Source of the DNA: Acidobacteriota bacterium
GTDB taxonomy: Bacteria > Acidobacteriota > Terriglobia > Bryobacterales > Bryobacteraceae
Assembly (NCBI GenBank): GCA_029776225.1
Contig: JAKOTR010000091.1
Coordinates: forward strand, 1 to 64,000
Direction: 5' to 3'
Length of the DNA stretch: 64,000 nt
Within the stretch, counting starts at the first letter, position 1. Each line of letters starts with the position of its first letter. A program made the position numbers and the translations under genes. The notes under the pieces are model-generated. The model searched no databases, was not told the DNA's origin, and saw nothing but the letters and a program-made list of their open reading frames with translations. This document shows, in pieces, positions 1-64,000 of this stretch.

Positions 1-1
1 G

Positions 2-733
2 CGCACGCTTCCCAAGATGGACCTCATTCAGGTCTGCACCCGCGAAAACCGGGAGTACCTTCTTTCGTTTCTGCCGGGCATCGCCTCCCGGACCCAGGAC
101 GGGCTCCGCGCGGGCGTCGACACCTCCCGTTACGAATTCCGCGCGGACGGCCGCGAGCCGGAAACGATGCTTTTCCTCGGCAGCTTCCGCCATCTGCCGA
201 ATCAGTTGGCGCTCAACTGGTTTATTCGCGCGGTGCTGCCGCTGGTGCTGGAACAGCGCCCCGGAGCACGGCTTGTGGTGGTGGGCTCCGAGCCGCCGCC
301 GCGCCACAGGCTGCCTCCCTCGGACGCCATCGAGCTTCGCGGCTATGTCGAAGATATCCGCGAGCCGCTGTCGCGTTACGCGGTGTTCGTGTGCCCGGTT
401 TTGAGCGGCTCCGGCGTGCGTGTGAAACTCCTGGAAGCGTTCGCCGCCGGCATCCCGGCCGTTTCGACGCGCCTGGGAGCCGAGGGCCTGGCAAGGAAGG
501 ACGGCGAGTTCTGCGCGCTCGCCGACGATCCCGCCGAATTCGCCCGCAAAATACTCGCGCTGTTTGATAATCCCGCCGCCGCGGCGCAGATGGCTTTGCG
601 CGCCCGCAAGGAAGTCGAAGAGAACTGGGATGCCGCGGCGATCACGCGCAAGCTCGTTGCCAGCTATTACGAGGCGCTGGCGCGCAAGCGCGGCCGGGCT
701 GCAAAGGCTGCGGCGGCCACCCCCGTATCCTGA
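2..733 (+). CDS. Glycosyltransferase family 4, 3' part (5' end outside window)
   Basis: The frame is open to the left edge, so this is the C-terminal 243 residues of a longer protein. It has the Rossmann-type donor-binding half of a GT-B (GT4) glycosyltransferase: LFLGSF near the start of that domain, GYVEDIREPLSRY, then the acceptor/donor region GSGVRVKLLEAFAAGIPAVS followed by LGAEGL. These are the usual landmarks for nucleotide-sugar binding in this family. It probably adds sugars to an extracellular or surface polysaccharide, acting in the cytoplasm. It lies upstream of a GT39-like membrane transferase and the exosortase pair, which fits an envelope-polysaccharide setting. The family call is firm; the sugar and the linkage cannot be read. 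Confidence 0.85.
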   Translation, partial: RTLPKMDLIQVCTRENREYLLSFLPGIASRTQDGLRAGVDTSRYEFRADGREPETMLFLGSFRHLPNQLALNWFIRAVLPLVLEQRPGARLVVVGSEPPPRHRLPPSDAIELRGYVEDIREPLSRYAVFVCPVLSGSGVRVKLLEAFAAGIPAVSTRLGAEGLARKDGEFCALADDPAEFARKILALFDNPAAAAQMALRARKEVEENWDAAAITRKLVASYYEALARKRGRAAKAAAATPVS

Positions 734-1151
734 AGCGGCTTCCCTTCCGCCGCCCCGCGCCTCAAATACCTCGGCAGAAAAATCGCCCTTCAGCGCTTGT
801 CCCCACAGTCCAGGGAAGTCAACTCTCGTGGAGGCTGGAGATTCCACCCACTCGCGCAAGACTCCACTGGCGAAGCCCTCAGGGCGAGGCTCTCAGAATG
901 GACGCTCGCAAACGGCTGTCTGCAAATCTAAAGCTCCGCACACGACCAAGAAACGAGGGAAACCACTTCTTACTTGAACTTGGGATTTCGAGGTGCTATA
1001 TAAACGATCTGCTCGGTTGCCCGCCATGAGAGGCGCCAGTCGAGGATTGATGCCCACCCGGATCATTCGAGCGTACGGCCACGCGGTTTTCACGTGGTCG
1101 TGGCAACCGCCCGCATTGCCAACACCAGCCCATATTCGGTCAGTGGCCGGC
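734..1151. other. Intergenic stretch, no gene recognised
   Basis: About 420 bases between two plus-strand glycosyltransferase genes. I see no coding pattern, clear terminator or RNA gene. Open frames run through it but look like chance frames in GC-rich DNA. The frame of the downstream gene extends back to about 993, but that extension reads as low-complexity basic sequence rather than protein. Confidence 0.5.
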
Positions 1152-2711
1152 ATGAACAATCAGCGTCTTGAACAAGGTTTTCTGGTCTGCACAGCCATGC
1201 TTGCGTTTTTTGTGGTGGTCGCGCGCGCATCGATCCAGGCGATCACAATTGACGAAGCGGATTCCTACCTCATCTGGGCGGCGAGGCCGTCGCCGTCGCA
1301 TTGGGAACCCGCTTCGAACAACCATGTCCTGAACTCCCTACTTGTACGCCTCTTCACATCGGTGCTGGGGCCCTCCCATCTTACGATTCGCATTCCATCG
1401 CTCATCGGCGCAGCTCTTTACATTTCCGCCGCCTTCGCGCTTTCGAGACTCATAACTGATCGGATCCTCCTTCGCTGGTCGCTCTTTGTGTGTCTGGTCT
1501 ACAACCCGTTTGTGCTCGATTACCTCGTGGCTGCCAGGGGTTACAGCATGGCTCTCGGCTTTCTGATGTCCGCTCTCGCCGCCACGGCGCACTGGCACCT
1601 TGCGGACCATGCCGCCGGCGTTTCAGTGATTCGGGGTTGCATTATTTCTTCGCTGTGCCTTGCGCTGTCGTTCGCATCGAACTTCTCTTTTGGATTTGTC
1701 AACTCCGCCGCTCTGCTTGGAATCATGCTTCTGGCGTGGCGGAAGCTGAGAGATCCACATTGTTCTTTGAAAAATGGCGCTACCCCTGTGAGCCTCAGCC
1801 GGTTCCTGGCTGCCTGCATTCTCCCAGGCCTGATTGTTACGCTGTTCCTGTCTGCGTCCGTGGTCCTTGCCTTTCCTAAGAACGAGCTCTGGTATGGAGC
1901 GACGTCACTTCTGGAAACTCTCCGCTCCGTCATCAGGTCGTCGCTGTACGAAGTGAACCCCCATATCGCCAATCCCATAGTCTACAAAGCCGCGTCTTTT
2001 CTGAAGCCACGTTTGTTCCCCGCGCTCGGCATGGTTGTGCTGTTGCAGATCCTCTTGATCGCCCGTGGTCGAGTCTGGCTCCGCGGGGGGCGGTCACAGC
2101 GGCTGATCGAGCTCGGCGCCGTTCTTGCCGGTATCCCCGTAGTTTCTCTGCTCGTTCACTGGCTGGCATTCAAGCTTTTTGATCTGCTCTTGCCCATGGA
2201 GCGGACCGTCCTCTACCTGGTCGCGTTCTGGTTTCTCACGGTCGGTATCGCAGCGGCTGTCCCCTTACCCTGGCGAGCCGGCAGGTTGGTTAGCGGCAGC
2301 TCGACTGTCGTTCTACTCTTGCTTGGGACTTACTTTCTGCTCTGCCTTCGGCTCACGTACTTCAAGGAGTGGAAGTGGAATGCCGATGCAAAGGACCTGT
2401 ACTCCACGATTGCTTTTTACAACCACAGGTATGACGTCCGGGATGTCATCACGAGCTGGCGTTTCACGTCGGTCTTAAATTTCTATCGCACTCTCTCCGG
2501 CAAGGAGACGTTCGGAGAGTTCACGTCCACCGATCAATATCCTCCCGGTAAGAAGGTGTATGTGTTGCTCTACCCGTTCGACGCAGAATTTGTTGCCAAG
2601 AACGGCCTGAAAGTTGTTTACCACGGTGAGACTTCTGACGCTGTCGTCGCAGTCAGTCCCGAGCTGGAATTAGCAACGCAGTGCAAGGCGGCGTCTTCTC
2701 CTGCTTTTTGA
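1152..2711 (+). CDS. GT39-like polytopic membrane glycosyltransferase
   Basis: 519-residue integral membrane protein. After a first membrane segment (about residues 8-27) comes ITIDEADSYLIWAA; the acidic DE pair in the first extracytoplasmic loop is the catalytic hallmark of GT39/ArnT/PMT-type transferases that use polyprenyl-phosphate sugars. About ten further hydrophobic segments follow, with a soluble C-terminal part of about 110 residues. The ATG at 1152 is preferred because the upstream extension in this frame looks non-coding. Ribosome-site support is weak. Bases and codons look less GC-rich than in the neighbours, which may indicate transfer. It would act on the outer face of the inner membrane; acceptor and sugar are unknown. 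Confidence 0.7.
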   Translation: MNNQRLEQGFLVCTAMLAFFVVVARASIQAITIDEADSYLIWAARPSPSHWEPASNNHVLNSLLVRLFTSVLGPSHLTIRIPSLIGAALYISAAFALSRLITDRILLRWSLFVCLVYNPFVLDYLVAARGYSMALGFLMSALAATAHWHLADHAAGVSVIRGCIISSLCLALSFASNFSFGFVNSAALLGIMLLAWRKLRDPHCSLKNGATPVSLSRFLAACILPGLIVTLFLSASVVLAFPKNELWYGATSLLETLRSVIRSSLYEVNPHIANPIVYKAASFLKPRLFPALGMVVLLQILLIARGRVWLRGGRSQRLIELGAVLAGIPVVSLLVHWLAFKLFDLLLPMERTVLYLVAFWFLTVGIAAAVPLPWRAGRLVSGSSTVVLLLLGTYFLLCLRLTYFKEWKWNADAKDLYSTIAFYNHRYDVRDVITSWRFTSVLNFYRTLSGKETFGEFTSTDQYPPGKKVYVLLYPFDAEFVAKNGLKVVYHGETSDAVVAVSPELELATQCKAASSPAF

Positions 2712-2945
2712 CATGTTTGTCCCGGAATACAGCGCATCATCCACCGCCTTAACCGCCGCTGAATCCCCGGGTACTCCTCTAGCGGAGAATGCTGGCGAGT
2801 TCTTGGGCGCGCCTTTGAGACCGCAACCTACCGCAACGTATCGCCGGATGAGGCTCGCTTGCTCGATAGAGTCCTTGACGCTGTATGCATCCGGTTTCAG
2901 TGGCCAAGATGAAGTGCCGGCCTTGCCGCCCCGGCGCGCAGCCGC

Positions 2946-3614
2946 TCACGACGGCAAATACTGCTTGAGCGTCGTAAAAAATGACTGCACGAACTGCTCG
3001 GCCGTTTTCGTTGCCGTCTCCGTTTCATCCGCGATTACCGGCACCACCACGCGCACCAGCGCCGTATCCGTGCGGTTGTACCGTATGGCATCGGCGATCA
3101 TGTACAGCCGTGCCAGGTACTCGCTGGCGATGATGCGGTCGCGCGATTGGTACCAGTAGAGCACTACGCTTTGCTCTTCGCCCTTGGCTACAACGTACCG
3201 GTTCACGCGGATCGGCTCCTCCACTCCCGGCACCTTGATCGTCAGAAAGTCCGATTCCGACGGCACCCATCCCGATCCCGGCAGGCAATTTTTCGGTGAG
3301 TGCGGCGCCTGGCCGGTGCGCTGCGACTTGAAGTAGGCCACGAAGAGGTGGGCGGCGCGCCCTTCGGCGGGATTGTAGTAAGTGCGCGTCAGCAGGTCGT
3401 CGGCCTTCAGCACGTCCCGGACTTCCTTTTCGACCACGCCCTCCTGGACCATTCCCCACGACCCCAGTTGAACCGGGAAACTTGCCAGCGGACGCGCTAG
3501 CGGCACCTCTTCCCGCCGCGACACCGCGTACAATCCCAACGTCTGCAGCACCAGCAGCACAGTGGCCGCCTGCACCGCTCTGTTCTTCAGGAAGCCGAAG
3601 CTAGTTTTTGCCAT
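2946..3614 (-). CDS. epsI: Exosortase-associated protein EpsI
   Basis: 222 residues, with an N-terminal membrane segment (about residues 13-30) and an EpsI domain. The family block HSPKNCLPGSGW is present near residue 105, followed by the strand-rich region ending in VVLYWYQSRDR. EpsI-family proteins accompany exosortases, either as a separate gene or fused to the exosortase C-terminus, and probably sit at the periplasmic face of the inner membrane. The start codon overlaps the end of the exosortase gene by 14 bases, so the two are translationally coupled. The precise biochemical role of EpsI is not established; family membership is clear. Confidence 0.93.
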   Translation of the reverse strand: MAKTSFGFLKNRAVQAATVLLVLQTLGLYAVSRREEVPLARPLASFPVQLGSWGMVQEGVVEKEVRDVLKADDLLTRTYYNPAEGRAAHLFVAYFKSQRTGQAPHSPKNCLPGSGWVPSESDFLTIKVPGVEEPIRVNRYVVAKGEEQSVVLYWYQSRDRIIASEYLARLYMIADAIRYNRTDTALVRVVVPVIADETETATKTAEQFVQSFFTTLKQYLPS

Positions 3615-4488
3615 GAAAGAGCCTGTAGATCCGGTTGATTACCCAGTGCGCCGCGATCATGATCGCCAGCGCCACCATGAAAATCACCCAGCCCGAAGCG
3701 GTATGGAAAATTCCCTCGGCTAGTTCCGGGTCGACTTCGCTCGCCAGCCCGGTCATCGTAACGCGGCTCGCGTTGGCCACAATGGCAATCGGCACCGTAC
3801 ATACCAGCAGGGCAAACCGCATCCACACCTTGCGGTCGAAGAAGTACGAGTACACGAGGGATAGGAATGAAAGAGTCAGCAGCGAGCGTATGCCGCTGCA
3901 GGCCTCCACGACCGATAGCCGCTGCGTGGCCAGTTCCAGAATGTTCCCCTCGCGCAGCACCGGCACGCCGAGCAGCGCCAGCGCCGCCTCCGCCAGCCGG
4001 CTGGCCAGCAACTGGAACTTGAAGGTGATATGGGTGTAGATGATCGCCGGGATCGGGACCATGAAAAACAGCAGGAACAGCGGGAACGCCAGGATTCGCA
4101 GCGCGTGTGTGCCGGCCGCGAGCAGTATCACGCCCGCCAGCGAAATAATAAACGCGGTCCGAGCCAGGAACAGCTCCGCGCCGAGCGTGGCGAAGTAGAG
4201 CTGCCCCGCGCCCCAGGCGAGCACGGCCAGCCCCCACCAGTTCGGAGCCGGCTTCAATGCTGTAAGTTCGTCGCGGCGCTGCCAGGCAATGTAGCCCGCC
4301 ACCAGCGGAACGAAGAAGCCGTGCCCCATGTCGTCGTCCACCATCCACTGCTGCACCAACCGGGTTAGTACAGGCGCGTAACAAAGAAGCAAGAGCGCGC
4401 CGAACCAGATCACCGCCCCCCACGGCAGACTCTTGGTTGCGGCGGCCGCCGGCGCCTCTTCCCGCGTTGAATTGATCCCTGGCACCAT
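3601..4488 (-). CDS. xrt: Exosortase (PEP-CTERM sorting transpeptidase)
   Basis: 295-residue protein with about eight membrane segments, belonging to the exosortase family. The three invariant catalytic residues are visible: Cys197 in VEACSGIRS, Arg242 in NASRV and His262 in FHTASGW. Exosortases cleave proteins carrying a C-terminal PEP-CTERM signal at the inner membrane, probably linking them to an exported glycan or lipid. The ATG at 4488 is chosen over the upstream in-frame ATG at 4545 because a GGAG lies eight bases before it. It forms an operon with epsI. At least one candidate substrate, with a PEPSTW tail, lies in this window at 20065-20802. The exosortase subtype cannot be assigned by eye. 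Confidence 0.95.
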   Translation of the reverse strand: MVPGINSTREEAPAAAATKSLPWGAVIWFGALLLLCYAPVLTRLVQQWMVDDDMGHGFFVPLVAGYIAWQRRDELTALKPAPNWWGLAVLAWGAGQLYFATLGAELFLARTAFIISLAGVILLAAGTHALRILAFPLFLLFFMVPIPAIIYTHITFKFQLLASRLAEAALALLGVPVLREGNILELATQRLSVVEACSGIRSLLTLSFLSLVYSYFFDRKVWMRFALLVCTVPIAIVANASRVTMTGLASEVDPELAEGIFHTASGWVIFMVALAIMIAAHWVINRIYRLFHGKN

Positions 4489-4640
4489 GGGTGACTCCAG
4501 TAAAGCACAACAATTTTGGCAGAGGCAACGAGCTAAGCTCTTCAACCCATACGGGCCTTACAGTACGATTCGTGCCGATCGCAACGGGCCGCCGGACCCC
4601 CGGGTTTCTACGGACTTCTTACAACAACTAGAATGGGAGT

Positions 4641-6398
4641 GTGCGTCTCCTCTGCTGTCTTCTTGCCGCGGGGGTCCTCTGCGCGGGGGTCCCAACTCTC
4701 CCGCTGAAGGACATCCGGCCCGGTATGAAGGGCATCGGGAAGACCGTTTTTTCGGGCAGTCGTATCGACGAATTTCAGGTCGAGATACTCGGGATTCTGG
4801 AAAACGTCGGCCCCAGGCAGTCCCTCATTTTGGCGAAATTATCCGGTGGTCCGCTGGCTCAGACGGGAATTCTGCAAGGGATGAGCGGCAGCCCGGTCTA
4901 CATCGACGGCAAGCTGATCGGGGCCGTCGCCTTGGGTTTCGAATACTCCAAGGAGCCCATTGCGGGCATCCGCCCGATCGAGGAGATGCTTCAGGTCACC
5001 CGCGCGCCGGCGCCCGCCCGCCGCATCGCCGCCCTGCCCTGGGATGGCAAACTCGACAGCCTCCTGCCGCCCGCAGAGAACGTACTTGCCCCCGGCGGCG
5101 CCCGCCTGGTCAATATTGCCACGCCGGTCTCCTTCGGCGGATTCACCCGCGCCACCATAGAGCATTTTGCCCCGCAGCTTCGTTCGCTGGGGCTTGAACC
5201 CTTGCAGGGCGCCGGAGGGGGCGGCAACCCAGGTACAACGCTCGGCGATCCGGCCGCGTTGCAGCCCGGCTCGATGATCACCGTGCAGCTTTTGTCGGGC
5301 GACATGAGCGTGGGCGCCGACGGCACCGTTACCTGCATCGACAACGGCCAGGTCTACGCTTTCGGCCACCGCTTTCTCTCGATCGGAACAACCGATCTGC
5401 CCTTCGCGCGCGCCGAGGTCCTCACCCTCCTGCCCACCTATAACAGCTCGTTCAAGATTTCCACCGCCCGCGAGTGGGTGGGCACGATCACGCAGGACAG
5501 CAGCACGGCCATAGCGGGGCAACTGGGGCGCATGGCCGCGATGGTGCCCGTCTCCATCCGCGTGCGGAGCCACGGCGCGGTTCAAAGGTCAGACACCTAC
5601 CAGATGCGGATGGTCAATGACCGGGTGCTCTCCCCGTTTCTGCTTCAGATGGCCGTCTTTTCGGCCATCGACGCCACCGAGCGCTCGATTGGGGATTCGA
5701 GCTTCAGCATCACGGGCGAACTTGAATTCGAGACGGGCGCTGCGCCGCTCAAAATCGAGAATATGTACGCGGGGGATTTCAACCTCCCGGCCCAGGTCTC
5801 GATGGCGGCCGCCGTGCCCCTGGCTTATGCCATGCAGAGCGGCTTCGACTCGCTGCGGCTCAAGCGCGTAGCGCTCGACATTGCTTCGTTCCCCGAAAAG
5901 CGGCGGCTGCAAATCGACCAGGTCTGGACCTCGAAGCGCGAGGTGCGGCCGGGCGAGAGCGTGGAGATCACCGTGGTGCTGACCGGTGAGAATGCGGCCG
6001 AAGTCACGCGGAAGGTCACCTACCAGGTGCCCGTGGGAGCACCCACCGGGCCTCTGTACTTTTCCGCCGCTGACGCCAACACAATCAATCTCACCGACTA
6101 CAGGCAGATGATGTCCGCGCCGCCTAAGACCGCCGCGCAGCTCGTTTCGTTCCTGAACAGGCTCAGGCGGAACACCAAGGCCTATCTCCGCGTGTGGCGC
6201 GCCGAGCCGTCCTATGACGTGGGTGGCGAGCCCCTGCCCGGCCCGCCGCCATCCCTGGCCCTGATTCTGGCGCGGTCGCAAAGCTCGCTCGCCGGCTTGC
6301 CGGCGCCGGCTCACTCCCGGGTGGCGGAATTCGAGATCGACGCGGGCGATGTGGTCGTCAGCGGATCGAAGACAATTCAGGTGGAAGTGAAAGAATGA
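4641..6398 (+). CDS. Exported SpoIVB-type (S55) peptidase-domain protein
   Basis: 585 residues from a GTG start, with a signal peptide (about residues 1-17). The first half matches the SpoIVB peptidase S55 domain: DIRPGMKGIGKTVFSG near residue 24, then LQGMSGSPVYIDGKLIGAV at about 78-96. The serine in GMSGSP is the expected nucleophile (Ser84 by family analogy). A second domain block, YAFGHRFLSIGTTDLPFARA, is also typical. The C-terminal third is a beta-rich region of unknown role. In Bacillus this peptidase signals during sporulation, but acidobacteria do not sporulate, so a different envelope role is likely. The stop overlaps the next start (ATGA at 6395), coupling it to the beta-propeller gene. 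Confidence 0.88.
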   Translation: MRLLCCLLAAGVLCAGVPTLPLKDIRPGMKGIGKTVFSGSRIDEFQVEILGILENVGPRQSLILAKLSGGPLAQTGILQGMSGSPVYIDGKLIGAVALGFEYSKEPIAGIRPIEEMLQVTRAPAPARRIAALPWDGKLDSLLPPAENVLAPGGARLVNIATPVSFGGFTRATIEHFAPQLRSLGLEPLQGAGGGGNPGTTLGDPAALQPGSMITVQLLSGDMSVGADGTVTCIDNGQVYAFGHRFLSIGTTDLPFARAEVLTLLPTYNSSFKISTAREWVGTITQDSSTAIAGQLGRMAAMVPVSIRVRSHGAVQRSDTYQMRMVNDRVLSPFLLQMAVFSAIDATERSIGDSSFSITGELEFETGAAPLKIENMYAGDFNLPAQVSMAAAVPLAYAMQSGFDSLRLKRVALDIASFPEKRRLQIDQVWTSKREVRPGESVEITVVLTGENAAEVTRKVTYQVPVGAPTGPLYFSAADANTINLTDYRQMMSAPPKTAAQLVSFLNRLRRNTKAYLRVWRAEPSYDVGGEPLPGPPPSLALILARSQSSLAGLPAPAHSRVAEFEIDAGDVVVSGSKTIQVEVKE

Positions 6399-8641
6399 AC
6401 AAAGTTTTCCTGGCGGCTTTCGCGGGCGTGCTGGCAGCGCTTGCCGCTCCCCTGCGCGCTTCTTCCCCTACGGCGTGGGAGATGAACACCTTCCGCGATT
6501 TCGCCGCCGGCCGCCTTAACAACATTTCGCTCACCCGCGATGGCCGGCTCCTTCTGGCGCCGAAGACCGAAACGCTGTTTGCCTCCGGTGAACCGATCAT
6601 CTGGAGCGTCGTGCAGGCGCCCGACGGCACGCTGTACGCCGCCACCGGCCACCGCGGCCGCGTCTACCGCATCGACCGCTCCGGCAAGGCTTCCCTGCTG
6701 TGGACCGCCGACGAACCCGAGGTGTTCGCTCTGGCCTTGGATTCCAAGGGCGTCCTCTACGCCGGAACGTCCCCGGACGGCAAGATCTACCGCATCGAAA
6801 ACGGGAACGCTACCGAGTACTTCGCGCCCGGCACGAAGTACATCTGGGCGCTGGCTTTCTCCCCCGACGGCGCTCTCTACGCCGGCACCGGCGACGACGG
6901 CCGCATCTTCCGCATCACGGCTGCCGGGAAGGGCGAGGTCTGGTACGAAACCGGGCAATCGCACGTCACCTGTCTGGCGTTCGATTCACAGGGCCGCCTG
7001 CTGGCCGGGAGCGAACCGAACGGCATCCTCTATCGCATCACCGGCAAGGACAGGGCCTTTGTGCTGTACGACGCCAATCTTCCCGAGATCCGCTCGATCG
7101 TCCCCGGTCCCGATGGCGCCATCTACGCCGCCGCGCTTGGCGGGTCCATGACACGCCGCCCGCTCGGCGGCGTCACATCGTCTTACGGAGTCCCCGCGAG
7201 CGCCAGCGTCGCCACCAGTTACACCAGCATCACTGTGGAGGCGCAGGCGGGCATCGAGTTGAAGCCCAAGGCCGACGCGGCGAAGACGGTGCAAACGCCC
7301 GTCACGCCGGTTCAGACCCCCCAAATTCTCGATCTCACCGGCGCCGAAAAGTCGGCCATCTACCGCATCAATCCGGACAACACCGTCGAGAGCCTCTGGA
7401 GCTCGAAAGAAGAGAACGTCTACGACCTGCTGCTCTCCGGCGACCAAATCACCTTTTCTACCGATGGGCGCGGCCGCATTTATCGCCTCACGCCGGACCG
7501 GCAGACTACTTTGCTGGTTGAAACCGAAGAAGGCGAAACTCTGCGGCTGCTTTCCACGCCCTCCGGGCTGCTGGCCGCCACCGGGGATATGGGCAAGCTG
7601 TATCGCCTTGCCGGCGGGCAGGCCACCTCGGGCAGCTACGAATCGCCGGTGCATGACGCCAACTCGGTGGCCCGCTGGGGGCGCCTGAGCTGGCGCGCGG
7701 AAACGCCGCGGGGCAGCCGCATCGTATTCCGTACCCGCTCGGGCAATTCCGCCCGGCCCGACAAGACCTGGAGCGACTGGTCCGAGCCGCTCACCAACCC
7801 GGCGGGCTCGCCCATCCGCAGCCCGAACGCGCGCTACATTCAGTGGAAGGCCGAGTTCACCGGAACGGATCAGGCCGGGCCCGTGCTGGAAAGCGTTTCG
7901 CTGGCCTACCAGCCGCAGAACACGCCGCCGGTGGTGAAGAGCGTCACCGTGGTCGCCCAGCCCGGGACTTCGGCCGCGTCGAAAACCGCCGCCTCGCAGT
8001 CGCAAACCTCCTCCTCCTACAGCATCACCGTGACCGACACGGGCGAAACGGGCGCCGCCACCTCTAGCGGAACGCCCACGCAGAGCCTGAGCCGCTCGGG
8101 CTCCGACCAGCTTCAGATCGTCTGGCAAGCCGAGGACCCCGACAACGACCGCCTGGTTTACTCCGTCTACTTCCGCGGAGAAGGCGAACGCGAGTGGAAG
8201 CTGCTCAAGGATAACCTGACCGAGAACGCCTACATGCTGGACGCCGACTCGCTCGCCGACGGCCGCTACTGGTTCCGCGTGGTTGCCTCCGACAGCCCGG
8301 CCAACGCCCCTGGGACGGCCCGCGAGGCGGAGATGATCAGTTCGCCCACCCTCATCGATCACACGCCGCCGGTGGTCACCGCCGGGGCGCCTAAACGGAC
8401 CGGCTCGCGCGTTGAAATCGAAGTGGAAGCCGTGGACGCCGCCTCCCCGCTGCGCCGCGCCGAGTACTCGGTGGATGCCGGGCCCTGGGTGCCGATTGAA
8501 CCCGTCGAGGGCATCATCGATTCCGAGCGCGAGCGTTTTGTTGTCCGCCTGGACGATCTTGCCCCCGGAGAGCATCTCATCGTTTTCCGGGTTGTCGATT
8601 CGGCGGGCAACGCGGGCCTGGCCAAAGCGATCATTCGATAG
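6395..8641 (+). CDS. Exported beta-propeller protein with Ig/FnIII-like C-terminal domains
   Basis: 748 residues with a clear signal peptide (about residues 1-22, ending near LRASS). Residues about 40-410 contain repeated blades of the form DGTLYAATGHRGRVYRID, GVLYAGTSPDGKIYRIE and GALYAGTGDDGRIFRIT, typical of NHL/WD40-like propellers. From about 430 to the end there are beta-sandwich modules; VYFRGEGEREWKLLKDNLTE and the region ending VVDSAGNAG look like fibronectin/Ig repeats. A Ser/Thr-rich linker lies near residues 525-570. It is translationally coupled to the S55 protein upstream, so the two may act together outside the inner membrane, for example as a scaffold and its processing partner. 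No catalytic motif was seen. Confidence 0.8.
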   Translation: MNKVFLAAFAGVLAALAAPLRASSPTAWEMNTFRDFAAGRLNNISLTRDGRLLLAPKTETLFASGEPIIWSVVQAPDGTLYAATGHRGRVYRIDRSGKASLLWTADEPEVFALALDSKGVLYAGTSPDGKIYRIENGNATEYFAPGTKYIWALAFSPDGALYAGTGDDGRIFRITAAGKGEVWYETGQSHVTCLAFDSQGRLLAGSEPNGILYRITGKDRAFVLYDANLPEIRSIVPGPDGAIYAAALGGSMTRRPLGGVTSSYGVPASASVATSYTSITVEAQAGIELKPKADAAKTVQTPVTPVQTPQILDLTGAEKSAIYRINPDNTVESLWSSKEENVYDLLLSGDQITFSTDGRGRIYRLTPDRQTTLLVETEEGETLRLLSTPSGLLAATGDMGKLYRLAGGQATSGSYESPVHDANSVARWGRLSWRAETPRGSRIVFRTRSGNSARPDKTWSDWSEPLTNPAGSPIRSPNARYIQWKAEFTGTDQAGPVLESVSLAYQPQNTPPVVKSVTVVAQPGTSAASKTAASQSQTSSSYSITVTDTGETGAATSSGTPTQSLSRSGSDQLQIVWQAEDPDNDRLVYSVYFRGEGEREWKLLKDNLTENAYMLDADSLADGRYWFRVVASDSPANAPGTAREAEMISSPTLIDHTPPVVTAGAPKRTGSRVEIEVEAVDAASPLRRAEYSVDAGPWVPIEPVEGIIDSERERFVVRLDDLAPGEHLIVFRVVDSAGNAGLAKAIIR

Positions 8642-8671
8642 GATTGCTTTTCGCTTTTTGTTGAGGAGAGG

Positions 8672-8701
8672 AAAAACCTGCGCTTCCGGGGCGGGGTTTT
8701 T
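8672..8701 (+). terminator. Possible rho-independent terminator
   Basis: AAAAACC at 8672 can pair with GGTTTTT ending at 8701, enclosing a GC-rich loop and ending in a T-run. It follows the beta-propeller stop by about 30 bases. The loop is long and the stem A/T-rich, so support is moderate. Confidence 0.45.
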
Positions 8702-8848
8702 ACTCTTGATGAAGCGCGGGGGTTATGTGCCGGACAGGCTCAACGGACGTTCAACACTGCCGGCGCACGAACGGCCTCGGGCCAGGTATGCGCAAAAAAA
8801 CGCTGAAATCCGGCAGCCGGCAGGTTGCACTAAGTTTTCCAGAGCGAG

Positions 8849-9070
8849 TTACAGCCGGTCTTGCATATCGCGCGGACGCACTGTAAGAAAGTCGTCCTGA
8901 TCGTCAACAACGAACTCATCCTGGTACGGATTTTCTACGATGTCGCTCTCCGGGTTGATTTGTTTCTGCAACTTGCGCTCCTGTTTCCGTGCAGCCTTGG
9001 CTTGCCGCCGCTCCAACCGCAGTTGCTCTTTTTGACGTTTTTGGAAACTGGTTCTGCCGCGTCCTGCCAT
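8849..9070 (-). CDS. Small, highly basic conserved protein of unknown function
   Basis: 73 residues. The N-terminal half, about residues 5-40, is a charged helix rich in Arg, Lys and Gln (TSFQKRQKEQLRLERRQAKA), probably a single helix or coiled coil that binds nucleic acid or the ribosome. The C-terminal half is acidic (EFVVDDQDDF). The start at 9070 is preferred over the upstream ATG at 9154 because AAAGGAG lies just before it. From memory, short proteins beginning MxGRTSFQKRQKE recur in acidobacterial genomes without assigned function. It stands alone, divergent from the ThuA gene. Confidence 0.75.
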   Translation of the reverse strand: MAGRGRTSFQKRQKEQLRLERRQAKAARKQERKLQKQINPESDIVENPYQDEFVVDDQDDFLTVRPRDMQDRL

Positions 9071-9263
9071 AGCACACTCCTTTGGATCACGGCGCAAAAG
9101 CGCGCCGAATTGTTGTGCATCGCCGAAAACAGTCCGCGCCCGTCCACTTCGCAAAGGAAAGCATTCTACTCAGGAGCCCAACCCTACCACTCCTCTGCGG
9201 AGTGCGCGAATACGGAAGGAACAATTGCCGATTCCGGCGAAATGATAATACCGGACAAACTTA

Positions 9264-9272
9264 ATTATACCA
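9264..9272 (-). promoter_or_regulatory. Extended -10 promoter element for the small basic protein
   Basis: On the minus strand this reads TGGTATAAT, an exact extended -10 motif (TGnTATAAT). The -35 region is not recognisable, as is common with extended -10 promoters. It would give a leader of about 185 bases before the ATG at 9070. The surrounding intergenic stretch (9071-9416) otherwise shows nothing. Confidence 0.4.
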
Positions 9273-9416
9273 GATCGCCCCGGAAAAGCCCCTTTTCATC
9301 AATAATTGGACTGTTTTCAGTAACTTCAGCCTGCAGCGGCCGCCCGAAAACCGGCGGGAGAGTTGCCGCCGCCCCGGCAAAGCCATACGATAGTCTGGTT
9401 GCGGGAGCAGACTACG

Positions 9417-10352
9417 ATGCGCGGATCATTCTGGGCAATTTTGTTGAGCGCGGTTTTTCTTGGCGCGGTTCCTTCGCCGGCAGCAGGACCGATACGCGTC
9501 ATGCTTCTCGATGGACAGCAGGCGCCGTCCCATCCCTGGGAGCCGACTTCGCCGGTGTTGAAAAGAATGCTCGAGGAAACCGGCCTGTTTCAGGTGGACC
9601 AGGTTACTTCCCCGCCTGTAGGCGGCGACTTCAGCAACTTCAAGCCGGAGTTCACCAAATACCAGGCAGTGCTCCTCAATTACGACACCACCGACGACCA
9701 GTGGCCCGCGAGCCTCAAGGCCTCCTTTGAGCAATATGTGAGGAACGGCGGCGGGCTGGTAGTCTACCACGGCGCCAACAATTCTTTTCCCGAGTGGCGC
9801 GAATACAACCTGATGATCGGTATCGGCGGCTGGCGCAATCGCAACGAGAAGTCGGGACCTTACTGGTATTTCAAGGACGGCAAGCTTGTTTCCGACAACT
9901 CGCCGGGCAACGCCGGAAGTCACGGGGCGCGCCTGCCCTTCCAGCTTGTCGTGCGCGACAGCGATCACCCCATCACGAAAGGGCTCCCCAAGATCTGGAT
10001 GCACGCGCCGGACGAACTCTACGCCAGGCTGCGCGGCCCCGGAGAAAACATGAAGGTGCTCGCCACCGCCTACTCGGACCCGGCCAACGCAGGCACTGGC
10101 CGCGACGAGCCCATTCTGATGGTGCTCTCGTATGGCAAGGGGCGCATTTTCCATAGCGTGCTCGGGCACGATCTCAACGCCATGAGCTGCGTCGGCTTCA
10201 TCACCACGATGCAGCGCGGCACGGAGTGGGCAGCCACAGGTAAAGTGACGCAGAAAGTGCCCGCAGGCTTTCCCACTGCCGATACCGTGAGCCTCAAGGC
10301 CTCTTATATCCCGGCGCCCGAGCGCCGCGCTCCGGCCCAGAAGAAGAAATAA
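9417..10352 (+). CDS. Exported ThuA-domain protein
   Basis: 311 residues with a signal peptide (about 1-22). The ThuA fold (class I glutamine-amidotransferase-like) is shown by IRVMLLDGQ at the start, YHGANNSF in the middle and RDSDHPITKGLPKIWMHAPD, which is the family's characteristic block. Trehalose-utilisation ThuA proteins and their exported relatives occur with DUF1080 hydrolases in sugar catabolism, as here. The start at 9417 is chosen because a GGGAG lies about ten bases upstream and the peptide from there is a good signal sequence. The next gene begins 10 bases after the stop, so the two form an operon. Substrate unknown. Confidence 0.88.
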   Translation: MRGSFWAILLSAVFLGAVPSPAAGPIRVMLLDGQQAPSHPWEPTSPVLKRMLEETGLFQVDQVTSPPVGGDFSNFKPEFTKYQAVLLNYDTTDDQWPASLKASFEQYVRNGGGLVVYHGANNSFPEWREYNLMIGIGGWRNRNEKSGPYWYFKDGKLVSDNSPGNAGSHGARLPFQLVVRDSDHPITKGLPKIWMHAPDELYARLRGPGENMKVLATAYSDPANAGTGRDEPILMVLSYGKGRIFHSVLGHDLNAMSCVGFITTMQRGTEWAATGKVTQKVPAGFPTADTVSLKASYIPAPERRAPAQKKK

Positions 10353-10362
10353 GGAAGAGAAT

Positions 10363-11838
10363 ATGGACACCATTTCCCGCCGCAGACTACTCGCCTCACT
10401 CGCGGCTGTTCCCGCCGCTCTCCGCTCAGCGGAAGACGGCTGGACGCCATTGTTCGACGGCAAATCGCTCGACGGCTGGACGCCGAGCGAAAGCAAGAAT
10501 TCCTGGAAAGTCGTGGACGGCATGCTGGCCGGCGACGGCCCGCGCTCCCATCTGTTCTACACCGGCCCGGTGCGCGGCGGCGTGTTCAAGAACTTCGAGC
10601 TGAAGCTCGACGTGATGACCCGGCCGCAGTGCAATTCCGGGATTTACTTCCACACGCGGTTCCAGCCTTCGGGCTTCCCGCGGCAAGGCTTCGAGGTTCA
10701 GATCAACAACAGCGCCCTCGGCGAAGGCAGTTACCGCGAGCGCAAGAAGACCGGCTCGCTCTACGGCGTCCGCAATGTCTACAAAGCTTTCGTACGCGAC
10801 AACGAGTGGTTCCAGGTTCACATCTCGGTGCGGGGCAAGCAGGTTCAGGTCAGGCTGAACGGTGTTCTGCTGGTGGATTACGTCGAGCCCGATCCGCCGG
10901 TGCCCGATCCCGACGAACCCGGACGCATCCTCACCACCGGCACGTTCGCGCTTCAGTGCCACGATCCCGGGTCGAAGATGTTCTACCGCAACATCCTGGT
11001 GCGCCCGCTGCCGGACGACCTTGTTGTCGACGTCCCGCGGCCGGTAGTCGATGACACCTACCGCCGGATCCGCACCCTCAGCTCGCGCAATTACCCGGTT
11101 GTCGATTATCACGTGCATCTGAAGGGCGGCTGGACTCTGGAGCAGGCGCTGCGCTACTCGCGCGAGGTTGGCATCGGCTACGGCATCGCAGTCAACTGCG
11201 GTGTCGGCTTCCCAATCACCAACGACGCCAGCGCCGAGCAGTTCCTGAAATCGATGGAGGGACAGCCGGTGTTCGTCGCCATGCAGGCCGAAGGACGCGA
11301 ATGGGTCAAAATGTTTTCGCCGCAAACCGTCGCGAAGTTCGATTACGTTTTCACCGATTCGATGACCTTCACCCACAACGGCCGCCGCATCCGCCTGTGG
11401 ATTCCCAAGGAAGTTGGTCCGATCGACGACAAGGAAGCCTTCATGGACGTGATCGTGGACCGCACCGTGGAGATCCTGTTGAACGAACCGATCGACATCT
11501 ACGTCAACCCCACCTTCCTGCCCAGCGTCATGGAGGCCGACTACGACCGCCTGTGGACCCCCGAGCGCATGGAACGCGTGATCGCAGCCGCGAAGAAAAA
11601 CGACGTGGCCATTGAGATCAACAACCGCTACCGCATTCCGAGCGCGAAATTCATCAAGGCGGCGAAAGCGGCGGGGTTAAAGTTTTCCTTCGGCACGAAC
11701 AACGACGACAGCAATATCGGCCGGCTCGAGTATGCGCTCGAAATGGTCGAGGAGTGCGGCCTGCGGTGGCAGGACATTTTCGTCCCCAAGCCCGACGGCG
11801 AGAAGCCTGTTCAGAAACGGGGACTGCCGAAGGCGTAA
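10363..11838 (+). CDS. Exported DUF1080 (3-keto-disaccharide hydrolase) fused to a PHP-like metal-dependent domain
   Basis: 491 residues. The N-terminus SRRRLLASLAAVPAAL is a twin-arginine-like export signal. Residues about 28-220 are a DUF1080 concanavalin-like domain (WTPLFDGKSLDGWTP; NSGIYFHTRF; QGFEVQINN). DUF1080 proteins include 3-keto-glycoside hydrolases. From about residue 240 a second domain begins with YPVVDYHVHLKGGW, whose HxH near residue 250 is the opening metal motif of PHP/amidohydrolase-type enzymes; EINNRYRIPS and FGTNNDDSNIGR fit the later parts of a PHP barrel. It is co-transcribed with the ThuA gene. The fusion is unusual and could join glycoside cleavage with a metal-dependent hydrolysis. 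The order of reactions is inference. Confidence 0.85.
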   Translation: MDTISRRRLLASLAAVPAALRSAEDGWTPLFDGKSLDGWTPSESKNSWKVVDGMLAGDGPRSHLFYTGPVRGGVFKNFELKLDVMTRPQCNSGIYFHTRFQPSGFPRQGFEVQINNSALGEGSYRERKKTGSLYGVRNVYKAFVRDNEWFQVHISVRGKQVQVRLNGVLLVDYVEPDPPVPDPDEPGRILTTGTFALQCHDPGSKMFYRNILVRPLPDDLVVDVPRPVVDDTYRRIRTLSSRNYPVVDYHVHLKGGWTLEQALRYSREVGIGYGIAVNCGVGFPITNDASAEQFLKSMEGQPVFVAMQAEGREWVKMFSPQTVAKFDYVFTDSMTFTHNGRRIRLWIPKEVGPIDDKEAFMDVIVDRTVEILLNEPIDIYVNPTFLPSVMEADYDRLWTPERMERVIAAAKKNDVAIEINNRYRIPSAKFIKAAKAAGLKFSFGTNNDDSNIGRLEYALEMVEECGLRWQDIFVPKPDGEKPVQKRGLPKA

Positions 11839-11844
11839 CGCGGT

Positions 11845-11886
11845 TTCGCGGCCGCGTTTGGGTTTCTTCAACCTCGCGGCCGCGAA
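11845..11886. terminator. Bidirectional terminator-like inverted repeat between convergent genes
   Basis: TTCGCGGCCGCG (11845-11856) and CGCGGCCGCGAA (11875-11886) are perfect 12-base inverted repeats separated by 18 bases. The repeat lies just after the DUF1080-PHP stop and just before the end of the convergent dehydratase gene, the usual place for a two-way terminator. No long T-run follows on either side. Confidence 0.65.
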
Positions 11887-11901
11887 GATGCCCTTAAACC
11901 A

Positions 11902-13116
11902 TTACCAATCGACTACCGATCCGTCGTCCTCATCGAATTGCGGCCTGTACTCTCTCGGCTCGCCAACCTGGGCCCTCAGCTTGTCTTCGTCGATCGTGAT
12001 GCCCAGGCCCGGATCGGTCAGCAGCGGCCGGTATCCGTTCTTGACTGGCGGCATCGGCTTCGCCAGCAAGTCGAGGTGTTCGCGGTCGCCGCCTTCCTGG
12101 ATGAGGAAGTTCGGGATCGACGCCGCGATCTGGTAGCTGGCTGCGAGCGAAACCGGACCCTGCGGGTTGTGGGGTGCAATCGGCGAGTAGTAGGACTCGG
12201 CCATGCCCGCAATCAGCCTCAACTCGGTGATGCCGCCCGCATAGCACACATCGGGTTGAAGGATGCTGGCGGCGCGTTTCTCAAGCAACTCCCGGAAACC
12301 CCACTTTGTGAAGATGCGCTCTCCGGTCGCCAGCGGGATGTGGGTTTTGCGGGCGATCTCCGCCATCACGTCCACGTTGAGGCACTGGACGACCTCTTCA
12401 TAGAAAAAGGGCTGATACGGCTCGAGCGCTTTCACCAGCAGCATCGCTGTCGGCGGCTGCACCGCCCCGTGGAAGTCGATGCCGATATCCGCGTCGGGAT
12501 ATTTTTCCCTCAGCGCCTTGAACCGGTCCACGACTTCCGCGACGAACTTCGGACCCTCAACATACTTGTAAGGCATACGCCCGATTCCCCGAGGCGTCAC
12601 CTTCATCGCGTTTACACCGGTCTCTTTACTGATGCGCCCGTACACCCGGATCCTGTCGCGAGTAGGCCCGCCAAGCAGTTTATAGACCGGCACGCCGAAA
12701 GCCTTGCCTTTGATGTCCCAAAGCGCCTGATCGATGCCGCTGAGAATGGCCGTCTTGATCGGACCGCCGCGATAGAACGCACCGCGGTGGATCGCTTGCC
12801 ACAAATACACAACCCGTAACGGATCCTGACCGACCAGAAAACGCCCGACCTCCTGCGCGCCCGCCGCGCACGCCTTGGCGTCGTCTTTGAGCATTTCACC
12901 CCAGCCGACGATGCCGGCGTCCGTGGAAATCTTGACGAACACCCAACTGTTCTTGAGGACGAACGTCTCGAGTTTCGTGATCTTGATATTGTCTTTTGGC
13001 CCGATCTGCGCGGCATTGGTCCGCTCGCATGTGAAGACCGAATCCAGGGTGAACAGCGCCCCCGAGCCGATCAATCCGCGAAGCCAGGAGCGGCGACTTA
13101 GAGGAAACTCCGCCAT
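11902..13116 (-). CDS. Mandelate racemase/muconate-lactonizing family dehydratase (galactonate dehydratase-like), Tat signal
   Basis: 404 residues. An RRSWLRG twin-arginine signal opens the protein, which is unusual for a family normally cytoplasmic. The enolase-superfamily barrel shows the metal ligands Asp214 (GIDFHG), Glu240 or 241 (FYEEVV) and Glu266 (ATGERI), together with His216 and His316 (APHNPQGP). The DFH and PHNPxGP pattern is that of D-galactonate dehydratase and related sugar-acid dehydratases. It probably removes water from an aldonic acid to give a 2-keto-3-deoxy acid. It converges on the ThuA/DUF1080-PHP operon and may belong to the same carbohydrate pathway. The exact sugar acid cannot be told by eye. 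Confidence 0.88.
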   Translation of the reverse strand: MAEFPLSRRSWLRGLIGSGALFTLDSVFTCERTNAAQIGPKDNIKITKLETFVLKNSWVFVKISTDAGIVGWGEMLKDDAKACAAGAQEVGRFLVGQDPLRVVYLWQAIHRGAFYRGGPIKTAILSGIDQALWDIKGKAFGVPVYKLLGGPTRDRIRVYGRISKETGVNAMKVTPRGIGRMPYKYVEGPKFVAEVVDRFKALREKYPDADIGIDFHGAVQPPTAMLLVKALEPYQPFFYEEVVQCLNVDVMAEIARKTHIPLATGERIFTKWGFRELLEKRAASILQPDVCYAGGITELRLIAGMAESYYSPIAPHNPQGPVSLAASYQIAASIPNFLIQEGGDREHLDLLAKPMPPVKNGYRPLLTDPGLGITIDEDKLRAQVGEPREYRPQFDEDDGSVVDW

Positions 13117-13317
13117 GCAAAACCTCCCTTCCGTGTCGTTGCCGGTCAGTCAAACTGCCCGGACTTTGTAATATGCCGGCCGATCCATGTCAAGCCGGAT
13201 CCAAACCAGTGTACATTCAGGCGGGCCGCGAAGCGTGGTCAATTTTTGGCCGGCGAACACGATCCGGGCGCTTTTCGTATTTTCCAGTTGTAAGAAATTC
13301 GGGTTTCTGGAGTCTCC

Positions 13318-13887
13318 ATGAATGAGGACGGTAGGCGGGAGAACAAAATGAGCACGGGCGCGCCAACAGTTTCCACACCCGCGGCTGAGTTGGAAGCGAT
13401 CTTCCAGGCTCACAGCAGCCGGGTTTACCGGATCGCCCGCCGGATCACCGGCGATGCCGGCGACGCCGAAGACGTGCTGCAGACAGTTTTCCTGAAGATG
13501 TTGCGCCGGGGCTGGGAATCCGCCTCGGTAAAACACCTGGAAAGCTATCTGCATCGTACCGCCGTAAACGCAGCGCTCGACGTGCTGCGGGCGCGCCGGA
13601 CAGCCGCCGCAGCGCCGCTGGAAGAAGCGGCGTTCGCCCAGGATCCCCGCCTTCAACCCGACCGGCAGAACGACGTTCGGGAGCTGCGCGCCGGCTTGCG
13701 CGCCGCGGTGGCGCGGCTGGCGCCCAGGTCAGCCGAAATATTCGCGCTGCGCTACTTCGAAGGCTACGGCAACCAGGAAATCGCGCAAATGTTGGGCACA
13801 ACACCTTCCGACGTGGCGATCACCCTCCACCGTGCCAGGGTCAAGCTTCAACAGGAATTGCGTTCTTATTTAGGAGAGACGTCATGA
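13318..13887 (+). CDS. ECF-type RNA polymerase sigma factor
   Basis: 189 residues from the first ATG; an in-frame ATG at 13348 with GGCGGGAG upstream is an equally good start. Region 2 is seen at about residues 38-65 (VYRIARRITGDAGDAEDVLQ) and region 4 at about 140-180 (IFALRYFEGYGNQEIAQMLG then VAITLHRARVKLQQEL), the standard sigma-70 family layout without region 3. It would direct RNA polymerase to a small regulon. Its stop overlaps the start of the next gene (ATGA at 13884), which encodes a membrane protein with an anti-sigma zinc motif. That protein is likely to hold this sigma factor inactive until a signal arrives. Confidence 0.93.
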   Translation: MNEDGRRENKMSTGAPTVSTPAAELEAIFQAHSSRVYRIARRITGDAGDAEDVLQTVFLKMLRRGWESASVKHLESYLHRTAVNAALDVLRARRTAAAAPLEEAAFAQDPRLQPDRQNDVRELRAGLRAAVARLAPRSAEIFALRYFEGYGNQEIAQMLGTTPSDVAITLHRARVKLQQELRSYLGETS

Positions 13888-16445
13888 ATACCGAGGGCAA
13901 GGGCCAGGATCCCATTCTCGACCGGGCGATTTCGGAGATTCGCAACGAACCCATCGATCCCGCCGAAATCAGCGCGGCGGCCAGCCGCGTCTGGAACCGG
14001 CTCTCGAGCGCCGCGCCCGCCCATTCCCACGAAGAGATAGAAACCATTCGCACCTGCGCCGATTACCAGGCGCTGCTGCCCGCGTACCGCGGGGGTACGC
14101 TATCGCGCGCGCGGGCGATGCTCGTGGAAGATCATCTCCATGAATGCGTGGTGTGCCGGAAGGCGATGGCGCCTCGGCCGCCCGTGGAAGCCGTCCCCGT
14201 TCGCTGGCCCGCCGCCCCCGTCTGGAAGTGGGCCGTCGCGGCGGCGATCATGCTCGCTGTCGGCCTGAGCGGGTATCTCGCATACGATCGTTTCGCCCCG
14301 GCCCCTGCCGGCCCGCGGGCCACCGTCCATGCCATCGACGGCACCCTTTACAAAGTGGCTGGCGGCTTCGCAACGCCGCTCGCTGTGGCGGCAACGATCG
14401 AGGAGGGCGAATCGATCCGCACCGCCAAAGGTTCGGGCGCGGTGATCCGGCTGGCCGACGGCTCGCTGGTTGAGATGCGCGAACGGACGGAGTTTTCTCT
14501 CACCGCGCGCCGCCGCGACGTTACCATTGACCTTGCCGGCGGCAGCGTCATCGTGCAGGCGGCCAAGCAGCGGAAAGGACGTCTCTACGTTTCCACCGGC
14601 GACTGCCTGGTTTCGGTGACCGGAACCGTGTTCTCGGTCAACCGCGGCGTCAAGGGGTCGCGCGTTTCGGTGATCGAAGGCGAGGTCCGCGTGGAGCAGG
14701 GCAACCGGACCACGGTGCTGCACCCGGGCGACCAGGTCGCCACTGGCGCCGCGCTCGCTCCCGTCCCGCTGGAACAGGAGATCGCCTGGAGCCGCAACTT
14801 CGAGCAGCATATCGCTCTGCTGAACGAGTTCGCCAAGATCCGGCGCAAGCTGGAAGCCATGCCCGGCCCGGCCCTGCGCTATTCCAGCAGGCTCCTGGAG
14901 CTGGTTCCCGACGCCGTCGTCTTCTACGCCGCGATTCCCAATCTCGGTCCCACACTCACCGAAACGAACCGCATCTTCCAGGAGCAGATCCAGCAGAGCG
15001 AAGCGCTGCGGCAGTGGTGGGCCGAAAAGATGGGAACGCCCGAACAGCAGGCGAAATTTGACGAAATCCTTAGCCGCATCCGCGCCGCGAGCGATTACCT
15101 GGGGCAGGAGATCGCCTTTGCGCTCTTGCCGGACGCCGCCGGACGCAACGAACGCCCGCTTTTCCTCGCCGAGGTAACGCGCGGCGGGTTCCGCGAATTT
15201 CTCCAGCAGGAAATCGCAAGGGTTGCGGAGCAATCCGGCGGCAAGGCGCACATTCGCATTGTCGACAATCTCGCGGCAGTCCCTGTTGGCGGCCACGACC
15301 TGCTGATCTGGGTTGGCGACAACATTGTCGCGGCATCGAGCGACCCGGCACTGCTGCGTTTGGCCGCCTCGGGCGGCGGTTCGAGGGCGCCGGAATCCGA
15401 ATTTAAGAAGCGGATCGCGTCGGCCTATGCGGAGGGCGTGAGCTGGCTGGTTTGCGCGGATATGCGCGCCCTGATCGGCAAGTCCGGCGGCAAAGACATG
15501 GAGCGGAGCGGCTTCGGCGACGTGCGGTATCTGATCGCGCAGCGCAAGGACGTCGCCGGCCGGGCCGAAAACCGCGCCGTGCTGTCGTTTGCCCAGCCGC
15601 GACGCAGCATCGCTTCGTGGCTGGCGGCGCCCGCCCCCATGCGCGTGCTCAGCTATATCTCCCCCGATGCCACGGTGGCCGCAGCGGCCGTGGCGAAAAA
15701 CCCAGCCCGGATGCTGGAGGACGTTGCCGCCGCCGCGGGCTCGGAGTTCCTGTCAGACCTCTCGGAGTTCGAAGCGCAGACCGGCGTGAACTTCGCCACC
15801 GACCTGGTTGAACCGCTTGGCGGCGAAATCGCCTTTGCGATCGACGGGCCGATGCTGCCCGTGCCTTCCTGGAAGCTGGTGTTGGAGGTCAACAATCCGG
15901 ACAGGTTTGTGGCGGCACTGGGCAAGCTGGTTGCGGCCGCCAACAGCCGGGCGGGGACAATAATGGAGCCGCTGCGGCTCGATCAGCAGCCCGCCGGGGG
16001 GCGCGTCTTCTATACGTTGACGGGCGGCAAGCCGAATCTGGAAGCCCACTTCGTCTTTGAGAACGGCCTGCTGATCGCCGCGCCGAGCAGGGACCTTGTA
16101 GTCCGTGCGCTCGAATATGCCGCGACTGGGTATTCGCTCCCGCGCTCGCAGAAGTTCACCGCCCTGCTGCCGCGCGACGGCCACACAAACTTCTCGGGAA
16201 TGGTGTACCACGACGTTGGCGCGCTGGTAGCGCCGCTCGCCGGCGCCATCGAGCTCACGCCTGAGCAGCGCAAGTCTGTCGAAGCGCTCGGGCGCGGAAA
16301 TGAGCCGGTGCTGATCGTGGCTTACGGCGAAGAGGACCGCATCCAGCTCGCGTCCCGCGGCTCTTTCTTCGGGTTCCGCCTGGAGCAAGTGCTCGGCCTC
16401 ACGTTCCACGGCCCGCAGGGGACGCCCCGAAGGCCTCGCCAATAG
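13884..16445 (+). CDS. Membrane anti-sigma/FecR-domain protein with large exported C-terminal region
   Basis: 853 residues. A cytoplasmic N-terminal segment carries a zinc anti-sigma motif of HxxxCxxC form ([12 protein letters not shown], about residues 84-95). A single membrane segment follows ([20 protein letters not shown], about 113-132), then a periplasmic FecR domain (about 148-290: [20 protein letters not shown], then SVTGTVFSV and HPGDQVATG). Residues 320-853 form a long region of DUF3352-like character ([33 protein letters not shown]) of unknown role. It is coupled to the sigma factor gene. Most FecR anti-sigma proteins are under 400 residues, so the added C-terminal region is notable and may be the sensor. 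No TonB transducer lies next to it. Confidence 0.8.
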
Positions 16446-16451
16446 CCACAG

Positions 16452-16480
16452 GCGCCGGGCGCGCGCCCGGCGCTTCTCTT
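16452..16480 (+). terminator. Rho-independent terminator
   Basis: A perfect hairpin, GCGCCGGGC (16452-16460), loop GCGC, GCCCGGCGC (16465-16473), is followed by TTCTCTT. It comes 7 bases after the FecR-protein stop and separates that operon from the ABC-transporter operon. Confidence 0.8.
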
Positions 16481-16527
16481 GTGGCGAACGGAATCTGCCC
16501 AATGCGCGTTTTCTTGAAAGGATGCAC

Positions 16528-17475
16528 ATGGACACTCAACCCGTGATCGAGTTGCAGGGGCTCGAAGTCCGGTTCTGCGGCCGCGTCATTCTGGACAACC
16601 TGACCCGCTCGGTTTCCGGGCAGGCCATAGGGCTCCTCGGCCCAAACGGCGCCGGCAAATCAACGCTGATTAATACGCTGCTGGGCTTCTACCAGCCATC
16701 GAGAGGCACGGCGCGCATCTTCGGCCACGACATTCGCATGGACCTGCGCCGCGTACGCAGCCTGATCGGTTACATGCCGGAAAACGAAGCCTTCATCGCC
16801 GGCATGAACGCCGTCGAGTTCGTGCGTTACATGGGCGAGTTGTCCGGCCTGCCGCCGGACGCTGCACTGGAGCGCGCGCACCAAGCGCTGTACTACGTGG
16901 GCCTGGGCGAGGCGCGCTACCGCAAGCTGGAGGAGTACTCGTACGGCATGCGGCAGCTCGTCAGGCTCGCGCAGGCAATCGTACACGGACCGACGCTGTT
17001 GTTTCTCGACGAGCCGACCAATGGCCTGGACCCCGCCGCGCGCCGGCGCATGATCCGCCTCATCCGCGACATTCGGAAACGCGCCGGGCTGCGCATCGTG
17101 CTCTGCTCGCATCTGCTCCGCGATGTCGAGGAGTGCTGTGAGGAGGTGCTGATCCTCAAGAAAGGCCGCATCGTCCACCACGCCAATTTGGAAGAGGAGC
17201 GGCGCCTGAACCGGAAATTCATTGAACTCGAAACGGATATCGACGGCACGCCGCTCGTCGAAGCTGCCCAGGAACTCGGGTGTGAATGCGCGCTGGCGGG
17301 CGGCCGCCGCATCAAGATGGTGCTGAACCAGCAGGTGGAGATCCGCAGGCTTTACGAACTGGCCGCCGGCTGCGGCATCCAGATACAAAAGCTCAATTAC
17401 AAGCGCGACAGCCTCGAAGACATTTTTCTGAAGGCGATGGAGAACGGCAATGGCAGTCTACAAACGCGGCTATGA
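16528..17475 (+). CDS. ABC transporter ATP-binding protein
   Basis: 315 residues. Walker A is [11 protein letters not shown], the signature is [15 protein letters not shown], Walker B is [13 protein letters not shown] and the H-loop is LCSHLL, all of the ABC-2/NodI-NatA export class. The C-terminal 80 residues (from about 235) are the usual extra domain of this class. The second ATG at 16528 is preferred to 16522 because the AAAGG site then has proper spacing. It overlaps the next gene, a permease, by 26 bases. It powers one half of a four-gene export system with 17450-20084. Substrate unknown; the co-location with an ECF sigma factor hints at envelope stress or drug export, which is inference. 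Confidence 0.9.
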
Positions 17476-18307
17476 ACCCTATGAGGGAGAGCTGACGCCT
17501 GAGTGGTCGCGCTTCCTCGTCATCGCGCGCCAGGCTTACCGGCGGGTGTTCGAGTCCAGGCTGCTCGTCAGCTATCTCGTTCTGTGCTTGATTTGTCCCG
17601 TGGCCTGCGCGCTGATCATCTATCTGCCTCACAACGAGGGCGCGCTGCAGATGGTTTCCGTGGGGGACCTCATCACGATCGAGCCCGGCTTCTTCCTGAA
17701 GTACATGCACTTGCAGGGCTGGTTGGGGTTCATTCTGACGGCATTCATCGGCCCCGGCCTGATCTCGGCCGACCTGGCCAACAACGCGCTGCCGCTTTAC
17801 TTCTCCCGTCCCTTCACCCGCACCGAGTACGTCGCGGGCAAGATGTCCGTGCTGGCGATTCTGCTCTCGTTCATCACCTGGATCCCCGGCCTGCTGCTGT
17901 TCGCCTTCCAGTCCTATTTGGCCGGCCCCAAGTGGTTCTGGGATAACCTGCACGTCGCCTACGCGCTGTTTGTGGGCTTTTGGGTCTGGATCATTCTGCT
18001 GAGCCTCCTCGCCCTGGCGATGTCGGCCTGGGTGAAATGGAAACTGGCGGCGGGCATCCTGATTCTGGCGATCTTTTTTGTTGTCGCCGGCATCGGCTCT
18101 GTTCTCAACGAGGTGTTGGACACCCGCATGGGCAGTCTGATTAACGTGGTCCAGGTGATCGACACCATATGGTCTTCGATGCTCGGCCTGGCGAGCCGCT
18201 CGGGGATTTCGCCGGCCAACGCCTGGATGTCCCTGGCCGCGGCCTGCGCGTTGTGCCTGCACCTGCTGTCGCGCAAGGTCCGCGCCTACGAGGTGGAACG
18301 GTCATGA
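17450..18307 (+). CDS. ABC-2 type transporter permease
   Basis: 285 residues with about six membrane segments: one near 38-58, a long stretch at 90-115, three between 135 and 215, and a last at about 245-270. There is a cytoplasmic N-terminus with the pattern [19 protein letters not shown], which recurs in exporter permeases of this type. It starts inside the upstream ATPase gene (26-base overlap) and ends with ATGA overlapping the next ATPase. The motif [20 protein letters not shown] is characteristic of ABC-2 permeases that interact with NatA-like ATPases. It should form the channel with the products of 16528-17475 and/or 18304-19251. Confidence 0.85.
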
Positions 18308-19251
18308 GCGGCGGCCGCATCGTGTTCGAAGACGTTTCGAAGTTCTACGGCGATGTGCTGGGGGTAAACCGGGTAAACCTGTCGATTCCGCCGGGCATCA
18401 CCGCGCTGGTCGGCCCGAACGGCTCGGGCAAGACGACGCTGATGAACCTCATAACTGGCCTGGTGCGCCCCACGCGCGGGCGCATCAGCGTCCTCGGGAT
18501 TTCGCCGGACGATCCGGAGCGGCTGTTCAAGGTGGTCGGCTACTGCACGCAGTTCGATTCGTTCCCGCGCGGGAAGACCGGGTACGAGTTCCTTTACAGC
18601 TCGCTGCGGCTTCACGGAAAAAGCCACGCCGAGGCGCGGGAGCTAACCATGACCGCGCTCGAACTCACCGGCATGACGGACGCCGCCGGCCGGCGCGTGG
18701 CCGCCTACAGCAAGGGCATGCGGCAGCGCATCAAGCTGGCCCACGCCATCTGCCACCAGCCTTCCGTCCTGGTGCTCGACGAGCCGCTGAACGGATTGGA
18801 TCCGATGGCGCGCGCTGAAGCCATTGCGCTGTTCCGCTCGCTGGCTGCCGAAGGGCTGCACGTGATCATCTCCAGCCACATTCTTCACGAAGTGGACTGC
18901 ATTTCCGACCAGGTGGTGCTGCTCAACAGCGGCTACGTCGTCGCCGAAGGCCAGATCCAGGCCGTACGCTCGGAAATGAACCAGGAGCATCCGCTGCAAA
19001 TCATGGTCCGCTGCTCGCGGCCGGGCGCGCTCGCCTCGCGCGTGTTCACACTGGACCACGTGGTCGAGGTGAGGATGCACGCCGACGGCCGCGGCTTGCT
19101 GGCTTCGACCCGCAACCCGGACCTGTTCTACCAGGCCCTGAACCAGGCGGTGCTCGAAGGCCTCATCGATATCGAATCCGTAGCCCCTGCGGACGACGAC
19201 GTGCACTCGGTTTATCAATATCTGATCGGCAACGAAGGAGAGGCGCTATGA
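18304..19251 (+). CDS. ABC transporter ATP-binding protein
   Basis: 315 residues. Walker A is [20 protein letters not shown], the signature [15 protein letters not shown], Walker [14 protein letters not shown] and the H-loop ISSHIL. The in-frame extension back to 18169 is inside the permease gene and is rejected; the ATG at 18304 overlaps the permease stop as ATGA. The C-terminal 90 residues form the usual extra domain. This is the second ATPase of the operon and differs from the first, so the transporter may be a heterodimer or two exporters sharing an operon. The next gene again overlaps by ATGA. Confidence 0.9.
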
Positions 19252-20084
19252 AGACCAGCCTGCCGTGGAAGCTATGGGCACGCCAGGTGATGGCGATTCT
19301 GCGCATCGAACTGGCCAAGAATTTCAAACGGAAGCGGGCCATCCCGGTTTACGTGCTCGCCTTCTTGCCCTTTTTACTCTGGCAAACCCATTCGCTGGTC
19401 CACATCCGCGGCTGGCGCACGTGCAGCGGGAGCGAGGACCTCATGGTCTACGCAGGCGTCTTCCAGGTCTTCGTCCTGCGGCTGGCGATCTTCTTCAGCG
19501 CCGTGGCGATCTTCATGAATCTCTTTCGCGGCAAAATCGTCGAGAAAACGCTCCATTACTATTTCCTGGCGCCGGTGCGGAGGGAAGTGCTTGTGGTTGG
19601 AAAGTATCTTTCGGGAGTGGCGATGATGGTCATCGTGTTCGGGGCGGGCACGGCGCTTTCCTACCTGACCGCGGTGAACCACCTCAAGCTGACCGCCTCG
19701 CGCGCCGTCGTGCCCGCCGCGATGGCCGACCTTCCGGTTTACGTCGGAGTCACGGCGCTTGCGTGCCTCGGCTACGGCGCAGTCTTCCTCGTCACGGGGC
19801 TGTTATTCCGCAACCCCATCGTTCCGGCCGTCGCCATCCTGAGCTGGGAATCGATTATCGTCTTCCTGCCGGCTGTTCTGAAGAAATTCAGCGTGATTTT
19901 CTATCTGGAATCGCTCTGCCCGGTGAAAGTGCCCTTTCATGGACCGGGGCTTCTGTTCACCATCACGGCCGAGCCCACGCCGGCCTATCTCTCGGTTCCG
20001 GGGCTGATCCTGCTCACACTAGCTCTGCTGGCGCTGGCGGCCCTCCGCATTCGCAAGATGGAAATCAGCTACGGAACCGAGTAG
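19248..20084 (+). CDS. ABC transporter membrane subunit
   Basis: 278 residues with about six membrane segments (near 30-45, 75-92, 120-140, 160-185, 195-215 and 250-268). The region [31 protein letters not shown] is of the ABC-2 type; an 'L-pGPVRRE'-like loop before a long helix is the usual coupling element. It is translationally coupled to the ATPase upstream (ATGA at 19248). Its 3' end overlaps the convergent PEP-CTERM gene by 20 bases, so neither has room for a terminator between them. It completes the four-gene exporter 16528-20084. Confidence 0.8.
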
Positions 20085-20802
20085 CGCGGAAGCGCATCAA
20101 CCCGGCGAATACGCCAAGCGCGCCGGCCAGGGTGAGCCAGGTCGAGGGCTCCGGGTTGGCGATTGTGACTTGCCCGGTGATGCCGGAGGTCTGCGCCGGT
20201 CCCAGGCCGCTGATCGATGGCAAGCTCACGGCCTGCTGCACCGTGTAGCCCGGCCCGATGCCAATGGTGAACCCCGCGCCCTGGTTCCACAGCCGGATCC
20301 GCGCGGCGCTGTTGTAGTTGCCCGCGTTTGCCCCGAAGAGCGCCTCGGAAACCTTCGGGTCAAGCGTGAGGAAAGCCGACAGCACCGCCACTTCGAGAGG
20401 CGAACGGCCTCCCGGCTGGAAAAGCCCGGGCATAACCAGCAGCGAACCTTCCGGCAGCCCCAGCAGTTCGGCGTTGGGGTCACGGAACGGCACGCTGATT
20501 TCGCCGTCCAGCGATTCGAGCCAGGCCTGGAACACATAGCCCTCGAAATACTGGAGCGTGGTGTTGGGAATGGAAACTGGCGGCGAGTCCGGACGGAGTC
20601 CGATGACGTGGAGCCCGATCTGAGTGGGGTAAGGGGAGTACCCCGGGTTGTTCAGCCCGTAATTCCAGATTCCGAACTCGACGGTGAGGCTCGCGCCGGT
20701 GTGCACCCATGCGGTGGGGTCGCCGGTCACGTCAAGTCGATCCGCCAGTACCGGCAGCGACGCTACCGGGAGCAATAGAAGCAGAGTGGCAAGTGGCTTC
20801 AT
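20065..20802 (-). CDS. PEP-CTERM sorting-signal protein (exosortase substrate)
   Basis: 245 residues with a signal peptide (about 1-20, ending VLADRL). The body is beta-rich and has no recognised catalytic motif. The last 30 residues form a textbook PEP-CTERM signal: NPEPSTWLTLAG at about 216-227, a hydrophobic segment (ALGVFAGLM) and a basic tail (RFRATRFRS). Proteins with this tail are processed by exosortase at the inner membrane, so the exosortase at 3601-4488 is the likely enzyme although it lies 16 kb away. The 3' end overlaps the exporter gene by 20 bases. Function outside the cell is unknown. Confidence 0.9.
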   Translation of the reverse strand: MKPLATLLLLLPVASLPVLADRLDVTGDPTAWVHTGASLTVEFGIWNYGLNNPGYSPYPTQIGLHVIGLRPDSPPVSIPNTTLQYFEGYVFQAWLESLDGEISVPFRDPNAELLGLPEGSLLVMPGLFQPGGRSPLEVAVLSAFLTLDPKVSEALFGANAGNYNSAARIRLWNQGAGFTIGIGPGYTVQQAVSLPSISGLGPAQTSGITGQVTIANPEPSTWLTLAGALGVFAGLMRFRATRFRS

Positions 20803-20909
20803 GCGTTCAGGTTCAGTCTAATACCCGATCCCGGAAGTCAGAATACACCTTTTCTCACAATCTTGTTGGGATGAAAGTACTAGAACCGATACCCGCGCAC
20901 GCGCGCTTC

Positions 20910-21137
20910 TCAACCCGCCGGCGCCCGCCGGTTCAGCGCTTCCCGGATGGCCGCCACCGAGATCAGCTCGGGAATTTCGTCGGCCTCAAAGGCGACTCCG
21001 AAACGCTCCTCGAGCGCCATGATGAGGCTGAGATGCCGGACGGAGTCCCAGCTCGTGATGGTCTCTACGGAGTCCTTGTCGGAAATCGACCGGACCTCGA
21101 GCACATCCAGGAACACCTGTTTCAAGTCTTCGCGCAT
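20910..21137 (-). CDS. Acyl carrier protein
   Basis: 75 residues, starting ATG at 21137 and overlapping the end of the FkbH-like gene by 16 bases. The sequence has the four-helix carrier-protein pattern, with DSV in SWDSVRHLSLIM near residue 31; Ser32 is the expected phosphopantetheine site. FALE-type spacing (MALEERFGVAFEADEIPEL) follows. A longer open frame continues upstream but is a shadow of the FkbH gene. The adjacent FkbH-like protein would load this carrier, by family analogy with a glyceryl unit from 1,3-bisphosphoglycerate. No ketosynthase is near, so the acyl group is probably passed to a sugar or lipid rather than a polyketide. Confidence 0.88.
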   Translation of the reverse strand: MREDLKQVFLDVLEVRSISDKDSVETITSWDSVRHLSLIMALEERFGVAFEADEIPELISVAAIREALNRRAPAG

Positions 21138-22939
21138 GCTTCGGTCAGCTCCCCGCTGATCGTGATCCACTCCGGGCACCCGGTTCGGCTGTCGAGCGTT
21201 TTCGCCCACGTGGCGCCGCGCTCGTCTTCGGCCTCCAGAGCGAAGCCGTGCTGCCTGTAGAACTCGCGGCAGGGGCCGTTCTTGGCCGTCGGCAGATACT
21301 CGCCCTTGAGCAGGCGCGCTCCGCGAGCAAGCGCCCGCCCCTCGAGAAAATGCAGAATCGCGGTCTCGAGCGTTCGCCCGATTACCCGGCAGCTCATCAG
21401 CAGCGTGTCGATAATGCAGGTGCTTCCGTCGAAATCCAAGAGCGCCACGGCGATGAGGCCGTGGTCGCCGTGGATGTCCGAAGCGCGGAAGCCCCACAGC
21501 TCCGAGCCGCCGGCGATACGTTCCATCAGCGTGTTCCGGTCGTGCCGCCGCGTCGTAAGATTGAACTGGTTCGTCTTCCGTATGAGCTGGACGATGCGGT
21601 CGAAATTGCGTTCCCCGCACGGCTCCGGCGCCAGCACGGTTTTCAGCGACCGGTAGAACGACTCCAAATCGGTCGCCGCCGCGGCCATCCGCTCCTGCTT
21701 CTCCCTCAACTGATAGAGTTCCGCCCGCCGCCTGTCCTCCTCGGAAAGCTTGAGCTGGTCAAAATCCTCCAACTTCCAAAGAAAGGCGGCAAACCGTTCC
21801 GGTTGCGCCGGCATCTGGTAGGCGCGTACGGCTGGGCAGGCCATCCGGACCAGGTCGACTTCCGCCGGGTTGTCGTCCAGGAATACCAGGCTGTCCAGGC
21901 CGATATTCAGCTTCCGGGCAATCCGTTCCAGCGATTCCGGCTTCGGATTCCAGTGGACCTCCCAGGCGGCAATGTGCTCGGGGCGCAGCGGCATGTCGTC
22001 GCGGACCCGAAAGGCCTCCTCCACAAGCGGCCAGTCGTTCTTGCTGGCGACGGCCAGCAGAATGCCGCGGCTGCGCAGCGCCAGGAGCGCGCGTTGGAAA
22101 TCGGCGTAAGCCCCGGCGGGGTACTCCGTCCCGGCGCACCGGATCCCCTGCGGGCCGGCATCGCCCAGAATGCCGCCCCAAACGGTATTGTCCAGGTCGA
22201 AAACCACGCACTTGGCTGCCGGGCGCCGCAGCGCGGCCAGGCAGCGCGCCAGGTTAGCCGCAAGGATCGGGAATTTTTTTGGATTGATGCCAACCCGCGC
22301 CAGGTACCAGAAGCGCAGGTCGCGCCAGCCCGTCAGACCGTCGGCGCATGCCGCCTGCGCCACCGCGGGAACAAAAACGCCTTCCACGGCGGACGCGGCA
22401 CGCCGCAGACCCGCGTTCAGCTCCATGGTCCAGTCGAAGAGCGCCGCCCCAGCCGGACCGCCGGCGCTCACCGCCGGCGGAATGAAGTCGTGCACGAACA
22501 CGGCCGCCGGGCTGCGCTTGCGCCATGCTGCGAGCAGCGCCTGGAAGCCTTCCAGCCACTCCGAAAGCGAGGGCAGGCCGGAGGCCTCCGCCGCCGAGAT
22601 CCCCGGGAAGGTGCTCTCCAGATCCAGCGAAATCAGCACGGCGTCGGGGCGAAAGCTTTCAAGCCCGCTTCCCGAGGCCAGCAGTTCCTGGCGGTACTGG
22701 TCGTAGCCGGCCTGGTAAAACACCGGCCTGAATCCCCGGCGCGCGCACTCCACCTCCAGAGCCGTCTCGATCTCGAACGTGTGGTTGGAAAGCACCGCCA
22801 CCCGGAGTTCCGGCATCCCCGGCGCGGCCTCCCGAAGCTTCCTTGCGGCAGCCGCGTACTCCGACAGACAAGGATTTGAGTCAAGCCCCTCGAAGATTTG
22901 GCCCAGAGCATCCATCGAGTTCTGAACAAATCTTAACAT
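21122..22939 (-). CDS. FkbH-like HAD-IIIC protein with C-terminal GNAT-type domain
   Basis: 605 residues. The N-terminal part (about 1-230) resembles the SGNH/GDSL-like leader of FkbH proteins. The HAD core begins at about 235 with CVVFDLDNTVWGGILGD, where both aspartates of DxDxT/V are present. The C-terminal part (about 430-605) has a GNAT-like pattern (LETAILHFLEGRALARGA, then FYRQHGF). FkbH enzymes move a glyceryl group from 1,3-bisphosphoglycerate to an acyl carrier protein. The ACP gene overlaps its 3' end by 16 bases and a polysaccharide deacetylase gene overlaps its 5' end by 7 bases, so all three form one operon. A role in decorating an exopolysaccharide or lipid is likely; no polyketide synthase is present. 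Confidence 0.87.
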   Translation of the reverse strand: MLRFVQNSMDALGQIFEGLDSNPCLSEYAAAARKLREAAPGMPELRVAVLSNHTFEIETALEVECARRGFRPVFYQAGYDQYRQELLASGSGLESFRPDAVLISLDLESTFPGISAAEASGLPSLSEWLEGFQALLAAWRKRSPAAVFVHDFIPPAVSAGGPAGAALFDWTMELNAGLRRAASAVEGVFVPAVAQAACADGLTGWRDLRFWYLARVGINPKKFPILAANLARCLAALRRPAAKCVVFDLDNTVWGGILGDAGPQGIRCAGTEYPAGAYADFQRALLALRSRGILLAVASKNDWPLVEEAFRVRDDMPLRPEHIAAWEVHWNPKPESLERIARKLNIGLDSLVFLDDNPAEVDLVRMACPAVRAYQMPAQPERFAAFLWKLEDFDQLKLSEEDRRRAELYQLREKQERMAAAATDLESFYRSLKTVLAPEPCGERNFDRIVQLIRKTNQFNLTTRRHDRNTLMERIAGGSELWGFRASDIHGDHGLIAVALLDFDGSTCIIDTLLMSCRVIGRTLETAILHFLEGRALARGARLLKGEYLPTAKNGPCREFYRQHGFALEAEDERGATWAKTLDSRTGCPEWITISGELTEACAKT

Positions 22940-23922
22940 ACGGAGCCGTTGCCCGCCCTCAGCCCGGCCAGGTACTCCTGGAAGAACCGGGAGGGATAGG
23001 TCGGATCCGCCGGAATTCGCTTTAACATCAATAAATTACAGCCAGGGTAATTCAGTCCTTCCACGGTGACAACACCTGTTTGAAAACTCGATTCTCTGAC
23101 CCGTTCCAAGGCCCGGTCGCCGACGTCTTCGCACCGGCCATTGGGGTAACAGAAATGAATCGCGGGCCTGCCGGTTTCCTCCTCGATGCGGCGCCGCGAG
23201 CCGTCGATTTCGTCGCGCAGGCGCTCGTCGTCGCCGATCCGGGAGAGGATAGGATGAGTCCGGGTGTGCGGGCCGAATTCGACGCCGCGGGCGGCCATCT
23301 CGCGGACGCTCTCCCAGGCGAGCGGGGCGTACTCCGGCGGCGGCTCCTCCGGGATCGTCGTCTTCAGGAGCCGGGGGAGTTCGGCGATCAGGCGGACGCG
23401 ATCCTCGTCTGGCATCCGCTTGGCAGCCTCGCGAACAGCCTTGGCCGCCCACTCGCGCTCTTCCAGCGACTCCAGCCGGACCACGATGGAATTTCCCGGA
23501 GAGAACACGATCTCCGCCGTCTTCACACCGGCGTGCTTGAAGGCATACCGGATCTGATCCGCCCACAGCCAGCAGCGGCCGTCCAAGAAATCCGTCACCA
23601 GGTATACGGTGACCGGGATGCCGTAGGACGCGAATACCGGTTCGGCGAACTCGTAAAAATCCCGGTAGCCGTCGTCGACCGTGACCGCGAGGGCGTTCGG
23701 CGGAAGGCTCATGTCTTCCCTCCAGGAACGCGCCACCTCGGTCAGCGACACCGGGTGGTAGTACTTCCGGATGTGCGCGCAGCAGCTTTCCAAAATGGCG
23801 CGCGAGCGGACCCCCGGGAAACGGTGATACATGAGAATGCGGAGGCCTTTGCGCGTCAGAGCGCGTGCGAGGTGAAGCCCGCCCGCGGAGTGAAACGCTT
23901 CCCGGGCAAAAGCTTTCAGCAT
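22933..23922 (-). CDS. Polysaccharide deacetylase (NodB-type, CE4)
   Basis: 329 residues. The NodB core is seen as AVTVDDGYRDFYEF (the catalytic aspartate pair, about residues 78-91), then GPHTRTHPILSRI (metal-binding histidines, about 218-230) and IHFCYPNGRCED (about 255-266). The usual FDDG is DDGY here, a common variant. It removes N-acetyl groups from a polysaccharide. I see no strong signal peptide, so it may act on cytoplasmic precursors or be exported by another route. The start is the ATG at 23922, and its 3' end overlaps the FkbH-like gene. It is probably in the same operon as the FkbH/ACP pair. Confidence 0.88.
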   Translation of the reverse strand: MLKAFAREAFHSAGGLHLARALTRKGLRILMYHRFPGVRSRAILESCCAHIRKYYHPVSLTEVARSWREDMSLPPNALAVTVDDGYRDFYEFAEPVFASYGIPVTVYLVTDFLDGRCWLWADQIRYAFKHAGVKTAEIVFSPGNSIVVRLESLEEREWAAKAVREAAKRMPDEDRVRLIAELPRLLKTTIPEEPPPEYAPLAWESVREMAARGVEFGPHTRTHPILSRIGDDERLRDEIDGSRRRIEEETGRPAIHFCYPNGRCEDVGDRALERVRESSFQTGVVTVEGLNYPGCNLLMLKRIPADPTYPSRFFQEYLAGLRAGNGSVC

Positions 23923-24115
23923 GTCACCTCCCGGAAACGGACACAGTGGGGTCCCAGAAGAGAAACAGCATCCCCGCCCCAGATGTAGTTATTTTAATAC
24001 ACCCGGGATGGCCGCCTCACGCGTGCGTGCCAAATCGCCCCGTCCCAGTTGCGCACACGAGCACGGGCGTGCGCGGGCGATACAGAATTGCGCGTTCCCT
24101 CGGGCGAGAGCGAGA

Positions 24116-25324
24116 CTACGCGTGCACACTATTACTGTTGTAGTCGATACACACGGTCCGTCCCCCGTTCAGGATCGACAACCGTCCCGCCTCGATCACC
24201 AGTTCGTTGTACCGGCTGTTGGCCGGGGTCGCCATCAAACCGTCCCGATCGATCGAGGCAAGGATTTCCCGGCGCCGCTCCACCGACTTTTCGGCCGCGA
24301 GATGGATGGCCGCTTCCACGATGTACTCCACCGAACGGTAACCGTAGCCCACGGGAACCAGGCCAGAGCCCCCCATGTCCACGTACTGGAAGTAATCGGG
24401 GCTGGGCTCGGCGTATTCGGGAGGGTCGATGTAGGCGTATTTCAGCCCGCGGTACTGGTCCGAGTGCGAGATCAGCGCGCCCGCGCCCGCGCCGGCGCAA
24501 TACATCGTCAAACCCTGGGTGTTGGTTCCGGGGGCGATATCCGGAAAACCAAGGGCGTTCTGCACGTTGAGGCAGGCGCCGTTATTCCAGATCACGCGCG
24601 CGTCGGTCCAGAGGAAGCCCTCGTTGCCGTTGGGGTAGCGGTCGCGAATGCCATAGACGCTGACCGAAACCGGCAGCAGCCCGGTGATGAAGTGAACCAG
24701 GTCCACGTAGTGGCAGCCGATATAGGTGAATGCGTCGGAGTTCTCGACGGTACACCAGTTCTGGAAATTCGACTCCCTGTAGTACCATTTCTCGAGCAGG
24801 CAGGCGGTCCCGAGCCGGAACTCGCCAAAGCGGCCTTCGCGATAGCGGCGGCGCGCCATCAGGCTGCGGTCGTCGAACCGCTTGTGATACTCGATGCCGA
24901 CCAGCAGGCCTCGCTCGCGGGCCTTCCGCTCGATGATCTCCGCCTCGGCCGCTTTGAGCACCAGCGGTTTCACCGTGCAGACGTGCTGGCCGGCGTCGAG
25001 CGCCGCCATGATGACGTCATAGTGCAGTTGATCGGGCACAGCCACCACGACGATGTTGCCGGGCGGCATGCCGACGATCACCTCGCGGAACAGGTCGGGG
25101 TGGCTCTCCTCCGGTGGCGTGGAAAGGTCCGGGTAGGAGCGGAAGGACTGCCCGGGGAACGCGCGGCCCAGGATTTCCGAATTGGCCAGCTCGCGCAGCG
25201 GCGCGGAACTCAGCGAGCAGACCGCGATTTCCCCAATCCGCCCGCGGCGCTGCATGTGATACAGGGAGGGCAGGATCTGATCGTGTGTGATCATGCCCCC
25301 GCCGATTACAGTGACTTGGGTCAT
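24116..25324 (-). CDS. Gfo/Idh/MocA-family oxidoreductase
   Basis: 402 residues. The N-terminal Rossmann fold has VTVIGGGMI, followed by VVVAVPDQLHYD, and the family's substrate-side Lys appears in CTVKPLVLKA in place of the usual EKP (Glu absent). The C-terminal beta-sheet domain has YIGCHYVDLVHFITGL, with the conserved His of the family. It probably oxidises or reduces a sugar or inositol with NAD(P). Its start overlaps the upstream aminotransferase (TCAT, 4 bases). A ketone made by this enzyme could be the substrate of the aminotransferase, giving an amino sugar or amino polyol; this is inference. Confidence 0.87.
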   Translation of the reverse strand: MTQVTVIGGGMITHDQILPSLYHMQRRGRIGEIAVCSLSSAPLRELANSEILGRAFPGQSFRSYPDLSTPPEESHPDLFREVIVGMPPGNIVVVAVPDQLHYDVIMAALDAGQHVCTVKPLVLKAAEAEIIERKARERGLLVGIEYHKRFDDRSLMARRRYREGRFGEFRLGTACLLEKWYYRESNFQNWCTVENSDAFTYIGCHYVDLVHFITGLLPVSVSVYGIRDRYPNGNEGFLWTDARVIWNNGACLNVQNALGFPDIAPGTNTQGLTMYCAGAGAGALISHSDQYRGLKYAYIDPPEYAEPSPDYFQYVDMGGSGLVPVGYGYRSVEYIVEAAIHLAAEKSVERRREILASIDRDGLMATPANSRYNELVIEAGRLSILNGGRTVCIDYNSNSVHA

Positions 25325-26703
25325 TGGGCGTTCACCTCCCGGCAGGCGAGAGCTTCGGCGAAGGCCTCCTCAAAACCGGCCAGACTGTCGCGGAGAGCGT
25401 CTGCGGTGATGATCAGGGGCGGGCAGATCTTGATCGTGGAGCCGCCATAGCCGACAGGACTGAACATCAGCACGCCCTTTTCGACCGAGCGCCGCACGAC
25501 GTCCCAGGCAAGGTCGCCGTCCGGCTCGCGGGTGTTGGGTTTGACGCATATGACTCCCGCGACCAGTCCCTTGCCGCCCACAAAGCCGATCTCCGGGAAT
25601 CGCGACTTCAGGCCCTGGAGCTCCTGGTGCAGAAGCGCCCCGGTACGCGCCGCCTTCTCCGGCAGCTTCTCCGAAACCACCAGGTCGATGGATGCCAGCG
25701 CGGCGGCGCAGCAGACCGGGTTGCCCGTGTGCGTGGAGGTCATGCTGCCGGGCGGGAACAGGTCCATCACATCGGCGCGTCCAGCCACGGCCGAGATGGG
25801 CAGCGAACTCGAGATGCCCTTGCCGAAACAGGCGAGGTCGGGAACGATTCCGTAGTGTTCAAAACCCCACAGGGTCCCGGTGCGCCCGAAGCCGGCCTGC
25901 ACTTCATCCAGTACCAGCAATACGTTGTGCCCGGTGCACCAATCGCGCAAGGACTGCATGTACTCCCGCGGGGCGAAACACGCGGAGCCGCCCTGGTACG
26001 TCTCCATCACCACTCCGGCCACGTTGCGCGGCTCCACGCCGATTTCAAACAACTGGCGCTCGAAAGAATCAAACGAGGTGTCCTCAGTCCAGAAGCCGTC
26101 CGGGAAAGTCACCTGGACGAAGCCGGGGTCGAGATTGATGATCCACTCCTTCAGGCTCGGGATGCCGCCCGCCTGCTGCGCGCCGAGCGTGCGGCCGTGG
26201 AACGCCTTGTCGTAGGACACGATCACATGCTTGGACCGACCGCCATGCCGCACGCCATGGGTGCGGCACAACTTGATGGCGCACTCGACGGCTTCCGATC
26301 CGGTCGTCAGCAGGAAAACCTTGGAAAGCGGCTCGGGCAGCAGGGAGGCGAGGCGCTCGACGAGCCGCGCCCGGATCTCGCTCGGGAAGCAGTAGTTGGT
26401 GAGCAGCCGGCCGGCGGCTTCGGCGACAGCGGAGGCGATCTCCGCGCGCCCGTGGCCGGCATTGGTAATAAGCACCCCGCTGGACCAGTCGATCCAGCAA
26501 TTGCCGTAGGGGTCATAGACCTGGAAACCTTCGGCGCGGTCCCAGATCACGGGAGGCTGGCCCCGCATGGAGCGGGGCTCGTAGCGGGCCAGTTTTTCAA
26601 GCAAAGGTATCGATTCGGGTACGGGGAAGGGGGTCGCAATGCGGCGGAAGCGCGTTTCTACAGGAGGTATCTCCTTGGGGACAAGAGCGTATTCCTTCGA
26701 CAT
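25321..26703 (-). CDS. Class III pyridoxal-phosphate aminotransferase
   Basis: 460 residues, usual class III length. VLLVLDEVQAGFGRTG carries the Asp that binds the PLP pyridine nitrogen, and LACFGKGISSSLPISAV the Schiff-base lysine. HTGNPVCCAAALASI and LTTGSEAVECAIKL are also family landmarks. Members include 4-aminobutyrate, acetylornithine and amino-sugar transaminases, and the substrate is not decided by the sequence. It is followed directly by the Gfo/Idh/MocA gene (4-base overlap), so a paired dehydrogenation-transamination step is plausible. Its promoter should lie in the 26704-26800 region. Confidence 0.9.
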   Translation of the reverse strand: MSKEYALVPKEIPPVETRFRRIATPFPVPESIPLLEKLARYEPRSMRGQPPVIWDRAEGFQVYDPYGNCWIDWSSGVLITNAGHGRAEIASAVAEAAGRLLTNYCFPSEIRARLVERLASLLPEPLSKVFLLTTGSEAVECAIKLCRTHGVRHGGRSKHVIVSYDKAFHGRTLGAQQAGGIPSLKEWIINLDPGFVQVTFPDGFWTEDTSFDSFERQLFEIGVEPRNVAGVVMETYQGGSACFAPREYMQSLRDWCTGHNVLLVLDEVQAGFGRTGTLWGFEHYGIVPDLACFGKGISSSLPISAVAGRADVMDLFPPGSMTSTHTGNPVCCAAALASIDLVVSEKLPEKAARTGALLHQELQGLKSRFPEIGFVGGKGLVAGVICVKPNTREPDGDLAWDVVRRSVEKGVLMFSPVGYGGSTIKICPPLIITADALRDSLAGFEEAFAEALACREVNAQ

Positions 26704-26781
26704 GCTGGTTTCATTCTAGAGGATCGTGCAGCGCGGAGCGCACATTGAAAATAAGGAAGGCTTTCCCCGTCGCTCGAATCA

Positions 26782-26810
26782 TTGACTTGTGTTAATCTGC
26801 TAGCTATTTT
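26782..26810 (+). promoter_or_regulatory. Sigma-70-like promoter
   Basis: TTGACT (26782-26787) and TATTTT (26805-26810) are 17 bases apart. The only coding signal downstream is the glycosyltransferase remnant at about 26926-27180, so this may be a surviving promoter of a dead gene, or serve slyD. Confidence 0.4.
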
Positions 26811-26925
26811 GAAGTTAACAGACGTGTACGGGACGCTGCTCAGAAGGGGTCAGGGTCGGCGCAGCAGCGACCGGCCGGCCGCTCTGGGCGAGGTACTCCA
26901 CGTAGCCAGGTTTGCCGGGTTGAGT

Positions 26926-27180
26926 ACGCAGATCGGCATCGACGGAGGTTGCTGGACTAACAGACGCGGCCATGGCCGCTTTCTGCGCGAGATGCTGGAG
27001 GCGCTTGCAGCAAAGGATCGCGAAAACTACGCCGCGAAGGCGCCAAAGCGGCGGCCATCAAGAGCGCGCTCGACGATCCGCTGCTGGCCGCCGAATTGTC
27101 CAGACGGCAGCTCGAAGGGGCGGCCTACTTTCCGTGCCGACGCGCCGTTCGGTAGGTGTGGTGCCGCAATGCCGGATGCT
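26926..27180 (+). pseudogene. Decayed glycosyltransferase (GT4) remnant
   Basis: In one frame, from about 26926, the translation is STQIGIDGGCWTNRRGHGRF followed by LREMLEALAA, the classic N-terminal motif of GT4 glycosyltransferases (IGID..W.N.RG.GRF.R.L). The coding pattern then breaks. About 60 bases later a second frame reads SALDDPLLAAELSRRQLEGA to a stop near 27157, resembling the tail of such enzymes. No start codon with a ribosome site precedes the first fragment. The whole is about 85 codons against 350-400 for the family. I read it as a gene that lost its middle and its frame. Nearby glycosyltransferases (53979-58947) could be the source. Confidence 0.5.
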
Positions 27181-27266
27181 CTCCCGAGAAATCTTTGACC
27201 GTGTGCTTTGACTTCAACCCGACGATTCTGGGACTATTGAAAAAACCTTAAAAAAGGGGAAAACCC

Positions 27267-27701
27267 ATGGAAAAAGCCAAACGGGGCGACACCGTGAGGG
27301 TTCATTATACCGGCAGCCTGGAAGACGGCACCGTTTTCGATACGTCGCGGGGCGGTGAGCCTCTGGAATTCACGATCGGAGCCGGTGAGATTATTCCGGG
27401 GTTCGAGGAAGCGGTCATCGGGATGACGCCCGGTGAAAGCAAACGGAAACTGGTGCCAGCGAAGGATGCGTACGGGCTGGCGCGGCCGGAAAGAACGGTG
27501 CAGGTGGACCGGGACATGATTCCCGGCGAGCTGCAACTGTTCGTCGGCCAGGAGCTGGAGATTGAAGACCAGCACGGGCGGGTAACTAACGTTGTGGTGA
27601 AAGAGCTCACGGATAAGACAGTGACACTCGACGGCAACCATCCGCTGGCCGGCAAGGATCTGCAGTTTCAAATTGAACTGGTAGAAATCGTATCCGCGTG
27701 A
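27267..27701 (+). CDS. slyD: FKBP-type peptidyl-prolyl isomerase, SlyD-like
   Basis: 144 residues. The FKBP domain begins VRVHYTGSLEDGTVFDTS and includes GAGEIIPGFEEAVIGM (active-site region). The insert-in-flap chaperone domain of SlyD proteins lies at about residues 70-125 (LQLFVGQELEIEDQHGRVTNV and onward), and the FKBP fold closes with LQFQIELVEI. It speeds cis-trans proline isomerisation and holds unfolded chains. The His/Cys-rich metal tail of E. coli SlyD is absent, as in many short relatives. Start supported by AAAGGGG just upstream. It is a stand-alone gene followed by a GC hairpin at 27726. Confidence 0.92.
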   Translation: MEKAKRGDTVRVHYTGSLEDGTVFDTSRGGEPLEFTIGAGEIIPGFEEAVIGMTPGESKRKLVPAKDAYGLARPERTVQVDRDMIPGELQLFVGQELEIEDQHGRVTNVVVKELTDKTVTLDGNHPLAGKDLQFQIELVEIVSA

Positions 27702-27725
27702 GCCGGTGTGAAGCCGGGTATGGAG

Positions 27726-27745
27726 GGGCGCCACAGAGGGCGCCC
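27726..27745 (+). terminator. GC-rich hairpin after slyD
   Basis: GGGCGCC (27726-27732), loop of six bases, GGCGCCC (27739-27745). There is no T-run, so it may stop transcription weakly or only protect the mRNA end. Confidence 0.4.
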
Positions 27746-27825
27746 ATGGAGGACATCGAAGTAGCTTTCTGTCAAGGTAGTGGGGGCCGAGAACAAATCC
27801 TCTCATACTCTTCGCCGTTAAGTAC

Positions 27826-27854
27826 TTGACAGTATCAATGACAAACCCTATACT
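27826..27854 (+). promoter_or_regulatory. Near-consensus sigma-70 promoter
   Basis: TTGACA at 27826-27831, then 17 bases, then TATACT at 27849-27854. The predicted transcription start, about 7 bases on, falls at or next to the GTG at 27861 that opens the following frame, so the transcript may be leaderless. Confidence 0.75.
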
Positions 27855-27860
27855 GATCGC

Positions 27861-28475
27861 GTGACTCCCGTCCGCCCCCTCCGCCCACTCCCGCCTAAAA
27901 CCGCTGCCCTACACACGCACGCCATGGACAACTTGCGGTATATCCGCGAAACCATGGAGCGTGCCACCGCCTTCACGGCTGTTTCCGGCTGGGGGTTGGT
28001 CATCGTGGGCTGCACGGCGGTTATGGCCGCTTTTCTGGCGGCGCGGATCCAGAACCCGGACGCCTGGCTGGTGCTCTGGCTGTTGGAGGCCCTGGTGTCG
28101 CTGGCCATCGCCGGCGGCGCCACCTATCGAAAGGCCCGGGCATCGACCTTGCCGTTGTTTTCCATGCCGGGAAAACGGTTCGCGTTTAGCTTCACTCCCC
28201 CGATGCTCGTGGGCGCGCTGCTCACGGCCGTGCTGTTTCGCGCGGGCTTGTATAGCGCCTTTCCCGGAACATGGATGCTGCTTTACGGCACAGGGATTGT
28301 GACAGGCGGGGCTTTTTCCGTTAAGGTCGTGCCGGTGATGGGAACATGCTTCATGGCCGTAGGCGCCGCAGCGCTGTTCTTGCCGGCGAGCTGGGGGAAC
28401 GTCCTGATGGGAGCGAGTTTCGGCGGCCTTCACATTGTATTCGGAACGATTATCGCTAGGAGATACGGTGGCTAA
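27861..28475 (+). CDS. Multi-pass membrane protein of unknown function
   Basis: Up to 204 residues with about five or six membrane segments: near 44-62, 68-86, 113-131, 140-155, 158-176 and 180-197. No motif is recognised. Two starts are possible: the GTG at 27861, which coincides with the expected transcription start (leaderless), or the ATG at 27924 (183 residues), with no good ribosome site. The 3' end overlaps the winged-helix regulator gene by eight bases, so the regulator probably controls or senses with it. Pairs of a small membrane protein and a winged-helix regulator recur in acidobacteria; the function is not known to me. Confidence 0.7.
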   Translation: MTPVRPLRPLPPKTAALHTHAMDNLRYIRETMERATAFTAVSGWGLVIVGCTAVMAAFLAARIQNPDAWLVLWLLEALVSLAIAGGATYRKARASTLPLFSMPGKRFAFSFTPPMLVGALLTAVLFRAGLYSAFPGTWMLLYGTGIVTGGAFSVKVVPVMGTCFMAVGAAALFLPASWGNVLMGASFGGLHIVFGTIIARRYGG

Positions 28476-28860
28476 ACAAAGCGCACTTCCCCGGCAGGCC
28501 CCGGCCAAGCAGACCTCGACGCCGGGCCCTCTGAAAAAAGTCAGCGGCACGGCGGCCGAGTCCGGGCCTCCCGCACTCGACCGGCTGATTCACGAACGGA
28601 TGCGCCTCGGAATCGTGAGCGCATTGGCGGCGAACGAATCCCTGACCTTCAACGACCTCAAGAAACTGCTGAAAACCAGCGACGGCAACGTCAGCGTGCA
28701 TGCGCGCAAGCTGGAGGAAGCCGGATACGTGACCTGTTCGAAATCCTTCGAGGGCCGGCTGCCGAAGACCGAGTACCGGCTGACGGAAGCGGGGCGGCAG
28801 GCACTGAAGCGGTATCTGGATCATATGGAGGCTTTGATCCGGGCGATGCGGGAGCGCTGA
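28468..28860 (+). CDS. Winged-helix transcriptional regulator
   Basis: 130 residues, from a GTG at 28468 preceded by AGGAG, which overlaps the membrane-protein gene. The DNA-binding domain runs from about residue 38: ALAANESLTFNDLKKLLK, then GNVSVHARKLEEAGYVT (recognition helix region) and the wing KTEYRLTEAGR. This is the HTH_27/ArsR-like subgroup, which lacks metal-binding cysteines. The N-terminal 35 residues are Pro/Ala-rich and probably disordered. It most likely represses its own operon from the strong promoter at 27826. Confidence 0.85.
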   Translation: MAKQSALPRQAPAKQTSTPGPLKKVSGTAAESGPPALDRLIHERMRLGIVSALAANESLTFNDLKKLLKTSDGNVSVHARKLEEAGYVTCSKSFEGRLPKTEYRLTEAGRQALKRYLDHMEALIRAMRER

Positions 28861-28887
28861 AAAACTCTTTTTTTGTCCAAAACCTTT

Positions 28888-29637
28888 ATGAAAAAAAGTG
28901 ATTTGTGTCGAAATCCGGCCGCGGCGCGGAACCAGGCTTCCCCCCTTCATGTCGCCATCATCATGGACGGCAACGGCCGTTGGGCCACCGCCCGCAGCCT
29001 GCCGCGCATTGCGGGGCACCGCCGGGGAGCCATTGCTGTCCGCCGCACCGTCGAGGCGGCGCCCAAGCTCGGCATCGGCACGCTGACTCTGTACGCCTTC
29101 TCCTCGGACAACTGGCAGCGCCCCGCCTCGGAGGTTTCGGCGCTCATGCAGCTCTTCCACGAATACCTGCGCAAGGAAACCGAAGAGTGCGCCCGCAACG
29201 GGATCCGCATCAACGTCATCGGCCGCCGCGACCGCTTCTCCCCCGCGCTGCTCGAGGACATTGAATACGCCGAAAAGCACACCGCGCACGGCAGCACTCT
29301 CCACCTGCGGCTAGCGGTGGATTACTCGGCCCGCGACGCCATTATGCGCGCTGCGCAGCTTTTCAAGCCGGAGGGTGAGCCCACGCGCGAAGAGTTCCGC
29401 CGCATGATGTCAAAAGCGATCCATTCGCCGGTCTGCCCGGACGTAGACCTGTTGATCCGCACCGGGGGCGAGCAGCGGTTGAGCGATTTCCTCCTCTGGG
29501 AAACGGCGTACGCGGAGCTTTACTTCACCAGCCGGATGTGGCCGGACTTTGAAGAAGCCGACCTGGCGGCGGCGGTTCAAGCCTTCTACGCCCGCGAGCG
29601 GCGCTTCGGCACAATTTTGGAAGCCGCCGCCGGATAG
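28888..29637 (+). CDS. uppS: Isoprenyl (undecaprenyl-PP) synthase
   Basis: 249 residues. The catalytic motif [12 protein letters not shown] (Asp of MDGNGRW) lies near residue 25, SSDNW near 77 and [18 protein letters not shown] with YAELYFT near 190-207; all are diagnostic for cis-prenyl transferases. It condenses isopentenyl diphosphate onto farnesyl diphosphate to give the C55 lipid carrier for peptidoglycan and surface glycans. The ATG at 28888 is preferred over the upstream TTG at 28873. No cdsA or other lipid gene follows, unlike the common order. It runs 28 bases after the regulator. Confidence 0.95.
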
Positions 29638-29660
29638 CGGCTTTGCGTATACTGGCGTCC

Positions 29661-30509
29661 ATGATGATCAGCCGGTTGGGTCTTGTTGCGGCGCTGGCGA
29701 TGGCCGCCTGGGCGCAGAGCCCCAAGAAAAGCGTCTTTGTAATCACGGATGCGGAGGGCGTGGCCGGTATCTGCCGCCAGGAGCAGGTTGAGCCGACCAA
29801 CCCGGAGTTGCGCCAGGCGCTCACGGCCGAGGTGAACGCCGCCGTCGAAGGTTTTTTGGCTGGCGGAGTCGATGAGGTAATCGTCTGGGACGGGCACGAC
29901 GGCAGCCGCACACTTTCGGCGCTCACCGTGCACCCCAAGGCGAAGCTGGTGATCGGCGTTCTGCCGGTCACAATGACTATGGAGAGGCGCTACGCCGCGG
30001 TAGCGTTTATCGGCCAGCACAGCATGGCCGGAGTGCGCGGCGGCATCATGGCGCACAGCTACAGCTCGCTGGGCATCCAGAACATCCGGATTAACGGCAA
30101 ACCGGTGGGGGAAATTGAAGTGCGCACGGCGCTGGCGGGCTGGTTCGGTACGCCCGTCATACTGCTCAGCGGCGACGCCGCCGCCGCGGAGGAGCTGCGC
30201 TCCATTGTTCCGCAAGCGGAGCTGGCGGTGGTAAAAGAGGGGCTGGGCCGGAATACGTGCTCGACGCTTTCCGTCCCCGCCTCGCAGGATTTGATCCGCG
30301 CCGCCGCGCGCAGGGCAGCCGCGAAGATCGGCGCGATCAAGCCCTACCGGATCGAGGGGCCCGTTACTGTCGAGATCGAATACACGACGCGCAACTCGCT
30401 TCCCATGGACGCGGCTCTGCGCATTGGCGCCGAGGTAGTGAACGACCGCACGATCCGGTACCGGGGCAAAGACTTCCTGGAAGCCTGGACACGCTCGCAG
30501 CTCTATTGA
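29661..30509 (+). CDS. Exported M55-family D-aminopeptidase (DppA-like)
   Basis: 282 residues with a signal peptide (about 1-19, ending AWAQS). The M55 fold shows ITDAEGVAGICR (metal Asp and Glu), VWDGHDGSRT, IGQHSMAGV and IMAHSYSS, which supply the zinc-binding acids and histidines. These enzymes cleave D-amino-acid peptides, for example from peptidoglycan turnover. Unlike Bacillus DppA the protein has a signal peptide, so it acts outside the cytoplasm. It starts at ATG 29661; the next gene starts 7 bases after the stop, so an operon with the Xer recombinase is likely by position but not by function. Confidence 0.9.
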   Translation: MMISRLGLVAALAMAAWAQSPKKSVFVITDAEGVAGICRQEQVEPTNPELRQALTAEVNAAVEGFLAGGVDEVIVWDGHDGSRTLSALTVHPKAKLVIGVLPVTMTMERRYAAVAFIGQHSMAGVRGGIMAHSYSSLGIQNIRINGKPVGEIEVRTALAGWFGTPVILLSGDAAAAEELRSIVPQAELAVVKEGLGRNTCSTLSVPASQDLIRAAARRAAAKIGAIKPYRIEGPVTVEIEYTTRNSLPMDAALRIGAEVVNDRTIRYRGKDFLEAWTRSQLY

Positions 30510-30516
30510 GACACCG

Positions 30517-31413
30517 GTGAGTGAACTTGAGCGGCAGATCGGCTTGTTTCTGGACGAGTTGAAGCGGGAGAACGCTTCGCCTCACACCGTGCGTGCGTAC
30601 GCTTCGGACCTCCGGCAGTTCCTGGAGTATTTCTCCCCGAAAGGGACCGAGCCGCCCGAACCCGCGGCTTTCGACACCCTGGCCCTGCGGGAATGGCTCG
30701 GCGACCTATATGCCCAGCGGCTGGCGCCGCAATCCCTGCGGCGGAAGCTGGCAGCCGTGCGGGCCTTCTTCGATTTCCTGATCCGGAGGGGGCTGGTGGA
30801 AATCAACGTGGCGCGCCTGATCCACACCCCCAAGGCGCCGCAGAAGCTGCCGCGGATCCCAACGGCCGAGCAGGTTAACACGCTGCTGGATGAAATCGCC
30901 GCCGGCAAACTCGAGCGGCCGCACGCAGCGCGCGACCTCGCCATCTTCGAGCTGCTCTACGGGTGCGGGCTGCGGATCAGCGAACTCACAGGACTCAACC
31001 TGAGCGACGTGGACATGGCCGGGCGCTGGCTGCTGGTCCGGGGAAAGGGAAGGAAGCAGCGGCAAACGCCGTTCGGGGGCAAGGCGGCGGCGGCGCTGGA
31101 GCGCTACCTGGAAGAACGGAAAGCCAGGCCGGGGGAAAACGCGCTGTTCGTGAACCACCGCGGCGGGCGGCTCACCGATCGCGGCGCACGCGGCATAGTG
31201 AAGCTCTATGCCGCGCTCGTCGGCGGCGACCCCACCGTTCATCCGCACAGTTTCCGGCACGCGTTCGCCACCCACCTGCTGGCCGATGGAGCAGACTTGC
31301 GGTCGATTCAGGAACTGCTCGGGCACGCCCGGCTCTCCACCACCCAGAAATACACTCAAGTTTCGCTCACCGACCTGATGGCGGTATACGACAAGGCGCA
31401 CCCAAAGGCTTAA
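30517..31413 (+). CDS. xerD: Tyrosine recombinase XerC/XerD
   Basis: 298 residues from a GTG start, standard Xer length. The N-terminal SAM-like domain covers about 1-95. The catalytic residues are all present: Arg153 (GLRISEL), a lysine in RGKGRKQR near 177-180, His244 and Arg247 (HSFRHAFATHLL), His270 (LLGHARLS) and Tyr279. XerC and XerD resolve chromosome dimers at dif near the terminus. I cannot decide between the two by eye, so the symbol is a placeholder. The stop overlaps the convergent ModA stop by 4 bases. No dif site or integron is seen around it. Confidence 0.9.
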   Translation: MSELERQIGLFLDELKRENASPHTVRAYASDLRQFLEYFSPKGTEPPEPAAFDTLALREWLGDLYAQRLAPQSLRRKLAAVRAFFDFLIRRGLVEINVARLIHTPKAPQKLPRIPTAEQVNTLLDEIAAGKLERPHAARDLAIFELLYGCGLRISELTGLNLSDVDMAGRWLLVRGKGRKQRQTPFGGKAAAALERYLEERKARPGENALFVNHRGGRLTDRGARGIVKLYAALVGGDPTVHPHSFRHAFATHLLADGADLRSIQELLGHARLSTTQKYTQVSLTDLMAVYDKAHPKA

Positions 31414-32291
31414 CGGGAGGGTGGCAGCGCCAGCCCGTGCGCCTTCAGAATCGCCTGGCCCTGGGGGCTTCCGAGGAAATCGAGAAAAGCCCGGGCCGCG
31501 GCAGCGTTTTTGGTTGAGGCCACCATCCCGCCGCTCTGCCGTATGGGTGCATGCAGGGATTCCGGGAGCAGCAAAGCGCCCCGGTCGAAAACCAGCGACC
31601 AGGAGGTGATCACCGCCTCCGCGTTGCCGCTTTCCGCGTACTGGAGCGCCTGGCGGACATTCTCCCCGTAGACGATCCGGCGTTCCAGTTCCTTCCATAA
31701 GCCCTTGTTTTCCAACGCCTGTTTCGCCGCGGCCCCGTATGGGGCATGGACCGGGTTCGCGATCGCGATGTGACGGAAAGAGGGGTCGCGGAGATCCTCC
31801 AGACTGGAGAGCGAGCGCCGTTTGGACCACAGCCCCAGCCGGCCGAGAGCGTAGACCCGGACCGTGCCGGCGTCCACGCGGCCGGAGCGGGCAAGGTCCT
31901 CCACAAACCGTTCGTTTGCAGAGAGATACACATCGTAGGGGGCGCCGTTTTCAATCTGCCGGGCCAGCATGCCGCTGGCGCCGAAAACGAACTGGACGCG
32001 GATGCCAGCGGCGCGCTCGAACGCTTGGGCGAGGGGCGGCCCGGCCGTGGCGAGGTCGGCCGCAGCGGCTACGAGCAGTTCTTGGTTCTGAAAAAAAGCC
32101 AAAGCCGGGAGTCCAGAGGTTTTCTTCTGGGAGACGGCCGAAGCTGGGAGCGCAGAAGTTTTCTTCTGGGAAAAGACCGGGGAGGGTAGCACAAAGGCGG
32201 CCGCAAGGCAAATTGACAATAAGCCACTAAAGTTTAATAATAGGATTGTGCTAAGAGGGGCGGCTAGCCCGCCCTCCCACGTTTTTTTCAT
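31410..32291 (-). CDS. modA: Molybdate-type ABC substrate-binding protein (ModA-like)
   Basis: 293 residues. An export signal lies within the first 40 residues (SGLLSICLAAAFVLPSPVFS). Then come LLVAAAADLATAGPPLAQAF, FVFGASGMLARQIENGAPYD and VYLSANERFVEDLARSG, characteristic of ModA oxyanion-binding proteins, with VYGENVRQALQYAESGNAEA further on. It would bind molybdate or tungstate in the periplasm. No modB or modC is next to it, so the partner is elsewhere or the protein is an orphan. Residues about 41-66 contain the repeated SQKKTS.LPA.A block (see the repeat entry). The start is 30 bases from dnaK's; an internal TTG start (near 32225) is a realistic alternative. Confidence 0.8.
   Translation of the reverse strand: MKKTWEGGLAAPLSTILLLNFSGLLSICLAAAFVLPSPVFSQKKTSALPASAVSQKKTSGLPALAFFQNQELLVAAAADLATAGPPLAQAFERAAGIRVQFVFGASGMLARQIENGAPYDVYLSANERFVEDLARSGRVDAGTVRVYALGRLGLWSKRRSLSSLEDLRDPSFRHIAIANPVHAPYGAAAKQALENKGLWKELERRIVYGENVRQALQYAESGNAEAVITSWSLVFDRGALLLPESLHAPIRQSGGMVASTKNAAAARAFLDFLGSPQGQAILKAHGLALPPSR
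32107..32184. repeat. 39-base tandem repeat inside modA
   Basis: Two copies of a 39-base unit (32107-32145 and 32146-32184) share GGGAG, CAGA and the 13-base core TTTTCTTCTGGGA (cores at 32120 and 32159); a degenerate third copy begins near 32080. In ModA they give a repeat of 13 residues (SQKKTSxLPAxA) between the signal peptide and the folded domain. Confidence 0.75.
32213..32241 (+). promoter_or_regulatory. Possible dnaK promoter inside divergent modA
   Basis: TTGACA (32213-32218) is followed 16-17 bases later by a T/A-rich -10 region (TAATAA/AATAAT, about 32235-32241), in the only AT-rich stretch before dnaK. It lies within the 5' part of modA on the other strand. A GGGCGG/CCGCCC hairpin (32258-32274) and an AGGAGG ribosome site follow before dnaK's ATG. 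I saw no clear HspR (HAIR) box. Confidence 0.4.
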
Positions 32292-32321
32292 TGGCCTTAA
32301 TTCTAGGAGGCTGGGAGCAGA

Positions 32322-34238
<1,917 letters not shown>

Positions 34239-34249
34239 GCCGAGAGCCA

Positions 34250-34275
34250 GCGGGGACCGCTCTGCGCGTCCCCGC
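34250..34275 (+). other. Hairpin between dnaK and dnaJ
   Basis: GCGGGGAC (34250-34257) and GTCCCCGC (34268-34275) form a perfect 8-base stem with a 10-base loop, 11 bases after the dnaK stop. No T-run follows. It may act as a partial terminator or protect the dnaK transcript end, giving more DnaK than DnaJ. Confidence 0.5.
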
Positions 34276-34302
34276 GCGGGCCCAAGAGAATAGCGAACGC
34301 CC

Positions 34303-35448
34303 GTGACGAGCCAGGACTACTACGAAACCCTCGGGGTGTCGCGTGGGGCCAGCCAGGAGGAGATCCGGAAAGCGTATCGCCGCCTCGCGCGTAAATACCA
34401 CCCCGATCTGAACCCGGGCGACAAGGCCGCCGAGGAGCACTTCAAGCGCGTCCAGGAAGCCTACGACGTGCTGAGCGATCCCAAGAAGCGGCAGATGTAC
34501 GATCAGTACGGATTCTATTCCGAGCACGGGCCGCAGCCGGGCCAGGGCGGGCCGCCACCGGGCGCGGGCATGGGCTTCGGCGGGTTCGACTTCTCCGATT
34601 TCTTTTCCGGCGCAGGTCCCGAAACCGAGCCCGGAGGGGGCTTCCGCGACCTGTTCAGCCAGTTTTTCAGCCGGGGCGCACGCGAGCGGGTGCGAATGAC
34701 CCCGGAAAAGGGGACCGACCTGGAGTACGGCCTGAATATCGATTTCTGGCAGGCGATCCGGGGAACGCAGGTCAGGCTGAACATCAGGCGGCAGGAAAGC
34801 TGTGCGAGGTGCGGCGGCACGGGATCGGCCGGCGGCACCTCAGTGAGCTGCCCGCAGTGCAATGGATCGGGCAACGTCACGCAGATGGCCGGGGCCATGC
34901 GGTTCAATCTCACCTGCCCGCGCTGCGGCGGGACCGGGCGCCTGCGAAATACGTGCCCGGCCTGCGGCGGAGAGGGCCGGGTGCTGGGGAGCGAATCGGT
35001 GGAGGTCCGGATTCCGCCGGGCGTACCGAACGGCGCTCGGCTGCGCGTGGCCGGCAAGGGAAACGCCGGAACCATGGGCGCTCCTCCAGGCGACCTTTAC
35101 ATCACGGTGCGGGCCGAGCCCCATCCGTTCTTCCGGCGAGAGGGAGATAACATCGAAATCCGCGTACCGATCACGGTGACCGAGGCGGGCCTGGGGGCGA
35201 AAATCGAAGTGCCCACGATCGACGGCCGCGCGCTTCTCAAAGTTCCGCCCGGGACCCGGAGCGGGCAGAAGTTCCGCATGCGGGAAAAAGGCGTTTTCAA
35301 CTCCCGCAAGAACACTCGGGGAGACCAGATTGTCGAGGTTGTGGTCCAGCCCCCCAAAGTGCGCGATGAGCGCACGAAGGAGATTTTGCGTGAGCTGGCC
35401 CAGCTCAACCCCGAGGACCCGAGGGCAGAGGTGTGGAGCCAGGTGTGA
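34303..35448 (+). CDS. dnaJ: Hsp40 co-chaperone DnaJ
   Basis: 381 residues from a GTG start. The J-domain occupies residues 1-68 with the required HPD (ARKYHPDLN). A Gly/Phe-rich linker follows ([19 protein letters not shown]). The zinc-finger domain has four CxxCxGxG units: [24 protein letters not shown] and CPACGGEG. The C-terminal beta domains and dimer helix complete a type I DnaJ. It stimulates the DnaK ATPase and delivers substrates. It lies 64 bases after dnaK and seven bases before the MerR/HspR gene. Confidence 0.97.
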
Positions 35449-35454
35449 TGTGAA

Positions 35455-35868
35455 ATGGCGAAAAAGAGATCCAGAGCAGCGGCATACATGATCTCGGCCG
35501 TGGCCGAGCAGTACCAGATCCACCCGCAGACACTGCGCCTCTACGAGCGTGAGGGGCTGCTCAAGCCTTCACGCAGCGAGGGCAATACGCGCCTGTACAC
35601 CGAGGAGGATTTGCAGCGCCTGGAAATCATCTTGAAGCTGACCCGCGAGTTCGGGGTGAACCTGGCCGGAGTGGAGATCATCCTGAATATGCGGGAGAAG
35701 ATGGCGGCCATGCAGGCGCAGATGGAGGAGTTCATCCGTACGCTGAGCCAGGAACTCTCCGTCCACCTTCCGCAGCCCACGCGCGAATCGCGCAACTCGC
35801 TGATCCCAGTGGTAACATTGCCTCCCTTGAAGACAACCCGGCCTAAAAAGAACGACGCCCAGTCGTGA
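35455..35868 (+). CDS. hspR: MerR-family repressor, HspR-like
   Basis: 137 residues. The MerR helix-turn-helix and wing occupy about residues 12-80 (AEQYQIHPQTLRLYEREGLL, then EGNTRLYTEEDLQRLEIIL), with YMISAVAEQ at the start as in HspR. A C-terminal helix (about 85-110) mediates dimerisation. In actinobacteria HspR represses the dnaK operon with DnaK as co-repressor; here the gene is the last of dnaK-dnaJ-hspR, the same order, so autoregulation is likely. No effector-binding domain or metal cysteines are present. I did not find the known HAIR operator by eye. Confidence 0.9.
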   Translation: MAKKRSRAAAYMISAVAEQYQIHPQTLRLYEREGLLKPSRSEGNTRLYTEEDLQRLEIILKLTREFGVNLAGVEIILNMREKMAAMQAQMEEFIRTLSQELSVHLPQPTRESRNSLIPVVTLPPLKTTRPKKNDAQS

Positions 35869-35936
35869 GGGGATGTGTTACCTACGTCCCAGGAACGAAG
35901 TGTTACCCGTGTGTCCGGACTAGACACAGGAGGGGA

Positions 35937-36012
<76 letters not shown>

Positions 36013-36275
36013 TAGCGTTTATCATTTTCGCTCGTCTGCCCGAGTACTGTCAATCGTCCTGAGTAGAGTTCCCAAGGCGGCCGGAGGGACTGGGTATCTC
36101 TTGGGCGGGGAGCCGGCATATGGCCCCACGGGGTAGTACGGCAAGTCCACAATCTGCATGAAAAATGGTTTGGGACGCCGCCCGTATCTGACTGTAAACA
36201 AAAGTAGTTATTGTCACAAAAAAGTATTTGCCTCCATCCGCGGGAACTGTGCTAGACTTGGCCTTCCAGCTTAAA

Positions 36276-36290
36276 CTGGGGAAACCCCAG
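36276..36290 (+). other. Short hairpin upstream of dnaA
   Basis: CTGGGG-AAA-CCCCAG forms a perfect 6-base stem with a 3-base loop, about 125 bases before the dnaA start. The stretch 36013-36275 before it holds nothing else recognisable. It could lie in the dnaA leader. Confidence 0.4.
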
Positions 36291-36353
36291 GCCGTCAGAG
36301 CGCATGGCTGTTCTGTTGGGCACTTCACCCACAATGCGTCTGTAAACGACTAG

Positions 36354-36399
36354 TTTTCCACAGAGTGTGGAAAACGTGTGGATTTTTTGTTTGTTCACA
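36354..36399. other. DnaA-box cluster, putative oriC or dnaA autoregulatory region
   Basis: Within 46 bases lie TTTTCCACA (36354-36362), its inverted copy TGTGGAAAA (36366-36374), TGTGGATTT (36377-36385) and TTGTTCACA (36391-36399). Each is one or two bases from the E. coli DnaA box TTATCCACA. The first two form a divergent pair three bases apart. They lie immediately upstream of dnaA (start 36414), the usual place for either the origin or dnaA autoregulation. Confidence 0.75.
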
Positions 36400-36413
36400 T
36401 TCCGCCTTAGCCT

Positions 36414-37733
36414 ATGAATCTGTGGGAACTGATCAAGAAGGAAATCGCGCGAAAGCTGAGCACAGAGAGTTTCCACAACTGGTTTGCTCAGACCTCCCTG
36501 CGGCAGTCTGAGTACGATGCGCTCTGGGTGTCGGTCCCGAACGAGGCCGCGAAGGCCTACATCGAGCAGGAGTATGGCGACCTGATTTCTTCCATCATCG
36601 GAGAGCTGCAACTGCCAGTTCGCCGGATCATCTACGAGACCCCGGCAGAAGCGCTGGACGTAACATCATCCAGCGATTCCAGGATTGTGGAGCCTGAATT
36701 CCTGTTCCAGTCGCCGGCCACTCAGCTCAATTCCCGGTTCACCTTCGATACTTTCGTCGTGGGTTCGTGCAACCAGTTCGCGCACGCCGCTGCCCGGGCG
36801 GTGGCGATGAGACCTGCGAGGCAATACAATCCGCTGTTCATCTACGGCGGTGTGGGCATGGGCAAGACGCACCTGATGCACGCCATCGGACGGTCGCTGC
36901 TCGACAACTACGCCGGCATGCGAATCGTGTACACCTCGAGCGAGCGGTTCATGAACGAGATGATCACGTGTATACGGCTCCAGCGGATGCCCCTGTTTCA
37001 CCAGCACTACCGCCGGGCGGACGTTCTGCTCATCGACGATATCCAGGTGCTCAGCCGTAAGGAAGCCACGCAGGACGAGTTCTTCTACACGTTCAACGAG
37101 CTGTATGAGCACCAGAAGCAGATCGTGATTTCCAGCGACTCGCCCCCGAAAGAGATTCCAGGCCTGGTGGAGCGCCTGCGCTCCCGGTTTGAATGGGGCC
37201 TGATGGTCGATATACAGCCCCCGGACCTCGAAACCAAGATGGCGATTCTGGATAAGAAAGCCGAGGCTGAGGGAGTCAAGCTGCCGGAGGATGTCAGGAT
37301 CTTCATAGCCACGAAGACGAAGTCGAATGTGCGGGAGCTGGAAGGCGCGCTGGTCAAGCTGGTGGCCTATTCGTCCGTGACCGGGGCGCCAATCACGCTC
37401 AGCATGGCCCAACAGGCGCTGAAGCATCTTCTGCACACGCCCGACCGCAGGGTGAGCATCGATTCCATCGTGCGGGCGGTCGCCACTCAATTCAGCCTCC
37501 AGCCGGCGCAACTCAAACAGAAGAGCAACCGCCGGGAGATCGCACGCCCGCGCCAGATCGCCATGTACCTGAGCAAGGAGCTGACCCAGTCTTCGCTCAC
37601 GGAAATCGGGCGGGCTTTTGGCGGCAAGCACCACACTACGGTGCTCCACTCCATCCACAAAATCGAAGAACTCCGGCAAAAGGACACGGAATTGAACAAG
37701 CTTATCCAGAGCCTAATTGACTCGCTCAATTGA
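36414..37733 (+). CDS. dnaA: Chromosomal replication initiator DnaA
   Basis: 439 residues. Domain I starts MNLWELIKKEIARKLSTESF. A short domain II linker is followed by the AAA+ domain III, with FIYGGVGMGKTHLMHAIGR (Walker A) and VLLIDDIQVLSRKE (Walker B). Domain IV binds DnaA boxes through REIARPRQIAMYLSKELT and the signature GRAFGGKHHTTVLHSIHKI. It melts the origin and loads the helicase. The gene order dnaA-dnaN-gyrB on the plus strand, with no recF between dnaN and gyrB, marks the origin region. Confidence 0.98.
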   Translation: MNLWELIKKEIARKLSTESFHNWFAQTSLRQSEYDALWVSVPNEAAKAYIEQEYGDLISSIIGELQLPVRRIIYETPAEALDVTSSSDSRIVEPEFLFQSPATQLNSRFTFDTFVVGSCNQFAHAAARAVAMRPARQYNPLFIYGGVGMGKTHLMHAIGRSLLDNYAGMRIVYTSSERFMNEMITCIRLQRMPLFHQHYRRADVLLIDDIQVLSRKEATQDEFFYTFNELYEHQKQIVISSDSPPKEIPGLVERLRSRFEWGLMVDIQPPDLETKMAILDKKAEAEGVKLPEDVRIFIATKTKSNVRELEGALVKLVAYSSVTGAPITLSMAQQALKHLLHTPDRRVSIDSIVRAVATQFSLQPAQLKQKSNRREIARPRQIAMYLSKELTQSSLTEIGRAFGGKHHTTVLHSIHKIEELRQKDTELNKLIQSLIDSLN

Positions 37734-37973
37734 AGATGCGGAGTTGTTCACACAGGCCTCCCGTAAGAGCTGTGGATAGCTGTGAAAGGGCGGAAAGACA
37801 GGGTGGAACGCCAACGGCAGCGAGCGGATTTCTCACAACCACCCAAGCAGGGAAGCGCAGAATTTTGTATAATTTAGAGAGATATCGACATTTCCACAAC
37901 CCCTACTACTGCTGTTCTCGTTTTGGTATTTTAGAGAACGGTTTGGGGACAGCGTACGGAGAACGGAAGCGCA
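37734..37973. other. dnaA-dnaN intergenic region with DnaA-box-like sites (alternative oriC)
   Basis: 240 bases. TGTGGATAG (37771-37779) is one mismatch from the DnaA box, and ATTTCCACA (37890-37898) and TTGTTCACA near 37744 are weaker matches. An AT-rich stretch (about 37860-37935) contains TATAAT at 37868-37873, and a GTTCTC/GAGAAC inverted repeat (37914-37939). A promoter for dnaN or an unwinding element may lie here. Confidence 0.55.
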
Positions 37974-39089
37974 ATGGAATTCAGCGTTAGCAAAGCGGAT
38001 CTGGTGAGAGAGCTGAGCCTGGCCCAGGGGGTTGTCGAAAAGAAGACAACGATCCCGATTCTTTCCAACGTCCTGATGGAGACTGCCGGGGATCGTGTGC
38101 AGCTCACTGCTACGGACTTGGAACTCGGGATACGGTGCTCCTTCCCGGCGCGGGTGTCGAAAGAAGGCGCGGGAACGGTGCCGGTGCGGCGGCTGCTCGA
38201 TTATGCCCGCCTGTTGCCCGATGTCGATCTCACGGTGAAGTTCCTGGAGAACCATTGGGCGAGCCTGGTGTGCGGGCGGTCGCGGACCCGGATCGCGGGC
38301 ATCTCGCGGGAGAGTTTTCCGGAGCTGCCGGAGATGCCGGCGCCGCTGGCGGAAGTGCCGGCGAGTGTTCTTGCGCTGATGATCGGCAAGACGATTTTCG
38401 CGATCTCATCGGAGGACTCGCGGTTCACGCTGAATGGATCGCTGCTGCTGCTCAAGCCGGATGGAATGGTGATGGTTTCGACCGACGGCCACCGGCTTGC
38501 GCACGTAGAGAGCGCAGTGGAAATTCCTGGAATCACAGGGGACTACCGGGCTTTGCTCCCGAAGAAGGCGATGACCGAGATTCTGAAGCTTGCCGGTGAG
38601 GCGGGCGACGATGCGGTTGTGAAGTTCGCCGGTGACGAGAACCACCTGTTTTTCCAGCTTGGTTCGCGGCTCCTCATCAGCCGGAAGCTGACGGGCACTT
38701 TTCCGGATTACGAACGGGTGCTTCCGAAGGACCAACGCAACTCCGTAACGCTGTGCAGGGAGGAAGTGAGGGCAGCTATCGAGCGAGTGGCGCAGTTTGC
38801 CGACGAGCGTTCTCACGCCATCCGGCTCCAGATCAGCCCGGGCGAGGTCAAGGTCTTCTCTTCAATTTCGGATACGGGCGAAAGCGAGGAGGTAATTCCA
38901 GCCGAGTACGACGGCGCCGCGATGGAGATCGGCTTTAACGCGCAGTATCTGCTTGAGTTCATGCGCGCCGTTCAGGAAAAGTTCGTTACGTTCTCGTTTA
39001 AGGACCCGCACAGCGCGGCGGAAGTCAGGCCGGTTGGGGGCGACGAGAGCTATCGTTACCGGTACATCGTAATGCCGATGCGGATTTAG
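37974..39089 (+). CDS. dnaN: DNA polymerase III sliding clamp (beta subunit)
   Basis: 371 residues, the standard length, with three clamp repeats. It begins MEFSVSKADLVRELSLAQGV and includes KKTTIPILSNVLMETAGD near residue 24; the C-terminus YRYRYIVMPMRI is typical of DnaN. It forms a ring dimer around DNA and tethers polymerase III and other partners. The gene follows dnaA by 240 bases and precedes gyrB by about 90. No frameshift or missing part is seen. Confidence 0.97.
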   Translation: MEFSVSKADLVRELSLAQGVVEKKTTIPILSNVLMETAGDRVQLTATDLELGIRCSFPARVSKEGAGTVPVRRLLDYARLLPDVDLTVKFLENHWASLVCGRSRTRIAGISRESFPELPEMPAPLAEVPASVLALMIGKTIFAISSEDSRFTLNGSLLLLKPDGMVMVSTDGHRLAHVESAVEIPGITGDYRALLPKKAMTEILKLAGEAGDDAVVKFAGDENHLFFQLGSRLLISRKLTGTFPDYERVLPKDQRNSVTLCREEVRAAIERVAQFADERSHAIRLQISPGEVKVFSSISDTGESEEVIPAEYDGAAMEIGFNAQYLLEFMRAVQEKFVTFSFKDPHSAAEVRPVGGDESYRYRYIVMPMRI

Positions 39090-39176
39090 ATCGGCGTTGC
39101 GGGTTCCGCTGATTCGAGACGGCACGACACGTACGCGTGAAGTGTGGCGTGGCACCCAAGACAAGGATTTGATTGA

Positions 39177-41621
<2,445 letters not shown>

Positions 41622-41670
41622 GGCGCCCGTCTGATTCTTCGCCCCGGCTGCAATATTTAACTACATAAAA

Positions 41671-41687
41671 ATTCAACTGGGTTGAAT
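41671..41687. promoter_or_regulatory. Palindromic operator upstream of the MarR-Hdr-Mvh operon
   Basis: ATTCAAC-TGG-GTTGAAT is a perfect 7-3-7 inverted repeat, 17 bases, of the size and type bound by MarR dimers. It lies 123 bases before the ATG of the MarR gene (41810) in an AT-rich stretch, so it could regulate the whole downstream operon. Confidence 0.65.
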
Positions 41688-41809
41688 AACGCAATCCCCC
41701 GAAAAAACGCGCAGTTTCCGCGCGGTTCACCCTAACCTTACCCCTTCAATTATCAGACGTTTAGATCCTTTTCTCTGTTGGACCCTCAAATGCAGCCAGC
41801 GGAGCCGGA

Positions 41810-42409
41810 ATGGCAGTTAACCGCACAGCGGGCCTGATTGAGAAGTTCCTCGGGAGCACACATCTGTTTACGCTGGCCCTGACGGAAGTTCTCGAGGAGA
41901 ACCTGCTGCGCGAGGCGGAGTCGGGGCGGGTGACGCCGGCGCAGATGAAAGTGTTGAAGCTGGTGTCCCGGGCGAAGGAGCCGAGCGTGGGAGACGTCGC
42001 GAGCTTTCTGGGGGTGAGCGATGCGGCGGCGAGCAAGACGATCGACCGGCTGGTGCGGAACGGGTTGCTCGAACGGACGCCGGGCAAGCAAGACCGGCGG
42101 TCGAGCGAGCTGGCGTTGACGCCGCGGGGTCGGCGGGTGCTGGAAAAATTCGAATCGGGGCGGCAGCGGTGGCTGGCGCAGGTGTTCCAGCGGATCCCGG
42201 CTCAGCGCCTGGAAGTGAGTGCTGGCGTGCTCTCCGAGCTGGCTTCCATGATCGTCGCCACGAGCTCGAACTCCGGCCAGATCTGCCTTCAGTGTGGAGT
42301 TTACTTTGAGGATCGCTGCCTGCTCCACGAGGCGGTCCGCCAGACGTGCCAGTACCGAAAGAAATCCCGGCAGAGCACGCGGCTGCCGCAGGGAGGAAGG
42401 ACAACATGA
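41810..42409 (+). CDS. MarR-family regulator with C-terminal four-cysteine motif
   Basis: 199 residues, against about 140-150 for a normal MarR. The winged helix is at about 45-115 (PAQMKVLKLVSR; SVGDVASFLGVSDAAASKTI; GLLERTPGKQDRRSSELALT). After the dimer helices, at about 159-180, comes a cluster CLQCGVYFEDRC...C with spacing CX2CX7CX9C (Cys159, 162, 170, 180), which could bind an Fe-S cluster or zinc. GGAG precedes the start. The stop overlaps the hdrC start by ATGA, so it is the first gene of the Hdr/Mvh operon. It probably senses redox state or metal and controls the operon through the palindrome at 41671. Confidence 0.85.
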   Translation: MAVNRTAGLIEKFLGSTHLFTLALTEVLEENLLREAESGRVTPAQMKVLKLVSRAKEPSVGDVASFLGVSDAAASKTIDRLVRNGLLERTPGKQDRRSSELALTPRGRRVLEKFESGRQRWLAQVFQRIPAQRLEVSAGVLSELASMIVATSSNSGQICLQCGVYFEDRCLLHEAVRQTCQYRKKSRQSTRLPQGGRTT

Positions 42410-42981
42410 AGCAGACGATGAAGTTCCAGCGGGAAGCGGATCCCGAGTGGTCCGAGCGCTTCCGGACGCTGCCCGGGTGCGAGCGCATTTCCTCTTGCAT
42501 CCAGTGCGGCACCTGCTCGGGCACGTGCCCGCTTTCGATCTACATGGATTACACGCCGCGCAAGATCATCGCGCTGATCCGCGCGGGATTCCGGGAAGAA
42601 GCGCTGAGCTCGAAGACGATCTGGCTGTGCGCGTCGTGCTACTCCTGCGCGGCGCTCTGCCCGCAGCAGATCCACATTACCGACGTGATGTACAGCCTGA
42701 AGCGGGAGGCCATCCAGGCAAAGAAGTATCCGCCGCGCTTCCCCATTCCGGTGCTGGCCCAGGAGTTCTTCAACTACGTGAAGAACTGGGGGCGCAACGC
42801 GGAGATCCCGGTGGTGCTGAAGATGGCGCTGAAATCGAACCCCTTTATCCTGCTGAGCATGATCCGGTCCGGTTGGGGGCTGTTCCGCACGGGGCGAATC
42901 TCGCTCAAGCGTGAGCGGATCAAGAGAACGGGCGAGCTTCAGCGCGCGCTATCCGCTGTGAAGGAGCACAGTCATGCCTGA
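42406..42981 (+). CDS. hdrC: Heterodisulfide reductase subunit C (HdrC-like)
   Basis: 191 residues. Two 4Fe-4S motifs are present: CIQCGTCSGTCPLSIY (about residues 30-45) and CASCYSCAALCP (about 73-84). Between and after them the sequence matches HdrC, ending in a basic tail. In the Hdr complex HdrC passes electrons between HdrA and HdrB. An in-frame ATG at 42346 lies within the MarR gene and is rejected; the ATG at 42406 overlaps the MarR stop. The 3' end overlaps hdrB by eight bases. There is no membrane domain, so it belongs to the soluble HdrABC type. Confidence 0.93.
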   Translation: MKQTMKFQREADPEWSERFRTLPGCERISSCIQCGTCSGTCPLSIYMDYTPRKIIALIRAGFREEALSSKTIWLCASCYSCAALCPQQIHITDVMYSLKREAIQAKKYPPRFPIPVLAQEFFNYVKNWGRNAEIPVVLKMALKSNPFILLSMIRSGWGLFRTGRISLKRERIKRTGELQRALSAVKEHSHA

Positions 42982-43882
42982 GAATCGCGGTTATCTGTAT
43001 TTCCCCGGATGCTCGCTGCGGGCGACCGGCGCGGCCTATGACGAGAGCCTTACGGAGACGTTCCGCCTGCTGGGCATACCGATCGAAGAGCTGGAGGACT
43101 GGAACTGCTGCGGCGCCACCTCCTACATGGCGGTGGACGAGAACTCGGCGTTCCTGCTCTCGGCGCGCAACCTGTCCATCGCGGCGCAGCAGGGCGGGCG
43201 CGACCTGATGGCGGCGTGCAGCGCGTGCTATCTGGGGCTGCGGAAGGCGCAGGACTACGTTGAGCACTACCCGGAAGTGCGGGCGAAGGTGGAGGCGGGG
43301 CTGAAGGCCGCCGAGCTCAAGCCGTTTACGGGAGTGAAGGTCAGGCACACGCTGGAGATCCTGTACAACGACGTCGGCGTGGCGCAGATCAAGTCGAAGG
43401 CGGTCCGCAAGTGGCAGGGCGGCAAACTCGCCTGCTACTACGGCTGCCAGGCGGTGCGGCCGTACGACGAAGTGGACAACCCGCACAACCCGATGCGCAT
43501 GGACGAGCTGATGCGCGCGGTGGGCGCCCAGACGGTGGATTATCCCCTGAAGACAAAATGCTGCGGCGGCACGCTGACGGGAACGATTCACGACGTGGGC
43601 GTGCGGCTGAACTACATTCTGCTTAAAGAGGCGGTGCGCAAGGGGGCCGAGGCGATCGTGACGATCTGCCCGCTGTGCCAGTTCAATCTGGACGCCTACC
43701 AGTGCGAGATCACGGGAGATCAGGGCGAGAAGTTCGACGTGCCGATCCTTTACTTTACGCAGGTGCTGGGATGGGCCCTCGGCGGCGACCCCGGCAAGCT
43801 CGGGCTGAAGCGTTGCATTGCCGGCCAGTCGAAGATCAAGAACTGGTTTTCCGCAAAACAGGAGGTAGCGAGCCATGCGTGA
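42974..43882 (+). CDS. hdrB: Heterodisulfide reductase subunit B (HdrB-like, CCG domains)
   Basis: 302 residues. Two CCG (DUF224) repeats are seen: PGCSLRAT then NCCGATSYM and SACYLG in the first half, and CYYGCQ then KCCGGTL and CPLCQFNLDAY in the second. These cysteine sets bind the non-cubane [4Fe-4S] clusters that carry out disulfide cleavage in methanogen HdrB. It lies between hdrC and hdrA with 8-base overlaps on both sides. Outside methanogens the substrate of such HdrB is unknown, because CoM-S-S-CoB is absent. Confidence 0.93.
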   Translation: MPENRGYLYFPGCSLRATGAAYDESLTETFRLLGIPIEELEDWNCCGATSYMAVDENSAFLLSARNLSIAAQQGGRDLMAACSACYLGLRKAQDYVEHYPEVRAKVEAGLKAAELKPFTGVKVRHTLEILYNDVGVAQIKSKAVRKWQGGKLACYYGCQAVRPYDEVDNPHNPMRMDELMRAVGAQTVDYPLKTKCCGGTLTGTIHDVGVRLNYILLKEAVRKGAEAIVTICPLCQFNLDAYQCEITGDQGEKFDVPILYFTQVLGWALGGDPGKLGLKRCIAGQSKIKNWFSAKQEVASHA

Positions 43883-45872
43883 GTCCAACGGAGCGGTACG
43901 GGTCGGCGTTTATGTCTGTCACTGCGGCTCCAACATCGGGGCGATCGTGGATTGCAAGGCGGTCGCCGAGTACGCGGCGGGGCTGCTCCACGTGGCGGTT
44001 GCCCGGGACTACAAGTACATGTGCTCCGACCCGGGGCAGGAGCTGATCCAAAAGGATATCGAGGAGCACAAGCTGAACCGGATCGTGGTGGCGTCGTGCT
44101 CGCCGCATTTGCACGAGAACACGTTCCGCGTGGCGACGGCCAAGGCCGGGCTGAATCCCTACTACCTGACGATGGTGAACATCCGGGAGCACGACTCCTG
44201 GGTGCACACGGACCGCGCGGCCGCCACGGAGAAAGCAAAGGACCTCGTGCGGGGCGCCGTCCGCCGGGTGGTACTGCAAAGGCCCCTGGAGAAGGGGCGG
44301 GTGCCGATCGACCCGAAGGTGCTGGTGGTGGGCGGAGGCATCGCCGGAATCCATGCGGCGCTGACGCTGGCCAACGCCGGCAAGAAGGTCTACCTGGTGG
44401 AGCGCGAACCCACCATCGGCGGCCACATGGCCATGTTCGACAAGACGTTCCCGACGTTAGATTGCGCGGCCTGCATTCTGACGCCGAAGATGTCCACGGT
44501 CAAAAACCATCCGAACATCACGCTGTGGACGTATTCGGAAGTCGAGAGCGTGAGCGGCTACGTCGGCAACTACGACGTGAAGGTGAGGCGGCGGACGCGG
44601 TATATCAACGAGGACCTCTGCTCGGGGTGCCAGGAGTGCATCGCGGCCTGTGTCTTCAAGGAGCCGAAATTCCCGGACGAGTTCAACCAGAGGTTGGGCA
44701 AGCGCAAACCCATTTACCTGCCGTTCCCGCAGGCGGTGCCGCAGACGCCGGTGATCGATCCGGAGACCTGCATCGAGTTCAAGACTGGCAAGTGCAAGAA
44801 GACGTGCCTGGAGGCCTGCGCCGACCGGCACGCGATCGACTTCAAGCTGACGGACACGGTCGAGGAAATCCGGGTCGGCACGATCATCGTGTGCACCGGC
44901 TTCCAGGCCTACGACGCCAGGCGCAGCCCGCAGTTCGGCTACGGCATTTATCCCAACGTTTATACGTCGCTCGAAATCGAGCGCCTGGTCAACGCCGCGG
45001 GGCCGACGGCCGGCGAGGTGGTGCTGCGGGACGGCAAGACGGTTCCCAGAAGTATCGGCATTATCCACTGCGTGGGTTCGCGGGACGAGAACGCGAACCG
45101 GTGGTGCTCGCGCGTGTGCTGCATGTACTCGCTGAAGCTGGCGCACCTGTTGAAAGAGCACACGGACGCGGAGATTTTCAACTTCTATATCGACATGCGG
45201 ACGCCGGGGAAGTCCTTCGAGGAGTTCTACCAGCGGCTGCTGAATGAGGGCGTGCATTTCATCCGCGGCAAGGTGGCCGAAGTCACCGACTGGGCGGCCG
45301 ATCCGAGTGAGGAAGGCAAGCTGGTGCTGCGGGTGGAGGACACGCTGCTCGGAGTGGTGCGGCGGATCCCGGTGGACATGGTAGTGCTTTCGGTGGGTCT
45401 GGAGCCGCACGCGGACGCGCAGGACGTGCGCCGGATGTTCAACATGACCTGCTCGAACGAGGGATTCTTCCTCGAGCGGCACCCGAAACTGGCGCCGGTG
45501 AACACGTTCACCGACGGCGTTTTCCTGGCCGGCTGCTGCCAGGGTCCGAAAGACATTCCGGATACGGTGGCGCAGGCAGGCGCGGCGGCGGCCGAAGCGA
45601 TGGCGCTGATCGACGCCGGATACGTCGAGCAGGAGCCCAACGTCGCGTACGTGATCGAGGAGGACTGCTCGGGCTGCAAGACGTGCATCCCGATGTGCCC
45701 CTACAGCGCGATCACGTTCCGCGAACAGGACAAGAAGGCGGAAGTCAACGCGGTGCTCTGCAAAGGCTGCGGGACGTGCGTGGCGGCGTGCCCGTCGGGT
45801 TCGATACAGCAGCGGCTCTTTGAAGACGACGAGCTGTTCGAGGAACTCGAAGGAGTGCTGATCCATGCGTAG
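43875..45872 (+). CDS. hdrA: Heterodisulfide reductase subunit A (HdrA-like flavoprotein)
   Basis: 665 residues. An N-terminal Fe-S region (VGVYVCHCGSNI at about 10-21) precedes a FAD fold beginning VLVVGGGIAGIHAAL (about 149-163). A conserved TLDCAACILTPKM follows, then a ferredoxin pair near 248 (CSGCQECIAAC). The C-terminus has two further 4Fe-4S motifs, CSGCKTCIPMCP and CKGCGTCVAACP. HdrA holds the FAD that bifurcates electrons between ferredoxin and HdrB. Overlaps and spacing (8 bases with hdrB; MvhD 27 bases on) show one operon. No frame problem is seen. Confidence 0.95.
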   Translation: MRESNGAVRVGVYVCHCGSNIGAIVDCKAVAEYAAGLLHVAVARDYKYMCSDPGQELIQKDIEEHKLNRIVVASCSPHLHENTFRVATAKAGLNPYYLTMVNIREHDSWVHTDRAAATEKAKDLVRGAVRRVVLQRPLEKGRVPIDPKVLVVGGGIAGIHAALTLANAGKKVYLVEREPTIGGHMAMFDKTFPTLDCAACILTPKMSTVKNHPNITLWTYSEVESVSGYVGNYDVKVRRRTRYINEDLCSGCQECIAACVFKEPKFPDEFNQRLGKRKPIYLPFPQAVPQTPVIDPETCIEFKTGKCKKTCLEACADRHAIDFKLTDTVEEIRVGTIIVCTGFQAYDARRSPQFGYGIYPNVYTSLEIERLVNAAGPTAGEVVLRDGKTVPRSIGIIHCVGSRDENANRWCSRVCCMYSLKLAHLLKEHTDAEIFNFYIDMRTPGKSFEEFYQRLLNEGVHFIRGKVAEVTDWAADPSEEGKLVLRVEDTLLGVVRRIPVDMVVLSVGLEPHADAQDVRRMFNMTCSNEGFFLERHPKLAPVNTFTDGVFLAGCCQGPKDIPDTVAQAGAAAAEAMALIDAGYVEQEPNVAYVIEEDCSGCKTCIPMCPYSAITFREQDKKAEVNAVLCKGCGTCVAACPSGSIQQRLFEDDELFEELEGVLIHA

Positions 45873-45898
45873 TCGGCGCGGAGCAAAGGAGTCTGAGA

Positions 45899-46354
45899 AT
45901 GTCTGAAGCAAAGTTCGAACCGAGGATCGTGGCTTTCTTCTGCAACTGGTGCACGTATCTGGCAGCCGACCTGGCGGGCATCTCGAGGATGAAGTATCCG
46001 CCGAACGCACGGGTGATCCGCGTAATGTGCTCGGGCCGGATCGATCCGCAGTTCATTGTGAAGGCGTTTGCGAACGGCGCCGACGGCGTGCTGATCGGCG
46101 GTTGCCACCCCGGCGACTGCCACTACCAGGAAGGCAACTACAAGTGCCTGCGCCGGTTCACGCTGCTGAAGCGCGTGATCCAGGAGATGGGGATCGAGGA
46201 CGAACGGCTCCGGCTGGAATGGATCTCGGCAGCGGAAGGCGACCGGCTGCGGACGGTAATGTTCGACATGGTGGAGAAGGTGCGGGCGCTGGGTCCGCTG
46301 AACTGGAAGCCCGCTGAAGAGAAAGCGCCCGTAGCGGAGGAGGTGACGGCATGA
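45899..46354 (+). CDS. mvhD: Hydrogenase iron-sulfur (delta) subunit MvhD
   Basis: 151 residues, with AAAGGAG upstream. IVAFFCNWCTYLAADLAG at about residues 10-27, VIRVMCSGRID near 40 and IGGCHPGDCHYQEGNYK near 66 are the defining MvhD motifs and bind a 2Fe-2S cluster. In methanogens MvhD links the hydrogenase to HdrA, which is consistent with its place between hdrA and mvhG. The stop overlaps the mvhG start as ATGA at 46351. Confidence 0.95.
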   Translation: MSEAKFEPRIVAFFCNWCTYLAADLAGISRMKYPPNARVIRVMCSGRIDPQFIVKAFANGADGVLIGGCHPGDCHYQEGNYKCLRRFTLLKRVIQEMGIEDERLRLEWISAAEGDRLRTVMFDMVEKVRALGPLNWKPAEEKAPVAEEVTA

Positions 46355-47310
46355 AGCCGAAGGTAGCATTCTACTGGTGCGCGTCCTGCGGCGGTTGCGA
46401 GGAATCGAGTGTCGACCTGGGCGAAGCGCTTCTGGATGTAGCCGAGGCGATCGACATCGTGCTCTGGCCGGTGGCGCTTGACTTCAAGAAGCACCACATC
46501 GAGGCGATGGCCGATGGCGAGATCGTGGCGGCATTCATCAACGGCGCGGTGCGGTCGAGCGAACAGGAGGAGTGGGTACACCTGCTGCGGAAGAAGTCGC
46601 AGGTGGTGATCGCGTTCGGTTCCTGCGCGCAGCTCGGCGGCATACCGGGGCTGGCCAATTTCTTCAATCGCGCGGGGGTACTCGAAGCGGCTTACCGCGA
46701 ATCGCCGAGCACCGTAAATCCCAACGGCGTATTCCCCCAGACGGTGCACAAGGACAACGGCTTCACGCTGACGCTGCCGGTGCTGCACGACACCGTGCGC
46801 ACGCTGGACCAGGTGATCGACGTGGATTACTACATCCCGGGCTGCCCGCCGACGCCGCAGTTGCTGGCGGATGCGGTGCAGGCGCTGCTTTCGGGTAAGC
46901 TGCCCCCCAAGGGCGCGGTGCTGGCGCCCGATCACGCGCTGTGCAAGGATTGCCCGCGCAGGGACACGAAACCCGAGAAGCCGATGATTTCCGAGTTCAA
47001 GCGGCCGCATGAGGTCGTGATCGACCAGACCCAGTGCCTGCTGAACCAGGGCCTGTTGTGCCTGGGCCCGGCCACGCGCAGCGGCTGCGGCGCGCTGTGC
47101 ATCGAGGGCAACATGCCCTGCACGGGATGCTTTGGCCCGACGTCGCGCGTGCGCGACTACGGCGCCAAGGCGCTTTCGGCGATCGCATCGATGGCAGACA
47201 GCAACGACGACGCGGAGATCGCGGCCATACTCTCGAAGATCCCGGATCCGGCGGGAACGTTCTATCGCTACTCCCTGCCGGCATCGGCGCTGCAAAGGAA
47301 AAAGTTATAG
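46351..47310 (+). CDS. mvhG: [NiFe]-hydrogenase small subunit (MvhG-like, group 3c)
   Basis: 319 residues. The proximal cluster ligands appear as WCASCGGCEES (about 10-20), FGSCAQLGG (about 89-97) and PGCPPTPQ (about 165-172). The C-terminal part has more cysteines in SGCGALCIEGNMPCTGCFGP, which bind the medial and distal clusters. This is the F420-non-reducing, cytoplasmic type, with no Tat signal. It is coupled to mvhD and followed by mvhA 12 bases later. Confidence 0.95.
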   Translation: MKPKVAFYWCASCGGCEESSVDLGEALLDVAEAIDIVLWPVALDFKKHHIEAMADGEIVAAFINGAVRSSEQEEWVHLLRKKSQVVIAFGSCAQLGGIPGLANFFNRAGVLEAAYRESPSTVNPNGVFPQTVHKDNGFTLTLPVLHDTVRTLDQVIDVDYYIPGCPPTPQLLADAVQALLSGKLPPKGAVLAPDHALCKDCPRRDTKPEKPMISEFKRPHEVVIDQTQCLLNQGLLCLGPATRSGCGALCIEGNMPCTGCFGPTSRVRDYGAKALSAIASMADSNDDAEIAAILSKIPDPAGTFYRYSLPASALQRKKL

Positions 47311-47322
47311 GAGGCCCCTCAA

Positions 47323-48822
47323 ATGCCGGTAGAGACAACGACACGCAGAATTACGATCGATCCGATTACGCGGCTGGAAGGGCACGGCAAGATCGAGATA
47401 TTCCTGGATGACGACGGGCAGGTCGAGCGGGCGTACTTCCAGGTGCCCGAGCTGCGCGGGTTTGAGAAGTTCGCGCAGGGGCGTCCGGCGGAAGACATGC
47501 CACAGATCACGTCGCGCATCTGCGGCGTGTGCCCCACGGCCCACCACATGGCGGCCACACGGGCGCTCGATAACCTGTACCAGGTGACGCCGCCGCCGGC
47601 CGCGCAGAAGATCCGCGAGCTGGTCTTCAACACGTTCATGGCCGAGGACCACGCGCTGCACTTCTACTTCCTTGGCGGGCCGGACTTTGTGGTCGGGCCG
47701 CAGGCGCCGGCGGCCGAGCGAAACGTGCTGGGAGTGGTGGCCAGGGTCGGAGTGGAGACCGGCAAGGCGGTGATCTCGATGCGGCGGAAGCTGCGCGAGC
47801 TGACCACGCTGGCGGCGGGCAAGACCGTGCATCCCGTCTTCGGGCTGCCGGGCGGAGTCGCCAAGCCGCTTACCGAGGCCGATCGCCAGCGCTTCCGCGA
47901 GGTGGCGGCCGAGGCGGTGGATTTCGCGCAGTTCACCCTCGAAACGTTCGAGAAGATCGTGCTCGAGAACTCGGACTACGGGGACCTGATCACCGGCGGC
48001 GTCTTCACGCACCGCACCCACTACATGGGGATGGTGGACTCCAACAACCAGGTGAACTTCTACCAGGGCTCGCTCCGCGTGGTGACGCCGGAAGGCAAGG
48101 AAGTTGCGAAGTTCGCGCCGGAGAAGTACCTGGACTACATCGCCGAGCACGTCGAGCCCTGGAGCTACATGAAGTTCTGCTACCTGAAGCAGCCGGGGTG
48201 GAAGGGCTTCATGGAGGGCGCCGATAGCGGAGTGTTCGCGGTGGCTCCGCTCGCGCGGCTGAACGTGACCGAAGGCATGCCGACGCCGCTCGCGCAGCAG
48301 GCCTACGAGAAGTACATCAAGACGCTGGGCAAGCCGGTGCACCACACGCTGGCCACGCACTGGGCGCGGATCATCGAGCTGATCTACGCCACGGAGCGGA
48401 TGAAGCAACTGGCCGACGACCCCGAGATCACCGATCCCAACGTGCGCACGATTCCGACGGCAACTCCGCGCGAAGGCGTCGGCGTGGTGGAAGCGCCGCG
48501 GGGCACGCTCATCCACCACTACAAGACCGATGAGCGCGGCCTGATTACCGCGGCAAACCTGATTGTGGCCAGCCAGAACAACGCCGCCCGCATGTCGATG
48601 AGCGTTGAGAAAGCGGCCAAGGGGCTGCTCTCCGGAAGGGAGATTTCCGAGGGCTTGCTCAACATGGTGGAGATGGCGTTCCGGGCGTACGATCCGTGCC
48701 TGGGCTGCGCCACGCACTCGCTGCCCGGGAGCATGCCGCTCTCGGTGCGGGTGCGCGGGCGTGACGGCGAGACGCTCAGCATGCTCGTGCGCGACGCGGA
48801 CGGCGCCATTCGGAGGAGCTGA
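47323..48822 (+). CDS. mvhA: [NiFe]-hydrogenase large subunit (MvhA-like, group 3c)
   Basis: 499 residues. The L1 motif is RICGVCPTAHH (Cys67, Cys70) and the L2 motif DPCLGCATH (Cys459, Cys462, His465); together they ligate the Ni-Fe centre. A C-terminal extension of about 34 residues follows L2 and should be removed by the protease encoded next. The two motifs and neighbours place it in group 3c, which transfers electrons from H2 to Hdr. All four metal cysteines are intact, so activity is expected. The maturation hyp genes are not in this window. Confidence 0.96.
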   Translation: MPVETTTRRITIDPITRLEGHGKIEIFLDDDGQVERAYFQVPELRGFEKFAQGRPAEDMPQITSRICGVCPTAHHMAATRALDNLYQVTPPPAAQKIRELVFNTFMAEDHALHFYFLGGPDFVVGPQAPAAERNVLGVVARVGVETGKAVISMRRKLRELTTLAAGKTVHPVFGLPGGVAKPLTEADRQRFREVAAEAVDFAQFTLETFEKIVLENSDYGDLITGGVFTHRTHYMGMVDSNNQVNFYQGSLRVVTPEGKEVAKFAPEKYLDYIAEHVEPWSYMKFCYLKQPGWKGFMEGADSGVFAVAPLARLNVTEGMPTPLAQQAYEKYIKTLGKPVHHTLATHWARIIELIYATERMKQLADDPEITDPNVRTIPTATPREGVGVVEAPRGTLIHHYKTDERGLITAANLIVASQNNAARMSMSVEKAAKGLLSGREISEGLLNMVEMAFRAYDPCLGCATHSLPGSMPLSVRVRGRDGETLSMLVRDADGAIRRS

Positions 48823-48828
48823 TCCCCT

Positions 48829-49287
48829 ATGGCGGCGCGGGTTCGTGTGCTCGGGCTGGGCAACGAGCTTCTCGCCGACGACGCCGTAGGCATTCTGGCG
48901 GCCCGGAAGGTGGCCGAACGCTGTCCTCCGGAGGAGGTGGAGGTCATCGCGAGTTCCGAATCCGGCCTCTACCTCCTGGAGTACGTCACGGATGTGGCGC
49001 GCCTGATCGTGATCGATTCGGTGCAGACTGGCCGCACGGCTCCGGGTACGATCCACGTGGTGTGCGAAGAAAACGTACGGGCGGCACCGGGCAGCACGCC
49101 TCACGGTACGGGGCTGTTCGACGCCCTCGCCCTTGCGCGCAAGTTGGGCTATAACGTTCCCAAGGAAGTGATCATCCTGGCCGTGGAAGCGGCCGACTGC
49201 CTCACAATCGGCGGTGAGATGCATCCCGGCGTGGCTGCCGCGATTCCGGAACTTGTCGAGCGCGTGGTGCGGATGTCGGTGAACTGA
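48829..49287 (+). CDS. Hydrogenase maturation protease
   Basis: 152 residues of the HybD/HycI family. GLGNELLADDAVG (Glu), VIDSVQTG (Asp) and PHGTGLFDAL (His) supply the three residues that bind nickel and test the large subunit. It cleaves the C-terminal extension from MvhA after the Ni-Fe centre is inserted. It follows mvhA by six bases and is the last gene of the operon. Specificity for MvhA is inferred from position. Confidence 0.93.
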   Translation: MAARVRVLGLGNELLADDAVGILAARKVAERCPPEEVEVIASSESGLYLLEYVTDVARLIVIDSVQTGRTAPGTIHVVCEENVRAAPGSTPHGTGLFDALALARKLGYNVPKEVIILAVEAADCLTIGGEMHPGVAAAIPELVERVVRMSVN

Positions 49288-49397
49288 GGGGACTCCCGCG
49301 CCGGGCGGGGTCTCATAGGGAAAGGGCTAGAATAGGGGTAGTAGGGGCGAGGGGACGCTCCAACCAACCATCGTCCATTCGGGTCAGGGGGGACTCA

Positions 49398-50216
49398 ATG
49401 GAAATCGAAAAACAGCGGAATCGCATCGAGGGGGCGGAGCGCTGGCTTTCGCTTCTGGGCGGCGGCGCGGCCGTATTCTGGGGCCTCAAACGGAAATCGC
49501 TGTTCGGCTCGGCGGCGGCGCTGGCGGGCGCGAATTACTTTTTGCGGGGCGTTGCGGGTGACCGGAACGTGCTCGAGTTTCTGGGAGTGGACTTATTCCT
49601 GCGCGGGAGCCTGCCTTACGGCCGCGGCATCAAAATGCGGCGATCGGTGACGATCGGCCGTTCCCAGGAGGAACTTTACCGCTTCTGGCACAACTTCGAA
49701 AATCTGCCGCGCTTTATGAAGCACGTGAAGTCCGTCCGGGTGCTCGACGACCGCCGTTCGCACTGGATTGTAACCGCGCCGGCGGGCCGGACCGTGAACT
49801 GGGACGCGGAAATTATCGCCGATCGCGCGCCCGAGCTGATCGGATGGCGCGCATCCGGTGGAGGAATCGACCACGCCGGTTCGGTGCGCTTCGAGCGCGC
49901 GCCGGGTGACCGTGGAACGGTGGTCCGGGTACAGCTTCAATACAATGCGGCCGGCGGGCGGATCACCGCCTCTATCGCCAAACTGTTCGGTGAAGAACCG
50001 GACCAGCAGATCCACGACGACCTGCTCCGCTTCAAGCAGCTTATGGAAGTGGGAGAGATCGTGACCACCGAGGGGCAGCCTTCCGGCCGCGCGGGCGAGG
50101 CGAGGCGGGCGATCTGGGCGGAGCACGAGGAGCTGGGGAAAGCGGAGCCGGTCGAGGAGGCCGCGAGGGAGTCGTTCCCGGCCAGCGACGCGCCGTCGTG
50201 GGCGTACGGCATCTGA
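49398..50216 (+). CDS. SRPBCC (START/polyketide cyclase-like) protein with N-terminal membrane segment
   Basis: 272 residues. Residues about 17-55 are a hydrophobic pair of segments of DUF2892/YgaP type. Residues about 78-225 form a SRPBCC domain: [20 protein letters not shown], then [18 protein letters not shown] and [19 protein letters not shown]. The C-terminal 45 residues are charged and end in [13 protein letters not shown], a short motif seen in related proteins. It probably binds a hydrophobic ligand. It is the first gene of an operon with a zinc alcohol dehydrogenase 16 bases downstream. The ligand is unknown. Confidence 0.83.
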
Positions 50217-50232
50217 GTATCAGGGGGCTGCG

Positions 50233-51435
50233 ATGAAAGCTGTGTGCTGGAACGGGACGGAGGACGTCCGCGTTGAGACGGTTCCCGATCCCGGGTTGCT
50301 GAGCCAGAAAGACGTCATCATCAAGACCACACTGACAGCGATCTGCGGGTCCGACCTGCACCTTTACGGTGGTCACATCCCCGGAATGCGGCCGGGAGAC
50401 ATACTCGGCCACGAATTCATGGGCGAAGTGGTGGAAACCGGCAGAGAGGTGAGGAATTTGAAGAAGGGCGACCGCGTCGTGGTGCCCTTCGCGATCGCCT
50501 GCGGGGCCTGCTACTTCTGCCGCCACGAGTTATACACGCAGTGCGACAACAGCAACCCGAATGCGTGGATGCTGGAAAAGCTCAACGGATACGGGTCCGC
50601 CGGTCTGTTCGGCTATTCGCACCTGTACGGAGGGTATGCCGGCGGGCAGGCGCAATTCGTGCGGGTGCCCTTCGCCGACGTGGGTCCGGTCAAGGTGTCC
50701 AACGGCGCGCAGGGGCTCAGCGATGAGAAGGTGCTGTTCCTTTCCGATATCTTCCCGACCGGCTACCAGGCGGCCGAACAGTGCGATATCAAACCAGGCG
50801 ATACGGTGGCGGTGTGGGGCTGCGGTCCGGTGGGGCAGTTCGCGATGATGAGCGCGCGCCTGCTCGGCGCCGAGCGCATCATTGGCATCGACCGGTTTAC
50901 GGAGCGGCTGCGGATGGCGCAGGAGACCTGCGGGGCCGACACCATCGACTACTCGAAATCGCCGGACCTGATCGAGGAGATCAAGGAGCTGACGGGGGGA
51001 ATGGGGCCGGACGCCTGCATCGACGCCGTAGGAATGGAAGCGCACGGCACGGCACTGGCGGGACTCTACGACCGCGCGAAGCAGGCCGTACATCTCTTGC
51101 TCGACCGCCCGACCGTGCTGCGCCAGTGCATCCAGGCGTGCAGGAAAGGCGGCACGGTCTCCATCCCGGGAGTCTATACGGGGCCGCTCGACAAAGTGCC
51201 CATTGGCGCCGCGTTCGGCAAAGGGCTGACGCTGCGCATGGGCCAGACGAATGTGCAGAAATATCTGCGCCCGTTGCTCGAAAAGATCGAGCGCGGCGAG
51301 ATCGACCCGTCATTTGTCATCACGCACCGTTTCAACCTGTCGGACGCACCCTATGCTTACCAGTTGTTCCGGGAGAAGCAGGACGGGTGCATCAAAGTGG
51401 TGCTCGATCCCAGCAACGGGCGGCGCGGGGAGTGA
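50233..51435 (+). CDS. Zinc-dependent alcohol dehydrogenase (formaldehyde dehydrogenase-like, MDR family)
   Basis: 400 residues. Catalytic zinc ligands are in [11 protein letters not shown] and LGHEFMGEV. The structural zinc site is [15 protein letters not shown] (spacing CX2CX2CX7C). The NAD-binding Rossmann motif is [13 protein letters not shown]. Overall it resembles the glutathione-independent formaldehyde dehydrogenase subgroup. It oxidises a small alcohol or aldehyde with NAD. It is followed by two tiny coupled genes and then an SDR, all on the same strand. Substrate unknown. Confidence 0.9.
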
Positions 51436-51438
51436 AAT

Positions 51439-51567
51439 ATGCCAGAGAAGGATCCGAATGATTCGCAGAGGGATCGGGAGGACCGGCCGAAGCCGTCCCT
51501 CGGTCCGGTAGAGGGCGACGAGGAAACCATCGACGAGGACCTGCGGCAAAAAAGCGGGCAGTCATGA
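51439..51567 (+). CDS. Tiny acidic protein (42 aa) in the ADH-SDR operon
   Basis: ATG at 51439, TGA at 51565-51567; it begins MPEKDPNDSQRD, has the centre PSLGPVEGDEETIDEDL and ends RQKSGQS. About half its residues are charged, with many Asp and Glu, and it has no membrane segment, so it is probably disordered. It begins three bases after the alcohol dehydrogenase stop, and its stop overlaps the next start (ATGA at 51564). No homologue comes to mind. The double overlap argues that it is translated. Confidence 0.6.
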   Translation: MPEKDPNDSQRDREDRPKPSLGPVEGDEETIDEDLRQKSGQS

Positions 51568-51731
51568 GCGAAAAAGGCAAAAACCCATCCGAACGCAGCA
51601 AGGGGAGCGCCCGAAAGAGCCAGAAGGAGCAGGAGTTGAGGGCCGAGCTGATTGTGGGCGAGGGAGAGGGTTCCGAAGAGCAGGTGGAAGAATCTTTGAT
51701 GGAGAAAGAAAGGAAGCCGAACCGGCCATGA
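51564..51731 (+). CDS. Tiny charged protein (55 aa) in the ADH-SDR operon
   Basis: ATG at 51564 and TGA at 51729-51731. It begins MSEKGKNPSERSKGSARKSQ (basic) and turns acidic (AELIVGEGEGSEEQVEESL), ending MEKERKPNRP. It is rich in Ser, Glu and Lys, has no hydrophobic segment and is likely unstructured. It overlaps the 42-aa gene and the SDR gene by ATGA at both ends, so translation of all three is coupled. Unknown function. I noticed no frame error. Confidence 0.6.
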   Translation: MSEKGKNPSERSKGSARKSQKEQELRAELIVGEGEGSEEQVEESLMEKERKPNRP

Positions 51732-52834
51732 AGATCACCACGCGGGCGGCACTGTGGGGCGCCAGGCGGATGGCAAAGCACAAGCTCAAGAAGAACCGGG
51801 GCAAGCTGCTGGCGGTGGCAGGGGGCGTGGGTGCCGCAATTGCCGCCGGCTTAGTGGTGAGGCGATTGACGATGGCCGATCTCAGGGGCGAGGTGGCGCT
51901 CATCACCGGAGGCTCGCGCGGTCTGGGTTTTCTGCTGGCTCGGGAGTTCGCGCGGCAGGGCTGCCGAGTGACAATCTGCGCGCGCGACGGCGCCGAGCTC
52001 GAGCGCGCGCGGGTCGATTTGGAGCGGCAGGGCATCGACGTGCTCGCGGTGCAGTGCGACGTAACTGATCAGTCTCAGGTAGAAAGCCTGGTGCAGAAGA
52101 CCAAAGCACGCTTCGGCCGGGTGGACATTCTGGTGAACAACGCCGGCACGATCCAGGTGGGGCCCATCGAATCGATGACGGCCCAGGATTTCGAGAACGC
52201 GATGCGCGTGATGTTCTGGGGCATGCTCTATCCTACGCTGGCTGTGCTGCCGGACATGCTGGAGCGCCGCAGTGGGCGGATTGTGAATATCACGTCGATC
52301 GGCGGGAAGGTGAGCATGCCGCACCTGCTGCCGTATGGCTGCGCCAAGTTTGCCGCCGTCGGGCTATCCGAAGGATTGAGGGCGGAGTTGAAGGGGGAAG
52401 GGATTCGCGTGACCACCATCGTGCCCGGCCTGATGCGGACCGGTTCTTTCCTGAACGCGTTTTTCAAAGGGCGGCAGGAGAAGGAGTTCCGCTGGTTCAG
52501 CCTGGGGGCGGCGCTGCCGTTCATTTCGATGGATGCGAAGCGGGCGGCGCGCCAGATTGTGGCGGCGACGCGGCGGGGGGAGGCCGAGCGGATACTTTCC
52601 CTTCCGGCAACCATGCTGGCTCTCTTTCACGGGCGATTTCCGGGTCTGACGGCCGATTTGCTGGGCTGGGCAAACCGTCTTCTTTTGCCCGAAGCCGAAG
52701 GGGGCCGGCCCGAGCAGGTTCGCGGCATGGACGTGCGGCAGCGGGCGCGCGGATCGGTCTACCGCGCGTTCACCCGAATGGGATTAAGCGCAGCCGAAAA
52801 GCTGAACCAGTATCCCGGTCCGGTGGCGGCCTGA
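51728..52834 (+). CDS. Membrane-anchored short-chain dehydrogenase/reductase
   Basis: 368 residues. A basic start and one hydrophobic segment (about 27-45, LLAVAGGVGAAIAAGLVV) anchor it. The SDR domain (about 54-300) has the cofactor motif LITGGSRGLGF (TGxxxGxG), NNAG at the central strand, the catalytic Ser in NITSIGG and YGCAK (YxxxK). A C-terminal region of about 65 residues follows and is less conserved. It reduces or oxidises a hydrophobic substrate at the membrane. It is the last gene of the 49398-52834 operon, coupled to the 55-aa gene. Confidence 0.88.
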   Translation: MKITTRAALWGARRMAKHKLKKNRGKLLAVAGGVGAAIAAGLVVRRLTMADLRGEVALITGGSRGLGFLLAREFARQGCRVTICARDGAELERARVDLERQGIDVLAVQCDVTDQSQVESLVQKTKARFGRVDILVNNAGTIQVGPIESMTAQDFENAMRVMFWGMLYPTLAVLPDMLERRSGRIVNITSIGGKVSMPHLLPYGCAKFAAVGLSEGLRAELKGEGIRVTTIVPGLMRTGSFLNAFFKGRQEKEFRWFSLGAALPFISMDAKRAARQIVAATRRGEAERILSLPATMLALFHGRFPGLTADLLGWANRLLLPEAEGGRPEQVRGMDVRQRARGSVYRAFTRMGLSAAEKLNQYPGPVAA

Positions 52835-52844
52835 TACGCTCGCA

Positions 52845-53975
52845 TCAGACGTACACGCGTTTGACGCGGGCGCGGATGCCGCAAAGGATGTCGTAGGAGA
52901 TCGTGCCGGCCATTCGCGCCATTTGCTGCGCGTTGATGGAGACGTCGCCTTCGCTGCCGAGCAGTGTAACCGTATCGCCGGGCTGTATGGACGGGCAGTC
53001 GGTTACGTCGATGGTGGTGAGGTCCATCGAGACGGCGCCCAGGATCGGCACGAGTTTCCCAGCCGCGATGACGTGGCCGCGGTTGGAAAGCCGGTGGGAA
53101 AGACCGTCCGCGTAGCCCACTCCGAGGATCGCGATCCGTGTGGGGCGATGCGTGCGGAACATGCCGCCGTAGCCTATGTGGGCATGCTCCGGGACCTCCT
53201 TAGTCGAGATCACGGAGGCCTTCCAGCTTAGCACCGGCTCGACGTGAAGCACGCGCTCCGGCGCCTCGCCGCGTGCCGGCGAGACGTACCCATACAGAGC
53301 GTGGCCCACGCGGATCATGTTCTGCAGCGCCTCCCGGCGTCCGTAGGCGACCGGGTTGGTGCTCGACATGTGCATAAACTGCGGGCAGATGCCGGCTTTC
53401 TTGAGACCCGCGGCGATGCGGTTGAACGCACGCACCTGCCGTTCGGTTTGCTTGTTCGTGTAGTCGGCGGAGGAGGCGAAGTGGGTCATGAGGCCTTCCA
53501 GGCGCAGGTTGGCGGCCTCCTTCACCGCGGCGGCGATTTGGGCGGCATCGGCGCGGGTGCCGAGACGTCCCATCCCGGTGTCGATTTTCAAATGGTAGCT
53601 GAGCGGGGCGCCGCTGCCGGCGGCCAGCGAGCTCAACTCGCGCAGATCGCTGAGCGAATGGACCACCGGCGTGAGGCGGTAGTGGACGAGCTCCCGGTAA
53701 ACGGCGGTCGCGCGATCGGACATCACCAGAATGCGGGCGTCGATGCCCGCCTCGCGCAGCGTGATTCCTTCCTCCGCGGAGCTCACGGCCAGCCAGCGCG
53801 CTCCCGCGCCGGTGAGCACGCGCGAAACCTCAACGGCGCCGTGGCCGTAAGCATCCGCTTTCACGACCCCCACAATTTCCACGCCGTCGCCGACGACCGC
53901 CGAGACGCGTCGAAAATTCTCCGCGAGTTTCGCGCGAGAAATCTCGGCCCAGGAACGGAACCCAAATGCAGGCAT
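52845..53975 (-). CDS. alr: Alanine racemase
   Basis: 376 residues, normal length. The PLP lysine is Lys39 in GVVKADAYGHGAVEV, and the catalytic tyrosine of the C-terminal domain is in IGYGGMFRT near residue 272. DTGMGRLGTR, just past residue 150, is also typical. It makes D-alanine for peptidoglycan. It lies 10 bases after the convergent SDR gene and four bases downstream of the neighbouring glycosyltransferase gene on the minus strand. No anomaly seen. Confidence 0.95.
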   Translation of the reverse strand: MPAFGFRSWAEISRAKLAENFRRVSAVVGDGVEIVGVVKADAYGHGAVEVSRVLTGAGARWLAVSSAEEGITLREAGIDARILVMSDRATAVYRELVHYRLTPVVHSLSDLRELSSLAAGSGAPLSYHLKIDTGMGRLGTRADAAQIAAAVKEAANLRLEGLMTHFASSADYTNKQTERQVRAFNRIAAGLKKAGICPQFMHMSSTNPVAYGRREALQNMIRVGHALYGYVSPARGEAPERVLHVEPVLSWKASVISTKEVPEHAHIGYGGMFRTHRPTRIAILGVGYADGLSHRLSNRGHVIAAGKLVPILGAVSMDLTTIDVTDCPSIQPGDTVTLLGSEGDVSINAQQMARMAGTISYDILCGIRARVKRVYV

Positions 53976-53978
53976 ATG

Positions 53979-55070
53979 CTATGGCTGACGCTTTCCCGAG
54001 AGACTCAGCAGCAAGTTCTCGTAGGCGCCGGTGACGGCCTCCCAACTGTATCGCTCGCGAACGCGCGCCACCGCCCTATCTATCCATTGTTCTCGCTCCG
54101 GAAGGCTTAAGTCCAGTGCGTATCGGATCCGGTCCGCCAGATTAGCGTGTTCGAACGGAATTCCCGCGCCCCCGGCGACCTCGGCGTTCTCCGGCGTGTT
54201 CAGGTAGAGGACCAGGGCGCCGCGGCCCATCGCTTCGATGAGTGCGGGATGCGTGCCGCCGACCTCGGTGGCGTGGATGTAGGCGAAGCAGTGGGAGAGT
54301 AGCTCGTGATAACCGCGGCCATAGATCGCGCCGGGCATAACGATGCGGGGATCGGTGGTGTTGCGAACTTCGCGGATGTATTCGTGGGCGTAGGGGGCAT
54401 CACCAATCAGGGCGAGCTTCAGATCGGTCGCGACCTGCTCGAACGCCCTGCGTACCAGCAGCGCGTTGTTTTCCGGTTCCAGGCGGCTGACGTAAAGGAA
54501 ATAGCGGCCGGGTTCCAGGCCAAGCTTTTCGAGGGTTTCCGTGCCGGCGACCTTCCCGGTTTCGGCGCCATAGGGGATGAAGCATGTGGCCTTGCCGTAG
54601 CGGGCCTGATAGTAATCCGCGATTTTTTGAGCATCGCTCACCACGGCGTTGGGAAACCAGGTGGAGAGCCGCTCCGACATGAGATACCAGGCGCGGCCGA
54701 GCCGGTTCCACTTCTTGCGGTTCCGTTCGAGGCCGTCGACGTTGAGCGCGACCGGCATGCCGAAAAGCCGCGGCAGGAAGGTGAACAGGGCGTTCGCGGC
54801 ATTGCAGTAAAGCACGGCATCGTGGCGGTGAGCCAGCAGGTGCAAGGTGGAAAGGAAAGTGTGCACCACCGTATCCAGGTACTTGTGGCGGATGGTGGGG
54901 AGATATTGGAGCGCGACGCCGCGGTAGCAGGGCGCCGAATGGCGCTGCCTCGTGTACACGGTGACCTGGTGCCCGCGAGCGACAAGCCGCGTGCCGAGTT
55001 CCTCGGCGAAGGTTTCAAACCCGCCGTAGCGGGCGGGGATGCCGCGGGTGCCAAGAATCGCGATCCTCAT
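53979..55070 (-). CDS. Glycosyltransferase (DUF1972/GT4)
   Basis: 363 residues. It opens with MRIAILGTRGIPARYGGFE, the DUF1972 motif, then TFAEELGTRLVARGHQVTVY. The GT-B C-terminal half has YVSRLEPENNALLV and LIEAMGRGALVLY, both usual for GT4. It probably adds rhamnose, glucose or a like sugar to a growing surface polysaccharide. It precedes alr by three bases and follows a GT2 gene by 63 bases on the minus strand. The sugar cannot be read. Confidence 0.9.
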   Translation of the reverse strand: MRIAILGTRGIPARYGGFETFAEELGTRLVARGHQVTVYTRQRHSAPCYRGVALQYLPTIRHKYLDTVVHTFLSTLHLLAHRHDAVLYCNAANALFTFLPRLFGMPVALNVDGLERNRKKWNRLGRAWYLMSERLSTWFPNAVVSDAQKIADYYQARYGKATCFIPYGAETGKVAGTETLEKLGLEPGRYFLYVSRLEPENNALLVRRAFEQVATDLKLALIGDAPYAHEYIREVRNTTDPRIVMPGAIYGRGYHELLSHCFAYIHATEVGGTHPALIEAMGRGALVLYLNTPENAEVAGGAGIPFEHANLADRIRYALDLSLPEREQWIDRAVARVRERYSWEAVTGAYENLLLSLSGKRQP

Positions 55071-55133
55071 GCGCGCAGGGCCTCAACCGGGGTGTGCTGC
55101 CGGTCCGGGTGGCCGTTCGGCCTCCGGATGTGC

Positions 55134-56207
55134 CTAGTATTCGAACTGCCCGGCTTGGGAACCACTCGCGGTCTTGTAGCGGGGGCCAGATGAAGCGGCG
55201 GGCATGGGCAGCGGCTTGCTGACCGGGGTGTACCGGAACCAGTTCGCGATGTATTCGTCATCCACACGCCGGCGTTTCATGATCTCATGCCGCTTGGCCC
55301 GGATGCGACGCCAGTTCCGGGCGAGGTACCAGAAAGCTTTCAGGGATGTCTGCTCCACCAGCAGGCAGCAGCAGACTACCAGCAGATCGCGCGCGGTGAT
55401 CGAGACCCAGTTGCGGCGGTAGAGGTCCCCGGTGATGTTCTTGATCCGCATGAGAAAGCGGTTCTTCACCGAGTGCATGTTGATGACCGCCGGCAGGGCG
55501 CGCCGGTTGCCGGGCAGCACCGTACGGACGTGATAAGCGCGGGCGTGCGGCGTATACAGGCAGCGCCAGCCCAGCAACTGCGCCCGCCAGGCGACATCGG
55601 CGTCTTCCCGGTAGACGAAAAAGTCGGGATCGAAAAACTCGCCGTTCACCGAGATATCCTCGATCATCTCCCGGCGGTAAAGAGCTGCGGCGGCGGTTGC
55701 GCCGAACACGTACTCGATATTGAGGAAGTGGCCGTTGTCGACTTGCTGGCTGCCGCGGTCCAGGTGCCGCAACATCGGGGTGAAATAGATTCCGGTGGAA
55801 TCCACCAGGGGCTGGTCCGGCAGCGAGAAGTTGGCGTTCATGGTCAGCAGCTTGCCGCAGACCGAGCCCACTTTCGGGTCCAGGTTGCCTGCATCCACAA
55901 GCGCCTGGATGAAGTTCGCGGTGAGGAGCACGTCCGGATTGAGCGTGAGCACCCAGTCGCCCCGGGACAATTGAATGGCCTGATTCTGCGCCGCGGCGAA
56001 ACCAAGGTTTACGGAGTTGTAGACCACGCGGCAGGTATCCTCGAACTGCTCGAGCACGGCTTGAGTACCGTCGGTCGAGGCATTGTCAACGACAATGATT
56101 TCCAAGTTCGGGTACTTCTGGGCCAGCACCGATTCCAAGCACCGCTTGATGAACCGGCCGCTGTTATAGGTCACCACTGTGACGGAAACGGAATCTGTCT
56201 GGGCCAT
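55134..56207 (-). CDS. Glycosyltransferase family 2
   Basis: 357 residues. The GT-A core begins VSVTVVTYNSGRFIKRCLES, has VVDNASTDGT (UDP-sugar binding), and a DxD-like LTLNPDVLL. A conserved motif YREDADVAWRAQLLG follows, containing the catalytic-base ED pair. The C-terminal 90 residues are basic and hydrophobic and may bind the membrane. It belongs to the GT2 rhamnosyltransferase-like group. It forms a run of four GT2 genes on the minus strand. The acceptor is unknown. Confidence 0.9.
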   Translation of the reverse strand: MAQTDSVSVTVVTYNSGRFIKRCLESVLAQKYPNLEIIVVDNASTDGTQAVLEQFEDTCRVVYNSVNLGFAAAQNQAIQLSRGDWVLTLNPDVLLTANFIQALVDAGNLDPKVGSVCGKLLTMNANFSLPDQPLVDSTGIYFTPMLRHLDRGSQQVDNGHFLNIEYVFGATAAAALYRREMIEDISVNGEFFDPDFFVYREDADVAWRAQLLGWRCLYTPHARAYHVRTVLPGNRRALPAVINMHSVKNRFLMRIKNITGDLYRRNWVSITARDLLVVCCCLLVEQTSLKAFWYLARNWRRIRAKRHEIMKRRRVDDEYIANWFRYTPVSKPLPMPAASSGPRYKTASGSQAGQFEY

Positions 56208-56228
56208 GCAATATGAGCTTGAACAAAA

Positions 56229-57197
56229 TCACTGGAATTTGTGCCCTACCGCCCGGAAAACGCAAGACGATAGCCGCAGATTATCGCGCCGGCGCGCTAC
56301 CGAAAACTTAGCTGCCAAGCGAACAATCCCAAAATAAATTGACACAGGTTGCAGACTTCCGAAACGGATGATCCCCCAAAATGCCCGGAAGCAGGAACCC
56401 AGCATCACTGCCGCGCACACAGCCGCAAAGGCAAGCGGGCTGAAGTGCTTAGCGGCATACCTTAGCAGGTTACCATACCAGTACGCCTCCCTGGTTCCAT
56501 CCGGCAGTCGGGCGGCGGAATGCCCGCCGGTGTGCCGGGCTGCCGCAACCGGCACATATCGGATTTGACCGCTCTCGGAGGCAATCCGTTTACAGAAATC
56601 CACATCTTCGAACCATAAAGGTTCGAAACGCTCGTCGAAACCGCCCGCATTGCGCCAAACCTCCCGCCTGAACATGAGAAACGCCCCGGCGGGCTGCTCC
56701 ACCGCCGACTCAGCCTCCGGGTCGAAATCCAGGCAGCGGTACCGCCGGTTAACGGGATTTCCCGGCCAGAGGCGGTTCAGCCCCAGGGCCTCGAAGCTCA
56801 GGGCGGCGGGGGTCGGAAAGCGCCGGACCATAAAGCCGGCCTGCGGCCGGCCGCCGTCATCCACGAGTTTCCCGCACGCGGCGGCCACGCCCGGCTCGCT
56901 ACAGGCAGCCATTAGGGCGTCCAGACCGCCCAAAACTTCCGTATCCGGATTGAGCAGCAGCACGTAAGGCGTTTCCAGCGTGCCGATTCCCTGGTTCGCT
57001 GCGGCGGCGAATCCCCGGTTCCACGGGTTGGCGATCAGGGCCGCTCCGCCCGCTTCGAGAACCCGCCGGCAGGTGCCATCGGCCGAGGCGTTATCGACCA
57101 CGACGATCTCGGCATCCGCCTGCGCCAGCGACGCCAGGCATTTCCCGATGACCGCTTCCGAATTGTGCGTCACAATCACTACGCCCAGGGTCTTCAT
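56229..57197 (-). CDS. Glycosyltransferase family 2
   Basis: 322 residues. It starts LGVVIVTHNSEAVIGKCLAS and has VVDNASADGT and LLLNPDTEVLGG, followed by LWFEDVDFCKRIA, the usual ED motif. C-terminal hydrophobic segments (about 245-285) suggest membrane attachment. It differs from the neighbouring GT2 in sequence, so both probably act in one pathway with different acceptors. Its start codon overlaps the stop of the gene at 57194 (ATGA). Confidence 0.9.
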   Translation of the reverse strand: MKTLGVVIVTHNSEAVIGKCLASLAQADAEIVVVDNASADGTCRRVLEAGGAALIANPWNRGFAAAANQGIGTLETPYVLLLNPDTEVLGGLDALMAACSEPGVAAACGKLVDDGGRPQAGFMVRRFPTPAALSFEALGLNRLWPGNPVNRRYRCLDFDPEAESAVEQPAGAFLMFRREVWRNAGGFDERFEPLWFEDVDFCKRIASESGQIRYVPVAAARHTGGHSAARLPDGTREAYWYGNLLRYAAKHFSPLAFAAVCAAVMLGSCFRAFWGIIRFGSLQPVSIYFGIVRLAAKFSVARRRDNLRLSSCVFRAVGHKFQ

Positions 57198-58195
57198 GTC
57201 AACGAGGTCAGAGCGAAGTAAAGCCGCCAGTAAGGGTCGAACCCGGCGGTGCGTTGCAAGTGATAAATCTCCGATTCGCTATGTTCGATGATCTTCGAGA
57301 GGCCCCGCGGCCAGCCGCCCCCCCGGGCCACCTCGCGGCGAATCCGGCGGAACAGCATCAGCCCTTCGATCTTGCCGGCGAGATACGCCAGGCCGCGGCC
57401 GTGCCGGAGCGCAACGCCGCCCCAAAGGATTTGACCGAGAAGAATCGGCCAACCATAGCGGAACAGGTACCGCAGCGGATAATGCTTCGCCACCAGCAGG
57501 ACTTGGTTGCGCGCGATCCTCCGGACGGTTTCGGAATGCCAGGCGCCCAGCGTGGCGCTTCCCGCGTGCCGGGCGACCGCCTCCGGAACGTACATCCCGA
57601 AGCAGCCCAGCATGGCGCAGCGCAGCCCGAAATCCACATCTTCCAGATAGGATCCGAAGCGCTCGTCGAGCAGTCCCACGCGCCGGAACAGCTCCGCTCG
57701 GAAAAGGGTGGCGGTCATCGGCGCCATCCTGATGCGCCGGCGCCGCGACCAGAGCGGCCCGTCGTGCCGGCCATGACCGACGCGCCAGGCGCAGGCGCCG
57801 CGGCTGAGAGTGTCATACGTTCCGTCAACGATGTCCGGGCGCGAGGCATCCACCAGCTTGCCGGTTGCGAAAAACACGCGCGGTTCCGCGAGCGCTTTTT
57901 GCAGTTGCTCGAGCCAGTCCGGTTGAGGATCCACGTCATTGTTCAGGATCGCGATCATGTCCGTGCGCGCTTCGCGGACACCGCGGTTTACCGCGGCGGC
58001 GAATCCGACGTTTTGCTCCAGCTCAATCACGCGCGCGCCTTTGGCTTTTGCCACTTCCACAGACTTGTCGGTGGACCCGTTATCAATCACCAGGATTTCC
58101 TGTATCGGGCATGTCTGGCCCTGCAACCGGTCAAGTAAGGGGCCGATCAGGTCGCAACGATTCCAGTGCGGAATGATCACCGTAATTCCGGACAT
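57194..58195 (-). CDS. Glycosyltransferase family 2
   Basis: 333 residues from the ATG at 58195, chosen because AAAGGAG stands just upstream; the frame continues to 58222 but lacks support. The core shows TVIIPHWNRCDLIGPLLDR, VIDNGSTDKS and ILNNDVDPQPDW (a DVD metal motif), and the later SYLEDVDFGLRC. Two hydrophobic stretches near the C-terminus may bind the membrane. It overlaps the next gene by 4 bases. It belongs to the same polysaccharide cluster. Confidence 0.88.
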   Translation of the reverse strand: MSGITVIIPHWNRCDLIGPLLDRLQGQTCPIQEILVIDNGSTDKSVEVAKAKGARVIELEQNVGFAAAVNRGVREARTDMIAILNNDVDPQPDWLEQLQKALAEPRVFFATGKLVDASRPDIVDGTYDTLSRGACAWRVGHGRHDGPLWSRRRRIRMAPMTATLFRAELFRRVGLLDERFGSYLEDVDFGLRCAMLGCFGMYVPEAVARHAGSATLGAWHSETVRRIARNQVLLVAKHYPLRYLFRYGWPILLGQILWGGVALRHGRGLAYLAGKIEGLMLFRRIRREVARGGGWPRGLSKIIEHSESEIYHLQRTAGFDPYWRLYFALTSLT

Positions 58196-58257
58196 GACTC
58201 CTTTGGACCTGTGAGCCAGCAAAGAATTACATGCGCGGGCGGGTGGCTGTCTCTATC

Positions 58258-58947
58258 CTAGCACTTCTTTCTCTTGCGTGTAAATCGCTTTTTGAGCAGG
58301 AAGTAGAGGTTGAAAAGCCCGTCGCGCCAGGGGTTCAGCTTTATCTCGCCGAGGCGGGACGAGTACTGGATGGAAATCTCTCGAAAACGTATTTTGCGGT
58401 TTTTCAGGGCCTCGATCTTGATCTCTTCCGAAAACGACATGCCGTCGGATACGAGATCCATCTCTTCGAGTATGCTGCGGCGGAAGACCCACATCCCGGA
58501 CTGCGAATCGCGCACCCAGCGGAAGTAAAGCAACGACATGGCGAGCGACAGCACCACGTTGCCGAACTTATGCTTGAAGCTCATGGCGCGCGGGTCGCGC
58601 ACGGGGAACCGCGACGCGTTGAGAAAGTCCGCCTCCAGGTGCAGAAAGGCTTCCAGAAGATAAGAAATGGCGTCCACCGGGTAACTGTGGTCTCCGTCGA
58701 GCGTCACGATGATATCGCCTCGCGCGTTTGCGAATCCGCGGCGATAACTGCGCCCGTATCCTCGCACCTCCTCCCGGATTACCTGCGCGCCGTAGGCCCG
58801 CGCCACTTCGGACGTGCGGTCCGTCGAGCCGTTGTCAACCACGATGACCTCGTCGACGAACTCCGGCATGCGCTTCAGCACCTGCTCGATCCCCTGTTCC
58901 TCGTTCAGGCAGGGGATCACAACCGTTATGCTATGACCCTTGTACAT
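58258..58947 (-). CDS. Glycosyltransferase family 2, dolichyl-phosphate mannosyltransferase-like
   Basis: 229 residues. The start ITVVIPCLNEEQGIEQVLKR, VVDNGSTDRTSEVA and VTLDGDHSYPVDA (with a DGD metal motif) are of the DPM1/GtrB type, which make polyprenyl-phosphate sugars in the cytoplasm. It lacks the C-terminal membrane pair of GtrB, so it is of the soluble kind. The product could feed the GT39-like transferase at 1152. It begins the four-GT2 series. Confidence 0.88.
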   Translation of the reverse strand: MYKGHSITVVIPCLNEEQGIEQVLKRMPEFVDEVIVVDNGSTDRTSEVARAYGAQVIREEVRGYGRSYRRGFANARGDIIVTLDGDHSYPVDAISYLLEAFLHLEADFLNASRFPVRDPRAMSFKHKFGNVVLSLAMSLLYFRWVRDSQSGMWVFRRSILEEMDLVSDGMSFSEEIKIEALKNRKIRFREISIQYSSRLGEIKLNPWRDGLFNLYFLLKKRFTRKRKKC

Positions 58948-59021
58948 GACATCGGCGCGGCAGCTAGAACCCGGCGCGGAGGGAGGCCCCGCGGCGCGCG
59001 GGATCGAGCGTTGGCTCTATC

Positions 59022-59546
59022 ATGGTAACTGCTATGAGAATTGCCGCCGTTCTATTATCCGGCTTTTTGGCCGCGGCGTTGAACGCGGGAGCGCAGGTCT
59101 CCGCCGTGCGTTCGGTTTACTTCTTCCCGATGGGGAACAACCTGGAGCAGTACCTGGCCCACCGCATCACAAGTTCCGGTCTGTTTCTTGTCGTGACCGA
59201 CCCGAAGAAGGCCGACGCGATTTTCTGCGACCGTTTGGGCCCCTCGCTCGAAGCGCGCCTGAACGAGCTTTATCCCGAAACGGAGACGCCGGATGCCGCC
59301 GAAGCCAAGCCTGGCACAGCCGAGGAATCGGCGGGAAGGGTTGAGCAGGTAAAGCTGCAGGAGGAGCCTATACGCTTCTCATCCTTCGGCAGGGGCAAGG
59401 GGACGACGTTTCTGATCGACGCGCGCAACCGCACCGTGCTTTGGTCGTTCTACGCCGTGCCGAAGAACAGCTCGCCCAATGAGCTCGACCGGGTGGCAGG
59501 CCGTATCGTGGATCGGCTGAAGAAGGACTTCAAGAAGGCGAGGTAG
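59022..59546 (+). CDS. Small exported protein of unknown function
   Basis: 174 residues from the ATG at 59022 (an in-frame ATG at 59034 is possible and gives a better signal peptide). A hydrophobic signal (about 6-24, ending NAGAQV) is clear. The body has VRSVYFFPMGNNLEQYLAHR near the start and LIDARNRTVLWSFYAVPK near 130. The middle (about 85-112) is a low-complexity Glu/Ala stretch. No family is recognised, though it resembles small envelope proteins. It is divergent from the GT2 gene and converges on the ECF ATPase. Confidence 0.65.
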   Translation: MVTAMRIAAVLLSGFLAAALNAGAQVSAVRSVYFFPMGNNLEQYLAHRITSSGLFLVVTDPKKADAIFCDRLGPSLEARLNELYPETETPDAAEAKPGTAEESAGRVEQVKLQEEPIRFSSFGRGKGTTFLIDARNRTVLWSFYAVPKNSSPNELDRVAGRIVDRLKKDFKKAR

Positions 59547-59554
59547 CATCCGGC

Positions 59555-60244
59555 TCAGATCAGGCCGGCCTGCTCCAGAAGCGGCTCGTTTGCCAGAAGC
59601 TCTTCTGTCGGCCCGTCGGCGGCAATGCGGCCCGCGCGCAGCAGAAGCGTGCGGGTGGTTGTGCGGCGAAGGAAACCCAGATCGTGCGTGGCGATGAGCT
59701 TCGCCGCCGGAATCCGTTCGAGGGCGCCGGCCAGCAGGCGGACGGCGCGGCCGTCGAGCTCGGCGGTGGGCTCGTCGAGCAGCAGCAGTTCCGGATCGCG
59801 CATGAGGGCCAGGGCGAGGGCGGCGCGCTTGCGCTGGCCGAGGCTGAGGTGGGCTGCGGGGCGGTCACGATAGTCCTCCAGGCCGAAATCGGCAAGGCGC
59901 GCACCGGCCTCGCGGAAGGCTTTTTCGCGCTCCACGCCGCGGTTGAGCAGCGGCAGCGCGAGATCCTGCACCAGCGCGGGCATGAATAACTGGTCCTCGG
60001 GGTTCTGAAACACCATCGCGAGGCGGGCGCGGCTGGATCGGGAGGATGGCTCGCCGAACAGGCGCACCGTGCCCTTGGCGCGCAGCAGTCCGGCGATGCA
60101 CCACAGCAGCGTGCTTTTTCCCGAGCCGTTCGCGCCCACGATGCCTACGGATTCATTCCGGCCCACCGTGAAGGAGATGTCTTCGAGCACGGGCTGCGAA
60201 CCATATCCGAAGCTGAGGCGCGAAACTTCCAGCGCCGCCGTCAT
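59555..60244 (-). CDS. ecfA: ECF transporter ATPase (EcfA/CbiO-like)
   Basis: 229 residues from the ATG at 60244; the frame runs on to 60373 but the extension is non-coding. Walker A is GIVGANGSGKSTLL, the signature LSLGQRKRAALA and Walker B LLLLDEPTAELDG; MVFQNPEDQLF is the Q-loop with the FQNP usual in CbiO/EcfA. Only one ATPase gene is present, so it acts as a homodimer or with another elsewhere. It overlaps ecfT by ATGA. It powers uptake with the T and S components upstream. Confidence 0.9.
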   Translation of the reverse strand: MTAALEVSRLSFGYGSQPVLEDISFTVGRNESVGIVGANGSGKSTLLWCIAGLLRAKGTVRLFGEPSSRSSRARLAMVFQNPEDQLFMPALVQDLALPLLNRGVEREKAFREAGARLADFGLEDYRDRPAAHLSLGQRKRAALALALMRDPELLLLDEPTAELDGRAVRLLAGALERIPAAKLIATHDLGFLRRTTTRTLLLRAGRIAADGPTEELLANEPLLEQAGLI

Positions 60245-60789
60245 GAAACGATTCCAGCCAGGGATTGCGCGGCATGGAAGCGCTCGGCGCGCAGGAGGGT
60301 CCGGCGGAAGATGGAAACCACCGCCCAGCCGAGCGAGGAGAAGCCGCCGCGGCCCAGCGTCCCGCGAACGCACAGCCCGCGCGCCTGGAGCGTTCTGCGG
60401 CTTTCAGCCGCAAGGATCTCCGCGAAGTGGCGCACGAAAAGCAGAAACAGGCCGAACGTGTAGAGCCGCGAGCGCGGCGAAAGCTGCGAAGCCGCCCACT
60501 TCCACGGCGCTACTCTGAAGGCGGCGGTGGAGAGCAGAAAAACCGCGATGGTGCGCGCCGCAAGGGCAGGATCGGCGCCGCCAAACCAGCCCAGCGCCAA
60601 AATAACTCCCGCGAACATGGCGATGGGAACCAGCGACAAAAGTGCGGCTCGCAACCGGCGCCGCAGCGCGAGGTGAATCGCGAAAGCCGCGCCTGCCGCC
60701 GCAGCCAGCGGGATTCCAGCCAGGCGGGCGGAAATCACGGCCGCGGCCAGCAAACCCCCAGACGCAGCCAGCCGGAGCGCGTGCCCCAT
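60241..60789 (-). CDS. ecfT: ECF transporter T component (EcfT/CbiQ-like)
   Basis: 182 residues with about four or five membrane segments, shorter than the usual 230-270. The first Ala-Arg-Gly coupling motif is present in RRTLQARGLCVRG. The second, which should read about ARG, appears as AQSLAGIV at the very end and is degenerate, and the protein stops soon after. It may be a reduced but working T component. It overlaps the ATPase gene (ATGA) and the methyltransferase gene (TGATG). Confidence 0.7.
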   Translation of the reverse strand: MGHALRLAASGGLLAAAVISARLAGIPLAAAAGAAFAIHLALRRRLRAALLSLVPIAMFAGVILALGWFGGADPALAARTIAVFLLSTAAFRVAPWKWAASQLSPRSRLYTFGLFLLFVRHFAEILAAESRRTLQARGLCVRGTLGRGGFSSLGWAVVSIFRRTLLRAERFHAAQSLAGIVS

Positions 60790-61376
60790 CAAGACCTCCT
60801 CGCCTGCACCAGATACCAGCCCTCCCACTCCTCGCTGCGGATTACTTCCGTTCCCATGCTTTCGAGCAGGCCGGCGAGTTCCGGCGCGGGCGGGAGCCGG
60901 TCGTTGGCCACCGCGCCCCCGAGCGAAGCGTGAAACGCGTTCAGGGCGGCGCTGTCCATCAAGTGCCCGACAGAGAGCAGCCCGCCGGGGCAAAGGCATT
61001 CCACCAGGCTGCACAGCGTGCGCTCGGGAGGCTCGAAATGCGGCAGCACATTGAAGCAGAGCACCGCATCGAAAGAACCGGGAGCGAACGGAGGGTGGAG
61101 CGCGTCGCCGCAGACGTGCGCGAAGCGCGGGCCGTTGGACCTCGCGCGGTTGAGCGCCAGCATCCGCTCGGCCATGTCGAGTTCCACTGTGAAGGCCGCG
61201 CAATTCCGGCCCAGGTGCTCGACGAGAATCCCGGTGCCGCACCCGACATCCAGGATGCGGCTCGCGCCCGGGGGAACCGCGAGGGCGGTGAAGTGCGCCA
61301 CCTTTTCGGGGGCGTCCGGGGGAGCCGGCAGTTCGTCCCAGCGCGGGGCGAGTTCGTTGAAATAAGTCCTTTTCAT
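60789..61376 (-). CDS. Class I SAM-dependent methyltransferase
   Basis: 195 residues. Motif I is ILDVGCGTGILVEHL (about residues 41-55), motif II includes VELDMAERML, and CFNVLPHF with LCPGGLLSVG supplies the later strands. It is of the small UbiE/BioC-like group. Its place between the S and T genes of an uptake transporter is unusual. It may modify the imported compound, perhaps a cobamide, pterin or tetrapyrrole, but nothing in the sequence fixes the substrate. Confidence 0.88.
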   Translation of the reverse strand: MKRTYFNELAPRWDELPAPPDAPEKVAHFTALAVPPGASRILDVGCGTGILVEHLGRNCAAFTVELDMAERMLALNRARSNGPRFAHVCGDALHPPFAPGSFDAVLCFNVLPHFEPPERTLCSLVECLCPGGLLSVGHLMDSAALNAFHASLGGAVANDRLPPAPELAGLLESMGTEVIRSEEWEGWYLVQARRS

Positions 61377-61897
61377 GTTTCAAAGAGGGCGCTGCGGCGG
61401 TGAGACAAATACGTTAGCACAGGCGGAATGACCACGAGCTGGAGAGCGACTCCAGGCGCGCCCTGCAAGAGCACGGCCACCGAGGAGACGCCCGGCGGCA
61501 GATCGAACATCCTCGCCAGAAACCATGTAGACGCTGCGGCCGTAGCCCGCCCGGCGGCTATCGCCGAGAGCAGCGCCACCCAGCGGCGGGCAGGACGGTT
61601 GCGGTAAGCCGCCGACGCCACACCGGCCAGCACGGCTCCCTCCAGCGCCACTGTCAGCACAACGGGGGGATACAGCGGCGGCATGCCCGTGGCCAGGCAC
61701 GAGATGAGCGGCGTGAGCGCTCCGGTCAGCACCGCCCACCGCAGCGGAACCAGAAAACCGGCCAGCAGCAGGGGCAGCAGCATTGGAAGAAACTTGCTGC
61801 CGAGCCCGGCCGCGTGGAAGGCTACCGGCAGCACAAGCGCGAGCGCCGCCATCGCGGCGCTGATCACCATGGCGCGGAGGCGGTCGGCGTTCTGCAT
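61373..61897 (-). CDS. ECF transporter S component
   Basis: 174 residues with about six membrane segments. It begins MQNADRLRAMVISAAMAALA, and has LGSKFLPMLLPLLLAGFLVP and LTPLISCLATGMPPLYPPVV. This pattern fits S components of the energy-coupling factor class (substrate-binding integral proteins). The ATG at 61897 shares one base with the TonB-receptor stop (TGATG). The frame extends to 62008, but that part is a shadow of the receptor gene. The ligand is not recognised. Confidence 0.75.
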   Translation of the reverse strand: MQNADRLRAMVISAAMAALALVLPVAFHAAGLGSKFLPMLLPLLLAGFLVPLRWAVLTGALTPLISCLATGMPPLYPPVVLTVALEGAVLAGVASAAYRNRPARRWVALLSAIAAGRATAAASTWFLARMFDLPPGVSSVAVLLQGAPGVALQLVVIPPVLTYLSHRRSALFET

Positions 61898-63900
61898 CAG
61901 AAACTCACCGTGAAGCCGCCCGCAGCATTCGCGCCCGGCATGGGATATCCGGGCACCACTTCGTAGCGGCGGTTGAAGAGGTTGTCTACTGTCGCGAACA
62001 GGTTCCACTTGCGGTTCACCGGCACGGTCAGCCTGAGGACGCCGAGCAGGTACGGATCGAGTTCGCTGGTGTGCTGCTGGTCCGCCCAGCGCTTTCCGAC
62101 CAGCATGCCTCCGAAGGAAACGAAAGCGCGCCCCGCATCGAACTCGACCGAGTAGTTGAACTTATTGGCAGGAACGTAGGGGGCGAGGTTCGTCGAGCGG
62201 AGAGCGGCGTAGCCGGCCTGAATCGCCAGCCGGCGCTGCGCCCGCCACCGCAGCAGTGCTTCAATCCCCCGGTTCACCGCAGAGCCTGCGTTCAGCAGTT
62301 GCAGATTCGGGAAGCGGCCGGTGACGACGATGAGATTCGAGAGATCGGCATAGTAGGCGGTCAACGACGCGGTGAGTGAATTGTGCGGGCGGGCCTGCAA
62401 CGCCGCCTGGTAGTTCCAGACGCGCTCCGGTTCCAGCAGCGGATTCGGCGCGGGAAACAGGTACAGCTCACGGATCGTGGGGTTGCGAAAACCCTTCGCC
62501 ACCTGGGCGGAGAGCGTGTAGCCGGGCGCAAGGTCGTACGCGGCGCCGAATTCCGGAACCGCGATGGAACCGAACTGCGTGTTGCTTTCGTAGCGGACAC
62601 CCGAATTGAGGCGCAGGCGCGGCGCGGCGATCCACTGCGCGCGTGTGAAGCCGGCAGCGCTGGTGATTTCGTGCCGGCCGTAATCGGTAAAGCTGGCGAC
62701 GTTGCGGGCGCGCCCGCCGAAATTCAAAACATCGGTTCCGAATTCCAGCGTGAGCTGGGGAGTAAGCAGAACGTTCTGGTCGAGGCGGAAGCCGGAAGTG
62801 CGGTCCGTGGAGCGGAAACCGTCGGTGATGTAGTGCTTGCCGTGGCTCGACAAGGCGCGCATGTAGCCCCAGGTGCGGGCGGTGGCGTTGTGCAGGTTCA
62901 CGCTGAATCCGCCGCGTCCCACGGTTGCGTAACTCGAAGGTAGGGGGGCAGTGACGGGTCCGGGATCCTCTACGTAGAAATGCCCGTAGCGGCCTTCGAT
63001 TGAGGCCTTCCAGACATTCGAGAGGTCGTACCCGGCGGTGAGGGTGCCGTCCTGGCTGCGGAAGGCCGAACGGCGCCGGTCGCCCGAGGTATGCGAGACG
63101 CCGGCGTTCAAGGAATAATAGCCGCGGTCGAATCGCGTGCCGTGGGTCAGGTTGTGCTGGCCGGTATAGAAGGAGCCGAAGCTGGAAGTGAGCTTGGTGG
63201 TCATGCCTTCGGAGGGCTCCCAGTTCTTCACCTCGACGACCCCGCCCATGGCGTTGCTTCCGTAGAGCACCGAGGCGGGGCCCGCCACCACCGTCACGGC
63301 CTCCGCGCCCGAAAGGCTGTAGAAATCGGGCAGCGGGTGGCCCATCAACCCCTGAAAATCGGGGCGGCCGTCGACAACCACAAGAACAGCGGTGTTCGGC
63401 GACTCGCCGATGCCCCGGATCGAGATGCCGCCCGTGCCGTTGGTGGCGATGCCGTAGCCCATGGCGCCGCGCCGGGTAACAAAGGCGGACGGAACCACGC
63501 GGTCCACCGCGTCGAGAACCGTTCGCGCCCCAGTCCGCGCGATCTCCACGTTGGCGCCGGTGAGAGCGCTCGGCTGGGCATCGTCGCGAACGGCGACGTC
63601 AACCGAGTACCGCAGAATGGCGGGCCTCAAACGCAGGGGAATTGCTTCCGGCGAGGCCTCGGTGAGGCGCGCGCGCACGGGTTCAAATCCTGGCGCATGC
63701 ACGGCGAGGTCGCAGGGCGCGGCGAGCGGGATTTCGACAATGCCGTCGGGCCCGGTGGTCAGCACGACGGTAGAAGAGGCAGAGCGCGCTTCGATGTGCG
63801 CGTTGGGAACGGTGCGGTCCTGAGAATCGAGAACGCGAATGCGGATGGGTTGCGCTGCGGCGAGGGCGACAGCAAACAGGGCAAGGAGAGTGGCACGCAT
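61897..63900 (-). CDS. TonB-dependent outer-membrane receptor
   Basis: 667 residues. A signal peptide (about 1-16) and a carboxypeptidase-regulatory-like beta domain (about 20-95) come first. The plug follows: TGANVEIARTGARTVLDAV, then GISIRGIGESPNTAVLVVVDG and GPASVLYGSNAMGGVVEV. A 22-strand-type barrel runs to the C-terminal GGFTVSF, ending in Phe as required for outer-membrane insertion. It imports a metal complex, vitamin or sugar using TonB. It is the first gene of the ECF operon, so the same nutrient probably passes on through the inner-membrane S/T/A transporter. The inverted repeat at 63916 is 16 bases upstream of its start. Confidence 0.93.
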   Translation of the reverse strand: MRATLLALFAVALAAAQPIRIRVLDSQDRTVPNAHIEARSASSTVVLTTGPDGIVEIPLAAPCDLAVHAPGFEPVRARLTEASPEAIPLRLRPAILRYSVDVAVRDDAQPSALTGANVEIARTGARTVLDAVDRVVPSAFVTRRGAMGYGIATNGTGGISIRGIGESPNTAVLVVVDGRPDFQGLMGHPLPDFYSLSGAEAVTVVAGPASVLYGSNAMGGVVEVKNWEPSEGMTTKLTSSFGSFYTGQHNLTHGTRFDRGYYSLNAGVSHTSGDRRRSAFRSQDGTLTAGYDLSNVWKASIEGRYGHFYVEDPGPVTAPLPSSYATVGRGGFSVNLHNATARTWGYMRALSSHGKHYITDGFRSTDRTSGFRLDQNVLLTPQLTLEFGTDVLNFGGRARNVASFTDYGRHEITSAAGFTRAQWIAAPRLRLNSGVRYESNTQFGSIAVPEFGAAYDLAPGYTLSAQVAKGFRNPTIRELYLFPAPNPLLEPERVWNYQAALQARPHNSLTASLTAYYADLSNLIVVTGRFPNLQLLNAGSAVNRGIEALLRWRAQRRLAIQAGYAALRSTNLAPYVPANKFNYSVEFDAGRAFVSFGGMLVGKRWADQQHTSELDPYLLGVLRLTVPVNRKWNLFATVDNLFNRRYEVVPGYPMPGANAAGGFTVSF

Positions 63901-63915
63901 AATCCGCCGTTAATT

Positions 63916-63942
63916 GTAGCACAAAGCGAAAATTTGTGCTAC
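63916..63942. promoter_or_regulatory. Perfect 10-bp inverted repeat upstream of the TonB-ECF operon
   Basis: GTAGCACAAA (63916-63925) and TTTGTGCTAC (63933-63942) are perfect 10-base inverted repeats around the 7-base GCGAAAA. It lies 16 bases upstream of the receptor ATG and 16 bases beyond the stop of the next gene on the same strand. No T-run follows, so it is better read as an operator or leader hairpin than as a terminator. Confidence 0.6.
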
Positions 63943-63957
63943 GCGACGCGGATAGCT

Positions 63958-64000
63958 TCAGCCCGCCAGCTTCTCGTAGCTGTCCGGACCGCAGATGCGC
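63958..64000 (-). CDS. C-terminal tail of a gene cut by the window edge
   Basis: A TGA at 63958-63960 closes an open minus-strand frame that continues past the edge; the last residues read ICGPDSYEKLAG. Only 13 residues are visible, so the product is not identified. It is followed by the inverted repeat and the receptor operon. Confidence 0.45.
   Translation of the reverse strand, partial: RICGPDSYEKLAG

Follow-up and report, generated by a model that had tools for sequence, protein, structure and literature searches.

A predicted bacterial group 3c electron-bifurcating hydrogenase operon in an acidobacterium and the putative electron acceptor of its HdrB

The window (the whole stretch of DNA analysed here, 64,000 nucleotides from a soil-type acidobacterium) exhibits an operon that, to judge from its sequence, very probably encodes a bacterial group 3c electron-bifurcating hydrogenase, a bifurcating complex of the HdrABC-MvhADG type. 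The explanation that best accounts for the operon as a whole, and which we moderately favour, combines a functional bifurcating hydrogenase with a disulfide-reducing HdrB, the use of ferredoxin and a MarR switch.

Operon organization

The operon is a tight gene row, marR-hdrC-hdrB-hdrA-mvhD-mvhG-mvhA-hyaD, on the + strand at position 41810 to 49287 of the window:

41810 to 42409, + strand: marR, MarR-family regulator, 199 aa (Pfam MarR, E-value = 1e-12)
42406 to 42981, + strand: hdrC, two-[4Fe-4S] ferredoxin-like subunit (Pfam Fer4_8, 3.7e-10; PDB 8rvv_C, 4.7e-21)
42974 to 43882, + strand: hdrB, two CCG domains (Pfam CCG, 8e-25, in two stretches; PDB 8rvv_B, 4.1e-45)
43875 to 45872, + strand: hdrA, bifurcating subunit with FAD and several [4Fe-4S] clusters (type I clade, 100/99; PDB 8rvu_a, 5.7e-213)
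45899 to 46354, + strand: mvhD, linker from HdrA to the hydrogenase (Pfam FlpD, 1.9e-55)
46351 to 47310, + strand: mvhG, hydrogenase small subunit (Oxidored_q6, 3.2e-24; NCBIfam VhuG, 3.3e-63)
47323 to 48822, + strand: mvhA, [NiFe] large subunit with a C-terminal extension beyond the last His (NiFeSe_Hases, 1.2e-39)
48829 to 49287, + strand: hyaD/hycI, hydrogenase maturation protease (HycI, 1.4e-15; TIGR00072, 108 bits for a cut-off of 47)

The original prediction of six subunits and a maturation protease in this place and on this strand is borne out by the ORFs and Pfam. The regulator gene belongs to the row, overlapping hdrC by 4 bases, and the hdrC reading frame stays open upstream of 42406, to 42346. 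Every one of the seven genes from hdrC to hyaD exhibits a Pfam match above cut-off (HdrA several). The best NCBIfam matches are HdrC, HdrB, HdrA2/HdrA, HdrA2/VhuD, VhuG and VhuA, all below the curated cut-offs, including the HdrA2 match of hdrA (E-value = 5.6e-257); the methanogen equivalog cut-offs are missed by HdrA (626 bits for a cut-off of 1400), HdrB (172 for 345), HdrC (84 for 160) and VhuA (397 for 800). The protease is the sole gene passing a curated NCBIfam cut-off. Promoter and terminator scans remained at or below chance. A plasmid origin was rejected, the best plasmid match spanning 3% of the operon. Among named relatives, Bryobacterales/Bryobacteraceae MAGs come closest, in agreement with the acidobacterium-like genome first proposed.

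Metal-binding motifs and classification of MvhA

The metal-binding motifs had been described as intact, and their ligand cysteines are indeed conserved across relatives in alignments from which rows were left out for length. HdrB keeps 10 of 10 in 40/40 full-length proteins, that of the window included (2 of 42 rows left out as short), and HdrC keeps eight in 36/36 (3 of 39 left out). Conservation is similar for the five ligand cysteines of MvhD (74-76 of 76; 1 of 77 left out), for those of MvhG (73-75 of 75; 8 of 83), for the four of MvhA (81-82 of 82; 4 of 86) and for those of HdrA (57-59 of 59; 26 of 85). HdrA differs from its methanogen counterparts in spacing: one cluster is CX7CX3CX3C in the window and CX2CX2CX3C in the methanogen chains compared. 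Since its four cysteines are near-invariant (present in 59, 58, 59 and 59 of 59 HdrA sequences), the CX7CX3CX3C spacing is a bacterial feature and no defect.

MvhA carries ICGVCPTAH and AYDPCLGCATH, which fit the group 3c motifs L1 (ICGxCxxxH) and L2 (AYDPCxxCATH) as given in an excerpt of PMC6085437. In a careful tree of 26 rows, with few references and a long bacterial stem (1.25), it groups with methanogen Mvh/Vhu, apart from HoxH/HydL-type sequences (100/98). In a quick tree of 88 rows, which includes a very long 3b row, the methanogen rows joined HoxH/HydL instead. The motifs and the 26-row tree thus agree on group 3c and, with the single gene row and the subunit matches, uphold the HdrABC-MvhADG type complex of the original prediction. 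Another hydrogenase of the same genome, on contig 21, was considered as 3d; this is doubtful, the tree placing it with HydL (99/96) and its flavoprotein matching HydB best.

MvhA matches of at least 50% identity occur in 43 of 396 genomes of the phylum. The operon had been singled out as unusual, a standing that it loses: because the MvhA family is found across many bacterial phyla and group 3c has already been reported for Acidobacteriota (PMC11245096, in part), its predicted product is not rare but a member of an established bacterial group 3c.

Genomic context and predicted electron path

For this complex, whose parts, motifs, gene order and kinship are established above, we carry the electron path over from the solved methanogen complex. 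MvhA would oxidise H2 at its NiFe site, and the electrons would travel through MvhG and MvhD to FAD in HdrA. From there one would go to ferredoxin and the other, by way of HdrC, to the pair of noncubane clusters in HdrB. Reduced ferredoxin could then serve 2-oxoacid:ferredoxin oxidoreductases. Ferredoxin-dependent enzymes, to which the original prediction had looked, are present in the genome as several ferredoxin-reducing oxidoreductases, including pyruvate:ferredoxin oxidoreductase (1887 bits for a cut-off of 911). Within the hyp set the search covered hypD, which is found elsewhere in the genome, and a hypF-like frame beside it was spotted by eye. Neither condition named as refuting the original prediction, MvhA outside group 3c or a genome without maturation genes, has thus come about.

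Neither MCR (PF02745) nor DsrC (PF04358) was found in this genome, which is 97.7% complete; the former, as pathway marker, agrees with the claimed absence of a CoM-S-S-CoB partner. We infer an HdrB substrate other than CoM-S-S-CoB and DsrC. Four COX1-family proteins above cut-off in this genome make a facultative lifestyle more likely, and the earlier proposal of anaerobic energy metabolism is only half right.

The MarR regulator and a candidate operator

The MarR protein bears a C-terminal tail, Cys159-x2-Cys-x7-Cys-x9-Cys180, with the four cysteines present in 25/25 family loci. Its predicted structure (3-row alignment, mean pLDDT 71.6) matches MarR structures, the tail (residues 160-199) being without a resolved fold. 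A candidate operator precedes the gene:

41672 to 41686, + strand: palindrome TTCAACTGGGTTGAA, a candidate operator for MarR, 138 bases ahead of marR

An imperfect copy of the palindrome lies 16 bases upstream. The motif was spotted by eye, after a 7-base-arm rule had matched in the window only, and tested afterwards: TTYAACN3GTTRAA has one match in the window and none in 100 shuffles, and the same arms with other spacers have 0 or 1 match each. Exact matches also lie ahead of marR in locus G477 and ahead of a cNMP-binding-like gene and marR in G397, and a shortened form occurs in G525. With the window, exact or shortened matches are thus found in 4 of the 7 loci having marR directly before the hdr genes; of the other three, G513 has a site with 2 mismatches, and neither G476, which contains an N gap, nor G612 has one. 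The looser TYAACN3GTTRA also matches in five loci without marR. Between the window and G477 the candidate operator is altered on both arms in step. The Cys-tailed MarR probably switches the operon with redox or metal state.

Two modules ahead of one hydrogenase core

Gene order in relatives was mapped by tblastn, which replaced ORF maps of the GC-rich loci (shadow frames). The order hdrCBA-mvhDGA (type I) occurs in 39/81 named loci, most of those callable, 20/81 being left uncalled; in the family set of 20, six loci are cut off too early for a call and G475 has a complex arrangement. The two sets overlap (L049=G477, L051=G471, L052=G470, L053=G475, L055=G510, L058=G398, L064=G550, L066=G612 and others). 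A comparison with Deltaproteobacteria and Chloroflexota had been suggested: the sole Chloroflexota locus, L077, has the same order, and Deltaproteobacteria are absent from the 80 loci compared.

In other relatives a type II module, made of an HdrC/EtfD-like fusion, EtfBA, a membrane EtfD-like protein and its own HdrA, replaces hdrCB or stands in tandem with it, ahead of a single mvhDGA core (L110 was typed as type II from a 38% match alone). Each module has its own HdrA clade (100/99; HdrA tree of 62 rows out of 81 loci). Since 3/81 named and 3/20 family loci hold both modules (L055 and G510 being the same locus), one outlet does not strictly exclude the other. The closest solved relative of the type II fusion and membrane protein is EtfD (PDB 9ojn). 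A trio of 256, 325 and 670 residues in some relatives was considered as fumarate reductase and rejected, Pfam and PDB identifying EtfB, EtfA and an EtfD-like protein. In the genome of the window, one EtfD-like gene stands alone elsewhere.

The electron acceptor of HdrB

Both noncubane-cluster sites of the window HdrB are complete, down to the final cysteine of each set (Cys85 and Cys235). These bridging cysteines, which make the noncubane disulfide site catalytic (PMC13083937 section 9), are present in 40/40 HdrB and 0/16 type II fusions, where both are missing (1 of 17 fusion rows and 5 of 20 rows of the membrane EtfD-like protein left out for length). Because the type I HdrB examined keep both and the Etf/EtfD-type sister outlets have neither, a disulfide-type acceptor for HdrB is suggested here, which we rate as an even prospect. 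For the type II module we infer menaquinone. Where DsrC is missing, an unknown thiol-disulfide carrier has been proposed (PMC6687939, excerpt). Around the type I operons, no plausible acceptor was found among the seven neighbour clusters recurring in at least 4 of 81 loci; rejected were PAS/histidine-kinase proteins (13 loci), a Pfam-less cluster (7), an ABC ATPase, a cNMP-binding protein, an NAD-binding flavin-reductase-type protein beside a second hydrogenase, and two GyrB pieces.

Several points speak against the favoured explanation: no candidate disulfide emerged, the negative results for DsrC and MCR come from a 97.7% complete genome, some loci hold both modules, HdrB has a sizeable SdhE/MfrE score, and the enzyme may run backwards. 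The last two each have a reading of their own. HdrB-like SdhE/MfrE subunits are presumed to deliver electrons to menaquinone. HdrCB could hand the high-potential electron to menaquinone, the complex then being an H2:ferredoxin,menaquinone oxidoreductase with the same job as the sister Etf/EtfD outlet. We regard this as unlikely, if serious. HdrB matches MFR_anch_SdhE, the SdhE/MfrE anchor family, with 149.6 bits (E-value = 1.3e-43), compared with 172.4 for the HdrB family, both below cut-off; a quinone-linked-looking module takes the equal position ahead of the same hydrogenase in relatives, and the menaquinone potential of -74 mV fits (PMC10734219, in part). However, true HdrB proteins give the top matches in both NCBIfam and PDB, the gene row has no membrane anchor gene, and the reactive cysteines missing in the quinone-type module are kept in HdrB.

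Operation mainly in reverse, a safety valve for anoxic conditions in which ferredoxin and a thiol (or quinol) supply the electrons that are confurcated to H2, appears improbable. Excerpts of PMC5037454 describe HydDB group 3 as bidirectional, and the several ferredoxin-reducing oxidoreductases would suit this direction, but the sequence carries no sign of direction and 3c is listed as H2-consuming both by HydDB (PMC5037454) and by PMC11245096. That the operon is a remnant, preserved patchily and of little use today, is very improbable: MvhA at 50% identity or more occurs in just 27/237 family genomes, yet the frames are open, the ligands conserved, the protease and regulator retained, and the operator arms changed in step.

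Retaining the disulfide-type HdrB, we tentatively suggest, as possible and rather less than probable, that within this acidobacterial family two exchangeable bifurcating modules, each having an HdrA lineage to itself, may work for a single MvhDGA core. One would be HdrCB with HdrA-I and the catalytic disulfide site; the other would lead through the fusion, EtfBA, the membrane EtfD-like protein and HdrA-II to menaquinone. Tandem operons may form a mixed HdrA-I/HdrA-II complex sending H2 electrons to ferredoxin plus either the thiol pool or the quinone pool, expression would be decided by the Cys-tailed metal- or redox-sensing MarR, and the window organism would have kept only the disulfide branch. 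The relatives provide a natural experiment, one hydrogenase having two kinds of outlet, with and without the disulfide-site cysteines, and this module swap at the acceptor end makes the identity of the acceptor testable. If this holds, soil and sediment bacteria possess an H2 route to reduced ferredoxin, coupled to a thiol pool or to quinone, that needs no methanogen cofactors and whose use a regulator reports.

Comparison with known systems

The methanogen HdrABC-MvhAGD complex (PDB 5odc, 8rvu/9sw2 series) shares the six homologous subunits, the FAD subunit, the noncubane HdrB sites and the NiFe motifs. It differs in that all six genes stand here in a single row with a protease and MarR, the HdrA spacing is CX7CX3CX3C, the MCR marker was not found in the genome, and the scores are below the equivalog cut-offs. 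FlxABCD-HdrABC (PMC6687939, excerpt) likewise joins HdrABC to an exchangeable donor module with a proposed thiol-disulfide acceptor; the donor here is a [NiFe] hydrogenase, and DsrC, the carrier proposed in Desulfovibrio in that excerpt, was not found in this genome. According to excerpts of PMC6085437 and PMC5861303, Moorella MetFV-HdrABC-MvhD has the HdrABC-MvhD core in common with the window row, which comes with a hydrogenase and without MetFV. EtfD, the mycobacterial ETF:menaquinone link (PDB 9ojn, PMC13083937), resembles the type II proteins of sister operons and is no part of the window operon. The group 3c operons of Acidobacteriota, Verrucomicrobiota, Ignavibacteriota and others exhibit the same hdrCBA-mvhDGA order in most callable loci, and the window operon is a member of this set, with no essential difference.

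The operon and its metal sites

Seven plus-strand genes (hdrC, hdrB, hdrA, mvhD, mvhG, mvhA and a HyaD/HycI-type protease gene), with overlaps or only very short gaps between them, end at position 49287, and an eighth gene of the row precedes them:

41810-42409, + strand, marR, overlapping the start of hdrC by four bases

Pfam and NCBIfam identify every operon protein and, with the gene map, confirm the row of six Hdr/Mvh subunits and protease originally predicted. A comparison with the PDB places the nearest solved relatives among the methanogen HdrABC-MvhAGD subunits (HdrA, 8rvu, E-value = 5.7e-213; MvhA, 5odc, 1.4e-116; HdrB, 8rvv, 4.1e-45; HdrC, 8rvv, 4.7e-21). The window proteins do not reach the curated NCBIfam cut-offs of the methanogen subunits, a pattern that would fit distant homologues.

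Ligand residues were counted in the homologues located by mapping 80 named contigs (the best 80 of at least 579 relatives) and the window. Ten cysteines matching the noncubane ligands are present in all 40 full-length HdrB proteins from these 81 loci. Ligand cysteines are likewise kept in HdrC (36/36), MvhG (73-75 of 75), MvhD (74-76 of 76) and the HdrA clusters (57-59 of 59), as are the four NiFe cysteines of MvhA (81-82 of 82). The claim that all motifs are intact thus holds, with the footnote that the cysteines of one HdrA cluster are spaced CX7CX3CX3C.

MvhA carries the motifs ICGVCPTAH and AYDPCLGCATH; such L1/L2 patterns set Mvh apart from other hydrogenase groups, as stated in a passage of PMC6085437. 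A careful 26-row tree sets bacterial MvhA, along with three Mvh/Vhu rows of methanogens, apart from HoxH, HydL and a further enzyme of this genome on contig 21 (support 100/98). Counting against the group 3c placement are the long stem of the bacterial clade in that tree (1.25) and a quick 88-row tree, including a 3b row of length 10, in which the methanogen rows joined HoxH/HydL. PDB scores are near one another (393 bits for Mvh, 5odc; 388 for HydL, 7t2r; 341 for HoxH, 5xf9). The predicted assignment to group 3c is therefore supported, not proven, by motifs and tree.

Two outlet modules before one core

Maps by tblastn of the same 81 loci (best 80 of at least 579 relatives, and the window) reveal two arrangements preceding one mvhDGA core: 39 loci have the hdrC-hdrB module of the window (type I), 19 the alternative (type II) and three both (tandem), 20 being uncallable. 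The type II module consists of a fusion protein (HdrC-like half plus CCG half), EtfB, EtfA and a membrane-type protein 612-696 residues long. Type II and tandem loci, in which the fusion, EtfB, EtfA, the EtfD-like membrane protein and an HdrA of a second clade are encoded ahead of the shared mvhDGA, are:

L196, L201, L203 (Bryobacteraceae loci G510, G513, G525)
L051, L052, L054, L057, L058, L065, L074, L104, L108, L111, L114, L126 (loci of the named contigs)

The best solved relative of both the membrane protein (9ojn, 3.6e-73) and the fusion (1.4e-37) is mycobacterial EtfD, described in part of PMC13083937 as an ETF:menaquinone link; by this kinship we infer that the EtfD-like protein is quinone-linked. 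The same source ascribes the reaction of the HdrB clusters with disulfides to bridging Cys 81 and 234 (methanogen numbering), which correspond by order and spacing to Cys85 and Cys235 of the window HdrB. A joint alignment has cysteine at these positions in 40/40 HdrB proteins but in none of 16 type II fusions. The fusions also lack Cys13 and Cys46 (0/16 each) and mostly Cys82 (2/16), with Cys45 kept in 14/16 and Cys158, 196, 197 and 232 in all 16. The three first-CCG ligand stretches of the membrane protein are without cysteine in 15/15, save one off-register residue in three sequences, and its CPxx lacks the second cysteine (15/15). Since the bridging cysteines are kept in HdrB and missing from the fusions, the type I module has the look of a catalytic site for disulfides, the type II module that of a wire to quinone.

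Within the family, 20 loci were fetched, six of them cut short. Besides the window, five are type I (G477, G522, G550, G612, G397), five type II (G470, G471, G398, G524, G526) and three tandem (G510, G513, G525), the last in the order fusion-etfB-etfA-emo-hdrA, then hdrC-hdrB-hdrA-mvhDGA, emo encoding the membrane protein. G475 (L193) is complex: an EtfD-like gene, marR and hdrC-hdrB-hdrA (47-57% identity) are followed by another hdrA and mvhDGA. In a careful 27-row HdrA tree, 13 rows of type I modules part from 14 others (13 of type II and one uncalled) with 100/99 support, and the two HdrAs of each tandem operon fall on opposite sides. Called rows need nine type changes on the MvhA tree versus four on the HdrA tree, the row sets differing. 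HdrA thus tracks the outlet more than MvhA does; the pattern fits loss of one module from tandem ancestors as well as repeated exchange.

The rest of the genome

The assembly (5.18 Mb, 115 contigs, 97.7% complete, 1.1% contaminated; window on contig 104) holds two further [NiFe] large subunits matching PF00374, one on contig 21 and one on contig 73. Two other PF00374 matches are shorter, and from their length we presume them to be NuoD. The contig-21 subunit groups with HydL (99/96) and adjoins a gene for a 1050-residue protein, the first half of which matches HydB of the bifurcating enzyme NiFe-HydABCSL (7t2r, 1.4e-198) and the second NfnA-type chains:

L146 (contig-21 locus), about 8475-14875, minus strand, hydrogenase near HydL with HydB-like/NfnA-like fusion flavoprotein

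The kinship of the subunit and this neighbour point to a possible second bifurcating hydrogenase. By eye, the contig-73 enzyme resembles 3b; its gene is close to hypD, one of the maturation genes on which the prediction depended. Ferredoxin-dependent enzymes are present: there are four POR-domain places, one a pyruvate:ferredoxin oxidoreductase (1887 bits). The genome has one HdrA and one EtfD-like protein (31% identity to the type II protein). Four COX1-family proteins exceed the cut-off, two of which, in frames of 830 and 871 residues, could be NO-reductase-like. Such gene content points to facultative life and a ferredoxin economy.

The electron acceptor

By analogy with the solved complex, electrons would pass from H2 through the NiFe site, MvhG and MvhD to the FAD of HdrA, and thence to ferredoxin and HdrB. 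Potentials quoted in excerpts of PMC5861303 (H2, -414 mV; ferredoxin, -420 mV; CoM-S-S-CoB, -140 mV) and PMC10734219 (menaquinone, -74 mV) imply that either kind of acceptor, disulfide or menaquinone, could drive ferredoxin reduction. The contrast at Cys85 and Cys235 between HdrB and the type II fusions favours a disulfide-type acceptor for the window HdrB. Weak points of this reading are that HdrB scores nearly as well against the SdhE/MfrE family of NCBIfam as against HdrB itself, and that the recurrent genes of the mapped loci offer neither a candidate disulfide nor a helpful neighbour. Neither MCR, in line with the predicted absence of a CoM-S-S-CoB partner, nor DsrC was found in the 97.7% complete genome, which argues against the two known or proposed disulfide partners. 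We regard a bifurcating hydrogenase with a disulfide-type acceptor as the best explanation and, the acceptor included, a moderately probable one.

A cysteine-tailed MarR and its candidate operator

The MarR tail, C-x2-C-x7-C-x9-C, keeps its four cysteines in all 25 loci fetched (window 41810-42409; L160-L184) from the 26 of 237 family genomes matched. The gene directly precedes hdrC in five of the 25, window included, and a type II fusion in two; four have it beside hyp genes of other hydrogenases, three of these also with a hydrogenase large subunit. In the other 14, its neighbourhood out to about 1.5 kb is free of all tested genes; seven of ten proteins scanned there match FAD-binding, O-methyltransferase or tetrapyrrole-methylase families. 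No title among the papers listed for MarR, iron-sulfur cluster and hydrogenase points to such a regulator.

The palindrome TTCAACTGGGTTGAA, a candidate operator 138 bases upstream of marR, is the sole TTYAACN3GTTRAA in the window (0 in 100 shuffles). Across 2.02 Mb of loci the shorter form TTAACN3GTTAA occurs seven times, at three separate places (G477, G397, G525), all before marR, with a cNMP-binding-like gene intervening in G397; the same arms with spacers of 0-2 and 4-8 have no match there. Imperfect copies lie 16 bases apart in four loci (window, G477, G397, G513).

Candidate MarR operators (TTYAACN3GTTRAA, with imperfect copies)
window, 41656-41686
L190, 7914-7944
L206, L201 and L203 (further fetched loci)

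Distribution and comparison with known systems

With an MvhA match of at least 50% identity as a proxy for the clade (the contig-21 enzyme reaches 41%), the carriers are 43 of the 396 genomes of the phylum, some with partial matches, and 27 of the 237 of the family, own genome included. A scan of named contigs gave at least 579 relatives among at least 587 candidate stretches; the best 80 span Acidobacteriota, Verrucomicrobiota, Ignavibacteria, Bacteroidota, Planctomycetota, Armatimonadota, Zixibacteria, one Chloroflexota and others. The window operon adjoins gyrB/dnaN (37974-41621), a neighbourhood shared among mapped loci only by L050-L052 (type II or uncalled), in orientation opposite to gyrB. 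Several phyla have a second hydrogenase (MvhA match 26-39%) directly upstream of the operon (L060, L075, L076, L105, L112).

Given this spread and the listing of group 3c for Acidobacteriota in part of PMC11245096, the window operon is of a known kind; the original interpretation was largely right, the operon being one member of a widespread bacterial type. Its interest rests mainly on the outlet-swap comparison and the cysteine-tailed MarR. Searches of open-licence PMC literature for Mvh/Hdr with EtfAB, EtfD/EMO or menaquinone returned no description of type II or tandem operons in the text available; D. autotrophicum, as presented in a section of PMC2702500, has one locus with hdrF3 next to etfBA and, separately, a cluster of mvh and hdrA.
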